DNA of 64,000 nucleotides from Collybia mongolica. Its lineage: Eukaryota; Basidiomycota; Agaricomycetes; Agaricales; Clitocybaceae. Position numbers and translations under genes: made by a program. The notes below the pieces were generated by a model. The model ran no database searches. It had not been told where the DNA came from and saw only the letters and a list, made by a program, of their open reading frames with translations. The stretch spans positions 806,001 through 870,000 of the forward strand of contig JAAXNY010000005.1 in the NCBI GenBank assembly GCA_013420905.1, in the 5' to 3' direction. Shown here piece by piece: positions 1-64,000 of the stretch (position 1 is its first letter; each line of letters starts with the position of its first letter).

Positions 1-81
1 ATTACACCCAGCATATTTATTAAGCATGCAATCCACCCTGCCGACTTAAATTGGAACCCTTAATTCTTCCTCAGGCACAAC

Positions 82-2909
82 ATGGCAACTTCTCCACGGA
101 AAGCCCGCAAAGATTGTATCTACACTCCTGATGAACGCAAAGTGCTTGATGGATTTAAGGAACAATATTTCTTGCAAATGGACAGAGCTGGCAGAGGTAA
201 TGTACTAAGGTCACAAATCTTGCCAGCCATGTTCAATTTCTGGGAAATGCGTGGCGAGCAAAGTAGTAATGAGGAGGAAAGGTTGGGACGGGCAAGGGTG
301 AATAAACATATTGCACATGTCACACCAGGACTGATTGTCAATGTAGAACCTTGCAAATTGGATATCCAATAATTGGCGGACAAAAGCTAACCATGCATTA
401 CCAAAACCCACAATCCATGTCAAACGGTTAGATATGGTTTGGAGGCTCCATCCACAAGAGGTTTGCAAGGAGGTCAAGGAAATACTTGGACTGGAAGGTG
501 AACCAACTACTGAACAACTTTTTGAGAAACGAAACAAGGCAGCAAAAGCAGTGTATGACAAAATGGATGATACGGCCCGTAATGTGATTTTGCAGAAAGT
601 TGAAGAGACTAAGCAGCAGGGCCATGATCCAACAAAACAAAATGAGTGAGTCCATGCCAACTCTGGCCAATCCGACCCAATCCGTGTGGCCGATTGGCAA
701 ACCGATCCTATCCGCGGTGGCCGCCATTGGCAATCCGATCCAATCTGCGGTGGCCGCCATTGGCAATCCGGTCCAATCCGCGGTGGCCGCAATTGGCAAT
801 CCGATCCAATCCGTGGTGGCCGATCGGCACATCTTGTGGGCAATCCAATCCAATGCAATGTGGTTGATTGGCATGACATTATGCTCATCTGTTTGCTAGG
901 CTGGCTGCTAAACAGGGGGATAAACGGGTCCAGCAATGGGCCATGGAACGATACCTGGAAATGGGGATGTTGACTCTTACATTCATGGTCTACCACACCA
1001 CAGATGGTAGGTTAGTGGTAGATGCGTAAGTATTTTCCACATTATACCAGTTGCTTCAAACTGACTAGGTACTACAAGGAATGACCAGATGGCTACAAAC
1101 ATGGGTGTACCATCTCCAACGTTTCTTGATACAGAAAAGGATCTTGTCTTGCAGTTCAAAAGAAAATTATTGGACTATGTAAAGTCACTTCGTACTCGGG
1201 AAAGTGGTGGTGATGGGGTGGGCAAGCCATCCATCCCACCAGAGTTGGATATCAAAGTGCCAAACACCTTCCCAGAGTTGTCACCAATATCCAAATCCAC
1301 ATCACTCAAAAAACTTCAACTCACTGACCTGCTACGGCGTTACTGGGGATACCACTACAGTGAGTACTTGAAGCAGTTTTTTCAGTTTGGAGAAGTTAGA
1401 GATCTCATGTTGATAATAGAGCTTGCAACCAACAACCGTACTACTCATGTCCCCTATCGCCAAGTTATATTGAATCCAGAGTTGTACATTCCCAGCAAGT
1501 ACTTGCCAGACCACATAAAAATCCAAGACCCACAGAACATGCGAAAGGGGGAGATATTGGATGTTTTACAGCATATCCATGAGCGCCAAGTCCTGTATGG
1601 TGCTGCGGCAGCATTCCGGTTTTCCCATGTGGTATATGGAGAGGACCGATGTGTGGCCGAGTATACCACCCTATATAATGATGGAGTCCCCAGTGTTGCC
1701 ACAGGAAAGGGCAAGGGTAGGCATGTAAATCCCAGGAAGCCCAGGCCGAAGGATGTGGCCACAATGGCAGCCATCCAGTTCCCGGCCACAAAAACATTGG
1801 CCGTCCAACCCCCAGCAACCCAAAGTTTGGCCATAGGAGCCTCAGCTGTGGAAACACCAGCGGCAGAAGGTTTCTATTGGCCTTGTAGCACCCAAGAGGT
1901 AATGGGATTGCAAGGCGCTGGTTACAACATGCTGCCTGTCAACGGCCCAAATGATGGAGAACCGCTTTATTTAGTTTCCAGCCAGATGACCCAATATCTT
2001 GGCACCATTGCAGATACACACTCTCAGCATGCCGTGCCCGACAACACTACGACAGGCATGACGGCAAATTCAGCACAGGTCACTATTCCAATTGACCCTG
2101 AGTTGCTTGAGCAACCTCCGGCCCATCGGCCACACCTGCCGTTGCCTAACACACAGTCACCACCAGCCATTCAGCTTGATGAGCAACCTCCGGCCCATCG
2201 GCCACACCTGGTGCACCTGCCATTGCCTGACACACAGTCACCACTGGCCAGTCAGCTAGATGAGCAACCTCCGACCCCTCGGCCACACCTGCCGTTGCCT
2301 AACACACAGTCACCACCGGCCAGTCAGCTAGATGAGCAACCTCCGACCCCTCGGCCACACCTGCCGTTGCCTAACACACAGTCACCACCGGCCAGTCAGC
2401 TAGATGAGCAACCTCCAACCCCTCGGCCACACCTGCCGTTGCCTAACACACAGTCACCACCGGCCATTCAGCTTGATGAGCAACCTCCGGCCCATCGGCC
2501 ACACCTGGTGCACCTGCCGTTGCCTGACACACAGTCACCACCGGCCATTCGGCTTGATGAGCAACCTCCGGCCCATCGGCCACACCTGCCGTTGCCTGAC
2601 ACACAGTCACCACCGGCCAGTCAGCTAGATGAGCAACCTCCGACCCCTCGGCCACACCTGCCGTTGCCTGACACACAGTCACCACCGGCCATTCAGCTTG
2701 ATGAGCAACCTCCGACCCCTCGGCCACACCTGGTGCACCTGCCGTTGCCTGACACACAGTCACCACCGGCCAATAGACCTATGCCAAGGAAGAAAGGAGT
2801 CTCAAGAAAGATGGTGAATGCTGATGCACTGGCTGCTGAGGAAGCAAAGAAATATGGAACTTCTGCCAAGCGGACCAGACAGAAGAAACTCCGGGCAGAT
2901 TATGATTAG
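82..2909 (+). CDS. Cassette protein with helical N-terminus and Pro-rich tandem repeats (4 exons, 823 aa)
   Basis: Exons are 82-297, 347-645, 900-1025 and 1079-2909, with GT/AG introns of 49, 254 and 53 nt. Every junction keeps one frame, giving 823 aa. The start is the first ATG of the frame. The N-terminal ~350 residues are helical and basic/acidic, with a W-x-x-N-N-W-R patch (residues ~76-82). Residues ~550-780 are tandem units built on QPPxxRPHLPLPxTQSPP. The tail is basic (KKGVSRKM, KRTRQKK), possibly a nuclear signal. I recognise the N-terminal pattern only as an uncharacterised, repetitive agaricomycete family and assign no function. The 3' end is 85 nt from that of the convergent 948-aa gene. 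The frame is intact. Confidence 0.7.
646..899 (+). repeat. Intron carrying a 33-bp minisatellite
   Basis: Intron 2 of the 823-aa gene is far longer than its 49- and 53-nt neighbours because it holds about four to five units of a ~33-bp repeat (about 690-840) built on GTGGCCGCCATTGGCAATCC. The donor is GTGAGT and the acceptor TTTGCTAG. The array is also open in several frames, which produces spurious ORFs. Confidence 0.75.
2100..2790 (+). repeat. In-frame 69/78-bp tandem repeat
   Basis: About nine units begin with GAGCAACCTCCGGCCCATCG or a CCGACCCCTCGG variant. The two unit lengths differ by a 9-bp insert (GTGCACCTG). Both are multiples of three, so the copy number can change without breaking the protein. 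Confidence 0.85.
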
Positions 2910-2993
2910 AAATATATTTACATGTATGGTATATTGATGAGCACTGATATTTACATGTACAAGATATGAACAAATATGTCTACAAGAAATCAA

Positions 2994-5943
2994 CTACTTT
3001 CTAATTTTTTTGGTGGAGGGCACTTCCGAAGAGCTGGGCTCCAGAGGCCGCTTACCAGGCTGAGGTGATAACCGTATTGGAGTGCCCTCATCTCCTGGCT
3101 GGGGGCTAATACTTCTGGCATGTAGGCGGGGAAAACGCCTGTGAGGCATTGGTGGGGGGTTGAGTGATGGTGGAACAAGCAATTGGGGACCGGTAGGCAC
3201 TTCCTGTGATGTAGCTGGGGTTGCAGGAATGAGCTGCACAATTGGATTGGACGATGCAGCTGAGGATTCAAGTGTAGATGCTGCATCCATTCCGTGTTCT
3301 GCCATTGAGTTGGGCTGTGCCACTGCCGAAGTTTGTATTGTGGCCGGAGGTGTTGTGGCTGAAGGAGGTGCTGTGGTGGCCGCAGCCGAAGGAGTTGTGG
3401 CCGAAGCGGGTGGGGTGGTGGCCGAAGGAGGTGGGGTGGTGGCCGAAGGAGGTGGGGCGGTGGCCGAAGGAGGTGGGGCGGTGGCCGAAGGAGGTGGGGT
3501 GGTGGCCGAAGGAGGTGGGGCGGTGGCCGAAGGAGGTGGGGCGGTGGCCGAAGGAGGTGGGGTGGTGGCCGAAGGAGGTGGGGCGGTGGCCGAAGGAGGT
3601 GGGGTGGTGGCCGAAGGAGGTGGGGCGGTGGCCGAAGGAGGTGGGGTGGTGGCCGTGGGCATCCTGGTGGCCAAAGCCACCTCCGTTTCCGGTGCCATCT
3701 GAGTGGCCTGTGCAGCTTCAGTGGCCGGTTCACTATCCACATCCATGTCAGTAGCCGCTCCCGACACCATTACTGGTGGTGCTTCCGTGGCCAATATGGA
3801 GGCCTGCCTCGAGGGGCTGTCCCCCGCATCACTACTCCGCAGAAGAGGGGGGGGTTGGTTGTGAGTGTCAACTTCCCTTACCCTAGGGGTTTGGACGCCC
3901 TCAACTGATTGCTCCCTCTCATACTTTGCCTGAGCTAGCCGCGCCTTCATGCGTTGCATTGTTTTGCGCTCCAACCATGCCTCCCCATCGTCAAACTCAC
4001 CCCCATACTGTAGCCAAGTCTTTACCCATTCCTGTGTTTCCTGTGCTGGCCGTACATCCGTTACAATAATTGGCTGTCGGAATTCGTCGTAGCGGTTTCG
4101 CGGTTCCCGTGGCAAACCTTCCAGTGGTAATCCAAGATACTCCGCGATATCACGATAGACGACCGTTAAGGCATCAACTTGATTCTCCAGAGTTGAAATT
4201 TGTGCCATAGCATGACCAAGGAGGGAGGGGACATCTGCCAAGCCAGGTGCTCCCTCTGTACCTGCAAATAATGCCCCTATGTGAGATGAGGCAGCAACTA
4301 AGCGTCTGCTGGCCTCCGCGAGCGACATGTCGGCATTTTCACGAGGAGGGACACGGCCGCGGCGGGTTTGACCGGCAGCAAAGTGTTTGTCTTGTGGCCC
4401 TGCAATGTGCATTTCAGTAAGCATTGTAGTGTGTGGAAAGGGAACAACTTACGTTTTTCCGCTCGGCGTTCCGTCCTCCATTGCTCTGAGGGGCTATCGT
4501 CCGTGTCTTCATCCGGCCGGGGTTTGTCCACACGTCCTTGGGCCGCCGCTTTCCCTGTTCGTTTCCGTTTCTTGGCCTGTTCCACCACTTCCTCTTGTAC
4601 ATCGGAGGGATTATCTGAATCTGGTTCAGACTCTTCAAGAACCTTCTTCTTTTTCCCCCCTCTTGGGCCGCTATGGAGGCATTTCGTCTTTGCCTCATAG
4701 CATGCAACGCACGCTCCACCCATGGCTTGTTTCTCACATGGAAGATTTCTTCGTATGCATTTTAGACACTTCTCGGCATGGTAGCGGCCTGTCCACTGAG
4801 CTCGGCGCCGTGGCCTATTGTCAATCCGTCGCTTCTTCTGTGTCGGTTCTGTCTCCCCCTCGGTTTCTCTGGCAGTGCCCTGGACATCCGGTATATCCTC
4901 TTCCTCATCCTCTGAGAGCATAGCGAGCTCCTGAAATGACCGGAATGGGGCCTCATCAACCTCCATGTTGGTATTTTGCCGGTGACGGGAGGGGCCAGGA
5001 CTCGCATTTCGTGGTTGCAAACGACGAGGAGCACGGGGCTGATTGGTTCTGGCACGACCCTCATCCATGGCTCCATCAGCTCTGAATTGCTGCCTAGCAC
5101 CAGCAGATTGCTTCCCAGGCGCAATGTAAATGGATCCGGAGTCGTCGGATGGCCTTTCGCCAGCCTCGGATTGCGTTGCCTCAACTGCGGATTGCTTTTG
5201 ACGCCTGCCGGATTGCCTCACGCCGCCTTCCAAGCCCCTTCCATCACGATCGGATTGCTTCCCTCGCCTACTGGATTGCCTTGCTCCTGCTCCTAACGCC
5301 CTTCCGTCACCCATGGATATCCTCCCGCTCTCGTCGGATTGATTCCCCCTAATACCAGAATGTCGGCCACCACTGGCCGAGCGACGGCCAGGAAGTGCGG
5401 ATTGCTTTTGGTCACGGCCGGGGGGCACGGATTGCCTAGCATTGGTGTCGGATTGCTTTTGGTCATGGCCGGGGGGCACGGATTGCCTAGCATTGGTGTC
5501 GGATTGGTTTCGGCCACGGCTGGGGGGCACGGATTGCCTGGTGTCGGCCTCGGATTGGTTTCGGCCATGCAATCCGATAGCCGTGGGCGCCCGGCTGGCT
5601 GTTCCGAGGCCTTGTACTGGACCCTCTGTGTCTGAAATGATGAACATGTTTGATTTATATATATGTTCATTTGCCACTTACCCTCATGATTCCGCTCCCA
5701 CTCCTTTAGGATTGCTGGTAATCGTGATGCCAGGACAGGAATGGGTTGTCGCTTTACAGCCTCTTTGACAAACTCAAAAATGAACAGGTTTGTGTTGCCG
5801 ACGGATCCTGTCAGCTCGGCCTTGATGCTTTTTACCTCACGCCAGATCCGGTCATATTCATTTTCAAGTGTCCCGGATTTGATTGTGGATCGGATCTTCT
5901 TGTCAAGCAAGGAGATTGCAGAAGTTTTGGTGATGTGTTGCAT
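2994..5943 (-). CDS. Zn2Cys6-cluster protein of the cassette (3 exons, 948 aa)
   Basis: Exons are 5943-5682, 5631-4453 and 4399-2994, with 50- and 53-nt introns (GTAAGT donors). The frame is continuous for 948 aa. Residues 1-88 are helical. Next is a Q/S/R-rich region with repeats around NQSDTNARQSVPPG. An acidic stretch and a basic patch (KKRRIDNRPRRR) lead into a C-X2-C-X6-C-X8-C-X2-C-X6-C array (4662-4755), which fits the fungal Zn2Cys6 DNA-binding cluster. Lysine/arginine-rich blocks follow, then a coiled-coil-like stretch (residues ~510-560) and ~13 ATAPPPS-type repeats. The family normally binds CGG triplets as a nuclear regulator. Here a role in the transposon is inferred from position only. 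The gene diverges from the 161-aa gene and no break is seen. Confidence 0.75.
3400..3660. repeat. 21-bp in-frame minisatellite
   Basis: About 12-13 copies of a 21-bp unit, GTGGCCGAAGGAGGTGGGGY on the plus strand, encode the A/P/S repeats of the 948-aa protein on the minus strand. The period is a multiple of three. Plus-strand ORFs across it are shadows. Confidence 0.85.
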
Positions 5944-6132
5944 ACTGAGTTTGATGGATGAGAGGCGGCAGGGATTACAACGGCAGCTTGTGGCGGTTGA
6001 AGATAAACGGCAAGCATCAAAAGTTTTTAAAAAACACAGACATTACGTAAGTATCACGTGACCCGTTCGGCCTCTCTACTTGCAGCCGTCTGATCTCCAT
6101 CATCCGATCGACTCCCTTCCTTTGCATCCAGA
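5944..6132. promoter_or_regulatory. Shared divergent promoter region
   Basis: 189 bp separate the starts of the minus-strand 948-aa gene and the plus-strand 161-aa gene. A CACGTG E-box lies at 6055-6060. No convincing TATA box was seen. Shared control of the two genes is inference. Confidence 0.4.
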
Positions 6133-6727
6133 ATGAATACACCCTCTGGATATACCACCATAGCCAATGCAGATGGGAATCCCATCATTATACCAACTTA
6201 TATGATTGATGGTAAATCAGTCATCATCCCAAAGTACCTGCTGCCGGCCACAAAGCATGCCCTAGCAGCAAAGAAAGTCCAACAAGGCCTGGATCTTGCA
6301 TCCAGCAGAGGTGTGAGTCACCTTCTAACCTAACCTGAACTGTAACACATTATTTACACCACTAACACAGCCATTCAATCCATCTGGAGTGTATGGCAGC
6401 ATGGTGGCCGAGGGGACTGTGATGGTACCCATAGATCCAGTAAGCCTTCTCAATATATCTACAATTTCATTCTGTTTCATGCAAAATCAGAGCCTTACAG
6501 ACAGAGAAATGGTCTCTCTACATGCTGAGGCTTTGTCCATGCAACAGCAATTGGGTATCAGCTACAAAGATGCTGCCCATCGCCTCTACCTGGCTGAAGT
6601 AGAGAAGTTAAAGGCACAGGACATTACCTACAAGGCACTCAATGCTATCCGGGATGACATTTCCCAAGCCATTGCATACCGGAACTCAGTGGATAGCAAA
6701 AATGATCAAGAGGCCTCCCATAGCTGA
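6133..6727 (+). CDS. Small cassette protein (3 exons, 161 aa)
   Basis: Exons are 6133-6312, 6371-6439 and 6491-6727, with phase-0 introns (GTGAGT...ACAG and GTAAGC...TCAG). The 161-aa product has a hydrophobic N-terminal half (IIIPTYMIDGKSVIIPKYLL) and a helical C-terminus (SYKDAAHRLYLAEVEKLKAQ). The model is supported by a second copy in this window (56809-57147 plus 19168-19396, minus strand). That copy keeps the same 69-nt middle exon and exon boundaries and mostly conservative substitutions. No known domain was recognised. It diverges from the Zn2Cys6 gene and is followed by a 90-bp tandem array. The reading frame is intact here. Confidence 0.75.
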
Positions 6728-6889
6728 ACCTGTTGTATATGCACAGTAATTGTAACTACTAAATTGCACCTATGATTTATTATATTATATACTGTGATCA
6801 AATTTTCACCTCAATTGTATGCTCCAAGGCCAACAGTCATGTGCCGAGGGTCTGTTCCATTGTGGCCGAACTTCGGCACCAATTTCAGA

Positions 6890-7325
6890 CTGCAAAGCTA
6901 ATCATCACAAGCCGAGTCTGTGCAAAACATGATTGACGTACGGCCACTCGGATAGGCTGTAGGTGGCCCACTATCATTGCCGCATGGTCGAGGACTCATA
7001 TGTAGTCTGTGCCGAATATGATTGCCGTACGGCCACACGGATTCGGCCATGTGTGGCCCGCTAGAATTGCTGCATGGCCGAGGACTCATATGCAGTCTGT
7101 GCCAAATATGATTGCCATACGGCCACACAGATGGGGCTGTGTGTGGCCCACTATCATTGCCGCATGGCCGAGGACTCATATGTAGTCTGTGCCGAATATG
7201 ATTGCTGTATGGCCACACGGATGGGGCCGTGTGTGGCCCACTATCATTGCCGCATGGCCGAGGACTACATGTAGTCCATGCCGAATATGAATACCGTACG
7301 GCCACGCGGAAATACATATCTATCC
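6890..7325. repeat. 90-bp tandem array
   Basis: At least four units recur at a 90-bp spacing (ATGGYCGAGGACT at about 6984, 7074, 7164 and 7254). Each contains TGTGGCCCACTATCATTGCC and a GTACGGCCACACGG segment. It lies between the 161-aa gene and the inferred transposon end. Coding on either strand is unlikely. Confidence 0.85.
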
Positions 7326-7329
7326 GTTG

Positions 7330-7487
7330 GGGCCGTGCGTGGTCCGCCAGAACCGCATGGTACGATTACATGTAGTTACATATTTCTATTGTAGCGGACA
7401 ATGTAGCGTCCGCGGACCGTACCATACACTACATTGTATACGCCCGCTGGACCGTATGGTACGTTACATTGTAGCTTACCTACCTGG
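7330..7487 (-). repeat. Subterminal/terminal repeat of the cassette transposon, copy 1
   Basis: Read on the minus strand it starts CCAGGTAGGTAAGCTACAA and continues with repeated TACAATGTA and ACCATACGG words. The same arrangement starts at 18384 on the plus strand. The first bases form a strong splice-donor consensus. Confidence 0.6.
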
Positions 7488-8278
7488 TTTTCAGGCGCTG
7501 CTACGAAAGCATAATCGTCCGAGGCTTGGTTAGCCTTGTCTGGCTTACTGCCATTCTTCTTTTTCCATTTCGGCCTCCATTTTTGATCGGATGATCCCCC
7601 TTTCCTTTTGGGGCAATGGAAGGCAATGTGACCTTTCTGATTGCATTCATAGCACGTCACATTTGGATTATATTTTGCTGCCAGGGCCGTATCCCCCTGG
7701 TGCCGAGATTTGATCCATCGATCTTCCTCCAAAATTCTCGCAATTAATTTGTGACTCTCCTTGAGAGTGGCAGAATCAACCGAAGAGATAAACGGGTCCC
7801 ACGTGTCAGGTAGGGACGTCAGCAATGTTATGCTGAAATCTTCATCGTTGATTTTTGAGCCCAATCCGGCCAATTCTTCGATGTAGCCGCGCAGGGTCCG
7901 AATGTGTTCCTCGATATCGGCACCCTCGGCACATTGTGCTCGAAATAATTTTCGATGCACCGTTACAATTCCGATCGGACCACGTGCCTCATACATGGAG
8001 CACAACGTGGTCCAGGCCTGATTTGACGTCCCGGCACCCGCTATGTAAACTAGCGGTCCGTCCCCTACACGGAGCCGTATGGTCGAAAGAGCCTTCCTGT
8101 CCTTTGTACGCCATTCCTCTAAATTCCCTTCATCAGTTGGACTTGAATTTGAACCGTCCGTGTAACCGATTAGACCTTGATCGGTCAAGATGTCGATCAT
8201 TTTGATTTTCCATGTGTGGAAGTTCTCAGCGCCGCGTAGCGCTTCGATCCGATAGATGTTTCCGGATGATTCGGTCAT
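7488..8278 (-). pseudogene. Ty1/copia gag, truncated
   Basis: The frame opens with ATG at 8278 and encodes ~265 residues of copia-type Gag. It has a UBN2-like helical body, then a CCHC zinc knuckle (CYECNQKGHIAFHC, residues 209-222) that binds element RNA in the family. At 7487 the frame runs into the cassette transposon end, so protease, integrase and RT are missing. Its 5' LTR and PBS lie just upstream at 8366-8583 and about 8350-8365. The element is dead in cis. Confidence 0.85.
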
Positions 8279-8365
8279 GGTCGGTAATAATTTGATCAGG
8301 GTTCGATGGATGATGTATGGACTTGGTAATGATGTTCAAAACGATTAAGGCCGGGGCCCATAACC

Positions 8366-8583
8366 TGTTGAACTTAGCAGCAAGGGAAGGAAAGAGCGAG
8401 AAATAAAAGAGTGAATTGAGATAGTAAAATAATGTACATAATCGTTCGTATAAATACATAAATAATATAACTCCTATAGAAATAATAAATCATATGTGAG
8501 TCCGTTAGAAAAACAAATGCGAAACTTTATATGTCCATGTGATTTTACATGTCATGTGAATGCCGGATCACTCTATTCCAACA
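8366..8583 (-). repeat. Ty1/copia 5' LTR (218 bp)
   Basis: The LTR is bounded by TGTTG...CAACA. On the minus strand it is followed at once by GGTTATGGGCCC, which resembles the half-tRNA-iMet primer site of copia elements. A gag ATG follows 87 nt downstream. It marks the border between copia sequence and the kinase-like gene beginning at 8584. Confidence 0.75.
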
Positions 8584-10256
8584 TGGGGTGACCTTGACTG
8601 TCAAGTGCAATGGTTTTCACAGATACCACCCTATCATCCGCTCACCCTTCCCAGATTAAGAAGTGCCTAAAGACACGTTAGCCTATGTCCAGCGTGCCAA
8701 ACGCAATCAGGATGCAGATATTGATCAGCTCCTCAAAACGGGGGGGAACCTGTCTTTTGACTTAACAAAAGCTATTCGTACAGGACAAAACGTGTTCTCA
8801 CAGGTGTTTATTGGAAGCTTCAAGGCAGCTAGTAGCCGTCAACTTATCCTCAAACTGTTTGGTTCTTTCCCATCCCAGAAGATGACGAATTTTACTTGGA
8901 TGATAATAAAATGTTTTTCATTGATCATTTCCATTACCGTCGAGGTTCTGACGAAGACACGGATGAATATGCTCCGTTTTGCCTCTGGTCTAGTGATGTG
9001 CCAGGCCCGGCTCAAAGCTGTCGAGCTGTCAGGGCCGAGCTCTCTTGGGCCAAGCCAGGCCGGGCTTTGAGTAAAGGCTGAAAGCTCAGCTTGCAGTCCA
9101 GCAAAGCCCAAGCCAGAGGCTCAGGCCGCGGCTTAGGGTTAGCCTAAAACATGCCTGTTCAGTGGTCTTCCACGTATGTAATGCTTGAACATGCTGCTTC
9201 TCTGAAGAAGGTAGTGTTCCCCCAAGCCATTTCAAAATTATATCATTTCAACTATATGGTACATCAATTGTTGACCAGTTCATTGCGGCATTGGTCTCGG
9301 CTGGGACAGACTGCACCAAGCAACAGAAACTCAATGACCTTCAACTGTCAGAGGAGGAATGGGGACGAGTGGAGTCTTTCTTGGACCTCCTTGCAGTAAG
9401 CGGTCTCTCCTTCATTTAGTAGATGTTCCTTTATTCCTGATGTCATTATTGCAGAGTTTGACTAGAGTATTATTTTTGTGCAATAAGCCCCGGCCTGAGC
9501 CGTCCCAAGACCGAGCCAAGCCTAAGCCGTCCTCGACGGCCTGGCTTGAGTATCTGGCAGGCCCTTGTCCTAATAAGCCAGGCCGAAGCCCCGGCTTTCA
9601 GGCCAAGCCGGGCCGGAACATCACTACTCTGGTCGCTGAATTTTGCCGATGATATGATGCGAAGAGAAGAGGGGGTCTATCTGGATCGCCTCCGGCACCT
9701 ACAAGGTTCATTGATACCTCACTGCTATGGCTTTCATTATGTGCGTACTAGGCTTTAATATTTTTTTACCCTCGATTCTAACATTATTCAGTTCACTCTG
9801 CCAGATGGCCACAAAATCTTCGGTCTTCTTCTCGAAGTGATACATGGTCCAGCTCTTAGCACAATTGATCTTTCCAAGCAGATGGAAGCCATACAGAGAA
9901 ATATGGTACGTCAAGCAGCTCGCCTTTGGTGTCAAGTGCATAATTCCCATCAATAGGTCACACACATGCGCCATGCTGTTCGAGCTCTGGCATATGCCGG
10001 AATAAGGCAAGGTGATTGGCACACTGGCCAGGTTATTTGCCCTCCCAGCGTAGATGCGGTGCAAGATTCCGATGCCCTGACACGCCACGAACTTGTCTTG
10101 ATAGACTTTGCGTTCGCAACACAGCGTTATGGTGAAGATATCGGCTGTCCTATAGAATTCAGCCATGATAGTGCCAAGTACATGTTGTTGGAACAAGGAC
10201 TCAATAAGTCCATTTGCGATGAGCTCTGGTTTCCTATGGATGAAGAAGAATATTAG
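8584..10256 (+). pseudogene. Kinase-like gene, disrupted
   Basis: The 5' part is lost at the copia LTR. Coding resumes at ~8663, has a +1/-1 frame change near 8865, and is then split by a 636-bp hAT fragment (8991-9626). Removing the fragment with one target duplicate restores the frame. Two introns (about 9749-9789 and 9908-9956) follow, and the end is TAA-free to 10256. The C-terminal part has GDWHTGQ and LVLIDFAFA in the places where kinases carry the catalytic loop and the DFG motif, so this is a diverged kinase-like or pseudokinase fold. Substrate is unknown. The break count argues that it is non-functional. Confidence 0.6.
8991..9626 (+). mobile_element. hAT-type fragment with 8-bp target duplication
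   Basis: The ends are inverted: TAGTGATGTGCC on the left and the complement of TAGTGATGTTCC on the right. Perfect CTCTGGTC duplicates flank it at 8983-8990 and 9627-9634. Inside are remnants of a hAT transposase (QWSSTYVMLEHA near 9156 and an LSEEEWGRVESFLDLL stretch near 9344). GC-rich GGCCCGGCT-type runs occur at both ends. It is a deleted, non-autonomous copy. Confidence 0.85.
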
Positions 10257-10800
10257 AGTTGGAGCGTCATCGTACAGTCTGTTGATTGTTCTCATGATGT
10301 ACACGACTATCCTGGTTATAATATAGTACAGGTCTAAATAATACATACTTTTCTAACGTGACAAACGTAACAGTCGGGTGTGGCTCAACGTTTTGTGTCT
10401 TTCTCCATTCCATTTTCTTTTGTTACTCCATTCCTCGATGATCTCGCGTGCTCCGCAAGGCATCGTCATCTTCGGCCTATTAAGAGCGCAAAGCTTTGTG
10501 CCAAAGGATCGTGTCCGTAAGTATGGCGATAGTCCTCTTTATGAGATTTTCGTCATTGTTACACTGCACGAACCGCAGCGGCAAGCGCGATGCCGTGACA
10601 ATGTGTTGTTGAAGGTTAGCTTGGAAATGGGTGACCTGACAACCCAGGGAACAACTACACCATGGCGAAATGATTCTCAGGAAAGCCGAGCGGCGGACAC
10701 TCCCAGACCTAGACTTTCGTCATTAGTACCGAGTTCTTGTTCCGTCCACCCCCCAGCTACTCCGGCCGTGTTCCGTTTTAAACGATATCAACCTCCAAAA

Positions 10801-12035
10801 TAGAAATTCCATAGTTCCCAAAGGACCAGAAGGATTAAAGGCCAGTGACGTTTGAGAATGCTATGCCACGCGGGTCCAACTCCACAGGCATATTCATCTA
10901 ATGTGCACGCCAATGCCCGCCACAATTTCTCCACATCTGGAATGCGTCTATCGAACCCCTGCATTGGTAGTCTGACCTTAGCCAGTAGACGACCACTCGC
11001 ATAGCACACGGAACTCACCGCAGAAGTCCTTGCGTTTCGCAGTTGTCCCATCGCCTCATGGATCCCAATCGCGTCCAAGCTTATCTTTGTGTGTACATCG
11101 AGTTAATGAGGAGGATGCAGGTCAGAAGCGCGCTTACCATTTTCCACATCTGCTGCATAGCACCCAATCCGTTCACTATATCGTCAAAGGCCGATGTGAG
11201 CTGGGTTATTCTGGGGCCAATCTCTCGAAGCTTGTCCCGTCGGCTGTCGAGAGACATTTGTTCTAGGTGCAGATTTAAAACACTGTCCCTCTTTCCTGTG
11301 ACAATGTCAGTCTTTTGAACACTGCAGCCAGCTCAGAATAATGGCATTCAACGAACCTTGGATTTCCTGCGCTCTCTGGTTCAGTCCCTGCGAAACCACA
11401 TACCCGAGCGCCCCAACCCCCGACACCTAATACCTCTGGTTTTCAGCGAGAATCGCAGGTTGTATGGAATGAAAAAAAAGGAGAACCTACCAAAAGCAAT
11501 GTACTTGATATGGGGGCAAGTGCCATGGCACTCGCCGATCTTAGAACCGTGCGTGTACTGAACACGCTGCGGCATGCAGAAAACTACAACGTGCATAGAA
11601 CTTAGAAGGGGAACGCCGCAACCCATGTTTCGGAGACTTACAAAACCTAAGGAACTGGTTGACGGAAGGTCAGCCTTAAGGGCCGTGAGTATGAGTGGCC
11701 CCGGGTTGACCTACGCTTCAATTTCGGCCTCTAGTTGTTTTATGTTATCCGTGATTTCCTTTATTCTTTGTTGGGCGTTGGCATCCTGAGTTTCCATTTC
11801 TTTACGCAGGTTGCGTTCGAAATACCGGACTTTCTCGCGAAGGTCGCAGAATTCTTGCGCAGTATTGGTTCCCCGGGTTTGAATATCATCAAGGCCCTAT
11901 ATAATTCTCGGTCTATTATTCATAGCAATCCTTGTGAACAACCTACTTTGACGAATCCTATCACCCACTCTTGTTTGTTGTCGAAAGATGCTCTGGAGTC
12001 ACTGATGAGAGGTATCAGAGTTTTCAATGAATCTA
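10801..12035 (-). CDS. Multi-exon helical protein with central hydrophobic segment
   Basis: About six exons can be traced on the minus strand, at approximately 12035-11950, 11896-11716, 11542-11492, 11435-11360, 11296-11141 and 11087-10801. Most introns have GTAGGT, GTTCGT or GTAAGC donors; the 11.7-11.55 kb junction is unclear. The predicted product is almost all amphipathic helix, with a heptad-rich stretch in the second exon. A short hydrophobic alanine/serine/leucine segment and a GYVV segment lie in the middle, with more helices after. This helix/hydrophobic-hairpin/helix layout resembles the alpha-helical pore-former fold (ClyA/HBL/Xax type) found in some basidiomycetes. That assignment is weak inference, and a plain coiled-coil protein is the alternative. 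The start codon is unresolved. Confidence 0.45.
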
Positions 12036-12174
12036 AATTCAAAAGTCAGCAACGTTGTCGAATGTACACGTTGAAGTTCCTTTACCATCAATCATCCTCT
12101 TCAACTGTCTGGCAGTTAAATAGGAACTAGTAAGAAGTGAGCTGTATATCTGATGGCTAAGGGTTCAGAACAAG

Positions 12175-12275
12175 GGGGTCCCGGAAGCAAAATTTTGTAC
12201 CTAGGGTCGGAATTTTTTTCCTGAGCAATTTCGGTGGACCTACTAACTACGTAATCAGGCACACGTCCTAATCGG
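12175..12275. repeat. T-tract/CTAAC motif block A
   Basis: A run of T (TCGGAATTTTTTTCC) is followed by CGGTGGACCTACTAACTAC. Similar blocks occur near 12815, 15540 and 16875. This one lies just upstream of the helical-protein gene. Its nature is unknown. Confidence 0.45.
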
Positions 12276-12343
12276 GAAGACACGTGATCATCCCGCCCTC
12301 CGCTTCCCGCCCCTCGTCGTGCCAGACGACGTACAAGCCTCAC

Positions 12344-14210
12344 AAGCCCAATTCCTTGGCGCTAGCTCCAGCCCAATGCATGCTAAATGATACTTTGATA
12401 TGTTAGGATCAGAATTAGTGGAGGATCTGGGATGATCTCACCCATTCCGTTTCACAACCTTGCCGCTTGCACTGGATCACAGGTACTTCGATGTCTCCAC
12501 CATTGGCCTGCATCGGGGAAACACTTGTACCGCAGAGGCATTGTGATAAGTCGCCAACATCGAGGGCCTTTCTCTTCCGAAGTATACGACGACCGACTGC
12601 GTGTTCAGGTAAGGGATCGACTTGATCAGATTCTTACCGCCATCTTTGGAGTGTTTGACCCACAGAGATGGCTTGATATCGGTATCAGTGAAAATTTATC
12701 GGCCGTATTGTAATATTTAGTTATTTACTTTGAGATTAACAATTTGAGTGCAGTTTGGACGTTAGCAGATGGCCTGGCCCTCGTTCGAACCAAGTTCGAG
12801 CCTCGCCGATATCAAATATTTTCGGAGGTCATATTTTTTTTTTCCGACCTGACGGTCGGACCTACCTACCGGCCCACGGTGTCGGATCATTATCCCGGGA
12901 CCCCCTTGGTTCAGAACAAGTATTCCAGGATACAGGAAAGTAAACAAGATGGTAAATCACCTCACGACATGAGTTCCATTGGGGGAATAATGGTAATGGA
13001 TCACCATCGGTGTCTCTCAAGACCTCTGCTGAATCTAAAACTTGAATCGAACTGGCTACTATAGTAAGATGCTGTTTGATCTGAAAGGCGATATCTGAAA
13101 GCTGCATGATTTCGCGAAGGATGCCGTTTCTGAGGCTAATGGGTCCCATAGTTCCTTCTATAACAGTAGTTTTATCCTCATGCGTAGCTGCAACAGTGAT
13201 AAGTGACATTGATATTGGCCTCGTGGTGCCGACGTTCTCGTCGATATCGCTAGTCAGGCTTTCTGCCACCCTACACCCCAAGTGTTGTCGTATCAGCAGA
13301 ATTTAGGGCAGTATTGATGTGGATCTCTCCCAGGTTCCGAAGCTTCAAGCCTCAGCATCAGGCTCGAGCATGACCAAGTCCTGGTGGATGGTGCGGTGGA
13401 GAAAACGAACACCGCGAGCAGCGGATCAGCCTGTTGCAGCAGAACGATCCCACGCTCAGAAGTCTGCGACCCTTTACAAGTATGTGATATAGGTCAAAGT
13501 GCAATGTCCATGGCACTCCATGCATATGTTGTGGGATTTAGCATCGCATAACACAGGACTTACCAGAGGCTCATTTTATCCCGAACTTCGCTTTGAATTC
13601 TTGAGATTCTTGACGTGGACAGGATAGACAACAGTTAAAGAAAATACGGAATAAGCATTCCAGACTAGAAGTCAGAGTGACATGTAAAAACCACACTATC
13701 TCAATCACATCAGGCCGGGGGGAACCCGTTTGGTCTGGGTAGTTGCTGCGTGGGCCAGGTGCCCACCGCGTGTTGTGCTGTGGGTCAAGTGTCGTCATAC
13801 ACTGGCGGACTCCCAAGAGTTCCAACTGTCGTTCATTCCACCAAGTTCCGGTTCTATCGGACCCGAACAATTACACCCAACAGGTGCTTCCTCGCATTTC
13901 CCCTGTCACCATTTTCCAATGACGGTCAGTGTATGACATAGGACGAGTTCTGTCCATTCAATGAGAGTGGAGGATCATGTGGGGTATATGTGGGGTCGTT
14001 TGCGGCACGCCTGACGGTTTGGAGTTAAAAAGATACACGTTCTCATCGTTTGGGTTAGACTGATACGCTTGCGAAGACCTATAAGAACCTCTAAAGGTAT
14101 GAGAGCAGCTAAATCGCGCACTTACCACACGTATATACCTGGTACGTTGTTCCTTCCCCCACATGACAAAGTTCCTGACGAGGTTTCTGCATCTCAGAGA
14201 ATCATTAAAA
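12344..14210. other. No convincing gene; one possible exon and motif block B
   Basis: Most ORFs here are short and show no motif. A minus-strand frame at 13281-12950 looks moderately protein-like and could be an exon of a decayed gene, but no splice partner was found. A second T-tract block (a T run, then GACGGTCGGACCTACCTACC) is at about 12815-12880. Nothing else is supported. Confidence 0.4.
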
Positions 14211-14515
14211 TGCCCATTATTCACGGCACCATCCGATCCATGGACGGCAAGACTTTCCATGCCAGCTTTGATGCTGGTGTCATCTGGAGTCTAAGTGGAC
14301 ATTTTGACTCCCCCATTGAGCCATTCGAGAGTGCCGAATCAACTCTCGAATATGTGAAGCTTGTCGCAGGGAAGCCAACCTTTGAAGGTTTTGTTGGAAC
14401 TTCCCAGTTGTCGCTATCTTTCTCCGATGGGAACAAAATCGAAGGCCCGTTGGATAAGCCCATCTCTCAAGGGTACAGAGTTATAGGTTTTGCTGATGTG
14501 ATGCTCTACAAGTGA
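14211..14515 (+). CDS. Small beta-rich protein, 100 aa, unknown function
   Basis: An intron-less frame starts MPIIHGTIRSMDGK and ends at a stop after MLYK. The ATG at 14211 is chosen because upstream codons of the same frame read through promoter-like sequence. The pattern of alternating hydrophobic residues and glycines (FDAGVIWSLSGHF, FEGFVGTSQLSLSF) suggests a compact beta structure. No signal peptide or catalytic motif is visible. It lies between the helical-protein gene and the zinc-finger gene with no operon-like link. I do not recognise the family firmly; small basidiomycete beta-barrel proteins are a possible match. Confidence 0.5.
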
Positions 14516-15625
14516 AGTGTGTGTTCCTTCCCTGATATTGGATTTCTTCCCATTGAAGGCGAAACTAGGATAACACTGTAAATTAATAATTCAGTTCGAT
14601 AAAGACCAATACAGAACTTTCGACGATGTATACTTGTAAAAATGGAAATTGTTATGACACCGGTTATGAATGAGAAGCACTTGTGTGACTCCAAGTCGAA
14701 TCCTGTCCCCATCAATGCAGCAAGCACTATGCTGGGTGATGATAGGTCGCTTTTACGGGCTGCGTGTGAGAAGACAGAAATTTTGTGATGATGAGTAACT
14801 ACAAGAAAGTAAGTAACAAAAGAATGAGTTGCCGAGGCCTGTACGGGAATGTATGGACCCCAGCCGCGAAGATTTTGACTGTTGATGGTGTTTTGATACG
14901 CGACATTCCTCCGAAATGCCAGCATGTCAGTACATAGAGGGTTAGAAATCTGTATTGTCTAAAATTTGCCTATCTTGCTTGAAACTTGAAGATTCATCCT
15001 TTAAAAATCCTTTATGGTCGCGGTTTACGCCTCAGTCGGGAGGGGGAACAAAGAACAATAGAATTCGCAACCTATAGTATATACCAGCTGTTGGATTGAC
15101 AAGGGTGCCGACGCCCGAACGCCAAGCCACGCGCGAGGTCATACCATGCGCGCGTCACCTTTTCTATTTCATATTTGTACTGTACAACCTTTACCCTCGT
15201 TCCGTATAGTCCCTGCTAGTCCCGTTATCTCCCTACAACCCCTATTCCTTTTCACAGAAATACCCGTTAGTTTTCGTCCTCTCACCTCAGCTGTTGCCTT
15301 TGCTCTCACGCGCACATCTGAGGTGAATATTCCCCTTTACATTACTTACAGTTCTCGTTACTTACTTGACCCATTCCTAGACTTACTTTGTGTCTAGGTA
15401 AATATACATTAGCTGTTGCCTTCGCTCTCGCGCGCACATCTGAGACTTACTTCATGTCTAGATCCTTACACCAGCTAGACAAGATTTTTTGGAGCGTGAG
15501 GATTAGGGCAAGGGGATGTCAGAAAAAAAATTAAGGATACCGGGTCGAATTTTTTTTTAAGCCATCGAGGAGGGGACTAACTAACTACCTGTGGGAACTA
15601 ATTGCCATATTAGGAAGGTAGAACA
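14516..15625. other. Intergenic, no gene seen; motif block C at 15540-15600
   Basis: The stretch holds only short motif-less ORFs. At about 15395-15470 a segment ending CTTTGTGTCTAG is partly repeated (GCTGTTGCC, GCGCGCACATCTGAG). A T-tract followed by GGACTAACTAACTACC lies at 15540-15600, downstream of the zinc-finger gene. Confidence 0.5.
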
Positions 15626-16717
15626 TCAAGCCCTTGCCCGTCGTTTCGCCGCTCGTCTCTGACCTCCACTGCTCGCCTCACAGGCTTCGCAAATCCACGA
15701 ATTGATGCTATATTCAAGCTGAACGCACCTTAGGTGGTACTGAAACCCTAATCAGTAAGTCTTGCTTTTCTCTTGAATGAGTATTTGACTGACCCAACCC
15801 GTTTCACATCCAGCACGGCGGCACATGATGACGTCCCTGTTGTTCATTATCTCACTCTCCGATACAGCCTGCCCACATGTACACACTGCTAGCATGGAAT
15901 GCAAGTCACGGGTTTTGCGCTTTCGCCCAGCTCGTGTCTCCGGAGCGTCGACAGTGAACTGGTTCTCAGCTGAGGCATCAACGCGTGGAATGGGAGATGC
16001 TGGCGAAGGAACTGGTGAAGGCATTAGGGGGCTCAACATGGCGGCGGGACTTCCAAGTATACTTGAAGGATCTTCAAGTTGAATCGACGTTGAGCATCGT
16101 GGTATGTCCCCATTTTCAAAATTTGACCCGTTGTGAGCACTAACTTGACCCTCGTCGGATAGGTATTCCAGATCCTCCTCTTCTTGCGCACCAATCTCCT
16201 CATCCCTACTCTCGCTACTGCTTTCATCGTCGGCCACGTTCTCGATGTCCTGGCCAGACTGACTGACAGTCTCCAAATCCAATATCTCGTTGTCATCCTC
16301 GTTGTCATTAAGGTCCCTATTGCATTGTCAATCCTCCATAAGCTCAACCCCGATCGGGCAACCAGCCGGGACCTGCATGGGTGGTAGATCATTGACTCGC
16401 CGAGACGGTGCAGTGGTGGAACTTGAAGGGAATGATGCATGTGGGTGCACGGGTGCAGGTGCCCTGACGGTGGGTGGTACATGAGGAGGTTTTGGACGAA
16501 AAAAGTTTGATGCGTTCTGCCTTGTCTTTTTTATTGTATCTTCGATTTTCTTTTTCTTCTTGTTGGCAGCACATTGCGCGCTATTCTTGTGTTGCTTGTG
16601 GTAGTTCTGTATGCCAACCTTTCCAACATTGATTTGGGTTTCGCAATCTGGACAGAGTACATAACCATCCGTTACAGTCAGTTCTGGGGGCTCCTCCGAA
16701 TCCTGTTTAAGTTCCAA
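15626..16717 (-). pseudogene. Zinc-finger plus PHD-like protein, one internal stop
   Basis: Exon 1 is 16717-15794 and exon 2 is 15739-15626, with a 54-nt intron (GTCAGT...TTTCAG, phase 0, branch-like CTGAT). The 345-codon frame has an N-terminal C2HC-type finger (C-P-D-C ... H ... C, residues ~22-49) and a basic KKKKK patch. A Pro-rich and then acidic middle follows. The C-terminal C-T-C-G ... C-x4-C ... W-Y-H-x-x-C ... W-x-C-x-x-C series spans the intron and fits a PHD finger, a histone-tail reader. One in-frame TGA at 16328-16330 interrupts it. A non-consensus intron could remove the stop, but I favour a recent null allele. Confidence 0.6.
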
Positions 16718-18383
16718 GCCTGGTGAACACTTAATGCAAGGATCACGGGGTTGATCTCACTAAGGACATAACGCTCTTGATGCGCCCAGAGTGCTTGGTG
16801 CCTTTTTGCCGAATGGGGGATGGTTGCGCCCTTCCTTCTCAATCCATCGACCCTCCAGGTTCAAAACCACGTGACATTCCAAAAATTTTTTAAGCGACTT
16901 CTGGCTGGACTAACTAACCAGCCCTATATGATGAATTGAGCACGTGACATCCCCTTGGATTAGGGATAATCATTTATATTGCACCCGAGATGGTGGAACG
17001 AGAGCCTCAGGATCAAGCACAAAACTGTGGGAACAGCTGCCAAATCGCGTCAGATTCCTGGCTCCCCTCTTCCAACTAGTGGCATTATACTTACCACCCA
17101 GGCCACACACTGCACGTCGGTACACTCCTATATGGCATTGCGTCAAGCATAACATGTCGACTCCAACAATGGTAGATTGGATCAACCACAGTACATGCCG
17201 CACGGACGGTTTTTTAAGGATCATTGGAGACAAGGCACTCCTAGTATTCTTCGATTGAAACCCTGCAAACCACATTTATTGAAGTATCTTGGACGCTATC
17301 CTTGATGTGTTGCTGTACCACATCACATCATTGACTCGGATCCGCGTCACCTCACCATGCTAAGGTCAGAGCAGCCTTGTTACCTATTTGTGGGCTCATG
17401 TTCAACACCGCCGCCCTTCGACATCTCCTCATGTCAGTGCCTCAGATGCCTTTGCTCTCTCCTCAACCCCTCTCCACCACCCATGCACCCCGTCTGCAGG
17501 TATATTTTCAGTTGTACTGAGGAGAAGACAACGAGGGGCCATTTGCATCTATCTTCTTTCCTTCCTACTTCCTCCCAAACTCAACAAAGTTTACCAGGGT
17601 CTGTGTTCAGGCCCGGACCATCTTACAGCTGAAGCAATACTGACAAGAAGTTGCTCTACAAGTTCTAATTCCCCCGGACGAGGAAGAATACTACTAGGCC
17701 TAAACCTTTTTTGTTTTATGCCTGATGTATGGAGCTTTTACAATGTTCTCGATCTTATTTTGTTCTTCTACCTAATCAAAGCAACGAACCTGTACTCGTT
17801 CGTGCGGCATGAAAAACCGGTGACAGTAATCGACTGGTGGTTGTAGATTATTCACGTCCATAAAATCTCAAGGTGTGATGTTCGTATCTGGGTATGATCT
17901 ATCCATACTACAGGATCTTACCACAAACATTGCCCCTGCACAGAATACCTGTGACCAAGCTATGCCACACTGCCAATTGAAAAAAGGCATATCCATATCA
18001 CATCGACATCTGGCGCCGTCATCCCAGGCAACATGGTTCTAGTGTGTTTCTTGGTCTAGTGCCGGAACGTGTTATATAAGTTCTCCAGGTAGCCCCACAC
18101 ACCGCTGCAATCCCCTCTCACATATCAAATACATTGATTCCTACCCTCATAATGAGAACACCTACTTCTACTGGCTCTGATTACCTTTCGGAGAACCTCG
18201 ATCTGCCATGTACTGCTACATCTGCACCGCTTTACCCCACGGCAAACCTGTCTGCCGCAAAAAATACGACGGCAAAGTACGTGGCTTCCTTTATACTGTA
18301 TCACTTTATCGTGTTCAAAAGAGATCTACAGGGATGCTGGCTCACCTCGCGCACCACTGTGTCCCCGCAACGATAACACTGGT
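16718..18383. other. Mostly non-coding; motif block D
   Basis: A T-tract with GGACTAACTAACCAG lies at 16875-16930, about 160 bp upstream of the PHD gene. ORFs at 17388-17846 and 18134-18376 have no recognisable domain or splice support. The second runs into the cassette end at 18384 and may be the tail of an interrupted gene with a CYICTALPHGKPVC segment. Confidence 0.4.
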
Positions 18384-18545
18384 CCAGGTAGGTAAGCTAC
18401 AATGTAGTGTACCATACGGTCTAGTGGGCGTATACAATGTAGTGTACCATACGGCCCGCTAGAGCTTTTTTTAACCGCTGCCAAATATGTAGAACTACAT
18501 GTAGTTGTACCATACGAATCCACTGGACGTGCAGACCATGCACAG
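18384..18545 (+). repeat. Terminal/subterminal repeat of the cassette transposon, copy 2
   Basis: It starts CCAGGTAGGTAAGCTACAA and then repeats ACAATGTAGTGTACCATACGG-like words, matching the inverted segment ending at 7487. It is the end nearest the 3' side of the 161-aa gene in both copies. Confidence 0.6.
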
Positions 18546-18654
18546 CCAAATGAGTCAAGCAGTCAGCTATGGGTTATGGCATGGCATATATCCCTGGTAT
18601 GACCTCGGGTTGTTATAGTCAAAGGGACTCAACACACAGCTAATGGATACAGGA

Positions 18655-19140
18655 CACGGCCAACAGGCAGATGGAACACGGCCAACGGACATACGGCAAC
18701 GGACATACGGCCAACAGACAGATGGCCAATGGACATACGGGACACGGCCAACGGACACATGGCCAATGGACACACGGCACACGGCCAACGGACATACGGC
18801 ACACGGCCACACGGCACACAGCACACAGCACACAGCACACAGCACAGGGCCAACGGACATAGGCACGGACGGTGTATATACCCATAAATGTTATACATAT
18901 TCCTAGCCAGACAGCCAATGGACAGACGGCACATGGACCAATGGCCAACAGATACACGGCCAATGGACAGATGGCCAACAGACAGATGGCCAACAGACAG
19001 ATGGCCAACAGACAGATGGCCAACAGACAGATGGCCAACAGACAGATGGCCAACAGACAGATGGCCAACAAACAGACGGCCAACGGATACACGGCCAACT
19101 GATACATGGCACATGGTGCACAGACACATGGCATATTCAT
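18655..19140. repeat. 15-bp minisatellite of the cassette, copy 2
   Basis: Two blocks, 18655-18860 and 18920-19110, repeat ACGGCCAACGGAC-type units and then a highly regular 15-bp GATGGCCAACAGACA unit. The second form differs from the first exactly as CG to TG or CA changes would predict. Open frames exist on both strands only because the period is a multiple of three. Confidence 0.85.
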
Positions 19141-19167
19141 AGATGTTATTACAAATATTGCTATACA

Positions 19168-19396
19168 TTAATTAGGAGGGGCTTGATCATGAGAAACCTC
19201 CCCACCTGCCAAACTACTGTAGGCAGTAACCTGGACAATGTCATTCCGGATTGCAGTGAGAGTTTTATAAGTAACATCTTGTGCTTTCAACTTTTCTACC
19301 TCAGCCATATAAAGGCAGTGCAAAGCATCTTTATAGCTGATGCCGAACCGTTCTTGTATGGCTGTGACTTTGGCATGTAGAGATAACATTTCGCAG
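19168..19396 (-). pseudogene. 161-aa cassette gene copy 2, 3' part of exon 3
   Basis: This is the C-terminal part of the 161-aa protein (ISYKDALHCLYMAEVEKLKAQ), with a stop at 19168. It is cut at 19396/19397 by the Ty3 LTR. The missing first 15 nt of the exon are at 56809-56823, on the far side of the retrotransposon. Confidence 0.9.
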
Positions 19397-20612
19397 TGAT
19401 AGGGCCCGAAATTGTTTGCACTTATAAAGTCGACAAGTAAGGCTATTAGTATCATTTCTAATAACCAAGTAAACGGTAATAAAGGATTAGAGTCAAGCTC
19501 CAAGACGGCTAATCAGAGTGAACTAGTCTAATGGATAATACACTATCAGTACAGAGGACTATGAGTACGGTCTATTATTAGTCCGATTCACCATGCCCGG
19601 TTACAACCTCGGTGTCTTAGTTCATAAGTAACCGTTGTAGTATGATATCATTAGTCCGGGGATCATCATTAATAGGAGAAGTAATTGTAAATTCGGGATT
19701 TGCACAACCCAATCCTAGTCAGGGGTACTTGGTGTTAACTACCGGAAGCGACGGGACCCCGTGAATAGCAACTGGGACAATCAGGAGGAGTAAATGACAG
19801 TGCCGCGCTGTTTTAAATAACAAAGCGCGCGGTCGTGACTTGATAAGAGTTTAGCCAGCTCTTTCAATATTTGATAAGTAACCAGTAAACGGCATAATTG
19901 GCATGCATGGCGCGCGTGCCAAGTTGTAGAGGACGCATCAGCATTGAATACAGATCCTTGACGCGTGGGAGCGCGGTTCCGTGTAAAATTTACAATTCCG
20001 TATGATATTTAGTTTGTACACTATAAATAGACTGTAGATGAGTAGCGCTAAGGCAAGGAATCTTGCCCCCACTTCGCGCTACTATAGAGTATACAAATCA
20101 CATTTGTTAAAACACTATTGCGTGCCCGAATTAAGGATCAGATTGCTTCAACGTGTCTTGATTGGAATTGATTGAAGAACCACAGAATTAAAGAAACTTA
20201 GTTCACTTGGAACTTAGTACCGTATTGTCCGTTGGAATTACTAGGCACTTGGCCTTAGTGCACTTGGCACTGTATTGTTTGATAAGTCGCTTGGACTTAT
20301 AGATCCACTTGGGATCATTAATAATTGAACGTACACTTGGTACTCAGTCTATTGGATCGGGAGATATTATAAATATACCTAGCAGGTTTTTAAACCTGTG
20401 TTGAAGCTTTTGTCCAAATCAAACCCATTGAGAGATCATTGGAAAGGGCTTTGGCTAGTACTATTCAAAGCTTAGTGCTTCTAAGCACTTGAACCCGAAC
20501 TCAAAACAGGCAATTCCTACTGTTCGTGTGTTGATTGTTAGGTTTGGTGTGTGTGTGTAAGGGATTACATTTCATAGCATCAGCGCACTTATAGCCCAGG
20601 AGCCCCCTTTCA
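19397..20612 (+). repeat. Ty3 5' LTR
   Basis: 1216 bp, TG...CA ends. TATAAATAG at 20022-20030 is a credible promoter TATA box. The copy at 55593-56808 has the same length. Confidence 0.95.
20022..20030 (+). promoter_or_regulatory. LTR TATA box
   Basis: TATAAATAG sits about 590 bp before the LTR end. The same word is at 56218-56226 in the 3' LTR. Transcription of the element probably starts shortly downstream. Confidence 0.6.
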
Positions 20613-20614
20613 TC

Positions 20615-20632
20615 TGGAACCCACTGCAAGGG
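20615..20632 (+). other. Primer binding site
   Basis: TGGAACCCACTGCAAGG begins two bases after the LTR. The leading TGG matches the CCA end of a tRNA. The tRNA species was not identified. Confidence 0.6.
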
Positions 20633-21067
20633 TTCAGAGTTTTGAATAGTCTAAAGAGAGCATCTTTCTTTGAAAAATATTATACCAAGACGAGTAACGT
20701 CGTCTACAAATTGAAGTAGAGCGGAGAAAGTTTAGTCAATCTGTCTCAAGAGCCACGCCCACAAGCCAGCTCGTCAAACAGACTAACTAATCAGCCACTT
20801 GCAAGACAAGTAGCTACAAAAACGCGGCAGACTAAAAATTCGCAAAACGCTGGAGTAACAGAGTCGTTACCACCTCCTAGGCGAGCGCGCACACGAGGAT
20901 CTTCACAACCAGCCTTTGGATCTTCAGGACCAAGGCAAGTATTTAGAACTCCAGAGCCCTTAGGAAACATATCGACTACTAGTAGACCAGTAGCACACAG
21001 AAGATCGTCCGTAGTAAACCCAGTAGCAAACCCGAACTCGTTAGCTACTCAGAACCATTCAGTAATC

Positions 21068-22584
21068 ATGACTGAACCCCCTCGTAAATATATGCCCCAA
21101 CCAGGCGTCCGTGATGCACCAGTATTCAAAGGAAAAGAGCCCACGGGTTTAATCCGGTTTCTGGAGCGAATGGAGGTCCTATGGAAGGAGTGTAACATTA
21201 CAAATGATGAAGAAAAGAAGTTAATGTTAGGAAAATACGCAGACCTACAATCAGAGAATGAGTGGAGGGCATTAGACCACTATAAGACAGGCACTTGGAC
21301 AGATTTCAAGACAGAGTTGATCTCTAGTTATCCGGAAGCACTCGATCAAGTAGAAGGATCAGTAGCCAAGTTAGAAGCAGTGTGTCGCGCCAACCCACGT
21401 ATTGGAGTAACCGATGATGCCGCGCTGAAAAAGCTGAAGCATGAATTCAAAGCAGAATCTATTAAACTCTTGGGAGTTAGGCCACCTATTATCTCTAACC
21501 GAGAATTACAGTAGTTACCAAGTTTTTGGGATGTCTAGACGAAGTCTTCAGATCCCAAGTACAAGGAAGGCTAACCCTGCTAGGGAGTAATCAGTCTAAT
21601 GCTACACAGGCAGGACAAGCCGTTGCTACAAACAACCGAGCAGATCCTAATACTATTGCCAAAGCCGCCGCGCTCGCACGACGAAAAGGGGATCAGTACA
21701 ATCTGGAGGAAGTTATAGCAACTGCAATCAGCATTTCTGAAGGTGTAGCCAACATGAATATTCCAGACACAAATAGATCGTTTATAACGTCCGTAACAGC
21801 AACAGCAGCGCCCAAAATCAAAGTAGAGATGGATGAAATAAAACAACAAATAGTTAATTTGTTAGACCGTCTCCAAGTAAATGAGAAGAATACGAGGAGT
21901 GGATTCGAGGATGTAATGAAAGCGCTTCAACAAGCAACTGTTCAGAACCATGCCGCGAATAGCGCACCCCAGCAGCATCAGTATCAGAATCAGTATGGAA
22001 AGTCTAAAGAAGGACAACCGCAAAGACCAAATGCGTATAAATGTCACTACTGTTTTACACCCGGACACTTCATAATGGCCTGTCCCGAGAAACAGAAACA
22101 TTTTGAGGAAGGGAAAATAAAAACCAACACAAATGGAGGAGTATGCTTACCAGATGGATCATATATCCCAAGAGAACCAGAAACGGTATCATTGAAAGAT
22201 AAAGTGGAACACTTCCATTCAAAGAAGGTAGCGGCCCTTTATTACGGAGATGTCACAGAAGGACCCGCTCCAGGAGTATTGTCCGTTATGCAGTCACATA
22301 ATGCAGTAGACAATAGTAATGACATTGGAACCTTGAAAGCCATAATGGCACAAATGGCACAATTTCAAGCGCAACAAATGTTAGGACAACAGAGCGCACA
22401 AACTGTGTTGCCAGTACCGCCTCAGATGCAGAAACAGGAATATATAAATAATAACTATAATCCTACGGCAAAGAGCGCGCCAAATCCTGACATAGTAGCC
22501 TTACAAGCACAAATGAGTACTTTATTAGGGCAGGTAGCAGAACTCAATAACCAAAACAAGGTTAAAGAGTCGGGTTTCAATTAG
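21068..22584 (+). pseudogene. Ty3 gag with a frameshift
   Basis: Frame one runs 21068-21514 and stops. The continuation is open from about 21511 in the -1 frame to the stop at 22584. The protein is capsid-like, with a CCHC knuckle (CHYCFTPGHFIMAC) about 175 residues into the second part and Q-rich helices after it. The upstream frame is also open back to about 20720 without an ATG, so the true start could be earlier or non-AUG. The break at ~21511 is most likely a 1-bp deletion. A programmed -1 shift is less likely because no slippery heptamer is seen. Confidence 0.8.
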
Positions 22585-22589
22585 GTCCG

Positions 22590-23693
22590 ATGAAGGAGGC
22601 TAAGGAACACGCTAGACCTACGACTAGGTCGCGTTCCAAGAGACAGCCAGAGGACCGAAGTAAAAACGGAAATAGTCGTCAAGAAAGTAACGATTCGGAG
22701 AGTAGTCAGGATAGTAGCGAAGAGGAGTTGGTAGCGCCGTCTCCTAGGAAAAAGAAAGTAAAATTTGTTGAACCATCAGTAAAGTCTCCAGTACAAAAAG
22801 AATTACCCTACATTGATGTGCCTGTGGTACCCTACATACCCCGGAGAACGGAATGCAACCCTGAACCAGTTGATCCGCTACCTAATTTTAACACTAAGCG
22901 CGGTCCGACTTATGAAACTAAGTCCCCAATAGAAGCAAAATTAAAAGGTGGCAATATAATTGCTAAAGTGTTAGACAACCCTATCACATTGACCACGGGA
23001 GAGTTAATGGGCTCGTCAAAAACCATTAGAGATGGGATAAAGAATATTGTAACTGCCAGACGTAAGTCCCTCACCCAAAGGGACGCTAACTTGCAAATAA
23101 ACGGAATAGATGAGGAAGACGTCTTACCCTTTGGAGGGGACTGGGAACTTGATGATAACTACTTACGGCATGACATGCTACCAGTAGAGTCAATCCCATT
23201 CCAGTCTTTCTTCATCTTGGAGTATGACCGCGGCAGAATACCTAAGGGATCTATAATATGCGGAGACCCAGTCCTACAGTATTTAGAATCTTTACCAGCT
23301 GGGGAAGAGCCCAAACAGTTGTATGTAGCAAAAGAATCGGCCTCTTTGCGCGCAGTATATCCAGTAATAAATGGGGTAGGAACGGAGGAATCTTTATTAG
23401 ATGGGGGATCCCAAATAGTATCAATGGCTAAACAAACGGCTTTAGACTTAGATATTTCATGGGATCCGGATGTTGTCATACACATGCAGAGTGCTAATAA
23501 ACAAGTTGAGAAAACAGCGGGATTAGCACGCAATGTCCCTTTCTTGTTTAATGACATGGCCATCTACCTCCAAGTACATATCATAAATTCACCTGCATAC
23601 AAAGTATTGCTCGGGAGACCGTTTGATACACTCACGGAAAGTGATCAAAAATGCTCGGGATGGGGGACAAGTAGTCACTATCACGGACCCTAA
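22590..23693 (+). CDS. Ty3 linker and aspartic protease region
   Basis: A basic/acidic N-terminal linker precedes a retropepsin-like domain. The LLDGGSQIVSM segment (residues ~268-278) carries the catalytic DGGS, where D-S/T-G is usual. An LLGRPF segment near the end fits the flap-distal strand. The frame is lost near 23635 by an indel, continues in the +1 frame to a stop at ~23793, and is picked up again by the pol frame from ~23780. Two indels therefore separate protease from RT. In the family this enzyme processes Gag-Pol. Confidence 0.75.
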   Translation: MKEAKEHARPTTRSRSKRQPEDRSKNGNSRQESNDSESSQDSSEEELVAPSPRKKKVKFVEPSVKSPVQKELPYIDVPVVPYIPRRTECNPEPVDPLPNFNTKRGPTYETKSPIEAKLKGGNIIAKVLDNPITLTTGELMGSSKTIRDGIKNIVTARRKSLTQRDANLQINGIDEEDVLPFGGDWELDDNYLRHDMLPVESIPFQSFFILEYDRGRIPKGSIICGDPVLQYLESLPAGEEPKQLYVAKESASLRAVYPVINGVGTEESLLDGGSQIVSMAKQTALDLDISWDPDVVIHMQSANKQVEKTAGLARNVPFLFNDMAIYLQVHIINSPAYKVLLGRPFDTLTESDQKCSGWGTSSHYHGP

Positions 23694-23780
23694 CACGGGA
23701 CGAAGGTGTACTATCCCTACCCATGCAAAGGGATCACCGCCTAAGCTGTTGAAAAGACAACCGGAGCAGGATTTTCGGCC

Positions 23781-26700
23781 TTCGATGAATTAATCCAAAG
23801 TGATCAAGGAGAGCTAGCCGTAGAAATTGCTGAAGATGAGAACGGAAACTTTATTATAACAGGTTATACACACCCTACTGATAAGCAGAATTTTGGTCAC
23901 AAAGAACTTAGAGATGTCTTTTTGTCTAGAAGTGATGTGAACATGAATAGTACAGTACCTGAACGCGAATTACTAGCCACGTACTTGGCTTCCATAGATG
24001 AGCGCGATGGACCAGTAATAAACTACAAGCAGAACAGCAGCGACCCAGCAAGTACACCCACTAGACCTATGACATACGCTCAAGAACAGCCCATGATCGA
24101 TAAAGCTTTAAGTAAATTAAAGCAGTGGCAAATTGGCACCAACGAGCGCGGTCTTGGAACGGCAACAAGTAAAAAGTGTAATATTGAGCCCATGGATCAG
24201 CTAGTAGGAAAGAAGTATAAACCAGTACATTTGAAAACAAAACCAACACTGGCAGACCTGCCTGATAAATTTAGAATTATCAGAGATATAAAGGGTGACC
24301 CTTTAGCGGCCCTACCAGTTCTAATGCCTAACCCACCTCCATTTAAACCAACTGGAAGGTATACTGAGGAAAGGCATGCGGAATTCCAAAGAGTACACGA
24401 AGAAGAGAGCTTCTTAAAACCTAAAGAGATGGATATAATCCACGACTTTATGTGCAAACATAATGATGGTTTTGCTTGGAATGATAGTGAGCGCGGTAGC
24501 TTTAAGAAGGAATATTTTCCTCCCATCGAAATACCAGTAGTCCCACATACGCCGTGGACAGAGAGGAACATTAGAATCCCACCAGGGATCTATGAAGATG
24601 TTTGTAAAATCATCAAGACTAAAATTGATGCAGGAGTCTATGAGAGATCCAATTCATCATATAGGTCTAGATGGTTTACCGTATTAAAGAAAGGCCCAGG
24701 AAAGAAGCTTAGAATTGTACATAGTCTAGAACCGCTGAATGCAGTCACAATAGCGCACTCGGGTTTACCACCCGCTACCGAAGAACTAGCAGAACACTTC
24801 GCAGGGCACGCTTGTGGCGGAATGATGGATCTGTATGTAGGATACGATGAGAGGCCTTTAGCAGAAACCTTGCGCGATCTAACCACGTTCCAAACACCGT
24901 TTGGCACGCTGAGACTAGTAACACTCCCTATGGGATGGACGAATTCGGTTCCAATATTTCATGATGATGTCACATACATCCTACAGGATGAGGTACCACA
25001 TGTCACAATACCCTACATTGATGATGTACCCGTGCACGGTCCAGCAACGCGCTACGAACTGCCGGACGGAACAGAAGAAGAGCTACCTGGTGCTCCAGGT
25101 GTTAGGCACTTCTTCTGGGAACATATGCAAAATGTAAATCGCGTCATACAGAGAATGAAGTATTCTGGAGGAACGTTTTCAGGATATAAGTCTATGTTAT
25201 GCGCAAGTGAAATTCTAGTGGTAGGACATAGATGTACCTATGAAGGACGAAAACCTACTACAGATAGAATCGGTGTAGTTGAAAGATGGGGACCATGCAA
25301 AGATGTCAGTGAAGTACGCGCTTACATGGGAACTATTGGTGTATGCAGGAATTTCATTAAAGACTTCGCCCGTATAGGCCAACCAATTCAAAAGTTAACT
25401 AGAAGTAGTGAACCTTGGATATGGGGGCCTGAGCAAGAAGAAGTGCAGCAGCTATTGTTAGACGCACTTAAAAATAGCCCCGCGCTCCGTCCAATTAATT
25501 ACACCTGGAATACGCCAGTGGTATTGTCAGTAGATACGTCATGGAAAGCCGTAGGCTACTATATCTATCAGGAAGACCCTGATATACCTGGAAGAAAGCA
25601 CTATGCTAGATTTGACTCGATAACTCTGAATGAGCGCGAAGCGCGCTTCTCACAACCCAAACGAGAGCTATTCGGATTAATGAGAGTTCTAATGGCATGT
25701 TATTATTGGTTTATTGGAGTACGAAATTTGGTAGTGGAAACGGATGCAAAGTACATTAAGGGGATGTTATCAAACCCAAGTCTAGGACCTAATGCAACGG
25801 TAAATAGGTGGATTGATAGGATACTTATGTTCCACTTTACTCTGGTTCATAAAGCTGGTAAAGGCTTTGGCCCAGATGGTCTGTCAAGACAAGACGCACG
25901 GCTAGGGGATCCTGTCTACCCGGACCCAGACGATGGTTATGACGAACCCTCAGGTCCTTTAAGGTTTATCAACCCAACGGAAGGATTGGATGACCCTTTG
26001 GAGCTGTCAGATTTTAAAGAGGAGATCAACACGCGCGGCGGATATTTATTCCAACTTGCGAAGGAAATCTCTGATTTTGAAGTTGAAGTAAACAATGCCT
26101 GGGCTGGTGAAGCAGCATTTATTGGAGAAGTAAAACAGCACTTAGGTTTAGGACGGTTCGGTATTCAAAGAGAAGCTTATCTAAAGCAACTTGTAAATAC
26201 TACTGTCATACCCGATGAAAAGTTTAAATATGACCCTAATGTAAGGGAAGTATATGACGAGTCTAAACGAACACCTACGGCGCAGGAACAGGATAAAAAC
26301 CTACCTTTAATAAAAGAGTGGTTAAAAAGACCACAAAAGAGACCAAAAGGAATGACAGATCGCGCCTACCTAAAGTTTGCAAGGCAGGCGTCTAATTTCT
26401 TTTTGGATCCAGAAGGCAGGATGTATAGGAAAAATATCGATAGCGCGCACCAGCTTGTTGTTGATAAAAATCACCGAACATATATGATGAAGGCGTCTCA
26501 CGATTCTGTTGGACATAGGGGTTTCTATGCAACAAAATCCTTAATAGATAAAAGATTTTGGTGGCCAGAAATGGAACGCGATGTATCATGGTATGTGAAG
26601 TCATGTCACATCTGTCAAACAAGGCTCTTAACTTTGTTGAGAATCCCTCCTGTCATAACCCACATGCCGTCTATATTCCAAGTATTGCATGCGGACACCA

Positions 26701-27297
26701 TGTATATGAGCCCATCGTCTAACGGTTATAAATACATTGTCCAAGGAAGATGTGTGCTGTCTTTGTGGATGGAAGGTGCGCCCCTCAAATCTGAGGATGG
26801 CAAGACCTTGGGAAGGTGGCTGTTCGAAGAAGTAATTTGTAGATGGGGTTCCCTAACGGAAATTGTAACGGATAATGGTCCTGCCTTTGTCGCAGCCAAA
26901 GCGTGGCTGGAATCCAAGTATGGTATTACAGGAATAAGTATATCACCATACAATTCCAAAGGAAATGGGATCGCCGAGCGCGCACATTGGGATGTGTGTC
27001 AAGCTGTCTTCAAAGCTACAGGTGGTGATGTAAAGAAGTGGTACTACTTCTTCCACCATGTAATGTGGGCTGACAGGATTACTATATGGAAAGGGACGGG
27101 TTGCTCCCTCTATTTTATGATTACGGGTGCGCACCCAACCTTACCGTTAGATATTATTGAAGCCACTTGGTTAGTAAAGTTACCAGGAAAAATATTGACT
27201 ACAGAGGAACTCATTGGGTTTAGAGCACAGGCTCTAGCTAAGCACGTCCAGCATGTGGCCGATATGAGGAAACGTATCAATATAGAAAAACGACTTG
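23781..27297 (+). CDS. Ty3 pol: RT, RNase H, integrase (3' end displaced)
   Basis: The frame is open from about 23781; the first ATG at 23922 begins a 1141-codon ORF. RT has DLYVGY (D303) and YIDD (365-368). RNase H has SVDTS (D538), RELFGL (E582) and ETDAK (D608). Integrase has an H-x4-H-x29-C-x2-C zinc site (860-898) and D925, D984 and E1019 with the family 35-residue spacing. The last ~13 codons to 27347 come from the AT-rich insertion. The true C-terminus resumes at 32014. All catalytic residues seen are intact, but the reading frame is not. Confidence 0.9.
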
Positions 27298-30200
27298 AGG
27301 TAGAGGGCCATTACTGGCAGATACGAGTCCTTATGTTTTTTTTTTGATTAACTTTTCTTTATATTTCTAGAACCAGGTGGTTGCAATAGAACTAGCTATC
27401 CAGAATCTCTTCAACTTTATATTACTTTTTGTTGTTGATAAGTTTGGTTCTGGAACACTTGTCAGGCATTGTCCTAGAATTAGATTGTAGGGTACAGGGA
27501 GTAGCTTGACAACATGGAAGGCCTGATGGATACACAACATGAAGATGTAATATGACCACACATTTGAGCTTGCCAAATACTTGTTGCACTTCTGTAAGGG
27601 GTCATGTTGCCAAGAGGCTCAGACAGGGAGCAGTATACACAGTACAAACAACCATGCAGGGAAGGGATGAGCATAGAGCACTAGAGGCTTGACCATGGTA
27701 GAGAACCTAGCCCAACCCTATTACAAAGGTGCCCTTCCATGGAGAGGAAGGGGCACCTTATATATAGTACATTGTGCCTATGTCTCAAATAACAACAGAA
27801 TCTGATATCAGTTATTCTACTGATGCAACAATACATCTGTGATATGTTAGTCCAGAGTAAACTACTATCTGTCAAGGGGTTAAAGCAGTGTGTGTCAGAA
27901 TAATATGTATAACAGTGAGGCTATGCAAGCTGTGCAATAGTGATTCTGATGGCTAGATGTGGACAAACAAGTGATCCCCTTACAACTTCACCCATATCCA
28001 TGGTGTATGGTATAAGCAACTGCATATGAATTGCCAATAGAAGTTGGCATTTATAGATCCTATACAAATATCCACCAATAAAAGGTAACAATATATATCT
28101 AGGCATTTTCCTTAAAAATAAGTCAGCTGGTAAAGTGGGGACTCAGACTCTCAGAGATGGACTGTGTGAAAAAATTAAAAAACTTGAAAATGTAGATCCA
28201 TATTTGTATATTCCAAATATACAACCAACTCAGTAGCTTCCCTGGGGACTTTACACTGAGCTATATGAGCCACACAGACCATACAGAAAAATGCAGATGT
28301 CTGCAGACTGAGCTCAGACCCTGTTTGGCAGGGAGCCCTGCTTAATGGGCAGTCTGCATCTGAGCCAAGTCAAAGCTAAGTCCATAAATCCATGCTGTTA
28401 CTTGGATGCTCAGACCCAGCTTGGAACAACTCCTCATGAAGTCCATGCAGACTGTCCAGATTGCTTACTTAATTATAGTTACCATTGCTTATTTAATGCA
28501 CAAAAATGCAATATTTTGGAGAGTCAAATACAAGGCATCAAGGTTACATGTCATGTGCATAAAGCATGCAGATTAACCATTTAGCAATATGAGCTTGTCA
28601 GTCCAAGGTGCTTGTTTTTATAATGACCCCTGCTGCCTACTCTTGGCCATTACTGGCAATGGCTGAATATTGTTGATAGGTGCTACATCACCTGTCAGCC
28701 TTGTTGTCAACCTCTACCACTACATCCCCAGCTGCCCCTCCCATCACCTCCCTGCTGTATGATTGTGCACAATACTGCCAAATACAATGCCAGGTCCCAC
28801 TGCCATGGATACCACCACCCTCTCTCATACCCACCCCTCTCAGTGAAAATAACAACTGCAAAATCACAACAATAAGAGCTGCAGTAAGAACTACAGAGGC
28901 GCCTGCCACATTACCAGTGACTGCCTGCCCACATCTGCTAGTGAGCGGCCAGCATGGTGGACATGGGTGGTGCAGTGGTGTATTCCATATGGTAGAACCA
29001 TCACCTGGTGGCTGGGTGTGCACCCCTGGATGTGCTGTCTAGACCAAGTAGTGCCAATCACCCCTGTGCCCTAACCAAATGTGTGTAAGGTGAGTGCATA
29101 TGGGCCCCACATCTAGTTACTCAGATATACCTTGTTCTATTGTATATGCACCTATATGCTGCTGGATACCTTGAGACTACCTTGGTGTAATTCTATCCAC
29201 CTTGTGATATGTTCTTATTCCTTTTACAATTATTAGTTTACTTCTTACTGATACTTTAACCCTGTACTATTTGCACAGCTCTAGTCAGCTGATATAGACT
29301 TCTGGTACACCCACAGTATTTATCCAATGTACCTATTTATAGATTGGACTACCCAATTGTGAAACTTAAACTAATTGTTTAAATTTTAAGACAATTAATA
29401 AACAAAGAATATACCAAATAGCTAAATCACTAAGGAAGTAATATTGATCCAAATGCCTACTTGGGTGGAGTGGGCCAACACACTGTGTGGCAGGTACTTG
29501 TTCTTTATTTCTTTTCTTAGGAGAAATAAGTCCATTACACATTCAGGAAGTTGTAAATGACTAGAAAAAATGTAAATGATAGTTTATAGAGGTCATGTGA
29601 CCATGGGAAAATGTTACCAAGTAAACAAGCAATGCCTGTGCACAAAACCCAATGCCATAGCTTATCTGGTTATGGAGAAAACACAAAAACCATCAGAACT
29701 AACTTTTTCCCAGGATCATGGACACTAAATAAGCATTCAGATAGTTGTCATGTATTTGGTATACTTATGTGATGGAATATATCATGTGACATGTGTCAAT
29801 AAATAGAGAAATCAATCTTATTTGTATTTCAGGTAAATATAGTAGTAGTTGTTGATTATTCCAATGTTTGATGTAATTTCCCACAAGGGTCATGGTTGGT
29901 AAGGGTCATTGTTGTTATAAGATGTTTGTTTACCCCTGGCATAACACACAGACCTTCAAAACTAGCTGATCCTGGACATTTCTAATATTTCACTCAAAAT
30001 GGACTGTGGGAAAAATATGCTCAACAAGGAAATTGTAGAGCCATGTTTGTACATTCCAAACATATGAAAACAAAGTTAATAGCTTTACTGGTTATGGAGA
30101 AAAACACAAAATAAATTTTCAAACATGACACTTTGAAATATTAGATATGCATAATTTTGATGGCATCATTAAAAGCATTATGTAAGCATCCCAAATACAT

Positions 30201-30789
30201 GCAAATTATGTCACAATACTTTGTATTTGTGGAGAAATGCTGTAAAGAGCCACAAGAGAAGAAAAATCCCATTATAGAAATATTTTCCCATGGTGTTGAA
30301 ATATAAATGAATGAATCAACTTTTTGCCTGAAACCTAGGTTGATAAAGAACTTGTAATAATAATAGAAACAAGTTCCCACAGTATTGAAATGTATATCAA
30401 CCATCCAACATTTAACAATTTATTTCTAGCCTTACATCCTAATCAAGAACTTATCAGATATGCTAAATATAGAAATATCATTATCAAAGACAAAGTTCAA
30501 ACAAATGTACATATGCCTGTTGAGTGTTTTTTTCTTGTATTATCACATACTATATTTAACCATACTCATATAGCTAGCCATTGTCAAGATATTGAGCATT
30601 ATACAGTAGATTCTAGGAGCATCCACATTGACTTGTTTGGCTATGCTTTTGGCCAAGTAATATATGAATGTGATATCAAAATAGATATAACAAGAGATTA
30701 TAATCAAATTTGGAAAGGTACAAACAAATATAAATATACATTTCCTGGTGTACCCCTTCCATAGGTCTAGGAGTAGTAGCAATTTCAAT

Positions 30790-31560
30790 TGTGTCTGTTA
30801 GCCTTGTATTTGCTGAGATATGCATCATCTATATTGTGGGAACTTCATTAATATTGTTTGTTTGGCCAGATGTTGGCAAAGTGATATACAGATGATATTC
30901 ATTTGTAACATGCAGTCAAAAAGTTGTTGTGAGTAATGTGATTTGGGAGGGTACAAACATCTACAAATACATATAAACATACACATAATGTAATCCTTCA
31001 TGATGTCTAGTAGTAGCATGTCCATCAGCTTTGTATTTGCTGAGATAAGTATCATCTATATTGTGGGAAATTTCTTTAGTGTTATTGTTTGTTTGGCCAG
31101 ATGTGTGGTGAAATGATATGCATACAGTATTCATTTACAATATGTAGCAAGAAATTTGTTGTTGATGAGGTTTAGAAAAATAAAGACAAATACAAACACT
31201 TACAAACATATACATGAGGTACTACTTCACCATATCTAACACCAGCAATTTAAAATACATCCATAGGCCTTGTTGTTGTCGAGATATGCAATGGTTTATA
31301 GTGTGGGAACTTTGATGGTATTGTTTGTTTGGCTAGCTGTGTGGCTAACTCATACACAAACCTGATATTCATTTGTAACATGCTTGTAGTGAGAGAGCTG
31401 CTTTTGATCATGATGTTTGAAGGTGAACAAACAAATACAAATACATATAAATATCTACATTGGGTAGCCCCTCACCATGTCTAGTAGTAGCAATTTAAAT
31501 TGCACCCATAGGTCTTGTCATTGTTGAGATATGCAATGTTTTGTATTGTGGGAAAAGTTT
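30790..31560. repeat. 230-245-bp tandem repeat
   Basis: Units starting GYCTTGTATTTGCTGAGATA and containing TATTGTGGGAA and TTGTTTGTTTGGC begin near 30801, 31029, 31267 and 31511. They form the right part of the AT-rich element. Confidence 0.75.
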
Positions 31561-31589
31561 GACCCAAAGCGGAACAAGCCTCTTGTAAT

Positions 31590-31651
31590 CGTGCTTATGT
31601 TTGTCAACTACGCTGTTAGAGCTAACAGTGTAGTTGACAAACGTAAGCATG
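31590..31651. repeat. Near-perfect hairpin
   Basis: Arms of about 30 bp (31590-31619 and 31621-31651) are inverted with two mismatches and almost no loop. The AGCTAACAG centre is at 31620-31628. Confidence 0.8.
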
Positions 31652-32013
31652 ATTATGCAGTGGACAGTTATTAATTAATTCTTGAGATATCCCAAGAAAA
31701 AGACCAATTAACTCGAATTTATATTATTAAATGCAGCCCATGTTAGCAGTTGCCTTTTTTGCTCGAAATCCGCGCGTCGGCTAATTTTGATTCCCACAGT
31801 TAGAAAAATATTTCCACGACTACAAAGTCTTACTGATGTACTTCAAAATGTTTACTGATCATATTCTAATGAAATCTCGGAACACTTCAAACTTACTAAC
31901 CGTGGGAAAAACAACACTGGATCTTGTTGGGTACGCTGAATTTTCCCCGCAAACCCAGGATGATGAACGAGTTACTTATGTAAACATAAGGACTTGTAAA
32001 GGAGACTATTACA

Positions 32014-32494
32014 GTATGAGAAGGATCACAGCGCGACCATCAGAGACTATGATTTCAAACCAGGAAGTTTAGTACTAGTTAGAAATACCGAGGTCGAAAG
32101 TTTGCTCGATAAAAAGCTGAAGCCACGGTACCTGGGACCAATGATAGTCCTGAGACGAAACCGCGGGGGAGCCTATATTGTTTGCGAAATGGATGGATCG
32201 GTGTGGCAACATAAAGTGGGGGCGTTTAGGGTTATTCCCTATTTTGCTAGGAGTACAATTGAACTGCCGGATAATCTGCAAGATCTAATAGACATCTCTA
32301 GCAAAACACTAAATGCTTTAGTGGAATCGAAAGATCCCGCTAATAGGCAAGTTTACAAGGAGCGTGACTATACTTTTGACAGAGTCCAATTGGATCAGTC
32401 CGATTCAGAGTCAAGCTCTAGTGAGAACACTGAGGAGGGGATAGCGCCGGCGCTACTACAAACTACTATGCCACACCGGAAGTTGCATAGGTGA
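32014..32494 (+). pseudogene. Ty3 pol C-terminus (integrase C-terminal domain)
   Basis: After the insertion the frame reads [18 protein letters not shown] and continues through the [11 protein letters not shown] and RYLGPM(I)V motifs, typical of the GPY/F-like integrase tail. An acidic, serine-rich end follows. An indel at ~32010 separates it from any upstream frame. The stop at 32494 is 55 bp before the CACTA-like insertion. Confidence 0.85.
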
Positions 32495-32549
32495 TAAATC
32501 AGTATGGAAACAGAAGCAGTAAAGACAGTATAAGCAACGAAGCTAAGTA

Positions 32550-33120
32550 CACTGTGTCCCCATTGGATCATGAAATTCAGCCATTTAAGTGTGGAAATAT
32601 GAATTTCCACACTTAAATGGCTGAATTAAAGGGGTATGAATTGTGGCTGAAATTCCACCCCACATATTTCAGCCATCCAATAGATGAAAAAAGGTATTAA
32701 ATTTTCCCTCCATTAATTGGATGAAATTTCATCCTATAAAGGAGTGAAGTTGGTGGCCTGATTTTCATCCCCCATATTTCAGCCATTTATTAGATAAAAA
32801 TATGTATTAAAAATCCCTTCAATTAACTACAATTAATTGGATGAAAGTTCATCTTATAGAAGAGTGAATTTAGTGGCTGATTTTCATCCAAAATATGTTA
32901 GCCATCCATTAGATGAAAAAAAGTATTAAATTTTCCCCCAGTTAACTGGATGAAATTTCATCCTATAGAAGAGTGATTTTAGTAGTTTATTTTCATCTCA
33001 CATATTTCAGCCATCCTTTAGATGAAAAAAGATATTAGAATTTTCTCCAATTAACTGGATGAAATTTCAACCTATAAGAGAGTGAGTTGGGTTGTATATT
33101 TTCATCTGATAGGGGGGTAC
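32550..33120. repeat. Left subterminal repeats and hairpin
   Basis: About five units contain GGATGAAATTTCATCCTATA and TTTCAGCCAT words. A 24-bp perfect hairpin (32575-32598 with 32603-32626) is built on CAGCCATTTAAGTGTGG. In CACTA elements such arrays are bound by the accessory TnpA protein; here that is inference. Confidence 0.7.
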
Positions 33121-33264
33121 AAAATTTATACAAAAGAATGGAATTTAAAGACAGTACTTTGATTAATTAAATAGAGGGGGAACAATCTGAGGTTATATTT
33201 TGTAAGCTTGGAGTACTTAGTAAGTTCAGGTGAAGGGGGCCCAAAGGCAAGCTCTTGAGAGTAA

Positions 33265-34084
33265 TAGGGCTGCACACCGTACCGTCTGACGGGTACGGCC
33301 GTACAATCAACGGTCATGAGACGGGTACGGCTCGACCGTCCACCGTCCGTAGTGTTTGGTCAGTCAAACCCCAACGGCTACGGGACGGGTCCAGAGACGG
33401 CCGTTGTACGGTTATGTACGGCAGACGGTATCCATTGAAAGTAAAAAAAAATTACATTCCATACTGTACGCTAGGTATTCAACGACGTAGGGCTGCGTTT
33501 GCCTTTGCGCGGGCCAGATGTACCCGTTTCTTAACTAGCATTAGAATCCGGATGGTATCAGCATGGAGGCTTGCACGGCGGAGGGAAATGGTGTCCCGAC
33601 CATCTGAGAAGACCTGCTCTACGGCGACAGCAGAACCTGGCATGGGGATGTTCCGTGAACAAAATATCAAAGATGTTAGAATGACTCACCAGGAATACAT
33701 AAGATGTCACGAGCAAGGCAAAACAGATTCGGGAACTGAGCGCGTCAACCCATCCGCCACTGAATTGGATTACAGGTGTCAAAATCTTCAGCAGGAAATT
33801 TGAAGTATTCCTCAAGTTTGTTGATAGAGGCCTTCTCTTTCCTACAATATGGAGCTGTAAAGGATTTCTGAGGGGAACCCATGAGAGGTGAGCTTTGAGC
33901 AAACGGTTGATCGGGGATACCCGTCTAATACCGTCCAATGCGGTGGACGGCCGTCTTTCAACGGCAATGGATGGGCGTTGACCGTCCCGTCAACGTGGTG
34001 AACCTGAGGCTGAACGGCACGGGTACGGTAACCGTACTATGGGTCCGTACATACCGTGAGGTACGGTCACGGCGTGCAGCCCTA
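33265..34084. mobile_element. Non-autonomous hAT element, 820 bp
   Basis: TIRs are TAGGGCTGCAC and its complement. A perfect 8-bp duplicate, GAGAGTAA, is present at 33257-33264 and 34085-34092. The ends are rich in CCGTACC/GGTACGG words. Internal ORFs have no transposase motif. Confidence 0.85.
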
Positions 34085-34617
34085 GAGAGTAATTCAGCAT
34101 GGCATTAGGGAACCAAAGGATTATGCTATTACTATTATTTAAATATTGCTTGAGCAAGGCTGTAAGATGCATGGGCAAAAAGAGTAGTATATGTAGTTAA
34201 TAAAAGAATGGATGTATCAACTATGTATGTATTGAAGATAAGGAATGACATCGATCAATAATTGACCACTTTCCACGATCCATAATGCGACCAATCACAC
34301 ATTCCACCTGGTTGAGATCAACACATTCTATAGCACAGCACAAAACCATAAATTTCTCACGAAGGCTATCTTCGGAATATTTGTCATCCTCCCGCATTTC
34401 TCTTCCATTTTACTTTCCCAACATTTCGCATCTTGAGAAATCCTGGGCTATGTACATATTCATACATTATCCATCCCTCGAAATGACACCGTTTGACTTG
34501 GTCAAAAATAAAAATCTGACATGCTCATGTGACCTGGTCGCGTCCACCAAACGTGGCAGCCTTCTGTATGCGGCAACTCCATTGCTCTCTCCCTTCATCG
34601 TTAGCCTTCCCTCCCTC

Positions 34618-37600
34618 ATGTCAAGCCACGCGGCCTTGCGAGTTCCGTGCTATTGTAATAGATGCTCTTCAACACCAGGCGCATTCATCTTCCAGACAAG
34701 ACAGGTTGTGCGAAAACATCAAGCAGCAGACAGACAAAAGCTGTTCATAGCATCACATGCATCGGAGTTGGGGCCAGCCCAGGAGCCGGTGGATGAGCCT
34801 GTATTCGCGAATCAAGATGTTCCATATGTTGAGGGCTTGGCCCCTAGTGCTGATAATTCAGATAGCCCACCAATCGATTACTGGGATTTACCTGAGTCTC
34901 CACAGTCACCATCACCAATAAGTGCTTCGTGACGGGCTTCACCAGCCCCCCAACGACTACCGGAGGCCTCGGCTCAAAATCCAGAAGATCTTACTGAAGT
35001 TTTTGTTCCCGCAGGTCCTGAACCAGACCCGGATCCATGGGTAGACGATGCAAATGATGAGCTGCATCCAATCGGGATTCCAGCCATGAAGGAAGAGGCT
35101 TATATTCGTCTGGCCTATTTACAAGTAGTAATGGGCAATGTCTTTGGAAAACTCACCTGGGAGCACGCTACTTAGCAACTTAACAACACACTGGATGTTC
35201 TTGCAATGGCTGATCGTCTCCCAATTCATCCTCGCCCAGTCCGAACATTGATAAGCGCTCGACGACGACTAGGAATTGACCCTGACACCTACATCATACA
35301 ATATGCTGCCTGCCCTATCTGCTGGAAGCACTACGCCCCCGAAGAACTCAAGAATCTAGCGAGCCCGGAATGTGTCGGCCGAAATTGCACAGGGAATGTC
35401 TACACCCTCAATGGAGAAGCCCGATCTCCAACTTTAATCGTTCCCCATGTTTCGATAATTGGCTCCCTCCGAAGAATGTTCATGCGCCCAGGGTTTGCAG
35501 GGCTTGTCGAACGCAAGGACACTCACCAACCAGGACGAAATAACGATGAGAATTTCCTTATGAAGGATATGCCCGATGGTGAGATGTGGTACCGCTCCAC
35601 GACAGGTACTACTTGCGAAGTCAGCAGCTTGGGAACTATACGTGATGTTCCAACCAACGGTGACCCCACGGCCACGAAATTGTTCTCACACCGATTTGGG
35701 CTACAATTGACACTGAACACCGATTGGTATGCTGAGCCTGTTCTACTGTAATGATACTGATACCACATGCATTCCCGACAGGTTTGGTATCCTTTCAGGA
35801 CGTCCGCATTCAACCGGGCCTGTCTATTATTCAATCAACAACCTTCCGCGTGAAAATCGCCTACAACAGGTTTACGCCCTCTGTACAACGATCATGCCAG
35901 GACCTCATGAACCGAATACTGACCAACTTAATAATTGCTTGGAGCCAGATGTCCGTGAATTCAAGCAGCTAAAACAAGGTACGTTTTCTACACTTTTCAA
36001 TGCATATATGCGCAGTTATTCTTCCCAGGTATAAAAATGGAGATACACGGCCAACCTCCAGACATAGTATATGCAGATTGCATTTGCGCCAACTGTGACA
36101 CACCCGCAGCCCATAAGTTCAATGGCTCTGCAGGCCATTCTCATGATTTTCACCCCTGCCCGTATTGCGCCGTTGACATTCTTGACATTGACCAGATGTC
36201 GGGATATCGAGAAGGCAAGTGTTGGGTCTTTTTTGATATCAATATTTCTCACACTATCCCTCAGATATTCCTGATAAAGGCGATGCCCAGCTCTTAAAAC
36301 ATGCCTTCAAATCAAGGCGTGCCACACCACCACGACAGCTTGTGATTCTTCGAGACAATGGTGTCCAATGGGCCATTTTCAACCTGCTTTCTAGCTGGCT
36401 TCCAGCATCAAAAACAGTTCTGGATTTTATGCACAATATCTTCCTTGGTTTGTTCATTCCTCGCTTCCCTGTTATGTTTGATAATCCTTATCATGAAAAT
36501 AGGTCTTATTTGTCATTTCTTTATGGCAGTAATATTCAAATCGTACATGTTAAGCGGCGTCGGGGGTGTTAATTCACCTAAGCAAAGATTTGAGGCAATC
36601 ATCAATGCTATTCGATGGCCAAGTCATATCACACGGTTACCCAAAAATGTATGTGACCTTTAAACTCAAGAAACTCTTCACTCATTGGTCCCTCAGCTTG
36701 GCGAGAATCAGTCCCTCAAAAAGGCCGATGAATGGCGTCGTATCCTCACAGTAACTCCCATCATCATTTGGTGGGCATGGAAGGATGATAATGACGATAT
36801 TCCTCTCGGCGAACCCATCATTCCTCCGAATGCAAAATCTGTCCCCGAGCATTCACGAAACTATTGCGCCATTTACTCAACAGTGCTCAAGCTATGTGCT
36901 GGTGTCCGTATCCTTGGCTCTCGGACGATTTCGATGGCTCAAGCCCGAGTTGGACAAGAATTCATTCTCCAATATTGTCGGGACCTCAAGAACCTTCGTA
37001 TACACACGACGATCAACCATCACCTAGCTCGTCATTACCTCAAGTTTATCAAGTTGTTTGGTCCAGTATATGGCTGGTGGCTTTTTGCGTTTGAGCGTTT
37101 CAACGGAATGCTAGAAAAAGTCAAGCATAATGGCCATGACGGTGGACGGATGGAGCTTACTTTAATGCGGAGCTGGGTAATGACACACCTAATTTTTGAG
37201 TATCTTCTCGCTCTCCCTGAAGATGGTAATGATCTCGAGAAGGGCTATATTGACAGGATCATTCAAACTGAGGCACGCGAGAACAGGGGTGGTATGATGT
37301 CGGACCTTGCTGTGTATTGAGCAGAAGCCTCCCTCGGAAATAACGTCTCTCTGCCTCGTCGATTGGGGAAAACTTGCAATATCGCCGACCTTCTTCACAA
37401 TGGCAGATCTTACGCACTCATGCTCAAATACGCCCAAGATTTATGGCCTGACCTAAACATTATTGACAACCATTCCATGGAGGATGGCCTACCTTTTTAT
37501 CGTTCACAAACCTGTCGGCCCTTGACATATATCTGCAAGGACGGGATCCGATACGGCGCGACATCTAACAAACGTACTAAAGCCGACTCACTTGCATTCA

Positions 37601-38054
37601 TTTCCGATGGACCCGGTCATCGCACGCCTGCAGAAATCCTGTCTCTCGTTTCTGTCAAGGTCGATGAGAAACCTCCCCACATATGCGCCCTGGTTCATCG
37701 TATGCAGCGCGATGAAGACATCCCGGTCTTTCCATGGGATCTTTAGTATGTGGGATACCTATTCAAATGCTTGTTCAGGTTAATGGAATCTTCAGTGCAT
37801 TGACCCTTGGGATTCACACAACATATGCTGATCAGTTTGATCCTCCGGAGATCATACCCATTTCGAAAATTGACAGCCCACTCGCACTTATTCCCATCCA
37901 TTCGCAGCGCATTCAAAAAGACCTCTGGGTCTCTGTATCATTTGATCATGTCAGTACTATATTCTATGTTGTTAAAAGAGCTTCACGGTCCCTACAGGTA
38001 GGAACCGAACCTGATGACCTATTCGATGATGAAGACAATGAAGGAGAGGAATAA
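34618..38054 (+). pseudogene. Tnp2/Plavaka-type transposase 1, decayed
   Basis: The start at 34618 precedes a CYCNRC N-terminal motif. Exons include 34618-35726, 35782-35978, 36029-36214 and 36265-~36448, then ~36527-36648 and ~36695 onward. The third intron uses a GC-AG pair. The frame passes GPVYYSINNLPRE, a DxCxNCDTPxxxKFNG/HPCPYC zinc-like region, FMHNIFLG, GVNSPKQRFEAIINAIRWP and the DUF4218-type GPVYGWWLFAFERFNGMLEK. In-frame stops at 34930 (TGA), 35173 (TAG) and 37318 (TGA) are each one C-to-T change from a codon. The family catalyses cut-and-paste transposition. Confidence 0.8.
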
Positions 38055-38080
38055 TACAGTAAGCAAGGAATGTTCACATG

Positions 38081-39879
38081 TCAGTCACTGTTGTCATCGT
38101 CACCATCATCCTCGTTCACAGCCGAGGAACTTGCCCGTGCCTTGTTTGGTTTCACACCCTTTCTACCCTTGCTGGTTTTCGCTTTCTTTGTCTCTTTTTC
38201 TACAGCAGCATCCATCGTTTTCCTCTTTTTCCCGTCTGCAATAACTTTTTTATCTGCCTTCAATCTTTCTCGCTTCGCCAACAGCACCTCGGGATCTTCA
38301 TCATCGCCCCAGGCCTTACCATTGTCCACAATCCGGGCCTCAATATCATACTTTTGATTCTCCTCCTTCACAAGCCAATCTGGGTCAATCATCCACCGCC
38401 GGGCCTTCAATTCTATCTTTTTCCCAACCTTCGGTGGCTCGTCACAAATGGGTCCAATCACACGGCGTGTGTAACGTGCAGAGCCATCTGGGTCTGGTGC
38501 AGCATCCACAGCAGCAAACAGGTCCTTCAGCTGCAGCCAATTGGGTATGTTAGTCTAAGTAAAGCCTAAATTTTATCTGACTTGCCTCTTTGCTACGATA
38601 GGCTGGAGCGTGTGAGACAAAATTTGCTGTTTTTGCACCGTTTGCGTCAAATTCATCCTCATCATCTGACATGAGCTTTCTTGTGAATGCAGCATCGTAC
38701 TTCTTGTCGCGGTATGGGGAATTGGGCGGTAGTTTTTCACGCTTTCTCATCCTCACCTCCAGTTTCTATGACTGAATGTCAATAAACTCCAGCATGAAAC
38801 AATATTGAACTTACCCCTCTGGCACGACTAGCCAGAACCGATACCTTCGACCTCTTCGCTTTTCCCTCGAGCTTTATTTGCATCGCGGCATCTTCGCCCG
38901 CCTCTGGTTGCACCTCGTCACTGGGAGCTGATGCCTCGGCCGCCTTGGCAATAATTCGCTCGTTCCGTGAATTCAGATAACCTCCATCTCGGAGGCCTTT
39001 CTGCAGGCTCGTGAATTTCTCGATGACCCACTTCTGAAGGTCATCAGAGCTGATCTTGGACAAGGCTCCCGAAGCGGCTGGTACAAGCTTGCTGCCGTGG
39101 TGATTCATATATGCGATAATCATGCGAATGGAGTAAAAGTTGTCTTCGTGATCCCAGGCCTTGTCCCATCGGAAACGGAGCACTGGGTCATCAGTCCCTG
39201 TAATTCGCGGCCAGGTCATCTTGTCAGGGCTTTCGGGGTACCATGGGAGATTTTTTGGTAGGAGCTTCGCAAGGTTCAGTTTGGTGGAAAATGCAAAACG
39301 GGTAAGTTCCTGATTATTTCGTGAGTATTCTTCTATGTGCACATTGCGGTTTTGACACACCTTTAAACTTGGATCAGAGAACGCGGACAAACTTTCCTCA
39401 ATCGCCTTGCGCTCGCGCGCCGTCATATCAGTCACCACTTCTTCTCCATCGTCACCCTCGGAGCTCTCGCTATCATCACCATCTTTTTCTCTCATCGCAA
39501 GCTGATCCGCTTCCAATACACCCAGTCGACCATCTGCTGAGGCCTGAGCTTTCTGTTGCATAGCCACGGTCCGCTTGAGGAGATCAAGTTCTTGTCGTAT
39601 CACTTTATTTTCATCAGTAAGTCTTTGAATCCTCGATTCTTGCTCTTCATTGTCAATTTCAAGTGTATTGATTCTCGTGTCGTGTTTGTTCAAGGTTGCC
39701 AGGAATACGCTAGTGTTTGCTTTGGTCTTCGACTGCGTCCCAGTGGTTGTAAATGAGGTAGGTTCACATGGACTGCTTGTTGCAGGAGTGGAGCTCTCGT
39801 TCATTGTTGAATCGCACTTTATTGAGATAACAGGAAGGTTGACGCGACACGTTCGTTTGCGAGGATCACATGTAACCAT
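38081..39879 (-). CDS. Coiled-coil accessory protein of the CACTA-like element
   Basis: The first exon (39879 to ~38817) encodes a long coiled coil (residues ~65-125, heptads with N-x6-L), an acidic patch and a conserved-looking DKAWDHEDNFYSIRMII region. It ends in basic residues. A spliced middle exon (RMRKREKLPPNSPYRDKKYD) and a last exon rich in lysine and acidic residues follow, with the stop at 38081. The gene converges on transposase 1, 27 bp apart. By position and composition it could be the TnpA-like DNA-binding partner of the transposase; this is inference. No stop or frameshift was noticed. Confidence 0.6.
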
Positions 39880-40261
39880 TTTTTCCCATCACTGTTCTTG
39901 ACAGCTGTCAGATGTATACGTAGTTAAAGCTAATAATATATAGTTGTTTCCTCGTCATGGATTGGCATTGGCAGAGCAAACGGAGGGAGCGATCCCCGCA
40001 CGCGCGCTGGGTATAGTAAATGTGGTCGTGATATGTTTGGCGAAACTCTGGCGAAATGACAAGCGAAATTATCAGAAAATGTCCAAGTTATGAGTAATAA
40101 CCTGGAAATATTCCGTGCGGGGTATTTCAGTTGATATGCAAGGATATCTGGCGAAATACTTGAACTTTTCTCACGTTTCACGTGCCGGGATATCTCAGGC
40201 TTTGTGCTGTGTAGATCCTAGGTCTTTGTAATAGTTCAAGGAGCAATAATCAGTTGAGGTC

Positions 40262-41640
40262 TTTACACTAAGCCACATAACCCGTGCGGACTCCGTGCGG
40301 ACTCCGCGCGGACACACGGACGCATTTGGCAGGACCGTCAGCCAGACAAGAATCCGTGTCCGCGCCGAGTCCACATCAATCCGCGTAATTTTACGCGGAC
40401 ACGCGGACCAGCACGGACGGACAGCTCGCAGAGTCCGCGCGGCCAGTCGATTACTAATCGACTTAGTAATATAAATTTTATTTACACAAATTATATATAC
40501 TATTTGTTATTAATAACATAACATAACGGTGGTGAAAAACTTGCATCCGACTAGGTTCGAACGCGTACAGGCACGAACATTACGTGATATGTTTGGCGTT
40601 CATAACCGTTGGGCAAGGCGGGCATTTCTAGCTACAGAATCACTGGCCTCAAGTCAACGGACTTAGGTCACATGATTACGAGGCACGTGCAATGGTCACA
40701 TTACCGTTGCCACGTCTTCGTTGGTTCTTTTCAACCACATCAACGACGCCCGCCAAAACCGCCAACGCCGACACCAACGCCAACGCACCCACGCCGCCAA
40801 CGCCAACGCATCGAACGCCAACCGACATCAACATGACGACGCACAAGACGATGTGGGGAGAAGGATAGAAACGGACGCGGAACGAGGGGACGATGAGGAA
40901 AGGGCGCCCCGAGGGGCAGAACCAGGTGAGTCGTACACCGCCGTTCACCCACACGCTCACCACGCAGCGCGTCCCCCCCTCCCCACTTCAGGAACTCGAA
41001 ACGAAGGATACGGCCGCCAACAGCAACAGGAGGAAGGCGGCAACGACAACGACAACGACGAAGACAGCAACAGCAACAGCAGCAACAGTGCCGACGAGGC
41101 CTGCGGCAACGACGGCAACAGCAGCGGCAGCGGCGGCACTAACAACGGCGCGACGACGACGACGACAACTACAACAAAGACGACCACCACCACCACGAGG
41201 ATGACGACGACTAAGGACAACGAGGACGACGACGACAACGACGACTAAGGACAACGGGGACAACGACAAGACAAGCGGCCAGTGCCGCCGCCGCTGAAAC
41301 CCAGGCCGCTGACGACGTCGCGGGGGCCGACGAGGACGACGGGGGGGCGGGGGCCCCCGCCCCCGCCTATATTAAATTATTTTATCATATATGTATTATA
41401 CTTAGTAATAATATATGTTATATTCTATTAATTATATAGATTGTTAGTAAGTAAAAGAGTAAGTAAGTGCTTCATAATAAAAGAAAGTAAGTGAGTCCGT
41501 GCGGACTCTGTGGAGTCCACACGGAGTCCGCGCGGAGTCCGTGCAGAGTCCGTGTGGACTTTGTGCTGTCCTTGCGGAGTCCGTACGGAGTCCGTGCGGA
41601 GTCCGCGCGGAGTCTGCAAGGACATGTGGGGGAGTGTAAA
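40262..41640. mobile_element. TIR element with GC-rich core, 1379 bp
   Basis: TTTACACT followed three bases later by CCACAT on the left is mirrored on the right. Both ends then carry runs of CGTGCGGACTCC-type words. The centre (about 40990-41280) is ACG/ACA-triplet simple sequence, open in several frames but not gene-like. It interrupts the 3' part of transposase 2. No clear target duplicate was found. Confidence 0.6.
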
Positions 41641-44600
41641 GTACAGAATCAGTTGCTGCTTCTGATATCTTGACCTGCCTGATAACTGCATAAATGAATG
41701 ATTCTGCCTCAATCCCCTCTCTTGGGGATGCTGGGATATCAACAACAAGAAAACGACGGAGTTGCCCGAAAAACTCTCACAGCTCAAACTCGGATCTTCG
41801 GGACCTGCGATGTGCAAATTTATCAACCTCAAGTTGATACTAGGGTTTGTATGAGTCAGAGTATGTCAAAAAAATCAGAAATGCATAATATACCTTGACA
41901 AATGACATATCACGGCTGTCAGACCTAAGCGGAAGAAGCTTGCGGGCATGCATAGTATCACCGCCCTCCAGGTGGTATACTCGGCCGTATTGATGGAATT
42001 GCGTCACTTGTGGTATAAGCCGTCGAATCACTGATGGGGATTTCTCGAGGCAGGTAGCCAATGTCGCTGTGAGCACCATCCATAGGGAACGAGAGAGGCT
42101 TGCTGCAGGTCCTTTTGGTGGGGTGAGGACGTGTAATGGATCTTAACTATAATTATTGAAGGACTGCATAGTATGATAAACAACGTACATTCATCTAATT
42201 TGAAATCCTGATCATGGGACTTTGCAGGTAAGACCTGAAGTTTGCCTTGTAAATTGTAGAGAAGAGTTATGTGTGCCAACTGGGCACATGAGGTGATATA
42301 GTTATTGATGCTCGCATAAGGAAACCGTCGGCTCTTGACATGGCGGAGGATATCACCACAGTAGCACTCCATTGGAAATGCCCAATAGGCCCAGACCGGA
42401 CCCATGGCCCTGACAGTTGGTGCGATATGGAGTAGTGCGTGAATTGTGAGGGGGCAAGTCGATACGCGCAGTGGGTCATATTTATAATATAGGCTGTTAA
42501 TATATATATCAGAAAATGACCTCTGGGTTGCGAGAAGTGCTTACCGCTCATACACCTTGACCCAATCCTGAAACCCCCTTTCAAGCTCATCTATTTGATT
42601 TTGTGTAATTTCAAATTGGAGGCAAATTGTTAACAGTCTAACTAGTTTAATAAAGTGCTTATAGTATCGGGGATGTACAAATCGGCCTTTAAGGAGAGTT
42701 GGTGCGATGTACAATAAAATGTCCAGACCGAATATGTTTCTGCAATCATATTAGACCTCTCTGATGCAATATTAGGAACCCTAGACCCAAACGCCGCCGG
42801 AGTAGTACTCCCCGCATCTGCAGTGGCTTCTCCAATAGCCTCCCATACGGTTGAGGATAATACATAGCCTTCGTCATTGTGGGGAAGATCTTTGAATTTT
42901 CCAGTCCAAAGCCGAATTAAGTTTGGGATGAGATTAGACCATATAAGATGCATGAAATCATAAGGGAACGAGGTAGGAAAAGATAGTGAACTCAGTGTAC
43001 TGAGGAGTGGAATACCCTTGATGCCATATTTAGTTGCGAGGCGTTCGGACTCTGCATCGGTTACAGCAAACTGGACTTTTTTTGCTTGTTCAATGAATGA
43101 CGAATGAGTTCGTAGTGGAAGTTCTGATGCGTTGTATTGTTCTTGTGGCTGTGGAAAGCCATCGCGGCACAGTGGAACATAATGGGTTGTCACTCGCGAG
43201 GATGGGGCACGGATGCCTTTGATGGTGCACATTCTGCAAGGATAGATGGCGTTGTGACCCTTCATTCGCATGACCATGGAAACTGCGGGTATATCACCAA
43301 AAACAACAACTAGAAATGCTCGGAGAAGGAATATGGATTCAGTCAGAGCATCGAAGGCAGAAACACCAATCTCGAGCTGTAGTAATTCTTGAACTACAGG
43401 CCACAAGAAGGAATCCATATCGTAGGGTTTCTTCGGCCCGGGAATTGACCCAAGTGGAATGATGTTTGCCTTGAGCATTCGCTCTTCAGGAGGAAGGTTG
43501 TAGTTAAATAGAATTAATGGCCAGGCAGTTTTGTTACGGCGCTTGAAAGGACCAAAACCGTCCGTAGATAATCCTAGTGCTACGTCGCGGGGATCTGAGA
43601 AGAACCATATAGGGAGTTCTTCATTGCCAATTGTAATATAAGTCTCCCGGAGTAATTGATAATGTGTACCATCAAATATATCAGTCATTTTCGTTGGGAT
43701 ATGTTTGTGCTTAGACCGATATTGCATCTTCCTGGCTTGAGCACGGCTTGAGACCATGGCGCGGAGTCGGGGGATGATAGGGAGATATTCATAATAGGAG
43801 AGGGGTGTTTTTCCATCAGCTTTGTAGCGATCCTTATTGCATTTGGGGCACTGTATAAGGGTTTCGTACGGCCCAGTGTAACACACACATGAGGAGGTGC
43901 AACAGTCATAATGTACTGGCTGAAAACCGGAAAGAAACTGGATTCGTTTCTCTGTGTTCTTCAAACTGTTGGCTGACAGCTCAGGAAGAAGATAACGAAT
44001 TTTGTTGTAAGCTTTATGAGTGAGGCCTTCTTCAATTTTGATGGTATAGAGACGGAGGATTTTTAAGTCACTCTCGTCTAATACTTCCTCTATGAGGATA
44101 TGGATCAGAGAGTGTTTCGAAGGACCCGAGTGGACACACCTAACCACGAGGCTTCCTTCAAAAACCCCTCGCCAAGAAGATCCCACACCGAGATACCCTC
44201 TAACCCAGGCTCTGCGCTTGGCATTTCATTATCACTACCGTCTTCCTCAAGATACTCATTGCTGTCGATAGAACCCTCACTGTCCGTGTCATCATTAGTA
44301 TCCATATTCCGCTTGTCTCCCTCATCCTCATCCTCCTCGCTGCTCTCGTCACCTTCCCTGGGGATGAACTGTCGAGTAGGATCAGGCCCCCATCTTTCCT
44401 TGCCAATTTTGTCGAGATATGCCGCAATACGATGAGAGCAGCGTGGATTGGATAACCCATAATGGTCTTCATGGTGCAGCACGGCTGATGGTGGTGATAA
44501 TTCGCGAGAGTGAACGTTTGATGGTCCTGCCTCGTTATCCATTGGATAGTCAATGGGGACTAATTGCGATTGGGGGTCCTCAACGTGCATGTTCTCCTCC

Positions 44601-44899
44601 CAGTCAGCATGAGCATGACTCTGGGATTGTTGATTGGTGGGCGGGCGGAATCCCGAGTTCGGTAACCTTTGTCGGGCAGGTGTAGCACGTCCTATAATTT
44701 GTTGCTTCATGGTGCGGCCTGAAGACTTCTTTCGAGGGGCTTTACTCTTAGCCGTTGAACTTGTTACCAGGAGATTGTTTTGCTCCAGAACTGCTGCAGT
44801 GAGACTCGAGCGCCCTTTGCCAAGTAGGTGCCGTGCTTCAGTCTTACAGTGAAGTCTCTCGCCGCAGCCACACGCGCAAAGGCGTCATTTATTGCCCAT
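41641..44899 (-). pseudogene. Tnp2 transposase 2 (CACTA/En-Spm), decayed
   Basis: The ATG at 44899 is followed four codons on by TGA (44885-44887), then a CACGCGERLHC segment. The N-terminus to 44105 and the core from ~44130 are in different frames. The core has CPKCNKDRY, the Tnp2 hallmark LSTDGFGPFKRRNKTAWPL, YNLPPEER, GSIPGPKKP and a MKGHNAIYPCRMC zinc-like motif. After introns come the GPVWAYWAFPME C-terminal domain and LEGGDTMHAR. A further TGA is at 41777-41779. The tail is cut at 41640 by a TIR element. Non-functional here. Confidence 0.85.
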
Positions 44900-45282
44900 G
44901 GTGTCTAAATGTCTTAAGTATATAAATAGATTAGTGATAGATAATGAGTTGTGAATGGCCAGACGCACCAAGGTTAATGTTCAGAACCTCACCACACCCC
45001 ACTATCGTTGTTTCCGATGTACAACCCGATCCTAATGGGCAGTACCCCACCGTTTGATATTGCCCTCCCCAATGAACACCTTGATGAAGCGGCGGAACGC
45101 CGTCGTGCACACCTGCAACAACGTTCCTAGGTTTCCTACTTCATTTAATTATTAGTCAATGTATTCCTTTCAATAATGATCATGTTCAAATTGTATTGAA
45201 GTTCTTATTATGACTACATATTCTATATACTAACTAATAGAAATTTGTATTGACTTACCAAGGGTCTATGAGGAGGCATATC

Positions 45283-45516
45283 AAATAGATGGTGGTGGTT
45301 TGGGATGAAGAGCGAAACCGTGCGAAAGCAGGCTGGGGCCTTACCTTATTCATCGGAATGTTGAAGTGTCGGGCATCCCGGGCATCGGGGTCATATGACC
45401 GTTCACATGACCCCAATGGCCGGGATACCTGACACTTCAACATTCTGATGAATAAGGTAAGGCCCCAGCCCGCTTTCGCACGGTTTCGCTCTTCATCCCA
45501 AACCACCACCATCTAT
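45283..45516. repeat. Long foldback (inverted repeat)
   Basis: Arms of ~110 bp, starting ATAGATGGTGGTGG and inverted at the other end, meet almost without loop around 45400. They differ at only a few bases. It may be a foldback MITE or a recent inverted duplication upstream of the SPT5-like gene. Confidence 0.85.
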
Positions 45517-45700
45517 CTGTTGGAGCCACCGCTCCCTCCTTGTCGACTACTTTGTAAGTATGATTCATTAGTTTATTAGTATATATCAATGTAGTAGTGT
45601 ATTAAAACAAAAAACCAACACGAATGATAATGATAGTAATAAAGATAGACTAACAAAAAAATCTAATGCCCTTAGGAAACCTAAGGACACTGCTGCAGGG

Positions 45701-48302
45701 ATGACAGGCAAGAAGATCCTTAACATAGCACGCGGCTTTGTTGACCTTGAGGCTCAGGTGGATGACAAGGAGGATAATGAAGGATTTGAGGAAGATCAGG
45801 ACCTCGGTGCGCCCCCCCCCGCCTTCGTAGTGCTTGGGACCTGCTAACACCCCGACATGCCAGATGACTTCATTGACAGGGATGACACTGTAGAATCCCA
45901 AAGCACGGCGAGACCATCTACATCAGTGGTGAGATCTCATGCCCAGGATGGCCAACTAGACGACCTTTTGGAGGGGATATTGGAACGTTCACGCGCCCAA
46001 CGCCCAGCGCACGATTATGGGCCAGGATCAGACATTGAATCGGATGACCTACCCATCAACACCATACGCGGTCCAGTCGACTCGGATTATCCATTGCTAA
46101 GGGTCCGCTGCACTGTGAGTCTTCACCACCGCATTTTGTGATACCTCTTACAGAAATACCTTATTTTCCGCCTCCAGCTGGGGAGGGAGGAGGAGGCCAT
46201 TATTTACCTCTTCCAGAATGCACTTCCAGTTCACAGGTTGCGATCAGCATTCACCCGAGATGCTATACAAGGCTGGTTTTACATTGAGGCTGCCATGAAC
46301 ACCGAGCTTTCGACACTTCTATATTCAGCCCCAACGATAATTCGTCCCCATGATGGTCTTTTTGGGATTAGGACAGAGGAATGGACACAATTGCTGGATA
46401 TGGAGATGCATGGAGGGTCTCCATCAATTGGAGACTGGGTCACAGTCAATCGGGGGCTATACAAAGGGGACGTTGGATATGTTCTGTCTACTGAGAACTG
46501 GGGGAAAGCTACCCTCCTTTTAGTTCCCCGTCTCCCCCACTTCCCTCAAAATAAGTCCTCTTCCTCTAAGAAAAGGAAACGACCTCTTACCCGCACGAAC
46601 CCTGCCTTATTCGACCTTGGGACGGAGGTCAACACCATGGCGAATTATCCCAATGCGCGCGTTGAATATAGAGAAGATGGAACGGCCTCTGTCTTCAATC
46701 GCATATTCGACCACTCCCTTGAACGTCGAACTTATCATTTCCACTCAATTTCTGTCCCCATTGACACCAAGCCACTCTCAATGCCAAGTGATATACTTGA
46801 CAAATTCTTAAGATCCCCCCACCCCCATATCGCAACAGCACAATTCCCTTGCCCCACGGAATGGAAATTCTTCGAAGGTGAAGAAGTGGTGATCAAGTCG
46901 TCAAGAAACAACGGGATTATCAAAGCTATAGGAACTCGCTCTGTGGAAATAGATCTTATGAATGGGGAGGGTCAAAAGATGTTCCAGTGGTCTAATGTGT
47001 GGAAGTATATAGCTCCGGGCCACTTTGTTGAAGTGCAGAGCGGCCCTCTGCGAGGGGAACAGGGATGGGTGGTAGGGGTTGAAGAACAAATGGTCTCTAT
47101 TACCGAACGGCTGGAACAAGAGGTACATGAGGATTTTGTCCTTCACAACGCACTAAAGGTAACTAAACAGTTGATATATTTTCGAGTAACTACTAATTAA
47201 TGTCCAACAGCCAAACGAAGTCCATAGGAATTGGATCAAAGTTATCAGCCCACCGATTACACTCCATGGACACGCTCCGGTATCAGACGACGAATTGACA
47301 GGCCTTATGAAGCGCGACCATACGCCCTGGAAAGGCATGGAAGTCATAGTTCAGAAGAAAGGTCACGCAATGAGAGGTTACCATGCAGTTGTCCAGGATG
47401 TTCAGCAGTCGCAGGAGACTTTGAGTGGCCTCAAAGTAACTGTGCAATTTATGCACCTCAACCCAGCAAATCCCTTCAACAAGCAGGTTCTGGACTACGA
47501 TGATATTGTGGAAGTGCGGTAAGTCATTTCATATCTACTGATAGTCAGCTTGGCCTCATTTTCATTAAGCTCTCATCGTAAATTATATGACTTCGCCCCC
47601 ACCAAAAATAAAATATTTACACCCCTTCCCGCTCATTTTATCACAAATCACCCACCAGTGGCCTCACAGCCTATCCCCGAGCCATCCGGAAGTGGCACTC
47701 CAATGCCCGACTTCCACTACCTCACGCCAGCTTGGAATCCATCGTCAAGGACTCCACTCACACTGCTCCCACCCCTCGAGGCTGGGCCAAGTACCCGGAT
47801 ATATTCCCCACTCCCTTCACCACAGCCGCAAGGCCCCATCCACCCACTATTAGACATGCGGCTGGTTGGTCGAAAGGTGAAAGTGCTGGTCACTGAAGGG
47901 AAACGGAAGAGCAAGGAGGTAGCCGCTTCGGTCGTGGAGACGGATGGAGAGTTATCCATCCGTTCCACGCATTATACCACTTCAGAACTCTTGTCACCAG
48001 AGCAAGTTACTCTGAAACATCCCAATCCAACACGCGACAATGGCTTGCTTCTTGTAATTGAGGGCGAGCATTGTGGTAAATATGTCCGGCGAATTCACCA
48101 TCGATATGATGGTGACAATGCATTTGTTCTTTTAGCTGTGATCAACCGGACAGAGGATGGCCACGAGAGTTTGTCGGAGGAGCATTTTGAGCTCAATCCC
48201 AACAAACTCTGTGTTGGTATTGAGACTAAGGATGAGAAAGCCCGTGGTGGTGAGCTGATGGCCAGCCTTCGTGAGGAGGCTCGAAAAACTCGCGCAAAAT
48301 AA
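45701..48302 (+). CDS. SPT5-like KOW/NGN protein on the transposon (5 exons, 792 aa)
   Basis: Exons are 45701-45806, 45864-46114, 46178-47158, 47211-47519 and 47571-48302, in frame throughout (793 codons). The N-terminus is acidic (DDKEDNEGFEEDQDL). A NusG N-terminal-like domain starts at YPLLRVRCT and continues across the intron to the GWFYIEA segment. Several KOW-like blocks follow: GDWVTVNRGLYKGDVGYV, then EEVVIKSSRNNGIIK, HFVEVQSGPLRGEQGWV, MEVIVQKKGHAMRGY and MRLVGRKVKVLV. A Pro/Ser linker lies near residue 580. SPT5 with SPT4 keeps RNA polymerase II processive. This copy would act in the nucleus. It is shorter than cellular SPT5 (about 1000 aa) and has no SPT5 C-terminal repeat. The start is the best ATG, and an upstream exon is possible. 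Confidence 0.75.
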
Positions 48303-49291
48303 GTAGGGGCACTATTAACATAATCCTTCTATAATATATACATTGCTTGATAATTGACATGCCCACATCCTATCCTAAGTATGACTTAATTTCTGTCGTT
48401 TATGCTGTCTTCCTTTTTCTATTATCCTACGGCCCAGTTTACTTCCCTGCTGCCTTTTTTGTTGGAAATTGAAGTTAAATACTGGGTTTACTAGGCTTCC
48501 ACCTTCAACGTGTATATGTATTGTAATATCCTTTTCATGATCAATTATACAACCGAAATGCAGTTAAGTGTTGCACATACCTTGTCTTTCACAGATTGAA
48601 TAATGCTGACTCCCATTTCCCCCTTGCCGTCCTCAGAGATTTTCCCGGAATTCTTGACATGATTATTATCACCTGCATCCGATGTTCAGCCTTAGCGCCA
48701 CTCGTCAAACTGATCTATACCTATTTCTTTGGTTGTACTGGCCTCCCTACTGGAGGCGTTGGAACAATACGGAACCCACCCGACGTATTCCGGTAGCCCA
48801 AGTTGATTTTCTGGACCAATGGATTGTTCGCAGTCAGAGTCTGTTTCAGGCTCTGTCACATTTTCTATGGTGTTGTGGCCATCCTCGTTGATGCACAGAC
48901 TCGCAACACCACTGTGAAGTATTGAGGAACGAGACATGGTAGGCATGAGGTATGCGTTTAGGATAACGAGCTATAATTTTACTAACTCAAATATATAACA
49001 CTATATGTGATTTCACTACTCTACGGGTGTCTTTTCCGACACTTGTTCAGAGATCCGTGGAGCCGCGATAGCAAAACCCTCTGCCCCAATATCCGACATT
49101 AGAACTCATCAAGCGACAATTAAGTGAATTGGAGTCGGAATTCCTCATTCCAACCCTTGCACTAGTGTCAAGATTTTGTGTTTTCCGCTTCCGCGTCAAT
49201 AGTGCCTAACCATGGAGCATATCCATGGTCGAATTCTTAAGGATGTAAGACATCTCTCCTCTCCCTCAACAACTCAATCCTCACAATCCTC
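48303..49291. other. Intergenic region of the CACTA-like element
   Basis: No spliced model was found. A minus-strand 84-codon ORF (48946-48692) has no motif or splice partner. Confidence 0.5.
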
Positions 49292-50194
49292 ATGGCTAAA
49301 TCCTCAGCATCGAAAGTCAATAAGCGTGGTGGCAAGGTCAAGTCGGGGTCAACTCCTGCCAAAAATAAAGTATTAGGTAGTTGCCACTTCCTCTAGTAGG
49401 ATGATTTCACTAATTGTATTACACCTGAAGCGGCACAGACCATGACCCTACAAGCTAAGCTGAAGAAACTACAAGGTACCTACGTCCGATTTATTTCTTC
49501 TTCAATGTGCGCTCAACTTCGTCAATACCATCAGCCGAGAACGACGCCCTGCGCAAATCTGCCGCTGCAAAAGAGATAACATCAGACTTGATACCACAGC
49601 CAGCGCGCGGCTCTAGCAGAAAGAAATTTAACTTACAGTTTGCAATGTGTTTAGAAGATGACCAGGATTTATATACATCAATTCGCGTAAGTTTCATTTT
49701 TATTCACGGAATCTATCTGATTATCTATAGCGTTCTGTTTGTGAATTGACTGCCATGGCAGGGATCGATTACAGCCTTTCATGGCACCGACAACCCAAAC
49801 CAATAATAGCCCGAATAATTGCTGTAGTAAGTCTCCTGTTATTTACCCTCCCTTTGACTAACAAAGTTGTCAGGCTCGAAAGCGTCACGAGTATCTGAAC
49901 CGATTTGCCCATGGCTGGCCCGTCGAGGAATTTATAAAATACAACCTCAAAAACAGGCGCGCCTATGCTCGTCGTCGCGGATATCTACCACCACCCTCAA
50001 CACTCGCCAATAACACAGATGATGATGATCGAGAAATGGAAGCAGATGAGGATGGAAGTGAACACGGCGAGAGTGATGACATGGACACAGCCATAGGAAA
50101 TGGGGACCGAGAGGACGGGGATGAGGGCAAGGGCAATGAGGATGGGGATGAGGACATGACAGGTGAATCAGACCTAGAAGAGGAGAACTTCTGA
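49292..50194 (+). CDS. Basic coiled-coil protein with acidic tail (5 exons, 232 aa)
   Basis: Exons are 49292-49376, 49431-49475, 49535-49686, 49731-49826 and 49874-50194. All keep frame, giving 232 aa. The N-terminus is lysine-rich (KVNKRGGKVKSG). A short coiled coil (LQAKLKKLQAENDALRKS) spans two introns. A conserved-looking RFAHGWPVEEFIKYNLKNRR segment comes next, with an aspartate/glutamate-rich end. The middle pattern resembles a repetitive agaricomycete family that I associate with DNA transposons. A DNA-binding or tethering role is inference. No defect seen. Being close to the right TIR, it may bind the subterminal repeats. Confidence 0.65.
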
Positions 50195-50339
50195 GTAGGA
50201 GAATTTTCCAAAATCTTCTAATTGATAAACCATACAGATACCATATTTTTTTCATATATAATTGGATTTTTTTGGCACTCTAGTGGATGACTTTCAGTTA
50301 GAAAAGGCTATATTTTAGGCAATATAATTATTGCATTCA

Positions 50340-50999
50340 GTGGATGAATATTTCCTGCTCCCCAGTCTGAAAAGTCCCCCAAAAATTGTTGAAAATCATC
50401 CAAACTCAAGGGTATGAAATTCATTATGAGCAAGGGGATGAATTGAGAGCCATAGAATTAATCCAGTTATGGTGAAGAATTCATCCAGAGATACTGTAGC
50501 TAATCCCACCTTTAAAAGTATGAAATTCATTCTAAGACAAGGGATGAATAAAAGCCATTTATTTAATCCAGTTTTGGTGAAGAATTCATCCAGAGATATT
50601 TTAACTAATCCCACCTTTAGAAGTATGAAATTCATTCTGAGGAAAAGGATGAATAAAAGCCATTTATTTAATCCAGCTTTGGTGAAGAATTTATCCTGGG
50701 ATAACATGGTTAATATTGCCTTTAGAGGTATGAAATTCATCCAGGGTATGAATAGTGGATGAATCTAAAGGTGCTGACTTGGGACATTCTATGGCTTGAA
50801 TTCAGCCAATAAAATACATACTTTCAAGGGGGAAAATCATCTCTTTTTACCCACCCTAAGGGTTGAATTTCCCAATATTTGTAAATGAAATTCATTATAT
50901 TTCTGTTGTTATGATGGGATGAAATTTATACTTTATAAAGATGACTTCCCACTGCTTAAGTAAGGAAAGGGGGGTTGTAAATTCATCCTCTATGGAGCT
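50340..50999. repeat. Right subterminal repeats of the CACTA-like element
   Basis: Three ~110-bp units repeat GTATGAAATTCATTCTRAG and GGTGAAGAATTCATCCAGAG-like words; isolated TTCATCC/GGATGAA copies continue to the TIR. The same heptamer fills the left end. Confidence 0.7.
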
Positions 51000-51100
51000 C
51001 ACAGTGGTAGTAAGGACAGTGTTAAGCCGAGTAAAGACAGTAATACAAAGGAGCATGGGGAGGGACACCATAACTAAGGAGGAAGTTAATTGGACTACCC

Positions 51101-52483
51101 TCAAGCAGATATGAAGTCGTCTTCAACCTCGGGCAAGGGCACGTCAGCCGGAGCTACCTCCTCCTTATCATTGTCATCCTGGTCATGGACTTCCGTAGTG
51201 CTCGCAGTGGCAGCCTCATCAGAGCCTCCCTCCAGAGCGGCCTCGTTCATTAGACCGTTGAGGCGAGTAACCTCGTCCATAGTGGCATCACGACGCTTCA
51301 ATAAGAAGGACACTGTATGACTGATCTCCTCCAACTCAGCGCGGTAGTTTAAAAGCATCCTACCGAGGGCTTGCTTGGTGTGCGACATGGGATCGCCCGC
51401 GTCTGCAATCAAGCGCGCCCGCGCTAAGACTACATCATGCTCCTTGGAGGGATGGAAGTCAATAAAGACACGAGTATCTGATGCACAGTTGGTATAAAAT
51501 TAGAACCATCTATTATTAGAAAACGTACCCTCAGCAGATGCCTTTGGATCTTCATCCGGGGTGTCCTGCCTCGTACGCTTTTTGGGGCGAAGAGTGCTGC
51601 CGCGATTGAGCTCGGAACGCTTACCGTCCTGTAGGAATAAGAAACAAAGTAATAGACAGAGCAAAAACAAGAATGGGTACCTTGATGGCAGCCTTTTCAG
51701 CCTTAGTCCTTTTGACACGGGGAACCTTAATGTTCTCCTTCTCCTTGCGACTACGGGTGATTGGTCCTTCACTAAGGAGACAACTAGTCACTGGTCCAGA
51801 GACAGCAGCACTAGCTGTAGCGCCGGAATCAATGACCATATTCTTGAGTAAAGAAGAGACGCCATTGAGTATGTCGCGCACTGACAGCGCAGTAGCTAAA
51901 AAGAAACATACCCGAGTCAGTACCAGACATTTCAATGTCACCGTCATATTCACCGCCAGCAATGACCTCGCCTGGAATAGTGGTACCATCCACATCACCA
52001 CCAGTAGCAGGGACCTAGTACCAGGAAACCATGGTTTAAAGAACAGTACAGTACAAGATGAGGTAAAAAGCACGCACCGCGGTTTGAGACAGGTGCTCAG
52101 TGCGGACCTTTTCACGGTGACGGTGAATAGCGGCAGTAAGAGTCACAATGTTACGGTAAACGGGCTCTTGAAGTAACTTGGGGTATACATGTTGTAGTCC
52201 CTGGAATGCCTTACGGACGCCAAAGATAACATTCTGCCAGGACCGCTCCATCAAAACCATTTTGGACTCAGTCAGGAGTAGCTGTAAATTGTAAAAGTTG
52301 GTTACAAAAACAGCGTTTTAAAAGTTTAATTGGTAAAACATGTACCGCGGTTTCGCCTAACTTCCGGACGCTGACCCTTTGTTCAACAAGGGTGTCCATC
52401 GATAAACGAGCTTGAAAGGTGTGCCACTGAGCTTGGACCATCTTGAAGTTCTCAATGTCTTGATAGTTGGGGGGGCTAGTCAT
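51101..52483 (-). CDS. Antisense gene B of the Ty3 element (multi-exon)
   Basis: Exons are 52483-52346, 52281-52078, 52014-51912, 51895-51681, 51628-51529 and 51477-51101, giving ~380 aa. Introns are 50-64 nt with GTAC/GTGCGT donors and AG acceptors. The exception is the third gap, which is only 16 nt (GTATGTTTCTTTTTAG). The N-terminal third is helical. The middle has a basic stretch (RSRKEKENIKVPRVKRTKAE) suited to nuclear import or nucleic-acid binding. The C-terminus has a coiled coil (~residues 275-335) and an acidic tail. No known domain recognised. It lies tail-to-tail with pol (CACTA insertion aside). A role in regulating or packaging the element is speculation. Confidence 0.65.
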
Positions 52484-53170
52484 AATGATGCAGAGGAAAT
52501 TGGAACGTTGTAAAGAGAGTATAATAGAGTTGGGCGATGTCTTGGGACAAAAAGCACAGCCAGTGCCCTTTTTATACCTCTACGACTAGAGAAGCGCTAC
52601 CCAGTCTCTCATTCGTTGCGCGCGTTCTACCCCCAGAAAAATCTATACATTTCAACTGAACAGGTCCGAGACGTGTGCCTAATTGAAATGCTGGGCCCAA
52701 TTGAAAAAGGAGCTCCGTAAAAATTCATGTGGAGCGCGGCAGTGTCCGCATGACAACTGGGACAGTCGTTGTCAGTGTTGAGGGGGAGATGGGTATAAGC
52801 AAAATCGATTTGGAAAAACCTACCAAGGTTACAAGGATTGAAATAGATTGTCTATAAAAAGTCAGTGATCGCGCCACGGTCTTAATGATCGAGAGAATTG
52901 CACCAGAATTAAACTGTACTATTTATAACTTAAGTAGCCGGTGCAAGGGTGGAAGCTTTCTTATGAAGACAATAGAACAACGGTTAAACCAATTGTATTG
53001 TTTATAGTCCAGGGGACTGTATGTAAAAACATGTGTTGGACTTCAATTAATAAAATTGAAGCCCAACGAAAGGCGGGGGAATAAGATGTATGTAAGGGCA
53101 CTAGGGCCCAGGAAAACACAGATATATAAATAAATAAAAAAAAAAACATAGATGGGGGGGCGCGGCGCGG
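52484..53170. promoter_or_regulatory. Gap between antisense genes; likely promoter of gene B
   Basis: No ORF of note. On the minus strand a TATAAAAAGG word lies about 90 bp upstream of the gene B ATG (complement at 52568-52577), a fair TATA candidate. The sequence beside gene A's stop is A-rich. Confidence 0.45.
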
Positions 53171-55142
53171 CTACTCCTCCTCGCTGTCAGGCACGGACAA
53201 AGAGGAACTTGACGACAAAGAACCGTCATCAACCTCTGCTTCTTCCTCCAAGGGTGGCCAAGGGAGGTTCTGGAAATCCGCGTAGAAGAGGAGAGCGCTC
53301 TCCGTGGCTGGTGTAGTCAGCAAGAGGTTTTGAAGGCCCTCCAGGCCTTCCTCCTCATACAACCTACTGATGGTGCCAACTATGCGCGCCAACAAGGAGT
53401 TGCGCATTTCAAGCGCACGGTTAGCAGCCTGAATGACCTCCGCAGCAAGAGTGTCTGCGTCGCCTAGCTGAGCATAGGCTTCAGCAACTGCTAGTAGAAT
53501 AAGTAAAATCATTAGTAAACAAAAAGACAGAAAGAAAATGGCTTACTAGAAATGCCCGCACCAAGCATAGGCCCCAGATCCTCACGAAGCCTAGCGTGCT
53601 TCTGGGGAGCGAGACTGAAGCTGCACTTCCCCTTCTTGGCGGTGGCGCATTCAACGCACGGTTTACCCCAACCGTTGAAGGAGCACTCAATGTCGCCGCG
53701 GGTGGCGCACATTGTGCAAGGATAGCCCACCTAGTAAGAATGATCAGTAACAAGAAATAAAAGAGTAATAAACATACGGTAGAGCGCCGAGGCACGGGGT
53801 CAGCCAGCAGAGAGGTAATAGGGGATTGTAGCGACGTCAGCTCCTGGTTGGGAACCAGCGCGTGCTTGCGGCGTGTCACCTGAACCCTATCCCTAGAACA
53901 AGTGGTCTTACGTGACCGACGAGGAGAAGGGGCCACAGGAGGTAACAACTCTGCGAATCCCTCTTGAGCCAACTGGCGCGCGATCTCTTCATTAAAGAGC
54001 CAAAGTTCAGGGACCTCAACCTTTACCACCTTTACCGGCGGCTGCCCAGAGGACTAAGGAGATAAAAATGAGTAAAAGTAAATGAGTTCAAAAGAGAAAA
54101 GAGACATACGGGACCTGCTTCCGAGGGACGCAGCGCGGCATCACTGCCAGCCCCCTGGGCGCGCGACATGTCGGACTAGAATTTTGAAATCAAGTCAGGA
54201 ATAATGTGAAACCCGTGAAGTAAAGGATGGTATATACCTGGGGAACCGCGCGGCCTTTGCCCTTGGACCCTGCGTTACGCTTCCGCTTGAGGGGCTATTG
54301 AAATAAGTCAACCACAGAAGAAAAGTAATAAAAAGCAGTGATAGACGAACTGCTGGTACCAAGACCGGGGAGTGCGCCGGCAAGGGCGCGGCGGATCAAC
54401 TGTCCCGGTACTGATGGTAACGGCGCAGTGCGCCAACCATGCGAGGAGGGACGAGGAAAGTATCCTGAAAGATACTTTCACCATTGTTGCGCTCGAAGCG
54501 CGACCCCACCTGGTCCAGGACTTGCTCCACAGTGGGAGCCTGGCCCTAAAGTAAAAGGTAGTCAGCTTGACAAGGGCAGGCAGAGTAAAGAAGTAAACAA
54601 GTCATTTACCAGAAGAATGGAATTGTTGCCCAGGTCAGTCAATATGACCGTATGCCAGGAAGACCATGAAGCCTCGCGCGCGTCGACTGGGATGCGCATC
54701 ACTTGAAGGTGAAGCGCGCGCAGGAGGAGAATAGCCGGATATGGCAGCGAAAAATGCGTGCCATGGACCACACCAGTGATGGCATCCTGAGACCAGTAAA
54801 TAAGTAAATTAGTGAAAGGTTTTAATAAGTAAAAGATGGGCGTACGATGAGCATGGAGCAGTGATCGACGAAGTCAATCAACTCGTCGAGGTCAAGGGGG
54901 CCCTGATGGTCCATACGGGGCGCGAGCTCCTCAGCCATAATAATCCACTCTTGCTCCATGGCGACGAAGACATCACCCTCGGCATCTTCAAGGAGGTCGG
55001 AAAATGAAGGGACTGGCTGGTCCACATAGACCATAGTGGGGGAACGGCCCTCAGTCGGTAAAATCGCGGCGGAGAGCGAGAGGGACAGCGTGGAAGGCGA
55101 GCACAGGGCACGAGCCATGGCAGAAGTGGGAGTAGAAGACAT
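53171..55142 (-). pseudogene. Antisense gene A of the Ty3 element: Zn2Cys6-like protein (8 exons, one stop)
   Basis: Exons are 55142-54846, 54786-54610, 54545-54360, 54294-54238, 54175-54110, 54053-53778, 53730-53547 and 53490-53171. They total 1563 nt, exactly 521 codons, with introns of 47-65 nt. One TGA (54396-54398) sits in exon 3 and is explained by CGA to TGA. The product has an acidic N-terminus, a basic PLKRKR(N) patch, an R-R-S-R-K-x-T motif and then C-X2-C-X7-C-X8-C-X2-C-X7-C (53716-53622), close to the fungal Zn2Cys6 cluster. A helical region and an acidic serine-rich tail follow. Nuclear DNA binding is likely by family. A self-regulatory role on the LTR is a guess. It is otherwise well preserved. 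Confidence 0.75.
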
Positions 55143-55581
55143 ATTGGTTTAGAGAAGTTGGAGCATTGGAGCGATGCGAATAGCAAAGAAATTTAGAAAT
55201 GGGCTATAAAGTCCAAATTGTCTAAAACTTAGCAAGGGCGCGAGCTTTTTAAAACGCACAACCCTGCATTGCGAAGTTCTAAAGGACAAGCAGGAGTACC
55301 GATCTCTTGCTGAAGTGTCAGAAACATAACGAGAGAAAGGTTCAGATGACTGAAATATCTGTAAAGCGATGTCCGAATGTCAAGTATTCTCTCAGGAGAC
55401 GTATATAACTGTCACGATCCTGATGGGAAGTAAACCTCTGGGCTCGATCCCAACATCGCGCGCCTACCTGTCTAAAAGCGGAACCGTTGTAACCTTGTAC
55501 TGAAAGATTAGACACGTGCAGACCCGAAGTATTGGACCAACATGCTGGCAAAGAGAGACTGAGGACAGTCTACATTTGTGG
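55143..55581. promoter_or_regulatory. Upstream region of antisense gene A
   Basis: This lies between gene A's ATG and the PPT. On the minus strand a TTTATAGCCC word is ~55 bp upstream of the ATG. It doubles as the 3' UTR of the element. Confidence 0.4.
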
Positions 55582-55592
55582 TATGGGGGAGA
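55582..55592 (+). other. Ty3 polypurine tract
   Basis: TATGGGGGAGA directly abuts the 3' LTR, the standard position for priming plus-strand DNA. Confidence 0.8.
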
Positions 55593-56808
55593 TGATAGGG
55601 CCCGAAATTGTTTGCACTTATAAAGTCGACAAGTAAGGCTATTAGTATCATTTCTAATAACCAAGTAAACAGTAATAAAGGATTAGAGTCAACCTCCAAG
55701 ACGGCTAATCAGAGTGAACTAGTCTAATGGATAATACACTATCAGTACAGAGGACTATGAGTACGGTCTATTATTAGTCCTATTCACCATGCCTGGTTAC
55801 AACCTCGGTGTCTTAGTTCATAAGTAACCGTTGTAGTATGATATCATTAGTCTGGGGATCATCATTAATAGGAGAAGTAATTGTAAATTCGGGACTTGCA
55901 CAACCCAATCCTAGTCAGGGGTACTTGGTGTTAACTACCGGAAGCGACGGGACCCCGTGAATAGCAACCGGGACAATCAGGAGGAGTAAATGACAGTGCC
56001 GCGCTGTTTTAAATAACAAAGCGCGCGGTCGTGACTTGATAAGAGTTTAGCCAGCTCTTTCAATATTTGATAAGTAACCAGTAAACGGCATAATTGGCAT
56101 GCATGGCGCGCATGCCAAGTTGTAGAGGACGCATCAGCATTGAATACAGATCCTTGGCGCGCGGGAGCGCGGTTCCGTGTAAAATTTACAATTCCGTATG
56201 ATATTTAGTTTGTACACTATAAATAGACTGTAGATGAGTAGCACTAAGGCAAGGAATCTTGCCCCCACTTCGCGCTACTATAGAGTATACAAATCACATT
56301 TGTTAAAACACTATTGTGTGCCCGAATTAAGGATCAGATTGCTTCAACGTGTCTTGATTGGAATTGATTGAAGAACCACAGAATTAAAGAAACTTAGTTC
56401 ACTTGGAACTTAGTACCGTATTGTCCGTTGGAATTACTAGGCACTTGGCCTTAGTGCACTTGGCACTGTATTGTTTGATAAGTCGCTTGGACTTATAGAT
56501 CCGCTTGGGATCATTAATAATTGAACGTACACTTGGTACTCAGTCTATTGGATCGGGAGATATTATAAATATACCTAGCAGGTTTTTAAACCTGTGTTGA
56601 AGCTTTTGTCCAAATCAAACCCATTGAGAGATCATTGGAAAGGGCTTTGGCTAGTACTATTCAAAGCTTAGTGCTTCTAAGCACTTGAACCCGAACTCAA
56701 AACAGGCAATTCCTACTGTTCGTGTGTTGATTGTTAGGTTTGGTGTGTGTGTGTAAGGGATTACATTTCATAGCATCAGCGCACTTATAGCCCAGGAGCC
56801 CCCTTTCA
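55593..56808 (+). repeat. Ty3 3' LTR
   Basis: 1216 bp, same length as the 5' LTR. About 13 substitutions by eye, 11 of them transitions and many at CpG. Confidence 0.95.
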
Positions 56809-57147
56809 GCGGTCTGTCAGGCTCTGCTTTGGATAAGATAAAACCTCCATTGTGAATAAAAAGGGTTACCGGATCTGCAGGTACCATCACAGTCCCTTCT
56901 GCCATCATGCTGCCATACACACCAGATGGATTGAATGGCTAAATTGCCACGGAGAAGAATGAGCAAGATGGAGGAAGTGAAATGGTGGAAGGCAACCTAC
57001 TCCTCTGTTGGATGAATCTAAATCCAGATCATGTTGGATTCTCTGCACTGCCAGGGCATGCTCTGTGGCAGGTAGCAGATATTTTGGGATAATGATAGAT
57101 TTCCCATCAACCATGTAGGTTGGTATAACTATTGGATTCCCATCTGA
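56809..57147 (-). pseudogene. 161-aa cassette gene copy 2, 5' part
   Basis: Exon 1 (57147-57001, truncated at its 5' side by the AT-rich element), exon 2 (56938-56870, 69 nt as in copy 1) and the first 15 nt of exon 3 (56823-56809) end at the Ty3 LTR. The remainder of exon 3 is at 19396-19168. Confidence 0.9.
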
Positions 57148-59698
57148 ACTTGAGGTAGGGGGCCATTACTGGCAGATACGAGTCCTTATGTTTTTTTTTT
57201 GATTAACTTTTCTTTATATTTCTAGAACCAGGTTGTTGCAATAGAACTAGCTATCCAGAATCTCTTCAACTTTATATTACTTTTTGTTGTTGATAAGTTT
57301 GGTTCTGGAACACTTGTCAGGCATTGTCCTAGAATTAGATTGTAGGGTATAGGGAGTAGCTTGACATCATGGAAGGCCTGATGGATACACAACATGAAGA
57401 TGTATTATGACCACACATTTGAGCTTGCGAAATACTTTTTGCACTTCTGTAAGGGGTCATGTTGCCAAGAGGCTCAGACAGGGAGCAGTATACACAGTAT
57501 GAACAACCATGCAGGGAAGGGATGAGCATAGAGCACTAGAGGCTTGACTATGAGTAGAGAACACAGCCCAAGTCTATTGCAAAGGTGCCCTTCCATGGAG
57601 AGGAAGGGGCACCTTATATACAGTACATTGTGCCTATGTCTCAAATAACAACAGAATCTGATATCAGTAACTCTACTGATGCAACAATACATCTGTGATA
57701 TGTTAGTCCAGAGTAACTACTATCTGTCAAGGGGTTAAAGCAGTGTGTGTCAGAATAATAGGTATAACAGTGAGGCTATGCAAGCTGTGCAATAGTGATT
57801 CTGATGGCTAGATGTGGACAAACAAGTGATCCCCTTACAACTTCACCCATATCCATGGTTATGCCAATAGAAGTTGGTGTTTATAGATCCTATACAAATA
57901 TCCACCAATAAAAGGTAACAATATATATCTAGGCATTTTCCTTAAAAACAAGTCAGCTGGTAAAGTGGGGACTCAGACTCTCAGAGATGGACTATGTGAA
58001 AAAATTAACAAACTTGGAAATGTAGATCCATATTTGTATATTCCAAATATACAACCAACTCAGTAGCTTCTCTGGGGACTTTATGCTGAGCTATATGGGC
58101 CACACAGACCACACAGACAAATGCAGGTGTCTACAGTCTGAGCTCAGACCCTGTTTGGCAGGGAGCCCTGCTTAATTGGCAGTCTGCATCTGAGCCAAGT
58201 CAAAGCTAAGTCCATAAATCCACACTGTTACTTGGATGCTCAGACCCAGTTTGGAACAACTCCTCATGAAGTCCATGCAGACTGTCCAGATTACTTACTT
58301 AATCATAGTTACCATTGCTTATTTGATGCACAAAAATGCAATAATTTTGAAGAGTCAAATACAAGGCCTCAAGGTTACATGTCATGTGCATAAAGCATGC
58401 AGATTAACCATTTGGTAAGTCCAAGGTGCTTGTTTTTATAATGACCCCTGCTGCCTACTCTTGGCCATTACTGGCAATGGCTGAATATTGTTGATAGGTA
58501 CTACATCACCTGTCAGCCTTGTTGTCAACCTCCACCACTACATTCCCAGCTGCCCCACCCATCACCTCCCTGCCATATGATTGTGCACAATACTGCCAAG
58601 TACAATGCCAGGTCCCACTGCCATGGATACCACCACCCTCTCTCATACCCACCCCTCTCAGTGAAAATAACAACTGCAAAATCACAACAATAAGAGCTGC
58701 AGCAAGAACTACAGAGGCACCTGCCACATTACCAGTGACTGCCTGCCCACATCTGCTAGTGAGCAGCTAGCATGGTGGACATGGATGGTGCAGTGGTGTA
58801 TTCCATATGGTAGAACCATCACCTGGTGGCTGGGTGTGCACCCCTGGATGTGCTGTCTAGACCAAGTAGCGCCAATCACCCCTGTGCCCAAACCAGATGT
58901 GTGTAAGGTGAGTGCATATGTGCCTCACATCTAGTTGCTCAGATATACCTTGTTCTATTGTATATGCACCTATATGCTGCTGTATACCTTGAGACTACCT
59001 TGGTGTAATTCTATCTACCTTGTGATATGTTCTTATTCCTTTTACAAATATTAGTTTACTTCTTACTAATACTTTACCCCTGTACTATTTGCACAGCTCT
59101 AGTAGGCTGATATAGACTTCTGGTACACCCACAGTATTTATCCAATGTACCTATTTATAGATTGGACTACCCAATTGTGAAACTTAAACTAATTGTTTAA
59201 ATTTTAAGACAATTAATAAACAAAGAATATACCAAATAGTTAAATCACTAAGGAAGTAATATTGATCCAAATGCCTACTTGGGTGGAGTGGGCCAACACA
59301 CTGTGTGGCTCCATTCCACATTCAGGAAGTTGTAAATGAGTAGAAACAATGTAGATGATAGTTTATAGAGGTCATGTGACCATGGGAAAATGTTACCAAG
59401 TAAACAAGCAATACCTGTGCACAAAACCCAATGCCATAGCTTGCCTGGTTATGGAGAAAACACAAAAACCATCAGAACTAACTTTTCTCAGGATCATGGA
59501 CACTAATAAGCATTCAGATTGTTGTCATGTATTTGGTATACTTATATGGTGGAATAGATCATGTGACATGTGCCAATAAATAGAGAAATCAATCTAATTT
59601 GTATTTCAGGTAAATATAGTAGTAGTTGTTGATTATTCCAATGTTTAGTGTAATTTCCCACAAGGGTCATGTTTGGTAAGGGTCATTGTTGTTATAAG
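57148..59698. mobile_element. AT-rich element, copy 2 (left 2.55 kb)
   Basis: This matches 27293-29930 with scattered substitutions and small indels, for example a deletion near 57860 and the loss of CAGGTACTTG-type sequence near 59308. It starts inside exon 1 of the cassette gene and is interrupted at 59698 by the copia LTR. No gene seen. Confidence 0.75.
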
Positions 59699-59964
59699 TG
59701 TTAAAGGTGGAAGCCTAGAGCTGGAGTCCTAAGTAAGAAACTGTATATTCACTAATATAAGTGAGTACTAACCTGGAGTCCTAAGTAAGAAACTGGGGAC
59801 TCCAGAACGAGCTACTCTACACCTATATACCTGTAGGAACAATAGTAGAGTACAATAAACAATGGAACAATAGAACAATGGAACAATAGAACAATAGAAC
59901 AATAGAACAATGAAAGAAGCAAAACAATACCAAGCTAAGCTATATATACAGGTCAATTCTAACA
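59699..59964 (-). repeat. Copia 3' LTR (266 bp)
   Basis: TGTTAGAATTG...TTTAACA on the minus strand. It contains an ACAATAGA-type microsatellite (59851-59910) and a duplicated GAGTCCTAAGTAAGAAACTG. Confidence 0.8.
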
Positions 59965-60035
59965 TACCCCCCTGACCTGGTGCATCTCAATAAGAGTTAC
60001 CAAAATCAAAATAGAGTAGTCAGAAACAAAACCAT

Positions 60036-63000
60036 TCAGGGTTTAATACCCATCATCTCCCTGCAGTATTGAACCTTAGGGAGTGTAACAGCCTTGGTAA
60101 GAATATCTGCCACTTGAGCTGTTCCAGGAATGTGATAAGTAGAAATAATTCCACTTTCCACTTTTTCCCTTAGCCAGAATAGTCTGGTGTCAATATGTTT
60201 CATTCTTCCATGGTGTTCTGGGTTCCTGGTCACATTTAATGAAGACATATTGTCAATCATTAAAATGGAAGATTTTTGGATAGGATACCCAAGTTCTTGC
60301 ATAAGACTTCGCATCCAGAGGATCTCTTTGCCTGCCTCCACAGCAGCAACATACTCTGCTTCAGTGGTGGACAGTGTGACAATTGGTTGCAGTTTGCTGC
60401 TCCAGCCTATTGCTCCTCCCCCCAAAATTGTGACATATCCACCAGTAGAGCGCCCAGTGTCCACACAGTCTGCATGAGAGGCATCACAGTATGTCTTGAA
60501 CTCCAGTGGTTCACCATTTGCCTGGTAGGTCAACTTGTAGTCCATGGTGGCCTTGCAATATCTGAGCATATGCTTTGCAGCAGCCCAATGCTTAGGACCA
60601 GGATTAGAGTTATACCTTGCAAGCTTGGCTACACCTGCAGCTAGATCACCTCTAGTCATACTGACAAGATATTGAAGTGATCCAACAAGACTGAGATATG
60701 GGACATTTCGCATTTCCTCCCTTTCTGCATCTGTCTGTGGGCACATTGACTGGGATAGAATAAGTCCTGGGGTCATAGGAGTGCTGATGGGATTGCAGTC
60801 TGTCATGTTGTACTTTTCCAGCATGTCCACAATGTACTGTCTCTGGGAGAGGGCAATGGTGCGATTTGGACAATCTCTGATGATTTCCACACCCAATAGG
60901 AACTGAGTGGGCCCAAGGTCACGAAGTTTGAAGTGTCTGGACAGCTCCTTGACTGTTCTGTCAATTTCTGCATTGGATTTTGAAGCCAGAGTGATATCAT
61001 CAATATAGATGGGGACAATGATCTTGACTTCTCCCTTTACATACAAGTAAATGGAGCGGTCAGATTCCAGTCTGGTGAATCCTATGCTGTCAAGAACACC
61101 ATGTAGCTTCTTGTTCCACTGCCTGGCAGCCTGTTTGAGTCCATAGAGCGATTTCTTGAGCTTCAAAACCTTGTTTCCAACCACATAACCCGGAGGAGGA
61201 CGCATATAGATGTCTTCTTCCAGATCTCCATTGGGGAAAGCAGATGTGATGTCCACAGAGCGCAGTTCCATGTCTTCAATTCCAGCAATAGCCAGAATCA
61301 ATCTCAGAGCAGCTGGGCGAAATGTAGGTGCAAAGACTTCATTATAGTCGATGCCAGGACGTTGTGCACATCCCTTTGCAACCAGTCTTGCCTTGTAGCA
61401 CTCAACTGAGCCATCTGAATTGCGCTTGACCTTGAATACCCATCCAGAACCAATTGCCTTCCTATCTTGAGGCAGATCAATGATGTCCCATGTGCCATTC
61501 TGTGTCAATGACTCTATCTCTTCATCAACAGCCTTCTTCCACTTATCAGCATCCTTAGACTTCATGGCAAGGTGCCAGTTCTGGGGATCTGGCTCAGGAC
61601 CAAGGGCAGCACCAGCAAAGTGGACAAATTCAAATCCATCCTCATCCATTTCTCCACATGTGAAATTAGCCTCAATATCACTATCACCATCATCCAGAAC
61701 AGGCTTGGATGGCCTTACAATCCAATATTCCTGGGGAGGTCTAGTAGCCCTAGATGACTTCCTGGTGGGGAGTACAGTGCCTTTGGGAGGCTTTCTACCT
61801 CTAGGTCTAACAGGACCATCATCCAAGTCAGGATCATGTTGCTCATTGGGTAATGGGTAATTGGCTGGATCAATGTTTGGGATTTGGACATTATGCTGGA
61901 CAGGTGGTGCTTGGGCAGGGGCTTGGGCAGCAGGGGGAATAGGTACAGGGGCAGGTGCAGGGGCAGGTGCAGGACGCTTTGGGGCTGATTTTAGATTATT
62001 ATCATCATTATCATCATCATACCCCCCAAAATCAGGCATATTGCTTGAGTCTGGCACTGGACTGCTATCAGGACGATTTGGACCAACAAAAATAGGTGGG
62101 GGTGGGCCAGAGGGAACAGGGACACTGCCAGATGTCTTCAGACCAGGGAAATACCGCTCATCAAACTCTGCTTTGTCTGAGATCATGGTCTTCTTGGTGG
62201 TGGGGTTGTAGAACTTCCAACCCTTGTAACCATCAGCATATCCAATAAAGACACATTTATCCATGTGTGACTGCAGAGTCTTGTGCTTATCCTTCTGCAC
62301 AAAGACATAGGAGGTGCATCCCCACACCCTGAGATGACTGATATCAGGTTTAGTTCCAAACCAGCCATAGTGAGGAGTTTTGGGTGCTACAAGCGTTGGA
62401 ATGCGATTCCAGATGTGTACTTGTGCATCCATGCAATGCTCCCAAAAGGATGGGGGCAACTTGGACTCTGCAAGCATAGCAGTAATGTCATCAGACATAG
62501 TCCTGTTAGCTCTCTCTGCAACTCCATTCTGCTGTGGTGTGTTTCTGCATGTGTGTCTCCTGGTAATCCCACAATGGTCTGTGAATTGAATGAACTCCTT
62601 TGACATGTATTCACCACCCTTGTCATCCTGCAATGTCTTAATAGTGTAGCCCTTGTCCTTCCAATGGTTCTCAGCATAAGCCTTGAACTTCTGGAATGCC
62701 TGGAATGCCTGAGACTTTTCCTTGAGTGCCATCACTGCTCTGAAATCCAAGTAATCATCTATGAAGGTAATCCAGTAGAGTGCTCCAGAATGCGATTTTG
62801 TAGTCATAGGACCATGCAAGTCACTGTGGATGAGTTCCAGGGGCTGTGTAGCACGATTTCCAGTAGAGGGATAGGATTTAGACTTCATTTTGCCTGCCAG
62901 ACAAGCCTCACAAATAGGATCTGGCTTGGTTGTAGAATTCATGTCCATGCCTGTTGCCAACTCCTGTTTAGCCATAGTCTTAACCACTGCATAATTGTGG

Positions 63001-64000
63001 TGAGCCAGTCTTCTGTGCCATAAGGACAAGTCCAGAGGAAGGGTAGAGGCAACATTAGCATACTCTGAAATGCATTGGACTGTTCCATCAAGCTGGGCAC
63101 AGTTGTTGGACTTGATTGTGGCAGAGAACAAGGCCTGAGATGAGTTCTTGAGTCTGAACCACAATGCCTGACTGTCAATCACAATCTTGAAACCCTTTGC
63201 TCTGGTGAGGTATAGGATAGAGAGGAGGTTGTTCCGAAGCCTAGGTACATGTAGGACTCTAGTGAACTCCACTGGACGCAGATTCTGCCCTTTTACTACA
63301 GGATTAAACACAACTGTCCCAACCCCAGCTGAATATATCACACTATTGTCTGCCAGCCTGATTGGTACAACATGAGGGCGATGATTATGCACCCAATTGC
63401 GATGTGGGGTCATATGCGAAGAGGCCCCAGAGTCTGGAAGCCAATTGAAGTCAGCATCTAGTTGCAGTGGGCCAGACAGATCAGAATGATCTGGGAGGGA
63501 GGTACTTGCATTTCCAGCATATTCTGTGACATCCTCATCAGAGGCATTGTCCTGTGCCTTGTCCTTTTTGTCCTTGGATTCCTCCTTGGACTCCTGTGCC
63601 TTGTTTGCAGTCTCCTTGCGCTTTTTGCCTTTATTTTTGCCACCATTTGAAGTCCCATTAGACTTCTTTGCCTCCTTTTGTGCATTGATGTACAGTGTGC
63701 ACTTGGTCTGGATGTGACCCCCTTTGCCACAGAAATGACAACTGTTTCCTGAGGTGGATGCAGCCATGGCAGTCTGCTCTTCTGCCCTTCTGCGACGAGA
63801 TTGGTCCTCAGTAATGAATGCCTGATGGACTTTTGACTTGTCCAAGTCAGAAGTGAGGAGTAAACTTGTCACAAAGTGATTATAGTCCTCAGGAAGAGCC
63901 CTAATCAAAGCCATAGTTGCTAGTTCTGAGTCCATGTCAGCCAGAGTATACTTCTCTGACCTGAGACTTTTGACATTGGTAATGGCCTTTTCAACTCTGT
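60036..64000 (-). CDS. Copia Gag-Pol polyprotein (partial, open to window edge)
   Basis: The frame is open from the window edge to the stop at 60036. Counting from the Met at 63935 (1299 aa): CCHC knuckle CHFCGKGGHIQTKC (66-79), protease WLPDSGASSHM (165-175), GAG-pre-integrase LWHRRLAHHN and CEACLAGK (305-349). Integrase has D372, D438 and E474 with the 35-residue spacing. RT has D896 (family AFLNGDL written AFPNGDL) and YIDD (977-980). RNase H has D1151, E1194 and D1228. The order INT before RT is Ty1/copia. No stop or frameshift is seen, so this copy may be functional or recently active. More gag lies outside the window. Confidence 0.95.
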   Translation of the reverse strand, partial: RVEKAITNVKSLRSEKYTLADMDSELATMALIRALPEDYNHFVTSLLLTSDLDKSKVHQAFITEDQSRRRRAEEQTAMAASTSGNSCHFCGKGGHIQTKCTLYINAQKEAKKSNGTSNGGKNKGKKRKETANKAQESKEESKDKKDKAQDNASDEDVTEYAGNASTSLPDHSDLSGPLQLDADFNWLPDSGASSHMTPHRNWVHNHRPHVVPIRLADNSVIYSAGVGTVVFNPVVKGQNLRPVEFTRVLHVPRLRNNLLSILYLTRAKGFKIVIDSQALWFRLKNSSQALFSATIKSNNCAQLDGTVQCISEYANVASTLPLDLSLWHRRLAHHNYAVVKTMAKQELATGMDMNSTTKPDPICEACLAGKMKSKSYPSTGNRATQPLELIHSDLHGPMTTKSHSGALYWITFIDDYLDFRAVMALKEKSQAFQAFQKFKAYAENHWKDKGYTIKTLQDDKGGEYMSKEFIQFTDHCGITRRHTCRNTPQQNGVAERANRTMSDDITAMLAESKLPPSFWEHCMDAQVHIWNRIPTLVAPKTPHYGWFGTKPDISHLRVWGCTSYVFVQKDKHKTLQSHMDKCVFIGYADGYKGWKFYNPTTKKTMISDKAEFDERYFPGLKTSGSVPVPSGPPPPIFVGPNRPDSSPVPDSSNMPDFGGYDDDNDDNNLKSAPKRPAPAPAPAPVPIPPAAQAPAQAPPVQHNVQIPNIDPANYPLPNEQHDPDLDDGPVRPRGRKPPKGTVLPTRKSSRATRPPQEYWIVRPSKPVLDDGDSDIEANFTCGEMDEDGFEFVHFAGAALGPEPDPQNWHLAMKSKDADKWKKAVDEEIESLTQNGTWDIIDLPQDRKAIGSGWVFKVKRNSDGSVECYKARLVAKGCAQRPGIDYNEVFAPTFRPAALRLILAIAGIEDMELRSVDITSAFPNGDLEEDIYMRPPPGYVVGNKVLKLKKSLYGLKQAARQWNKKLHGVLDSIGFTRLESDRSIYLYVKGEVKIIVPIYIDDITLASKSNAEIDRTVKELSRHFKLRDLGPTQFLLGVEIIRDCPNRTIALSQRQYIVDMLEKYNMTDCNPISTPMTPGLILSQSMCPQTDAEREEMRNVPYLSLVGSLQYLVSMTRGDLAAGVAKLARYNSNPGPKHWAAAKHMLRYCKATMDYKLTYQANGEPLEFKTYCDASHADCVDTGRSTGGYVTILGGGAIGWSSKLQPIVTLSTTEAEYVAAVEAGKEILWMRSLMQELGYPIQKSSILMIDNMSSLNVTRNPEHHGRMKHIDTRLFWLREKVESGIISTYHIPGTAQVADILTKAVTLPKVQYCREMMGIKP

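Follow-up and report, generated by a model that had tools for sequence, protein, structure and literature searches.

Two putative spliced antisense accessory genes in a Ty3/gypsy LTR retrotransposon of the fungus Collybia mongolica

Antisense accessory genes are already known in LTR retrotransposons of plants and in the Boty element of Botrytis. The plant examples, i.e. the antisense open reading frames (aORFs) of maize Grande (gene23), rice RIRE2, PvRetro13 and Retand (PMC7264820, PMC11963269), belong to angiosperm elements, unlike the one described here, and a search of the main texts of both papers finds neither 'intron' nor any word beginning with it; as far as the consulted descriptions go, antisense ORFs of LTR elements are treated as single ORFs. 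Grande gene23 is described as having its own promoter, a nuclear product and a proposed regulatory role (PMC7264820, PMC11963269), while the antisense proteins of Retand have the TRP28 domain (PF04195) as their hallmark, for which the Collybia element gives no Pfam match.

Among fungi, Boty (BcGypsy1) of Botrytis cinerea is filed by a review among the elements with an antisense gene between pol and the 3' LTR (PMC7264820); the title of Zhao et al. 2011, as cited in PMC8365987, names an additional antisense gene, brtn, which according to the latter paper is missing from the last B05.10 annotation. The original prediction, that no system of this kind had been described in fungi, was therefore too strong. 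In retroviruses, HBZ (HTLV-1) and APH (HTLV-2, -3 and -4) are encoded by antisense, spliced transcripts, their products are mostly nuclear, and HBZ, APH-3 and APH-4 are reported to lower LTR-driven transcription (PMC10186651). Outside LTR elements, an opposite-strand gene is reported for a DNA transposon (PMC12477816).

The Collybia element resembles Boty in being a fungal gypsy element with additional antisense coding capacity and differs from it, by description only, in that one antisense gene is named there versus two here, with eight and six exons. With HBZ and APH, as described in the source above, it shares an antisense gene in an LTR retroelement, with spliced transcripts in the former and spliced gene models in the latter; however, the viral promoter lies in the 3' LTR, whereas the Collybia genes probably have separate internal promoters of their own, and HBZ is a bZIP protein, whereas no Pfam bZIP match is found for either Collybia gene.

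Structure of the element and of its antisense gene models

The window, that is the whole 64,000-nucleotide stretch analysed, holds a 14.2-kb Ty3/gypsy LTR retrotransposon, identified by LTRs with TG...CA ends, a target duplication, a polypurine tract and gag-pol with RT-RNaseH ahead of integrase. RNaseH and H2C2 pass the Pfam cut-offs, which RVT_1, rve and the zinc knuckle do not reach; the order is RT-RH-IN. The copy in the window is split by two nested insertions (18.5 and 4.7 kb), both falling after the pol start and ahead of the block at 51101-55142, which the element also holds. The features are as follows.

19397..20612, plus strand: 5' LTR, TG...CA, 1216 bp, 98.9% identical to the 3' LTR
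20720..27293, plus strand: gag-pol reading frames
21499-22584, plus strand: gag, zinc knuckle slightly under the Pfam cut-off
22566-23693, plus strand: protease, weak similarity
23745-27293, plus strand: RT/RNaseH/H2C2/integrase
27294..31998, no strand: nested insertion 1, 4.7 kb, within pol; site empty in ten compared copies
31999..32549, plus strand: 3' end of pol past nested insertion 1, weak SH3_Tf2-1 similarity
32550..51006, no strand: nested insertion 2, 18.5 kb of other DNA; site empty in ten compared copies
51101..52483, minus strand: antisense gene B, 6 exons
52483-52346, 52281-52078, 52014-51954, 51895-51681, 51628-51529, 51477-51101, minus strand: exons of gene B
52565..52579, minus strand: TATA-box-like sequence GGTATAAAA, 80-95 nt ahead of the gene B ATG, in 21/21 aligned copies
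53171..55142, minus strand: antisense gene A, 8 exons
55142-54846, 54786-54610, 54545-54360, 54294-54238, minus strand: gene A exons 1-4
54175-54110, 54053-53778, 53730-53547, 53490-53171, minus strand: gene A exons 5-8
53547..53730, minus strand: gene A exon 7, encoding the Zn2Cys6-like motif C-x2-C-x7-C-x8-C-x2-C-x7-C
54396..54398, minus strand: internal stop (TGA, in frame) of gene A exon 3, carried by the window copy alone among 12 aligned near-identical copies
55244..55254, minus strand: A/T-rich TATA-like stretch upstream of the gene A ATG, seen by eye, weak
55580..55592, plus strand: polypurine tract adjoining the 3' LTR
55593..56808, plus strand: 3' LTR

The two minus-strand gene models foreseen between pol and the polypurine tract/3' LTR are thus borne out, and all 12 of their introns are GT..AG in the window. 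The 521 codons originally given for gene A are correctly counted, terminal stop included, but comprise the internal TGA; the other 11 of the 12 near-identical copies lack this stop and have 518 codons, so that the length ranges from 518 to 521 codons. Gene A is fully intact (stop-free, with all GT-AG donors) in only six of these 12 copies, the remainder being the window copy with its stop and five that each lose one donor. Gene B has an open frame of 364 aa in the window and is open in 12/12 near-identical copies.

The gene A protein has a basic stretch in exon 4, the six-cysteine motif in exon 7 and an acidic tail in exon 8, where a long helix is predicted; that of gene B holds basic stretches and a predicted helical hairpin in exon 2. 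The structure models were made from single sequences of single exons and show no more than 'helical'. All six cysteines, with the spacing found in the window (2-7-8-2-7), are kept in 19 of the 20 aligned copies holding exon 7, L032 having lost one; a further copy, L030, is without exon 7. As in Zn2Cys6 regulators (PF00172), the six cysteines are arranged in two CxxC-led halves. In Zn2Cys6 clusters, however, the usual spacing between the second and third cysteines is 6, whereas it is 7 in gene A, where the basic stretch lies in the second half; moreover, Pfam finds no family at all, PF00172 included, for the exon 7-8 protein at E <= 10. What stood of the predicted Zn2Cys6-like cluster is, therefore, the cysteine pattern with its two CxxC pairs, but not a Pfam assignment.

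Other searches were likewise negative within their scope: no Pfam or NCBIfam family rose above noise for either protein, sequence comparison with the PDB gave nothing significant, and the fold search gave no match at E <= 0.001. Homologues of gene A outside the C. mongolica genome were not found at E <= 0.001, with the whole of gene A or a 10-row alignment of exon 8 as queries. The pol control gave 1345 matches in the same database, the 120 listed among them including full-length pol relatives at 56-81%, and related elements are therefore present in it; the negative result for gene A is nevertheless a weak one, because database gene calls may miss intron-containing genes. Neither IMG/VR loci with pol and exon 8 nor prokaryote genome loci with pol were found.

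Copies in the genome, splice sites and coding constraint

Counting the one in the window, at least 28 full-length matches to the block occur in the genome. Gene B exon 6 lies within 60 bp of the expected distance in 37 of the 39 scored pol matches, the two others being the nested window copy and one at a contig edge, and gene A exon 8 lies within 200 bp of its expected place in 34/39. Full-length relatives without the block, which would have spoken against the original prediction, were thus not seen, as no testable pol match lacks it; as for occurrence of the block outside LTRs, all ten copies examined with their flanks hold it inside an LTR element, between pol and the 3' LTR, a statement whose scope is those ten. 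A pol relative of 57% identity, used as query, led only to places of 57-58% identity whose open frames are those of the window element's family, and a second gypsy family was not seen (36 of 634 candidates scored). The copy at C5:4.45 Mb, in which the LTR pair differs by one mismatch in 1218 bp, the 4-bp duplications match, genes A and B are open and every intron is GT-AG, points to recent activity of the element.

The antisense frames and intron positions are shared by other copies, as the original prediction had proposed to check. Over the aligned copies, donors are GT in 126/140 and acceptors AG in 138/140 cases for gene A (91/92 each for gene B), and intron 7 of gene A is kept in 96/96 measurable exon 7/8 pairs among the matches listed, four partial exon 8 matches being left out. 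A C21 match taken as a copy without intron 6 was rejected, the deletion lying within exon 6 while intron 6 remains. Among 11 near-identical copies, length changes are always multiples of three in exons and not in introns. Introns last through reverse transcription when the genomic RNA holds them in an unspliceable orientation, and those of genes A and B would survive because it carries them in this way.

Both genes are under purifying selection. Pooled between-subfamily dN/dS is 0.23 for gene A (10 pairs; L029, L030 and L033, truncated or frameshifted, left out, and L036, frameshifted in exon 1, retained by column) and 0.29 for gene B (7 pairs; L029-L032, L034 and L036 left out on the same grounds). 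In a control with both shifted frames of the coding strand, the modelled frame of gene A gives 0.22 versus 1.34 and 1.45 (same 5 pairs) and that of gene B 0.34 versus 0.78 and 1.04 (same 3 pairs). Since the exons of gene A are CpG-rich, its dS exceeds intron divergence, and N/S was therefore computed also with CpG context controlled, giving relative values of 0.36 (gene A, 5 pairs) and 0.49 (gene B, 3 pairs), and of 0.22 and 0.32, respectively, outside CpG. Among near-identical copies dN/dS is 0.40 (A) and 0.44 (B) versus 0.31 for pol. Constraint looks weaker with introns as the yardstick (dN 0.076 versus intron divergence 0.128 for A, 0.048 versus 0.098 for B), and between subfamilies the non-coding parts of the block, at 87% similarity, are as similar as the exons (84% for A, 90% for B). 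Long-term carriage by the element is supported by the number of block matches, the retention of intron 7 and the selection on both genes.

Exon 7 of gene A is found at 110 places in the genome, 107 of them stop-free over the matched stretch; all 110 candidates were scored and are 69-100% identical (two being short pieces), and no host paralogue was seen among them. Overall, genes A and B appear to be real antisense accessory genes of spliced structure, which belong to the element and spread with their introns.

Possible roles of the antisense proteins

The favoured reading, to which we assign a probability of about 0.6, is that an element of approximately 14.2 kb carries two selected, spliced antisense accessory genes whose products are likely nuclear regulators of the element itself. 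The NLS-like basic stretch and six-cysteine motif of gene A, together with the helical hairpin and basic stretches of gene B, suggest that both proteins may be nuclear and target the DNA or the transcription of the element itself; they would most likely tune LTR activity or counter host silencing, in a way comparable to HBZ/APH and Grande gene23, and the antisense RNA itself may contribute dsRNA-type control.

That the RNA, and not the proteins, is what matters, by interfering with the promoter or by exerting dsRNA/siRNA control over the sense RNA, is rather improbable, albeit the strongest of the alternatives: an antisense transcript would cover the 3'-terminal part of the genomic RNA, and the route is discussed for such ORFs (PMC7264820), but it would leave unexplained why dN/dS is low in a single frame, why exon length changes come in threes and why splice sites are retained.

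A slightly fainter prospect is that the antisense proteins serve integration, not transcription control, by tethering the integration complex or by choosing or opening CpG-containing chromatin. The element inserts almost only at CpG: where the 3' end of an LTR does not run on into internal sequence of the element (n=282), NCG comes next in 169 cases and NTG or NCA, one transition away, in 108, i.e. CpG at 277/282 ends when one-step decay is counted; for LTR elements, so strict a rule seems unusual. Such a role would be in keeping with this rule and with the six-cysteine motif, yet it is normally the integrase itself that determines the sequence at the duplicated site, and nothing ties gene A or B to integration. 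Just as speculative is a combination in which the two antisense-encoded proteins form a nuclear module that recognises CpG-containing chromatin and links transcription of the element to the near-absolute insertion rule; if true, a retrotransposon would possess spliced genes of its own for reading chromatin, placed on the strand whose introns are safe from loss by reverse transcription.

It is less probable still that the genes are passengers, captured from the host or from another mobile element and of no benefit to the retrotransposon: their function is putative only, and such ORFs have been discussed as captures through transduction or nested insertion (PMC7264820), but purifying selection across subfamilies and the range of identity of the exon 7 candidates, with no host copy among them, argue against it. 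Finally, a sense-strand env-like protein with the antisense frames as by-product, suggested by sense ORFs of 167 and 122 aa in the window, is rejected as highly implausible, the 122-aa ORF being broken in 8/19 copies (it is open in 10/11 near-identical copies and lies over exons of gene A there) and the 167-aa ORF (51673-52176), for which this reading is refuted outright, in 17/17 other copies, so that the antisense reading is the conserved one.

What sets this element apart from the accounts consulted is a pair of multi-exon antisense genes under selection, whose introns have been passed on over many cycles of reverse transcription. LTR elements can thus conceal accessory genes with introns, which may be ignored or filed as host genes, and the Collybia element appears to encode putative helper proteins that standard annotation would overlook. 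With approximately 110 places holding the gene A exon, this genome is suited to direct testing of antisense accessory function.

The element and its insertion sites

The window comes from a 46-Mb genome in 26 contigs, whose short introns and types of element point to a filamentous fungus, probably a basidiomycete, as presumed host. Its Ty3/gypsy LTR retrotransposon is far larger there than first appears, two nested insertions being delimited by comparison with ten other copies; in uninterrupted other copies the LTR-to-LTR length is about 14.2 kb. The order of Pfam domains is that of Ty3/gypsy; RNase H and the H2C2 integrase finger pass the Pfam cut-offs, which the gag zinc knuckle, RT and integrase core fall short of.

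The element in the window
19393-19396 and 56809-56812: target-site flanks
19397-20612: 5' LTR, 1216 bp, 98.9% identity to the 3' LTR
27294-31998: first nested insertion
32550-51006: second nested insertion, 18.5 kb
51101-55142, opposite strand to gag-pol: block holding genes A and B
51101-52483, minus strand: gene B
53171-55142, minus strand: gene A
55593-56808: 3' LTR, 1216 bp, 98.9% identity to the 5' LTR

Seven copies with both flanks have 4-bp target duplications of the form NCGN, identical in four and, in the other three, mismatched at a single base of the central CG. Genome-wide, with sites counted on the LTR 3' side only, the exact 16-base LTR 3' end occurs 376 times; 94 occurrences continue into the element interior, and 277 of the remaining 282, which face the genome, are followed by NCG (169), NTG (55) or NCA (53), CG making up 3.6% of the window's dinucleotide positions. 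To judge from these sequences, the element inserts almost only at CpG, the simplest reading being an integrase that needs CpG, followed by CpG decay; since TG and CA are frequent dinucleotides anyway, the 169 NCG sites count for more than the 108 decayed ones. No paper describing such a rule was found in the literature searched. Drosophila ZAM likewise prefers a GC-rich site, so a preference for particular site sequences has a precedent.

Other repeats and frames in the window
27293-29926 and 57148-59702: direct repeats of about 2.6 kb, 93.5% identity, about 30 kb apart, one within a nested insertion and the other past the 3' LTR
42642-44186, minus strand: 514-aa frame matching Transposase_21 (tnp2, PF02992; E 5.5e-25)
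45282-45519: near-perfect inverted repeat in the 18.5-kb insertion (117-nt arms, 93% complementary, 4-nt spacer)
46238-48302, plus strand: two frames, the first encoding an SPT5-like protein within mobile DNA (KOW motif, weak similarity to SPT5 KOW), the second with no Pfam match
60036-63998, minus strand: Ty1/copia gag-pol frame of 1320 aa (RVT_2, E 1e-70), extending past the window edge

The antisense block and its introns

The block has at least 41 genomic matches, the window's own included, and at least 28 span all 4042 bases; these are lower bounds, as scoring was confined to the best candidates. In a search with pol, in which 39 of 640 candidates were scored, the last exon of gene A lay at the expected distance behind pol in 34 matches and that of gene B in 37. 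Of the two exceptions for gene B, one is a match close to the end of a contig and the other the window's own copy, where a nested insertion intervenes. The block is part of the element: every testable pol-bearing copy among these 39 has it, which agrees with the long-term carriage originally proposed.

An intron in a sense gene would be lost when spliced RNA is reverse-transcribed. Gene A exon 7 occurs at 110 genomic places (all candidates scored; 107 stop-free over the matched stretch), and intron 7, recognized by an exon 7-8 gap of 52-57 nt, is kept in all 96 with a listed exon 8, the other 14 having no exon 8 within reach among the matches listed. The introns are, as had been proposed, carried by the element, and that no measured copy has lost intron 7 is consistent with antisense genes. 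An apparent loss of intron 6 in one match was rejected, the actual change being a deletion in exon 6.

Selection and intactness

Between subfamilies, 10 pairs of gene A give a pooled dN/dS of 0.23 (range 0.17-0.43) and seven pairs of gene B one of 0.29 (0.21-0.37). The modelled frame gave 0.22 versus 1.34 and 1.45 in the shifted frames for gene A (five pairs), and 0.34 versus 0.78 and 1.04 for gene B (three pairs). Because the exons are CpG-rich, N/S was also computed against changes expected by mutation class from non-coding columns of the same pairs; the relative values are 0.36 for gene A (five pairs; 0.22 outside CpG) and 0.49 for gene B (three pairs; 0.32 outside CpG). With intron divergence alone as the yardstick the constraint appears milder, and from one subfamily to another the block's non-coding stretches have diverged about as little as its exons. 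Among near-identical copies dN/dS is 0.40 for gene A, 0.44 for gene B and 0.31 for pol, which is what a family of many dead and a few propagating copies should show. Antisense RNA could itself be the regulatory route, as discussed in PMC7264820, but by itself it leaves the codon-level constraint unexplained.

Gene B comprises six exons and 364 aa, is stop-free, and has 364 or 365 codons, terminal stop counted, in all 12 near-identical copies. For gene A, with eight exons, the predicted 521 codons are correct as a count but not as an uninterrupted frame, an in-frame TGA in exon 3 being counted among them; the 11 other near-identical copies have 518 codons and no internal stop, with length changes relative to the window of -9 and -3 in exons and of -8, -1, +1, +2 and +4 in introns. 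When splice sites are also counted, gene A is intact in 6/12 and gene B in 12/12, the defects of gene A being the window's stop and, in five others, one lost donor (GT to AT). Older copies are more decayed: among nine divergent loci, L029, L030, L032 and L034 cover the block partially, and several carry frameshifts or stops. Donor decay is far commoner in gene A, where 14 of 140 donor cells are not GT, the losses lying in introns 1, 2, 3, 5 and 6 of other copies, than in gene B (1/92); several of the gene A losses are GT to AT after a C.

Predicted proteins, precedents and possible function

Pfam profile, sequence and fold searches found no family or homologue. Gene A encodes, in exon 4, a run of basic residues, PLKRKRNAGSKGKGR, that on inspection resembles an NLS, in exon 7 a six-cysteine motif kept in 19/20 aligned copies, and in exon 8 a long predicted helix (pLDDT 76, single sequence) and an acidic end; a helical hairpin is predicted in exon 2 of gene B (pLDDT 83, single sequence). 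The Zn2Cys6 label first proposed is a putative one, taken from cysteine spacing; the Pfam profile search gave no match. A TATA-like sequence lies upstream of gene B in 21/21 aligned copies; that upstream of gene A is a weaker case.

Antisense accessory genes of LTR elements are known, and the first statement on the lack of a described fungal system was too strong: PMC7264820 names Boty, and a paper on its antisense gene brtn is cited in PMC8365987. Spliced antisense genes are also known in retroviruses (HBZ; PMC10186651). No account of an LTR retrotransposon whose antisense genes have several exons was found in the literature searched, which is short of most subscription papers, so that an earlier one may exist.

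The block is integral to the element, antisense, of spliced-type structure and under selection. HBZ/APH (PMC10186651) and Grande gene23 (PMC7264820) are the nearest working analogues. The two genes would be transcribed from promoters of their own, and their products, probably nuclear, may affect how the element is transcribed or how the host silences it.
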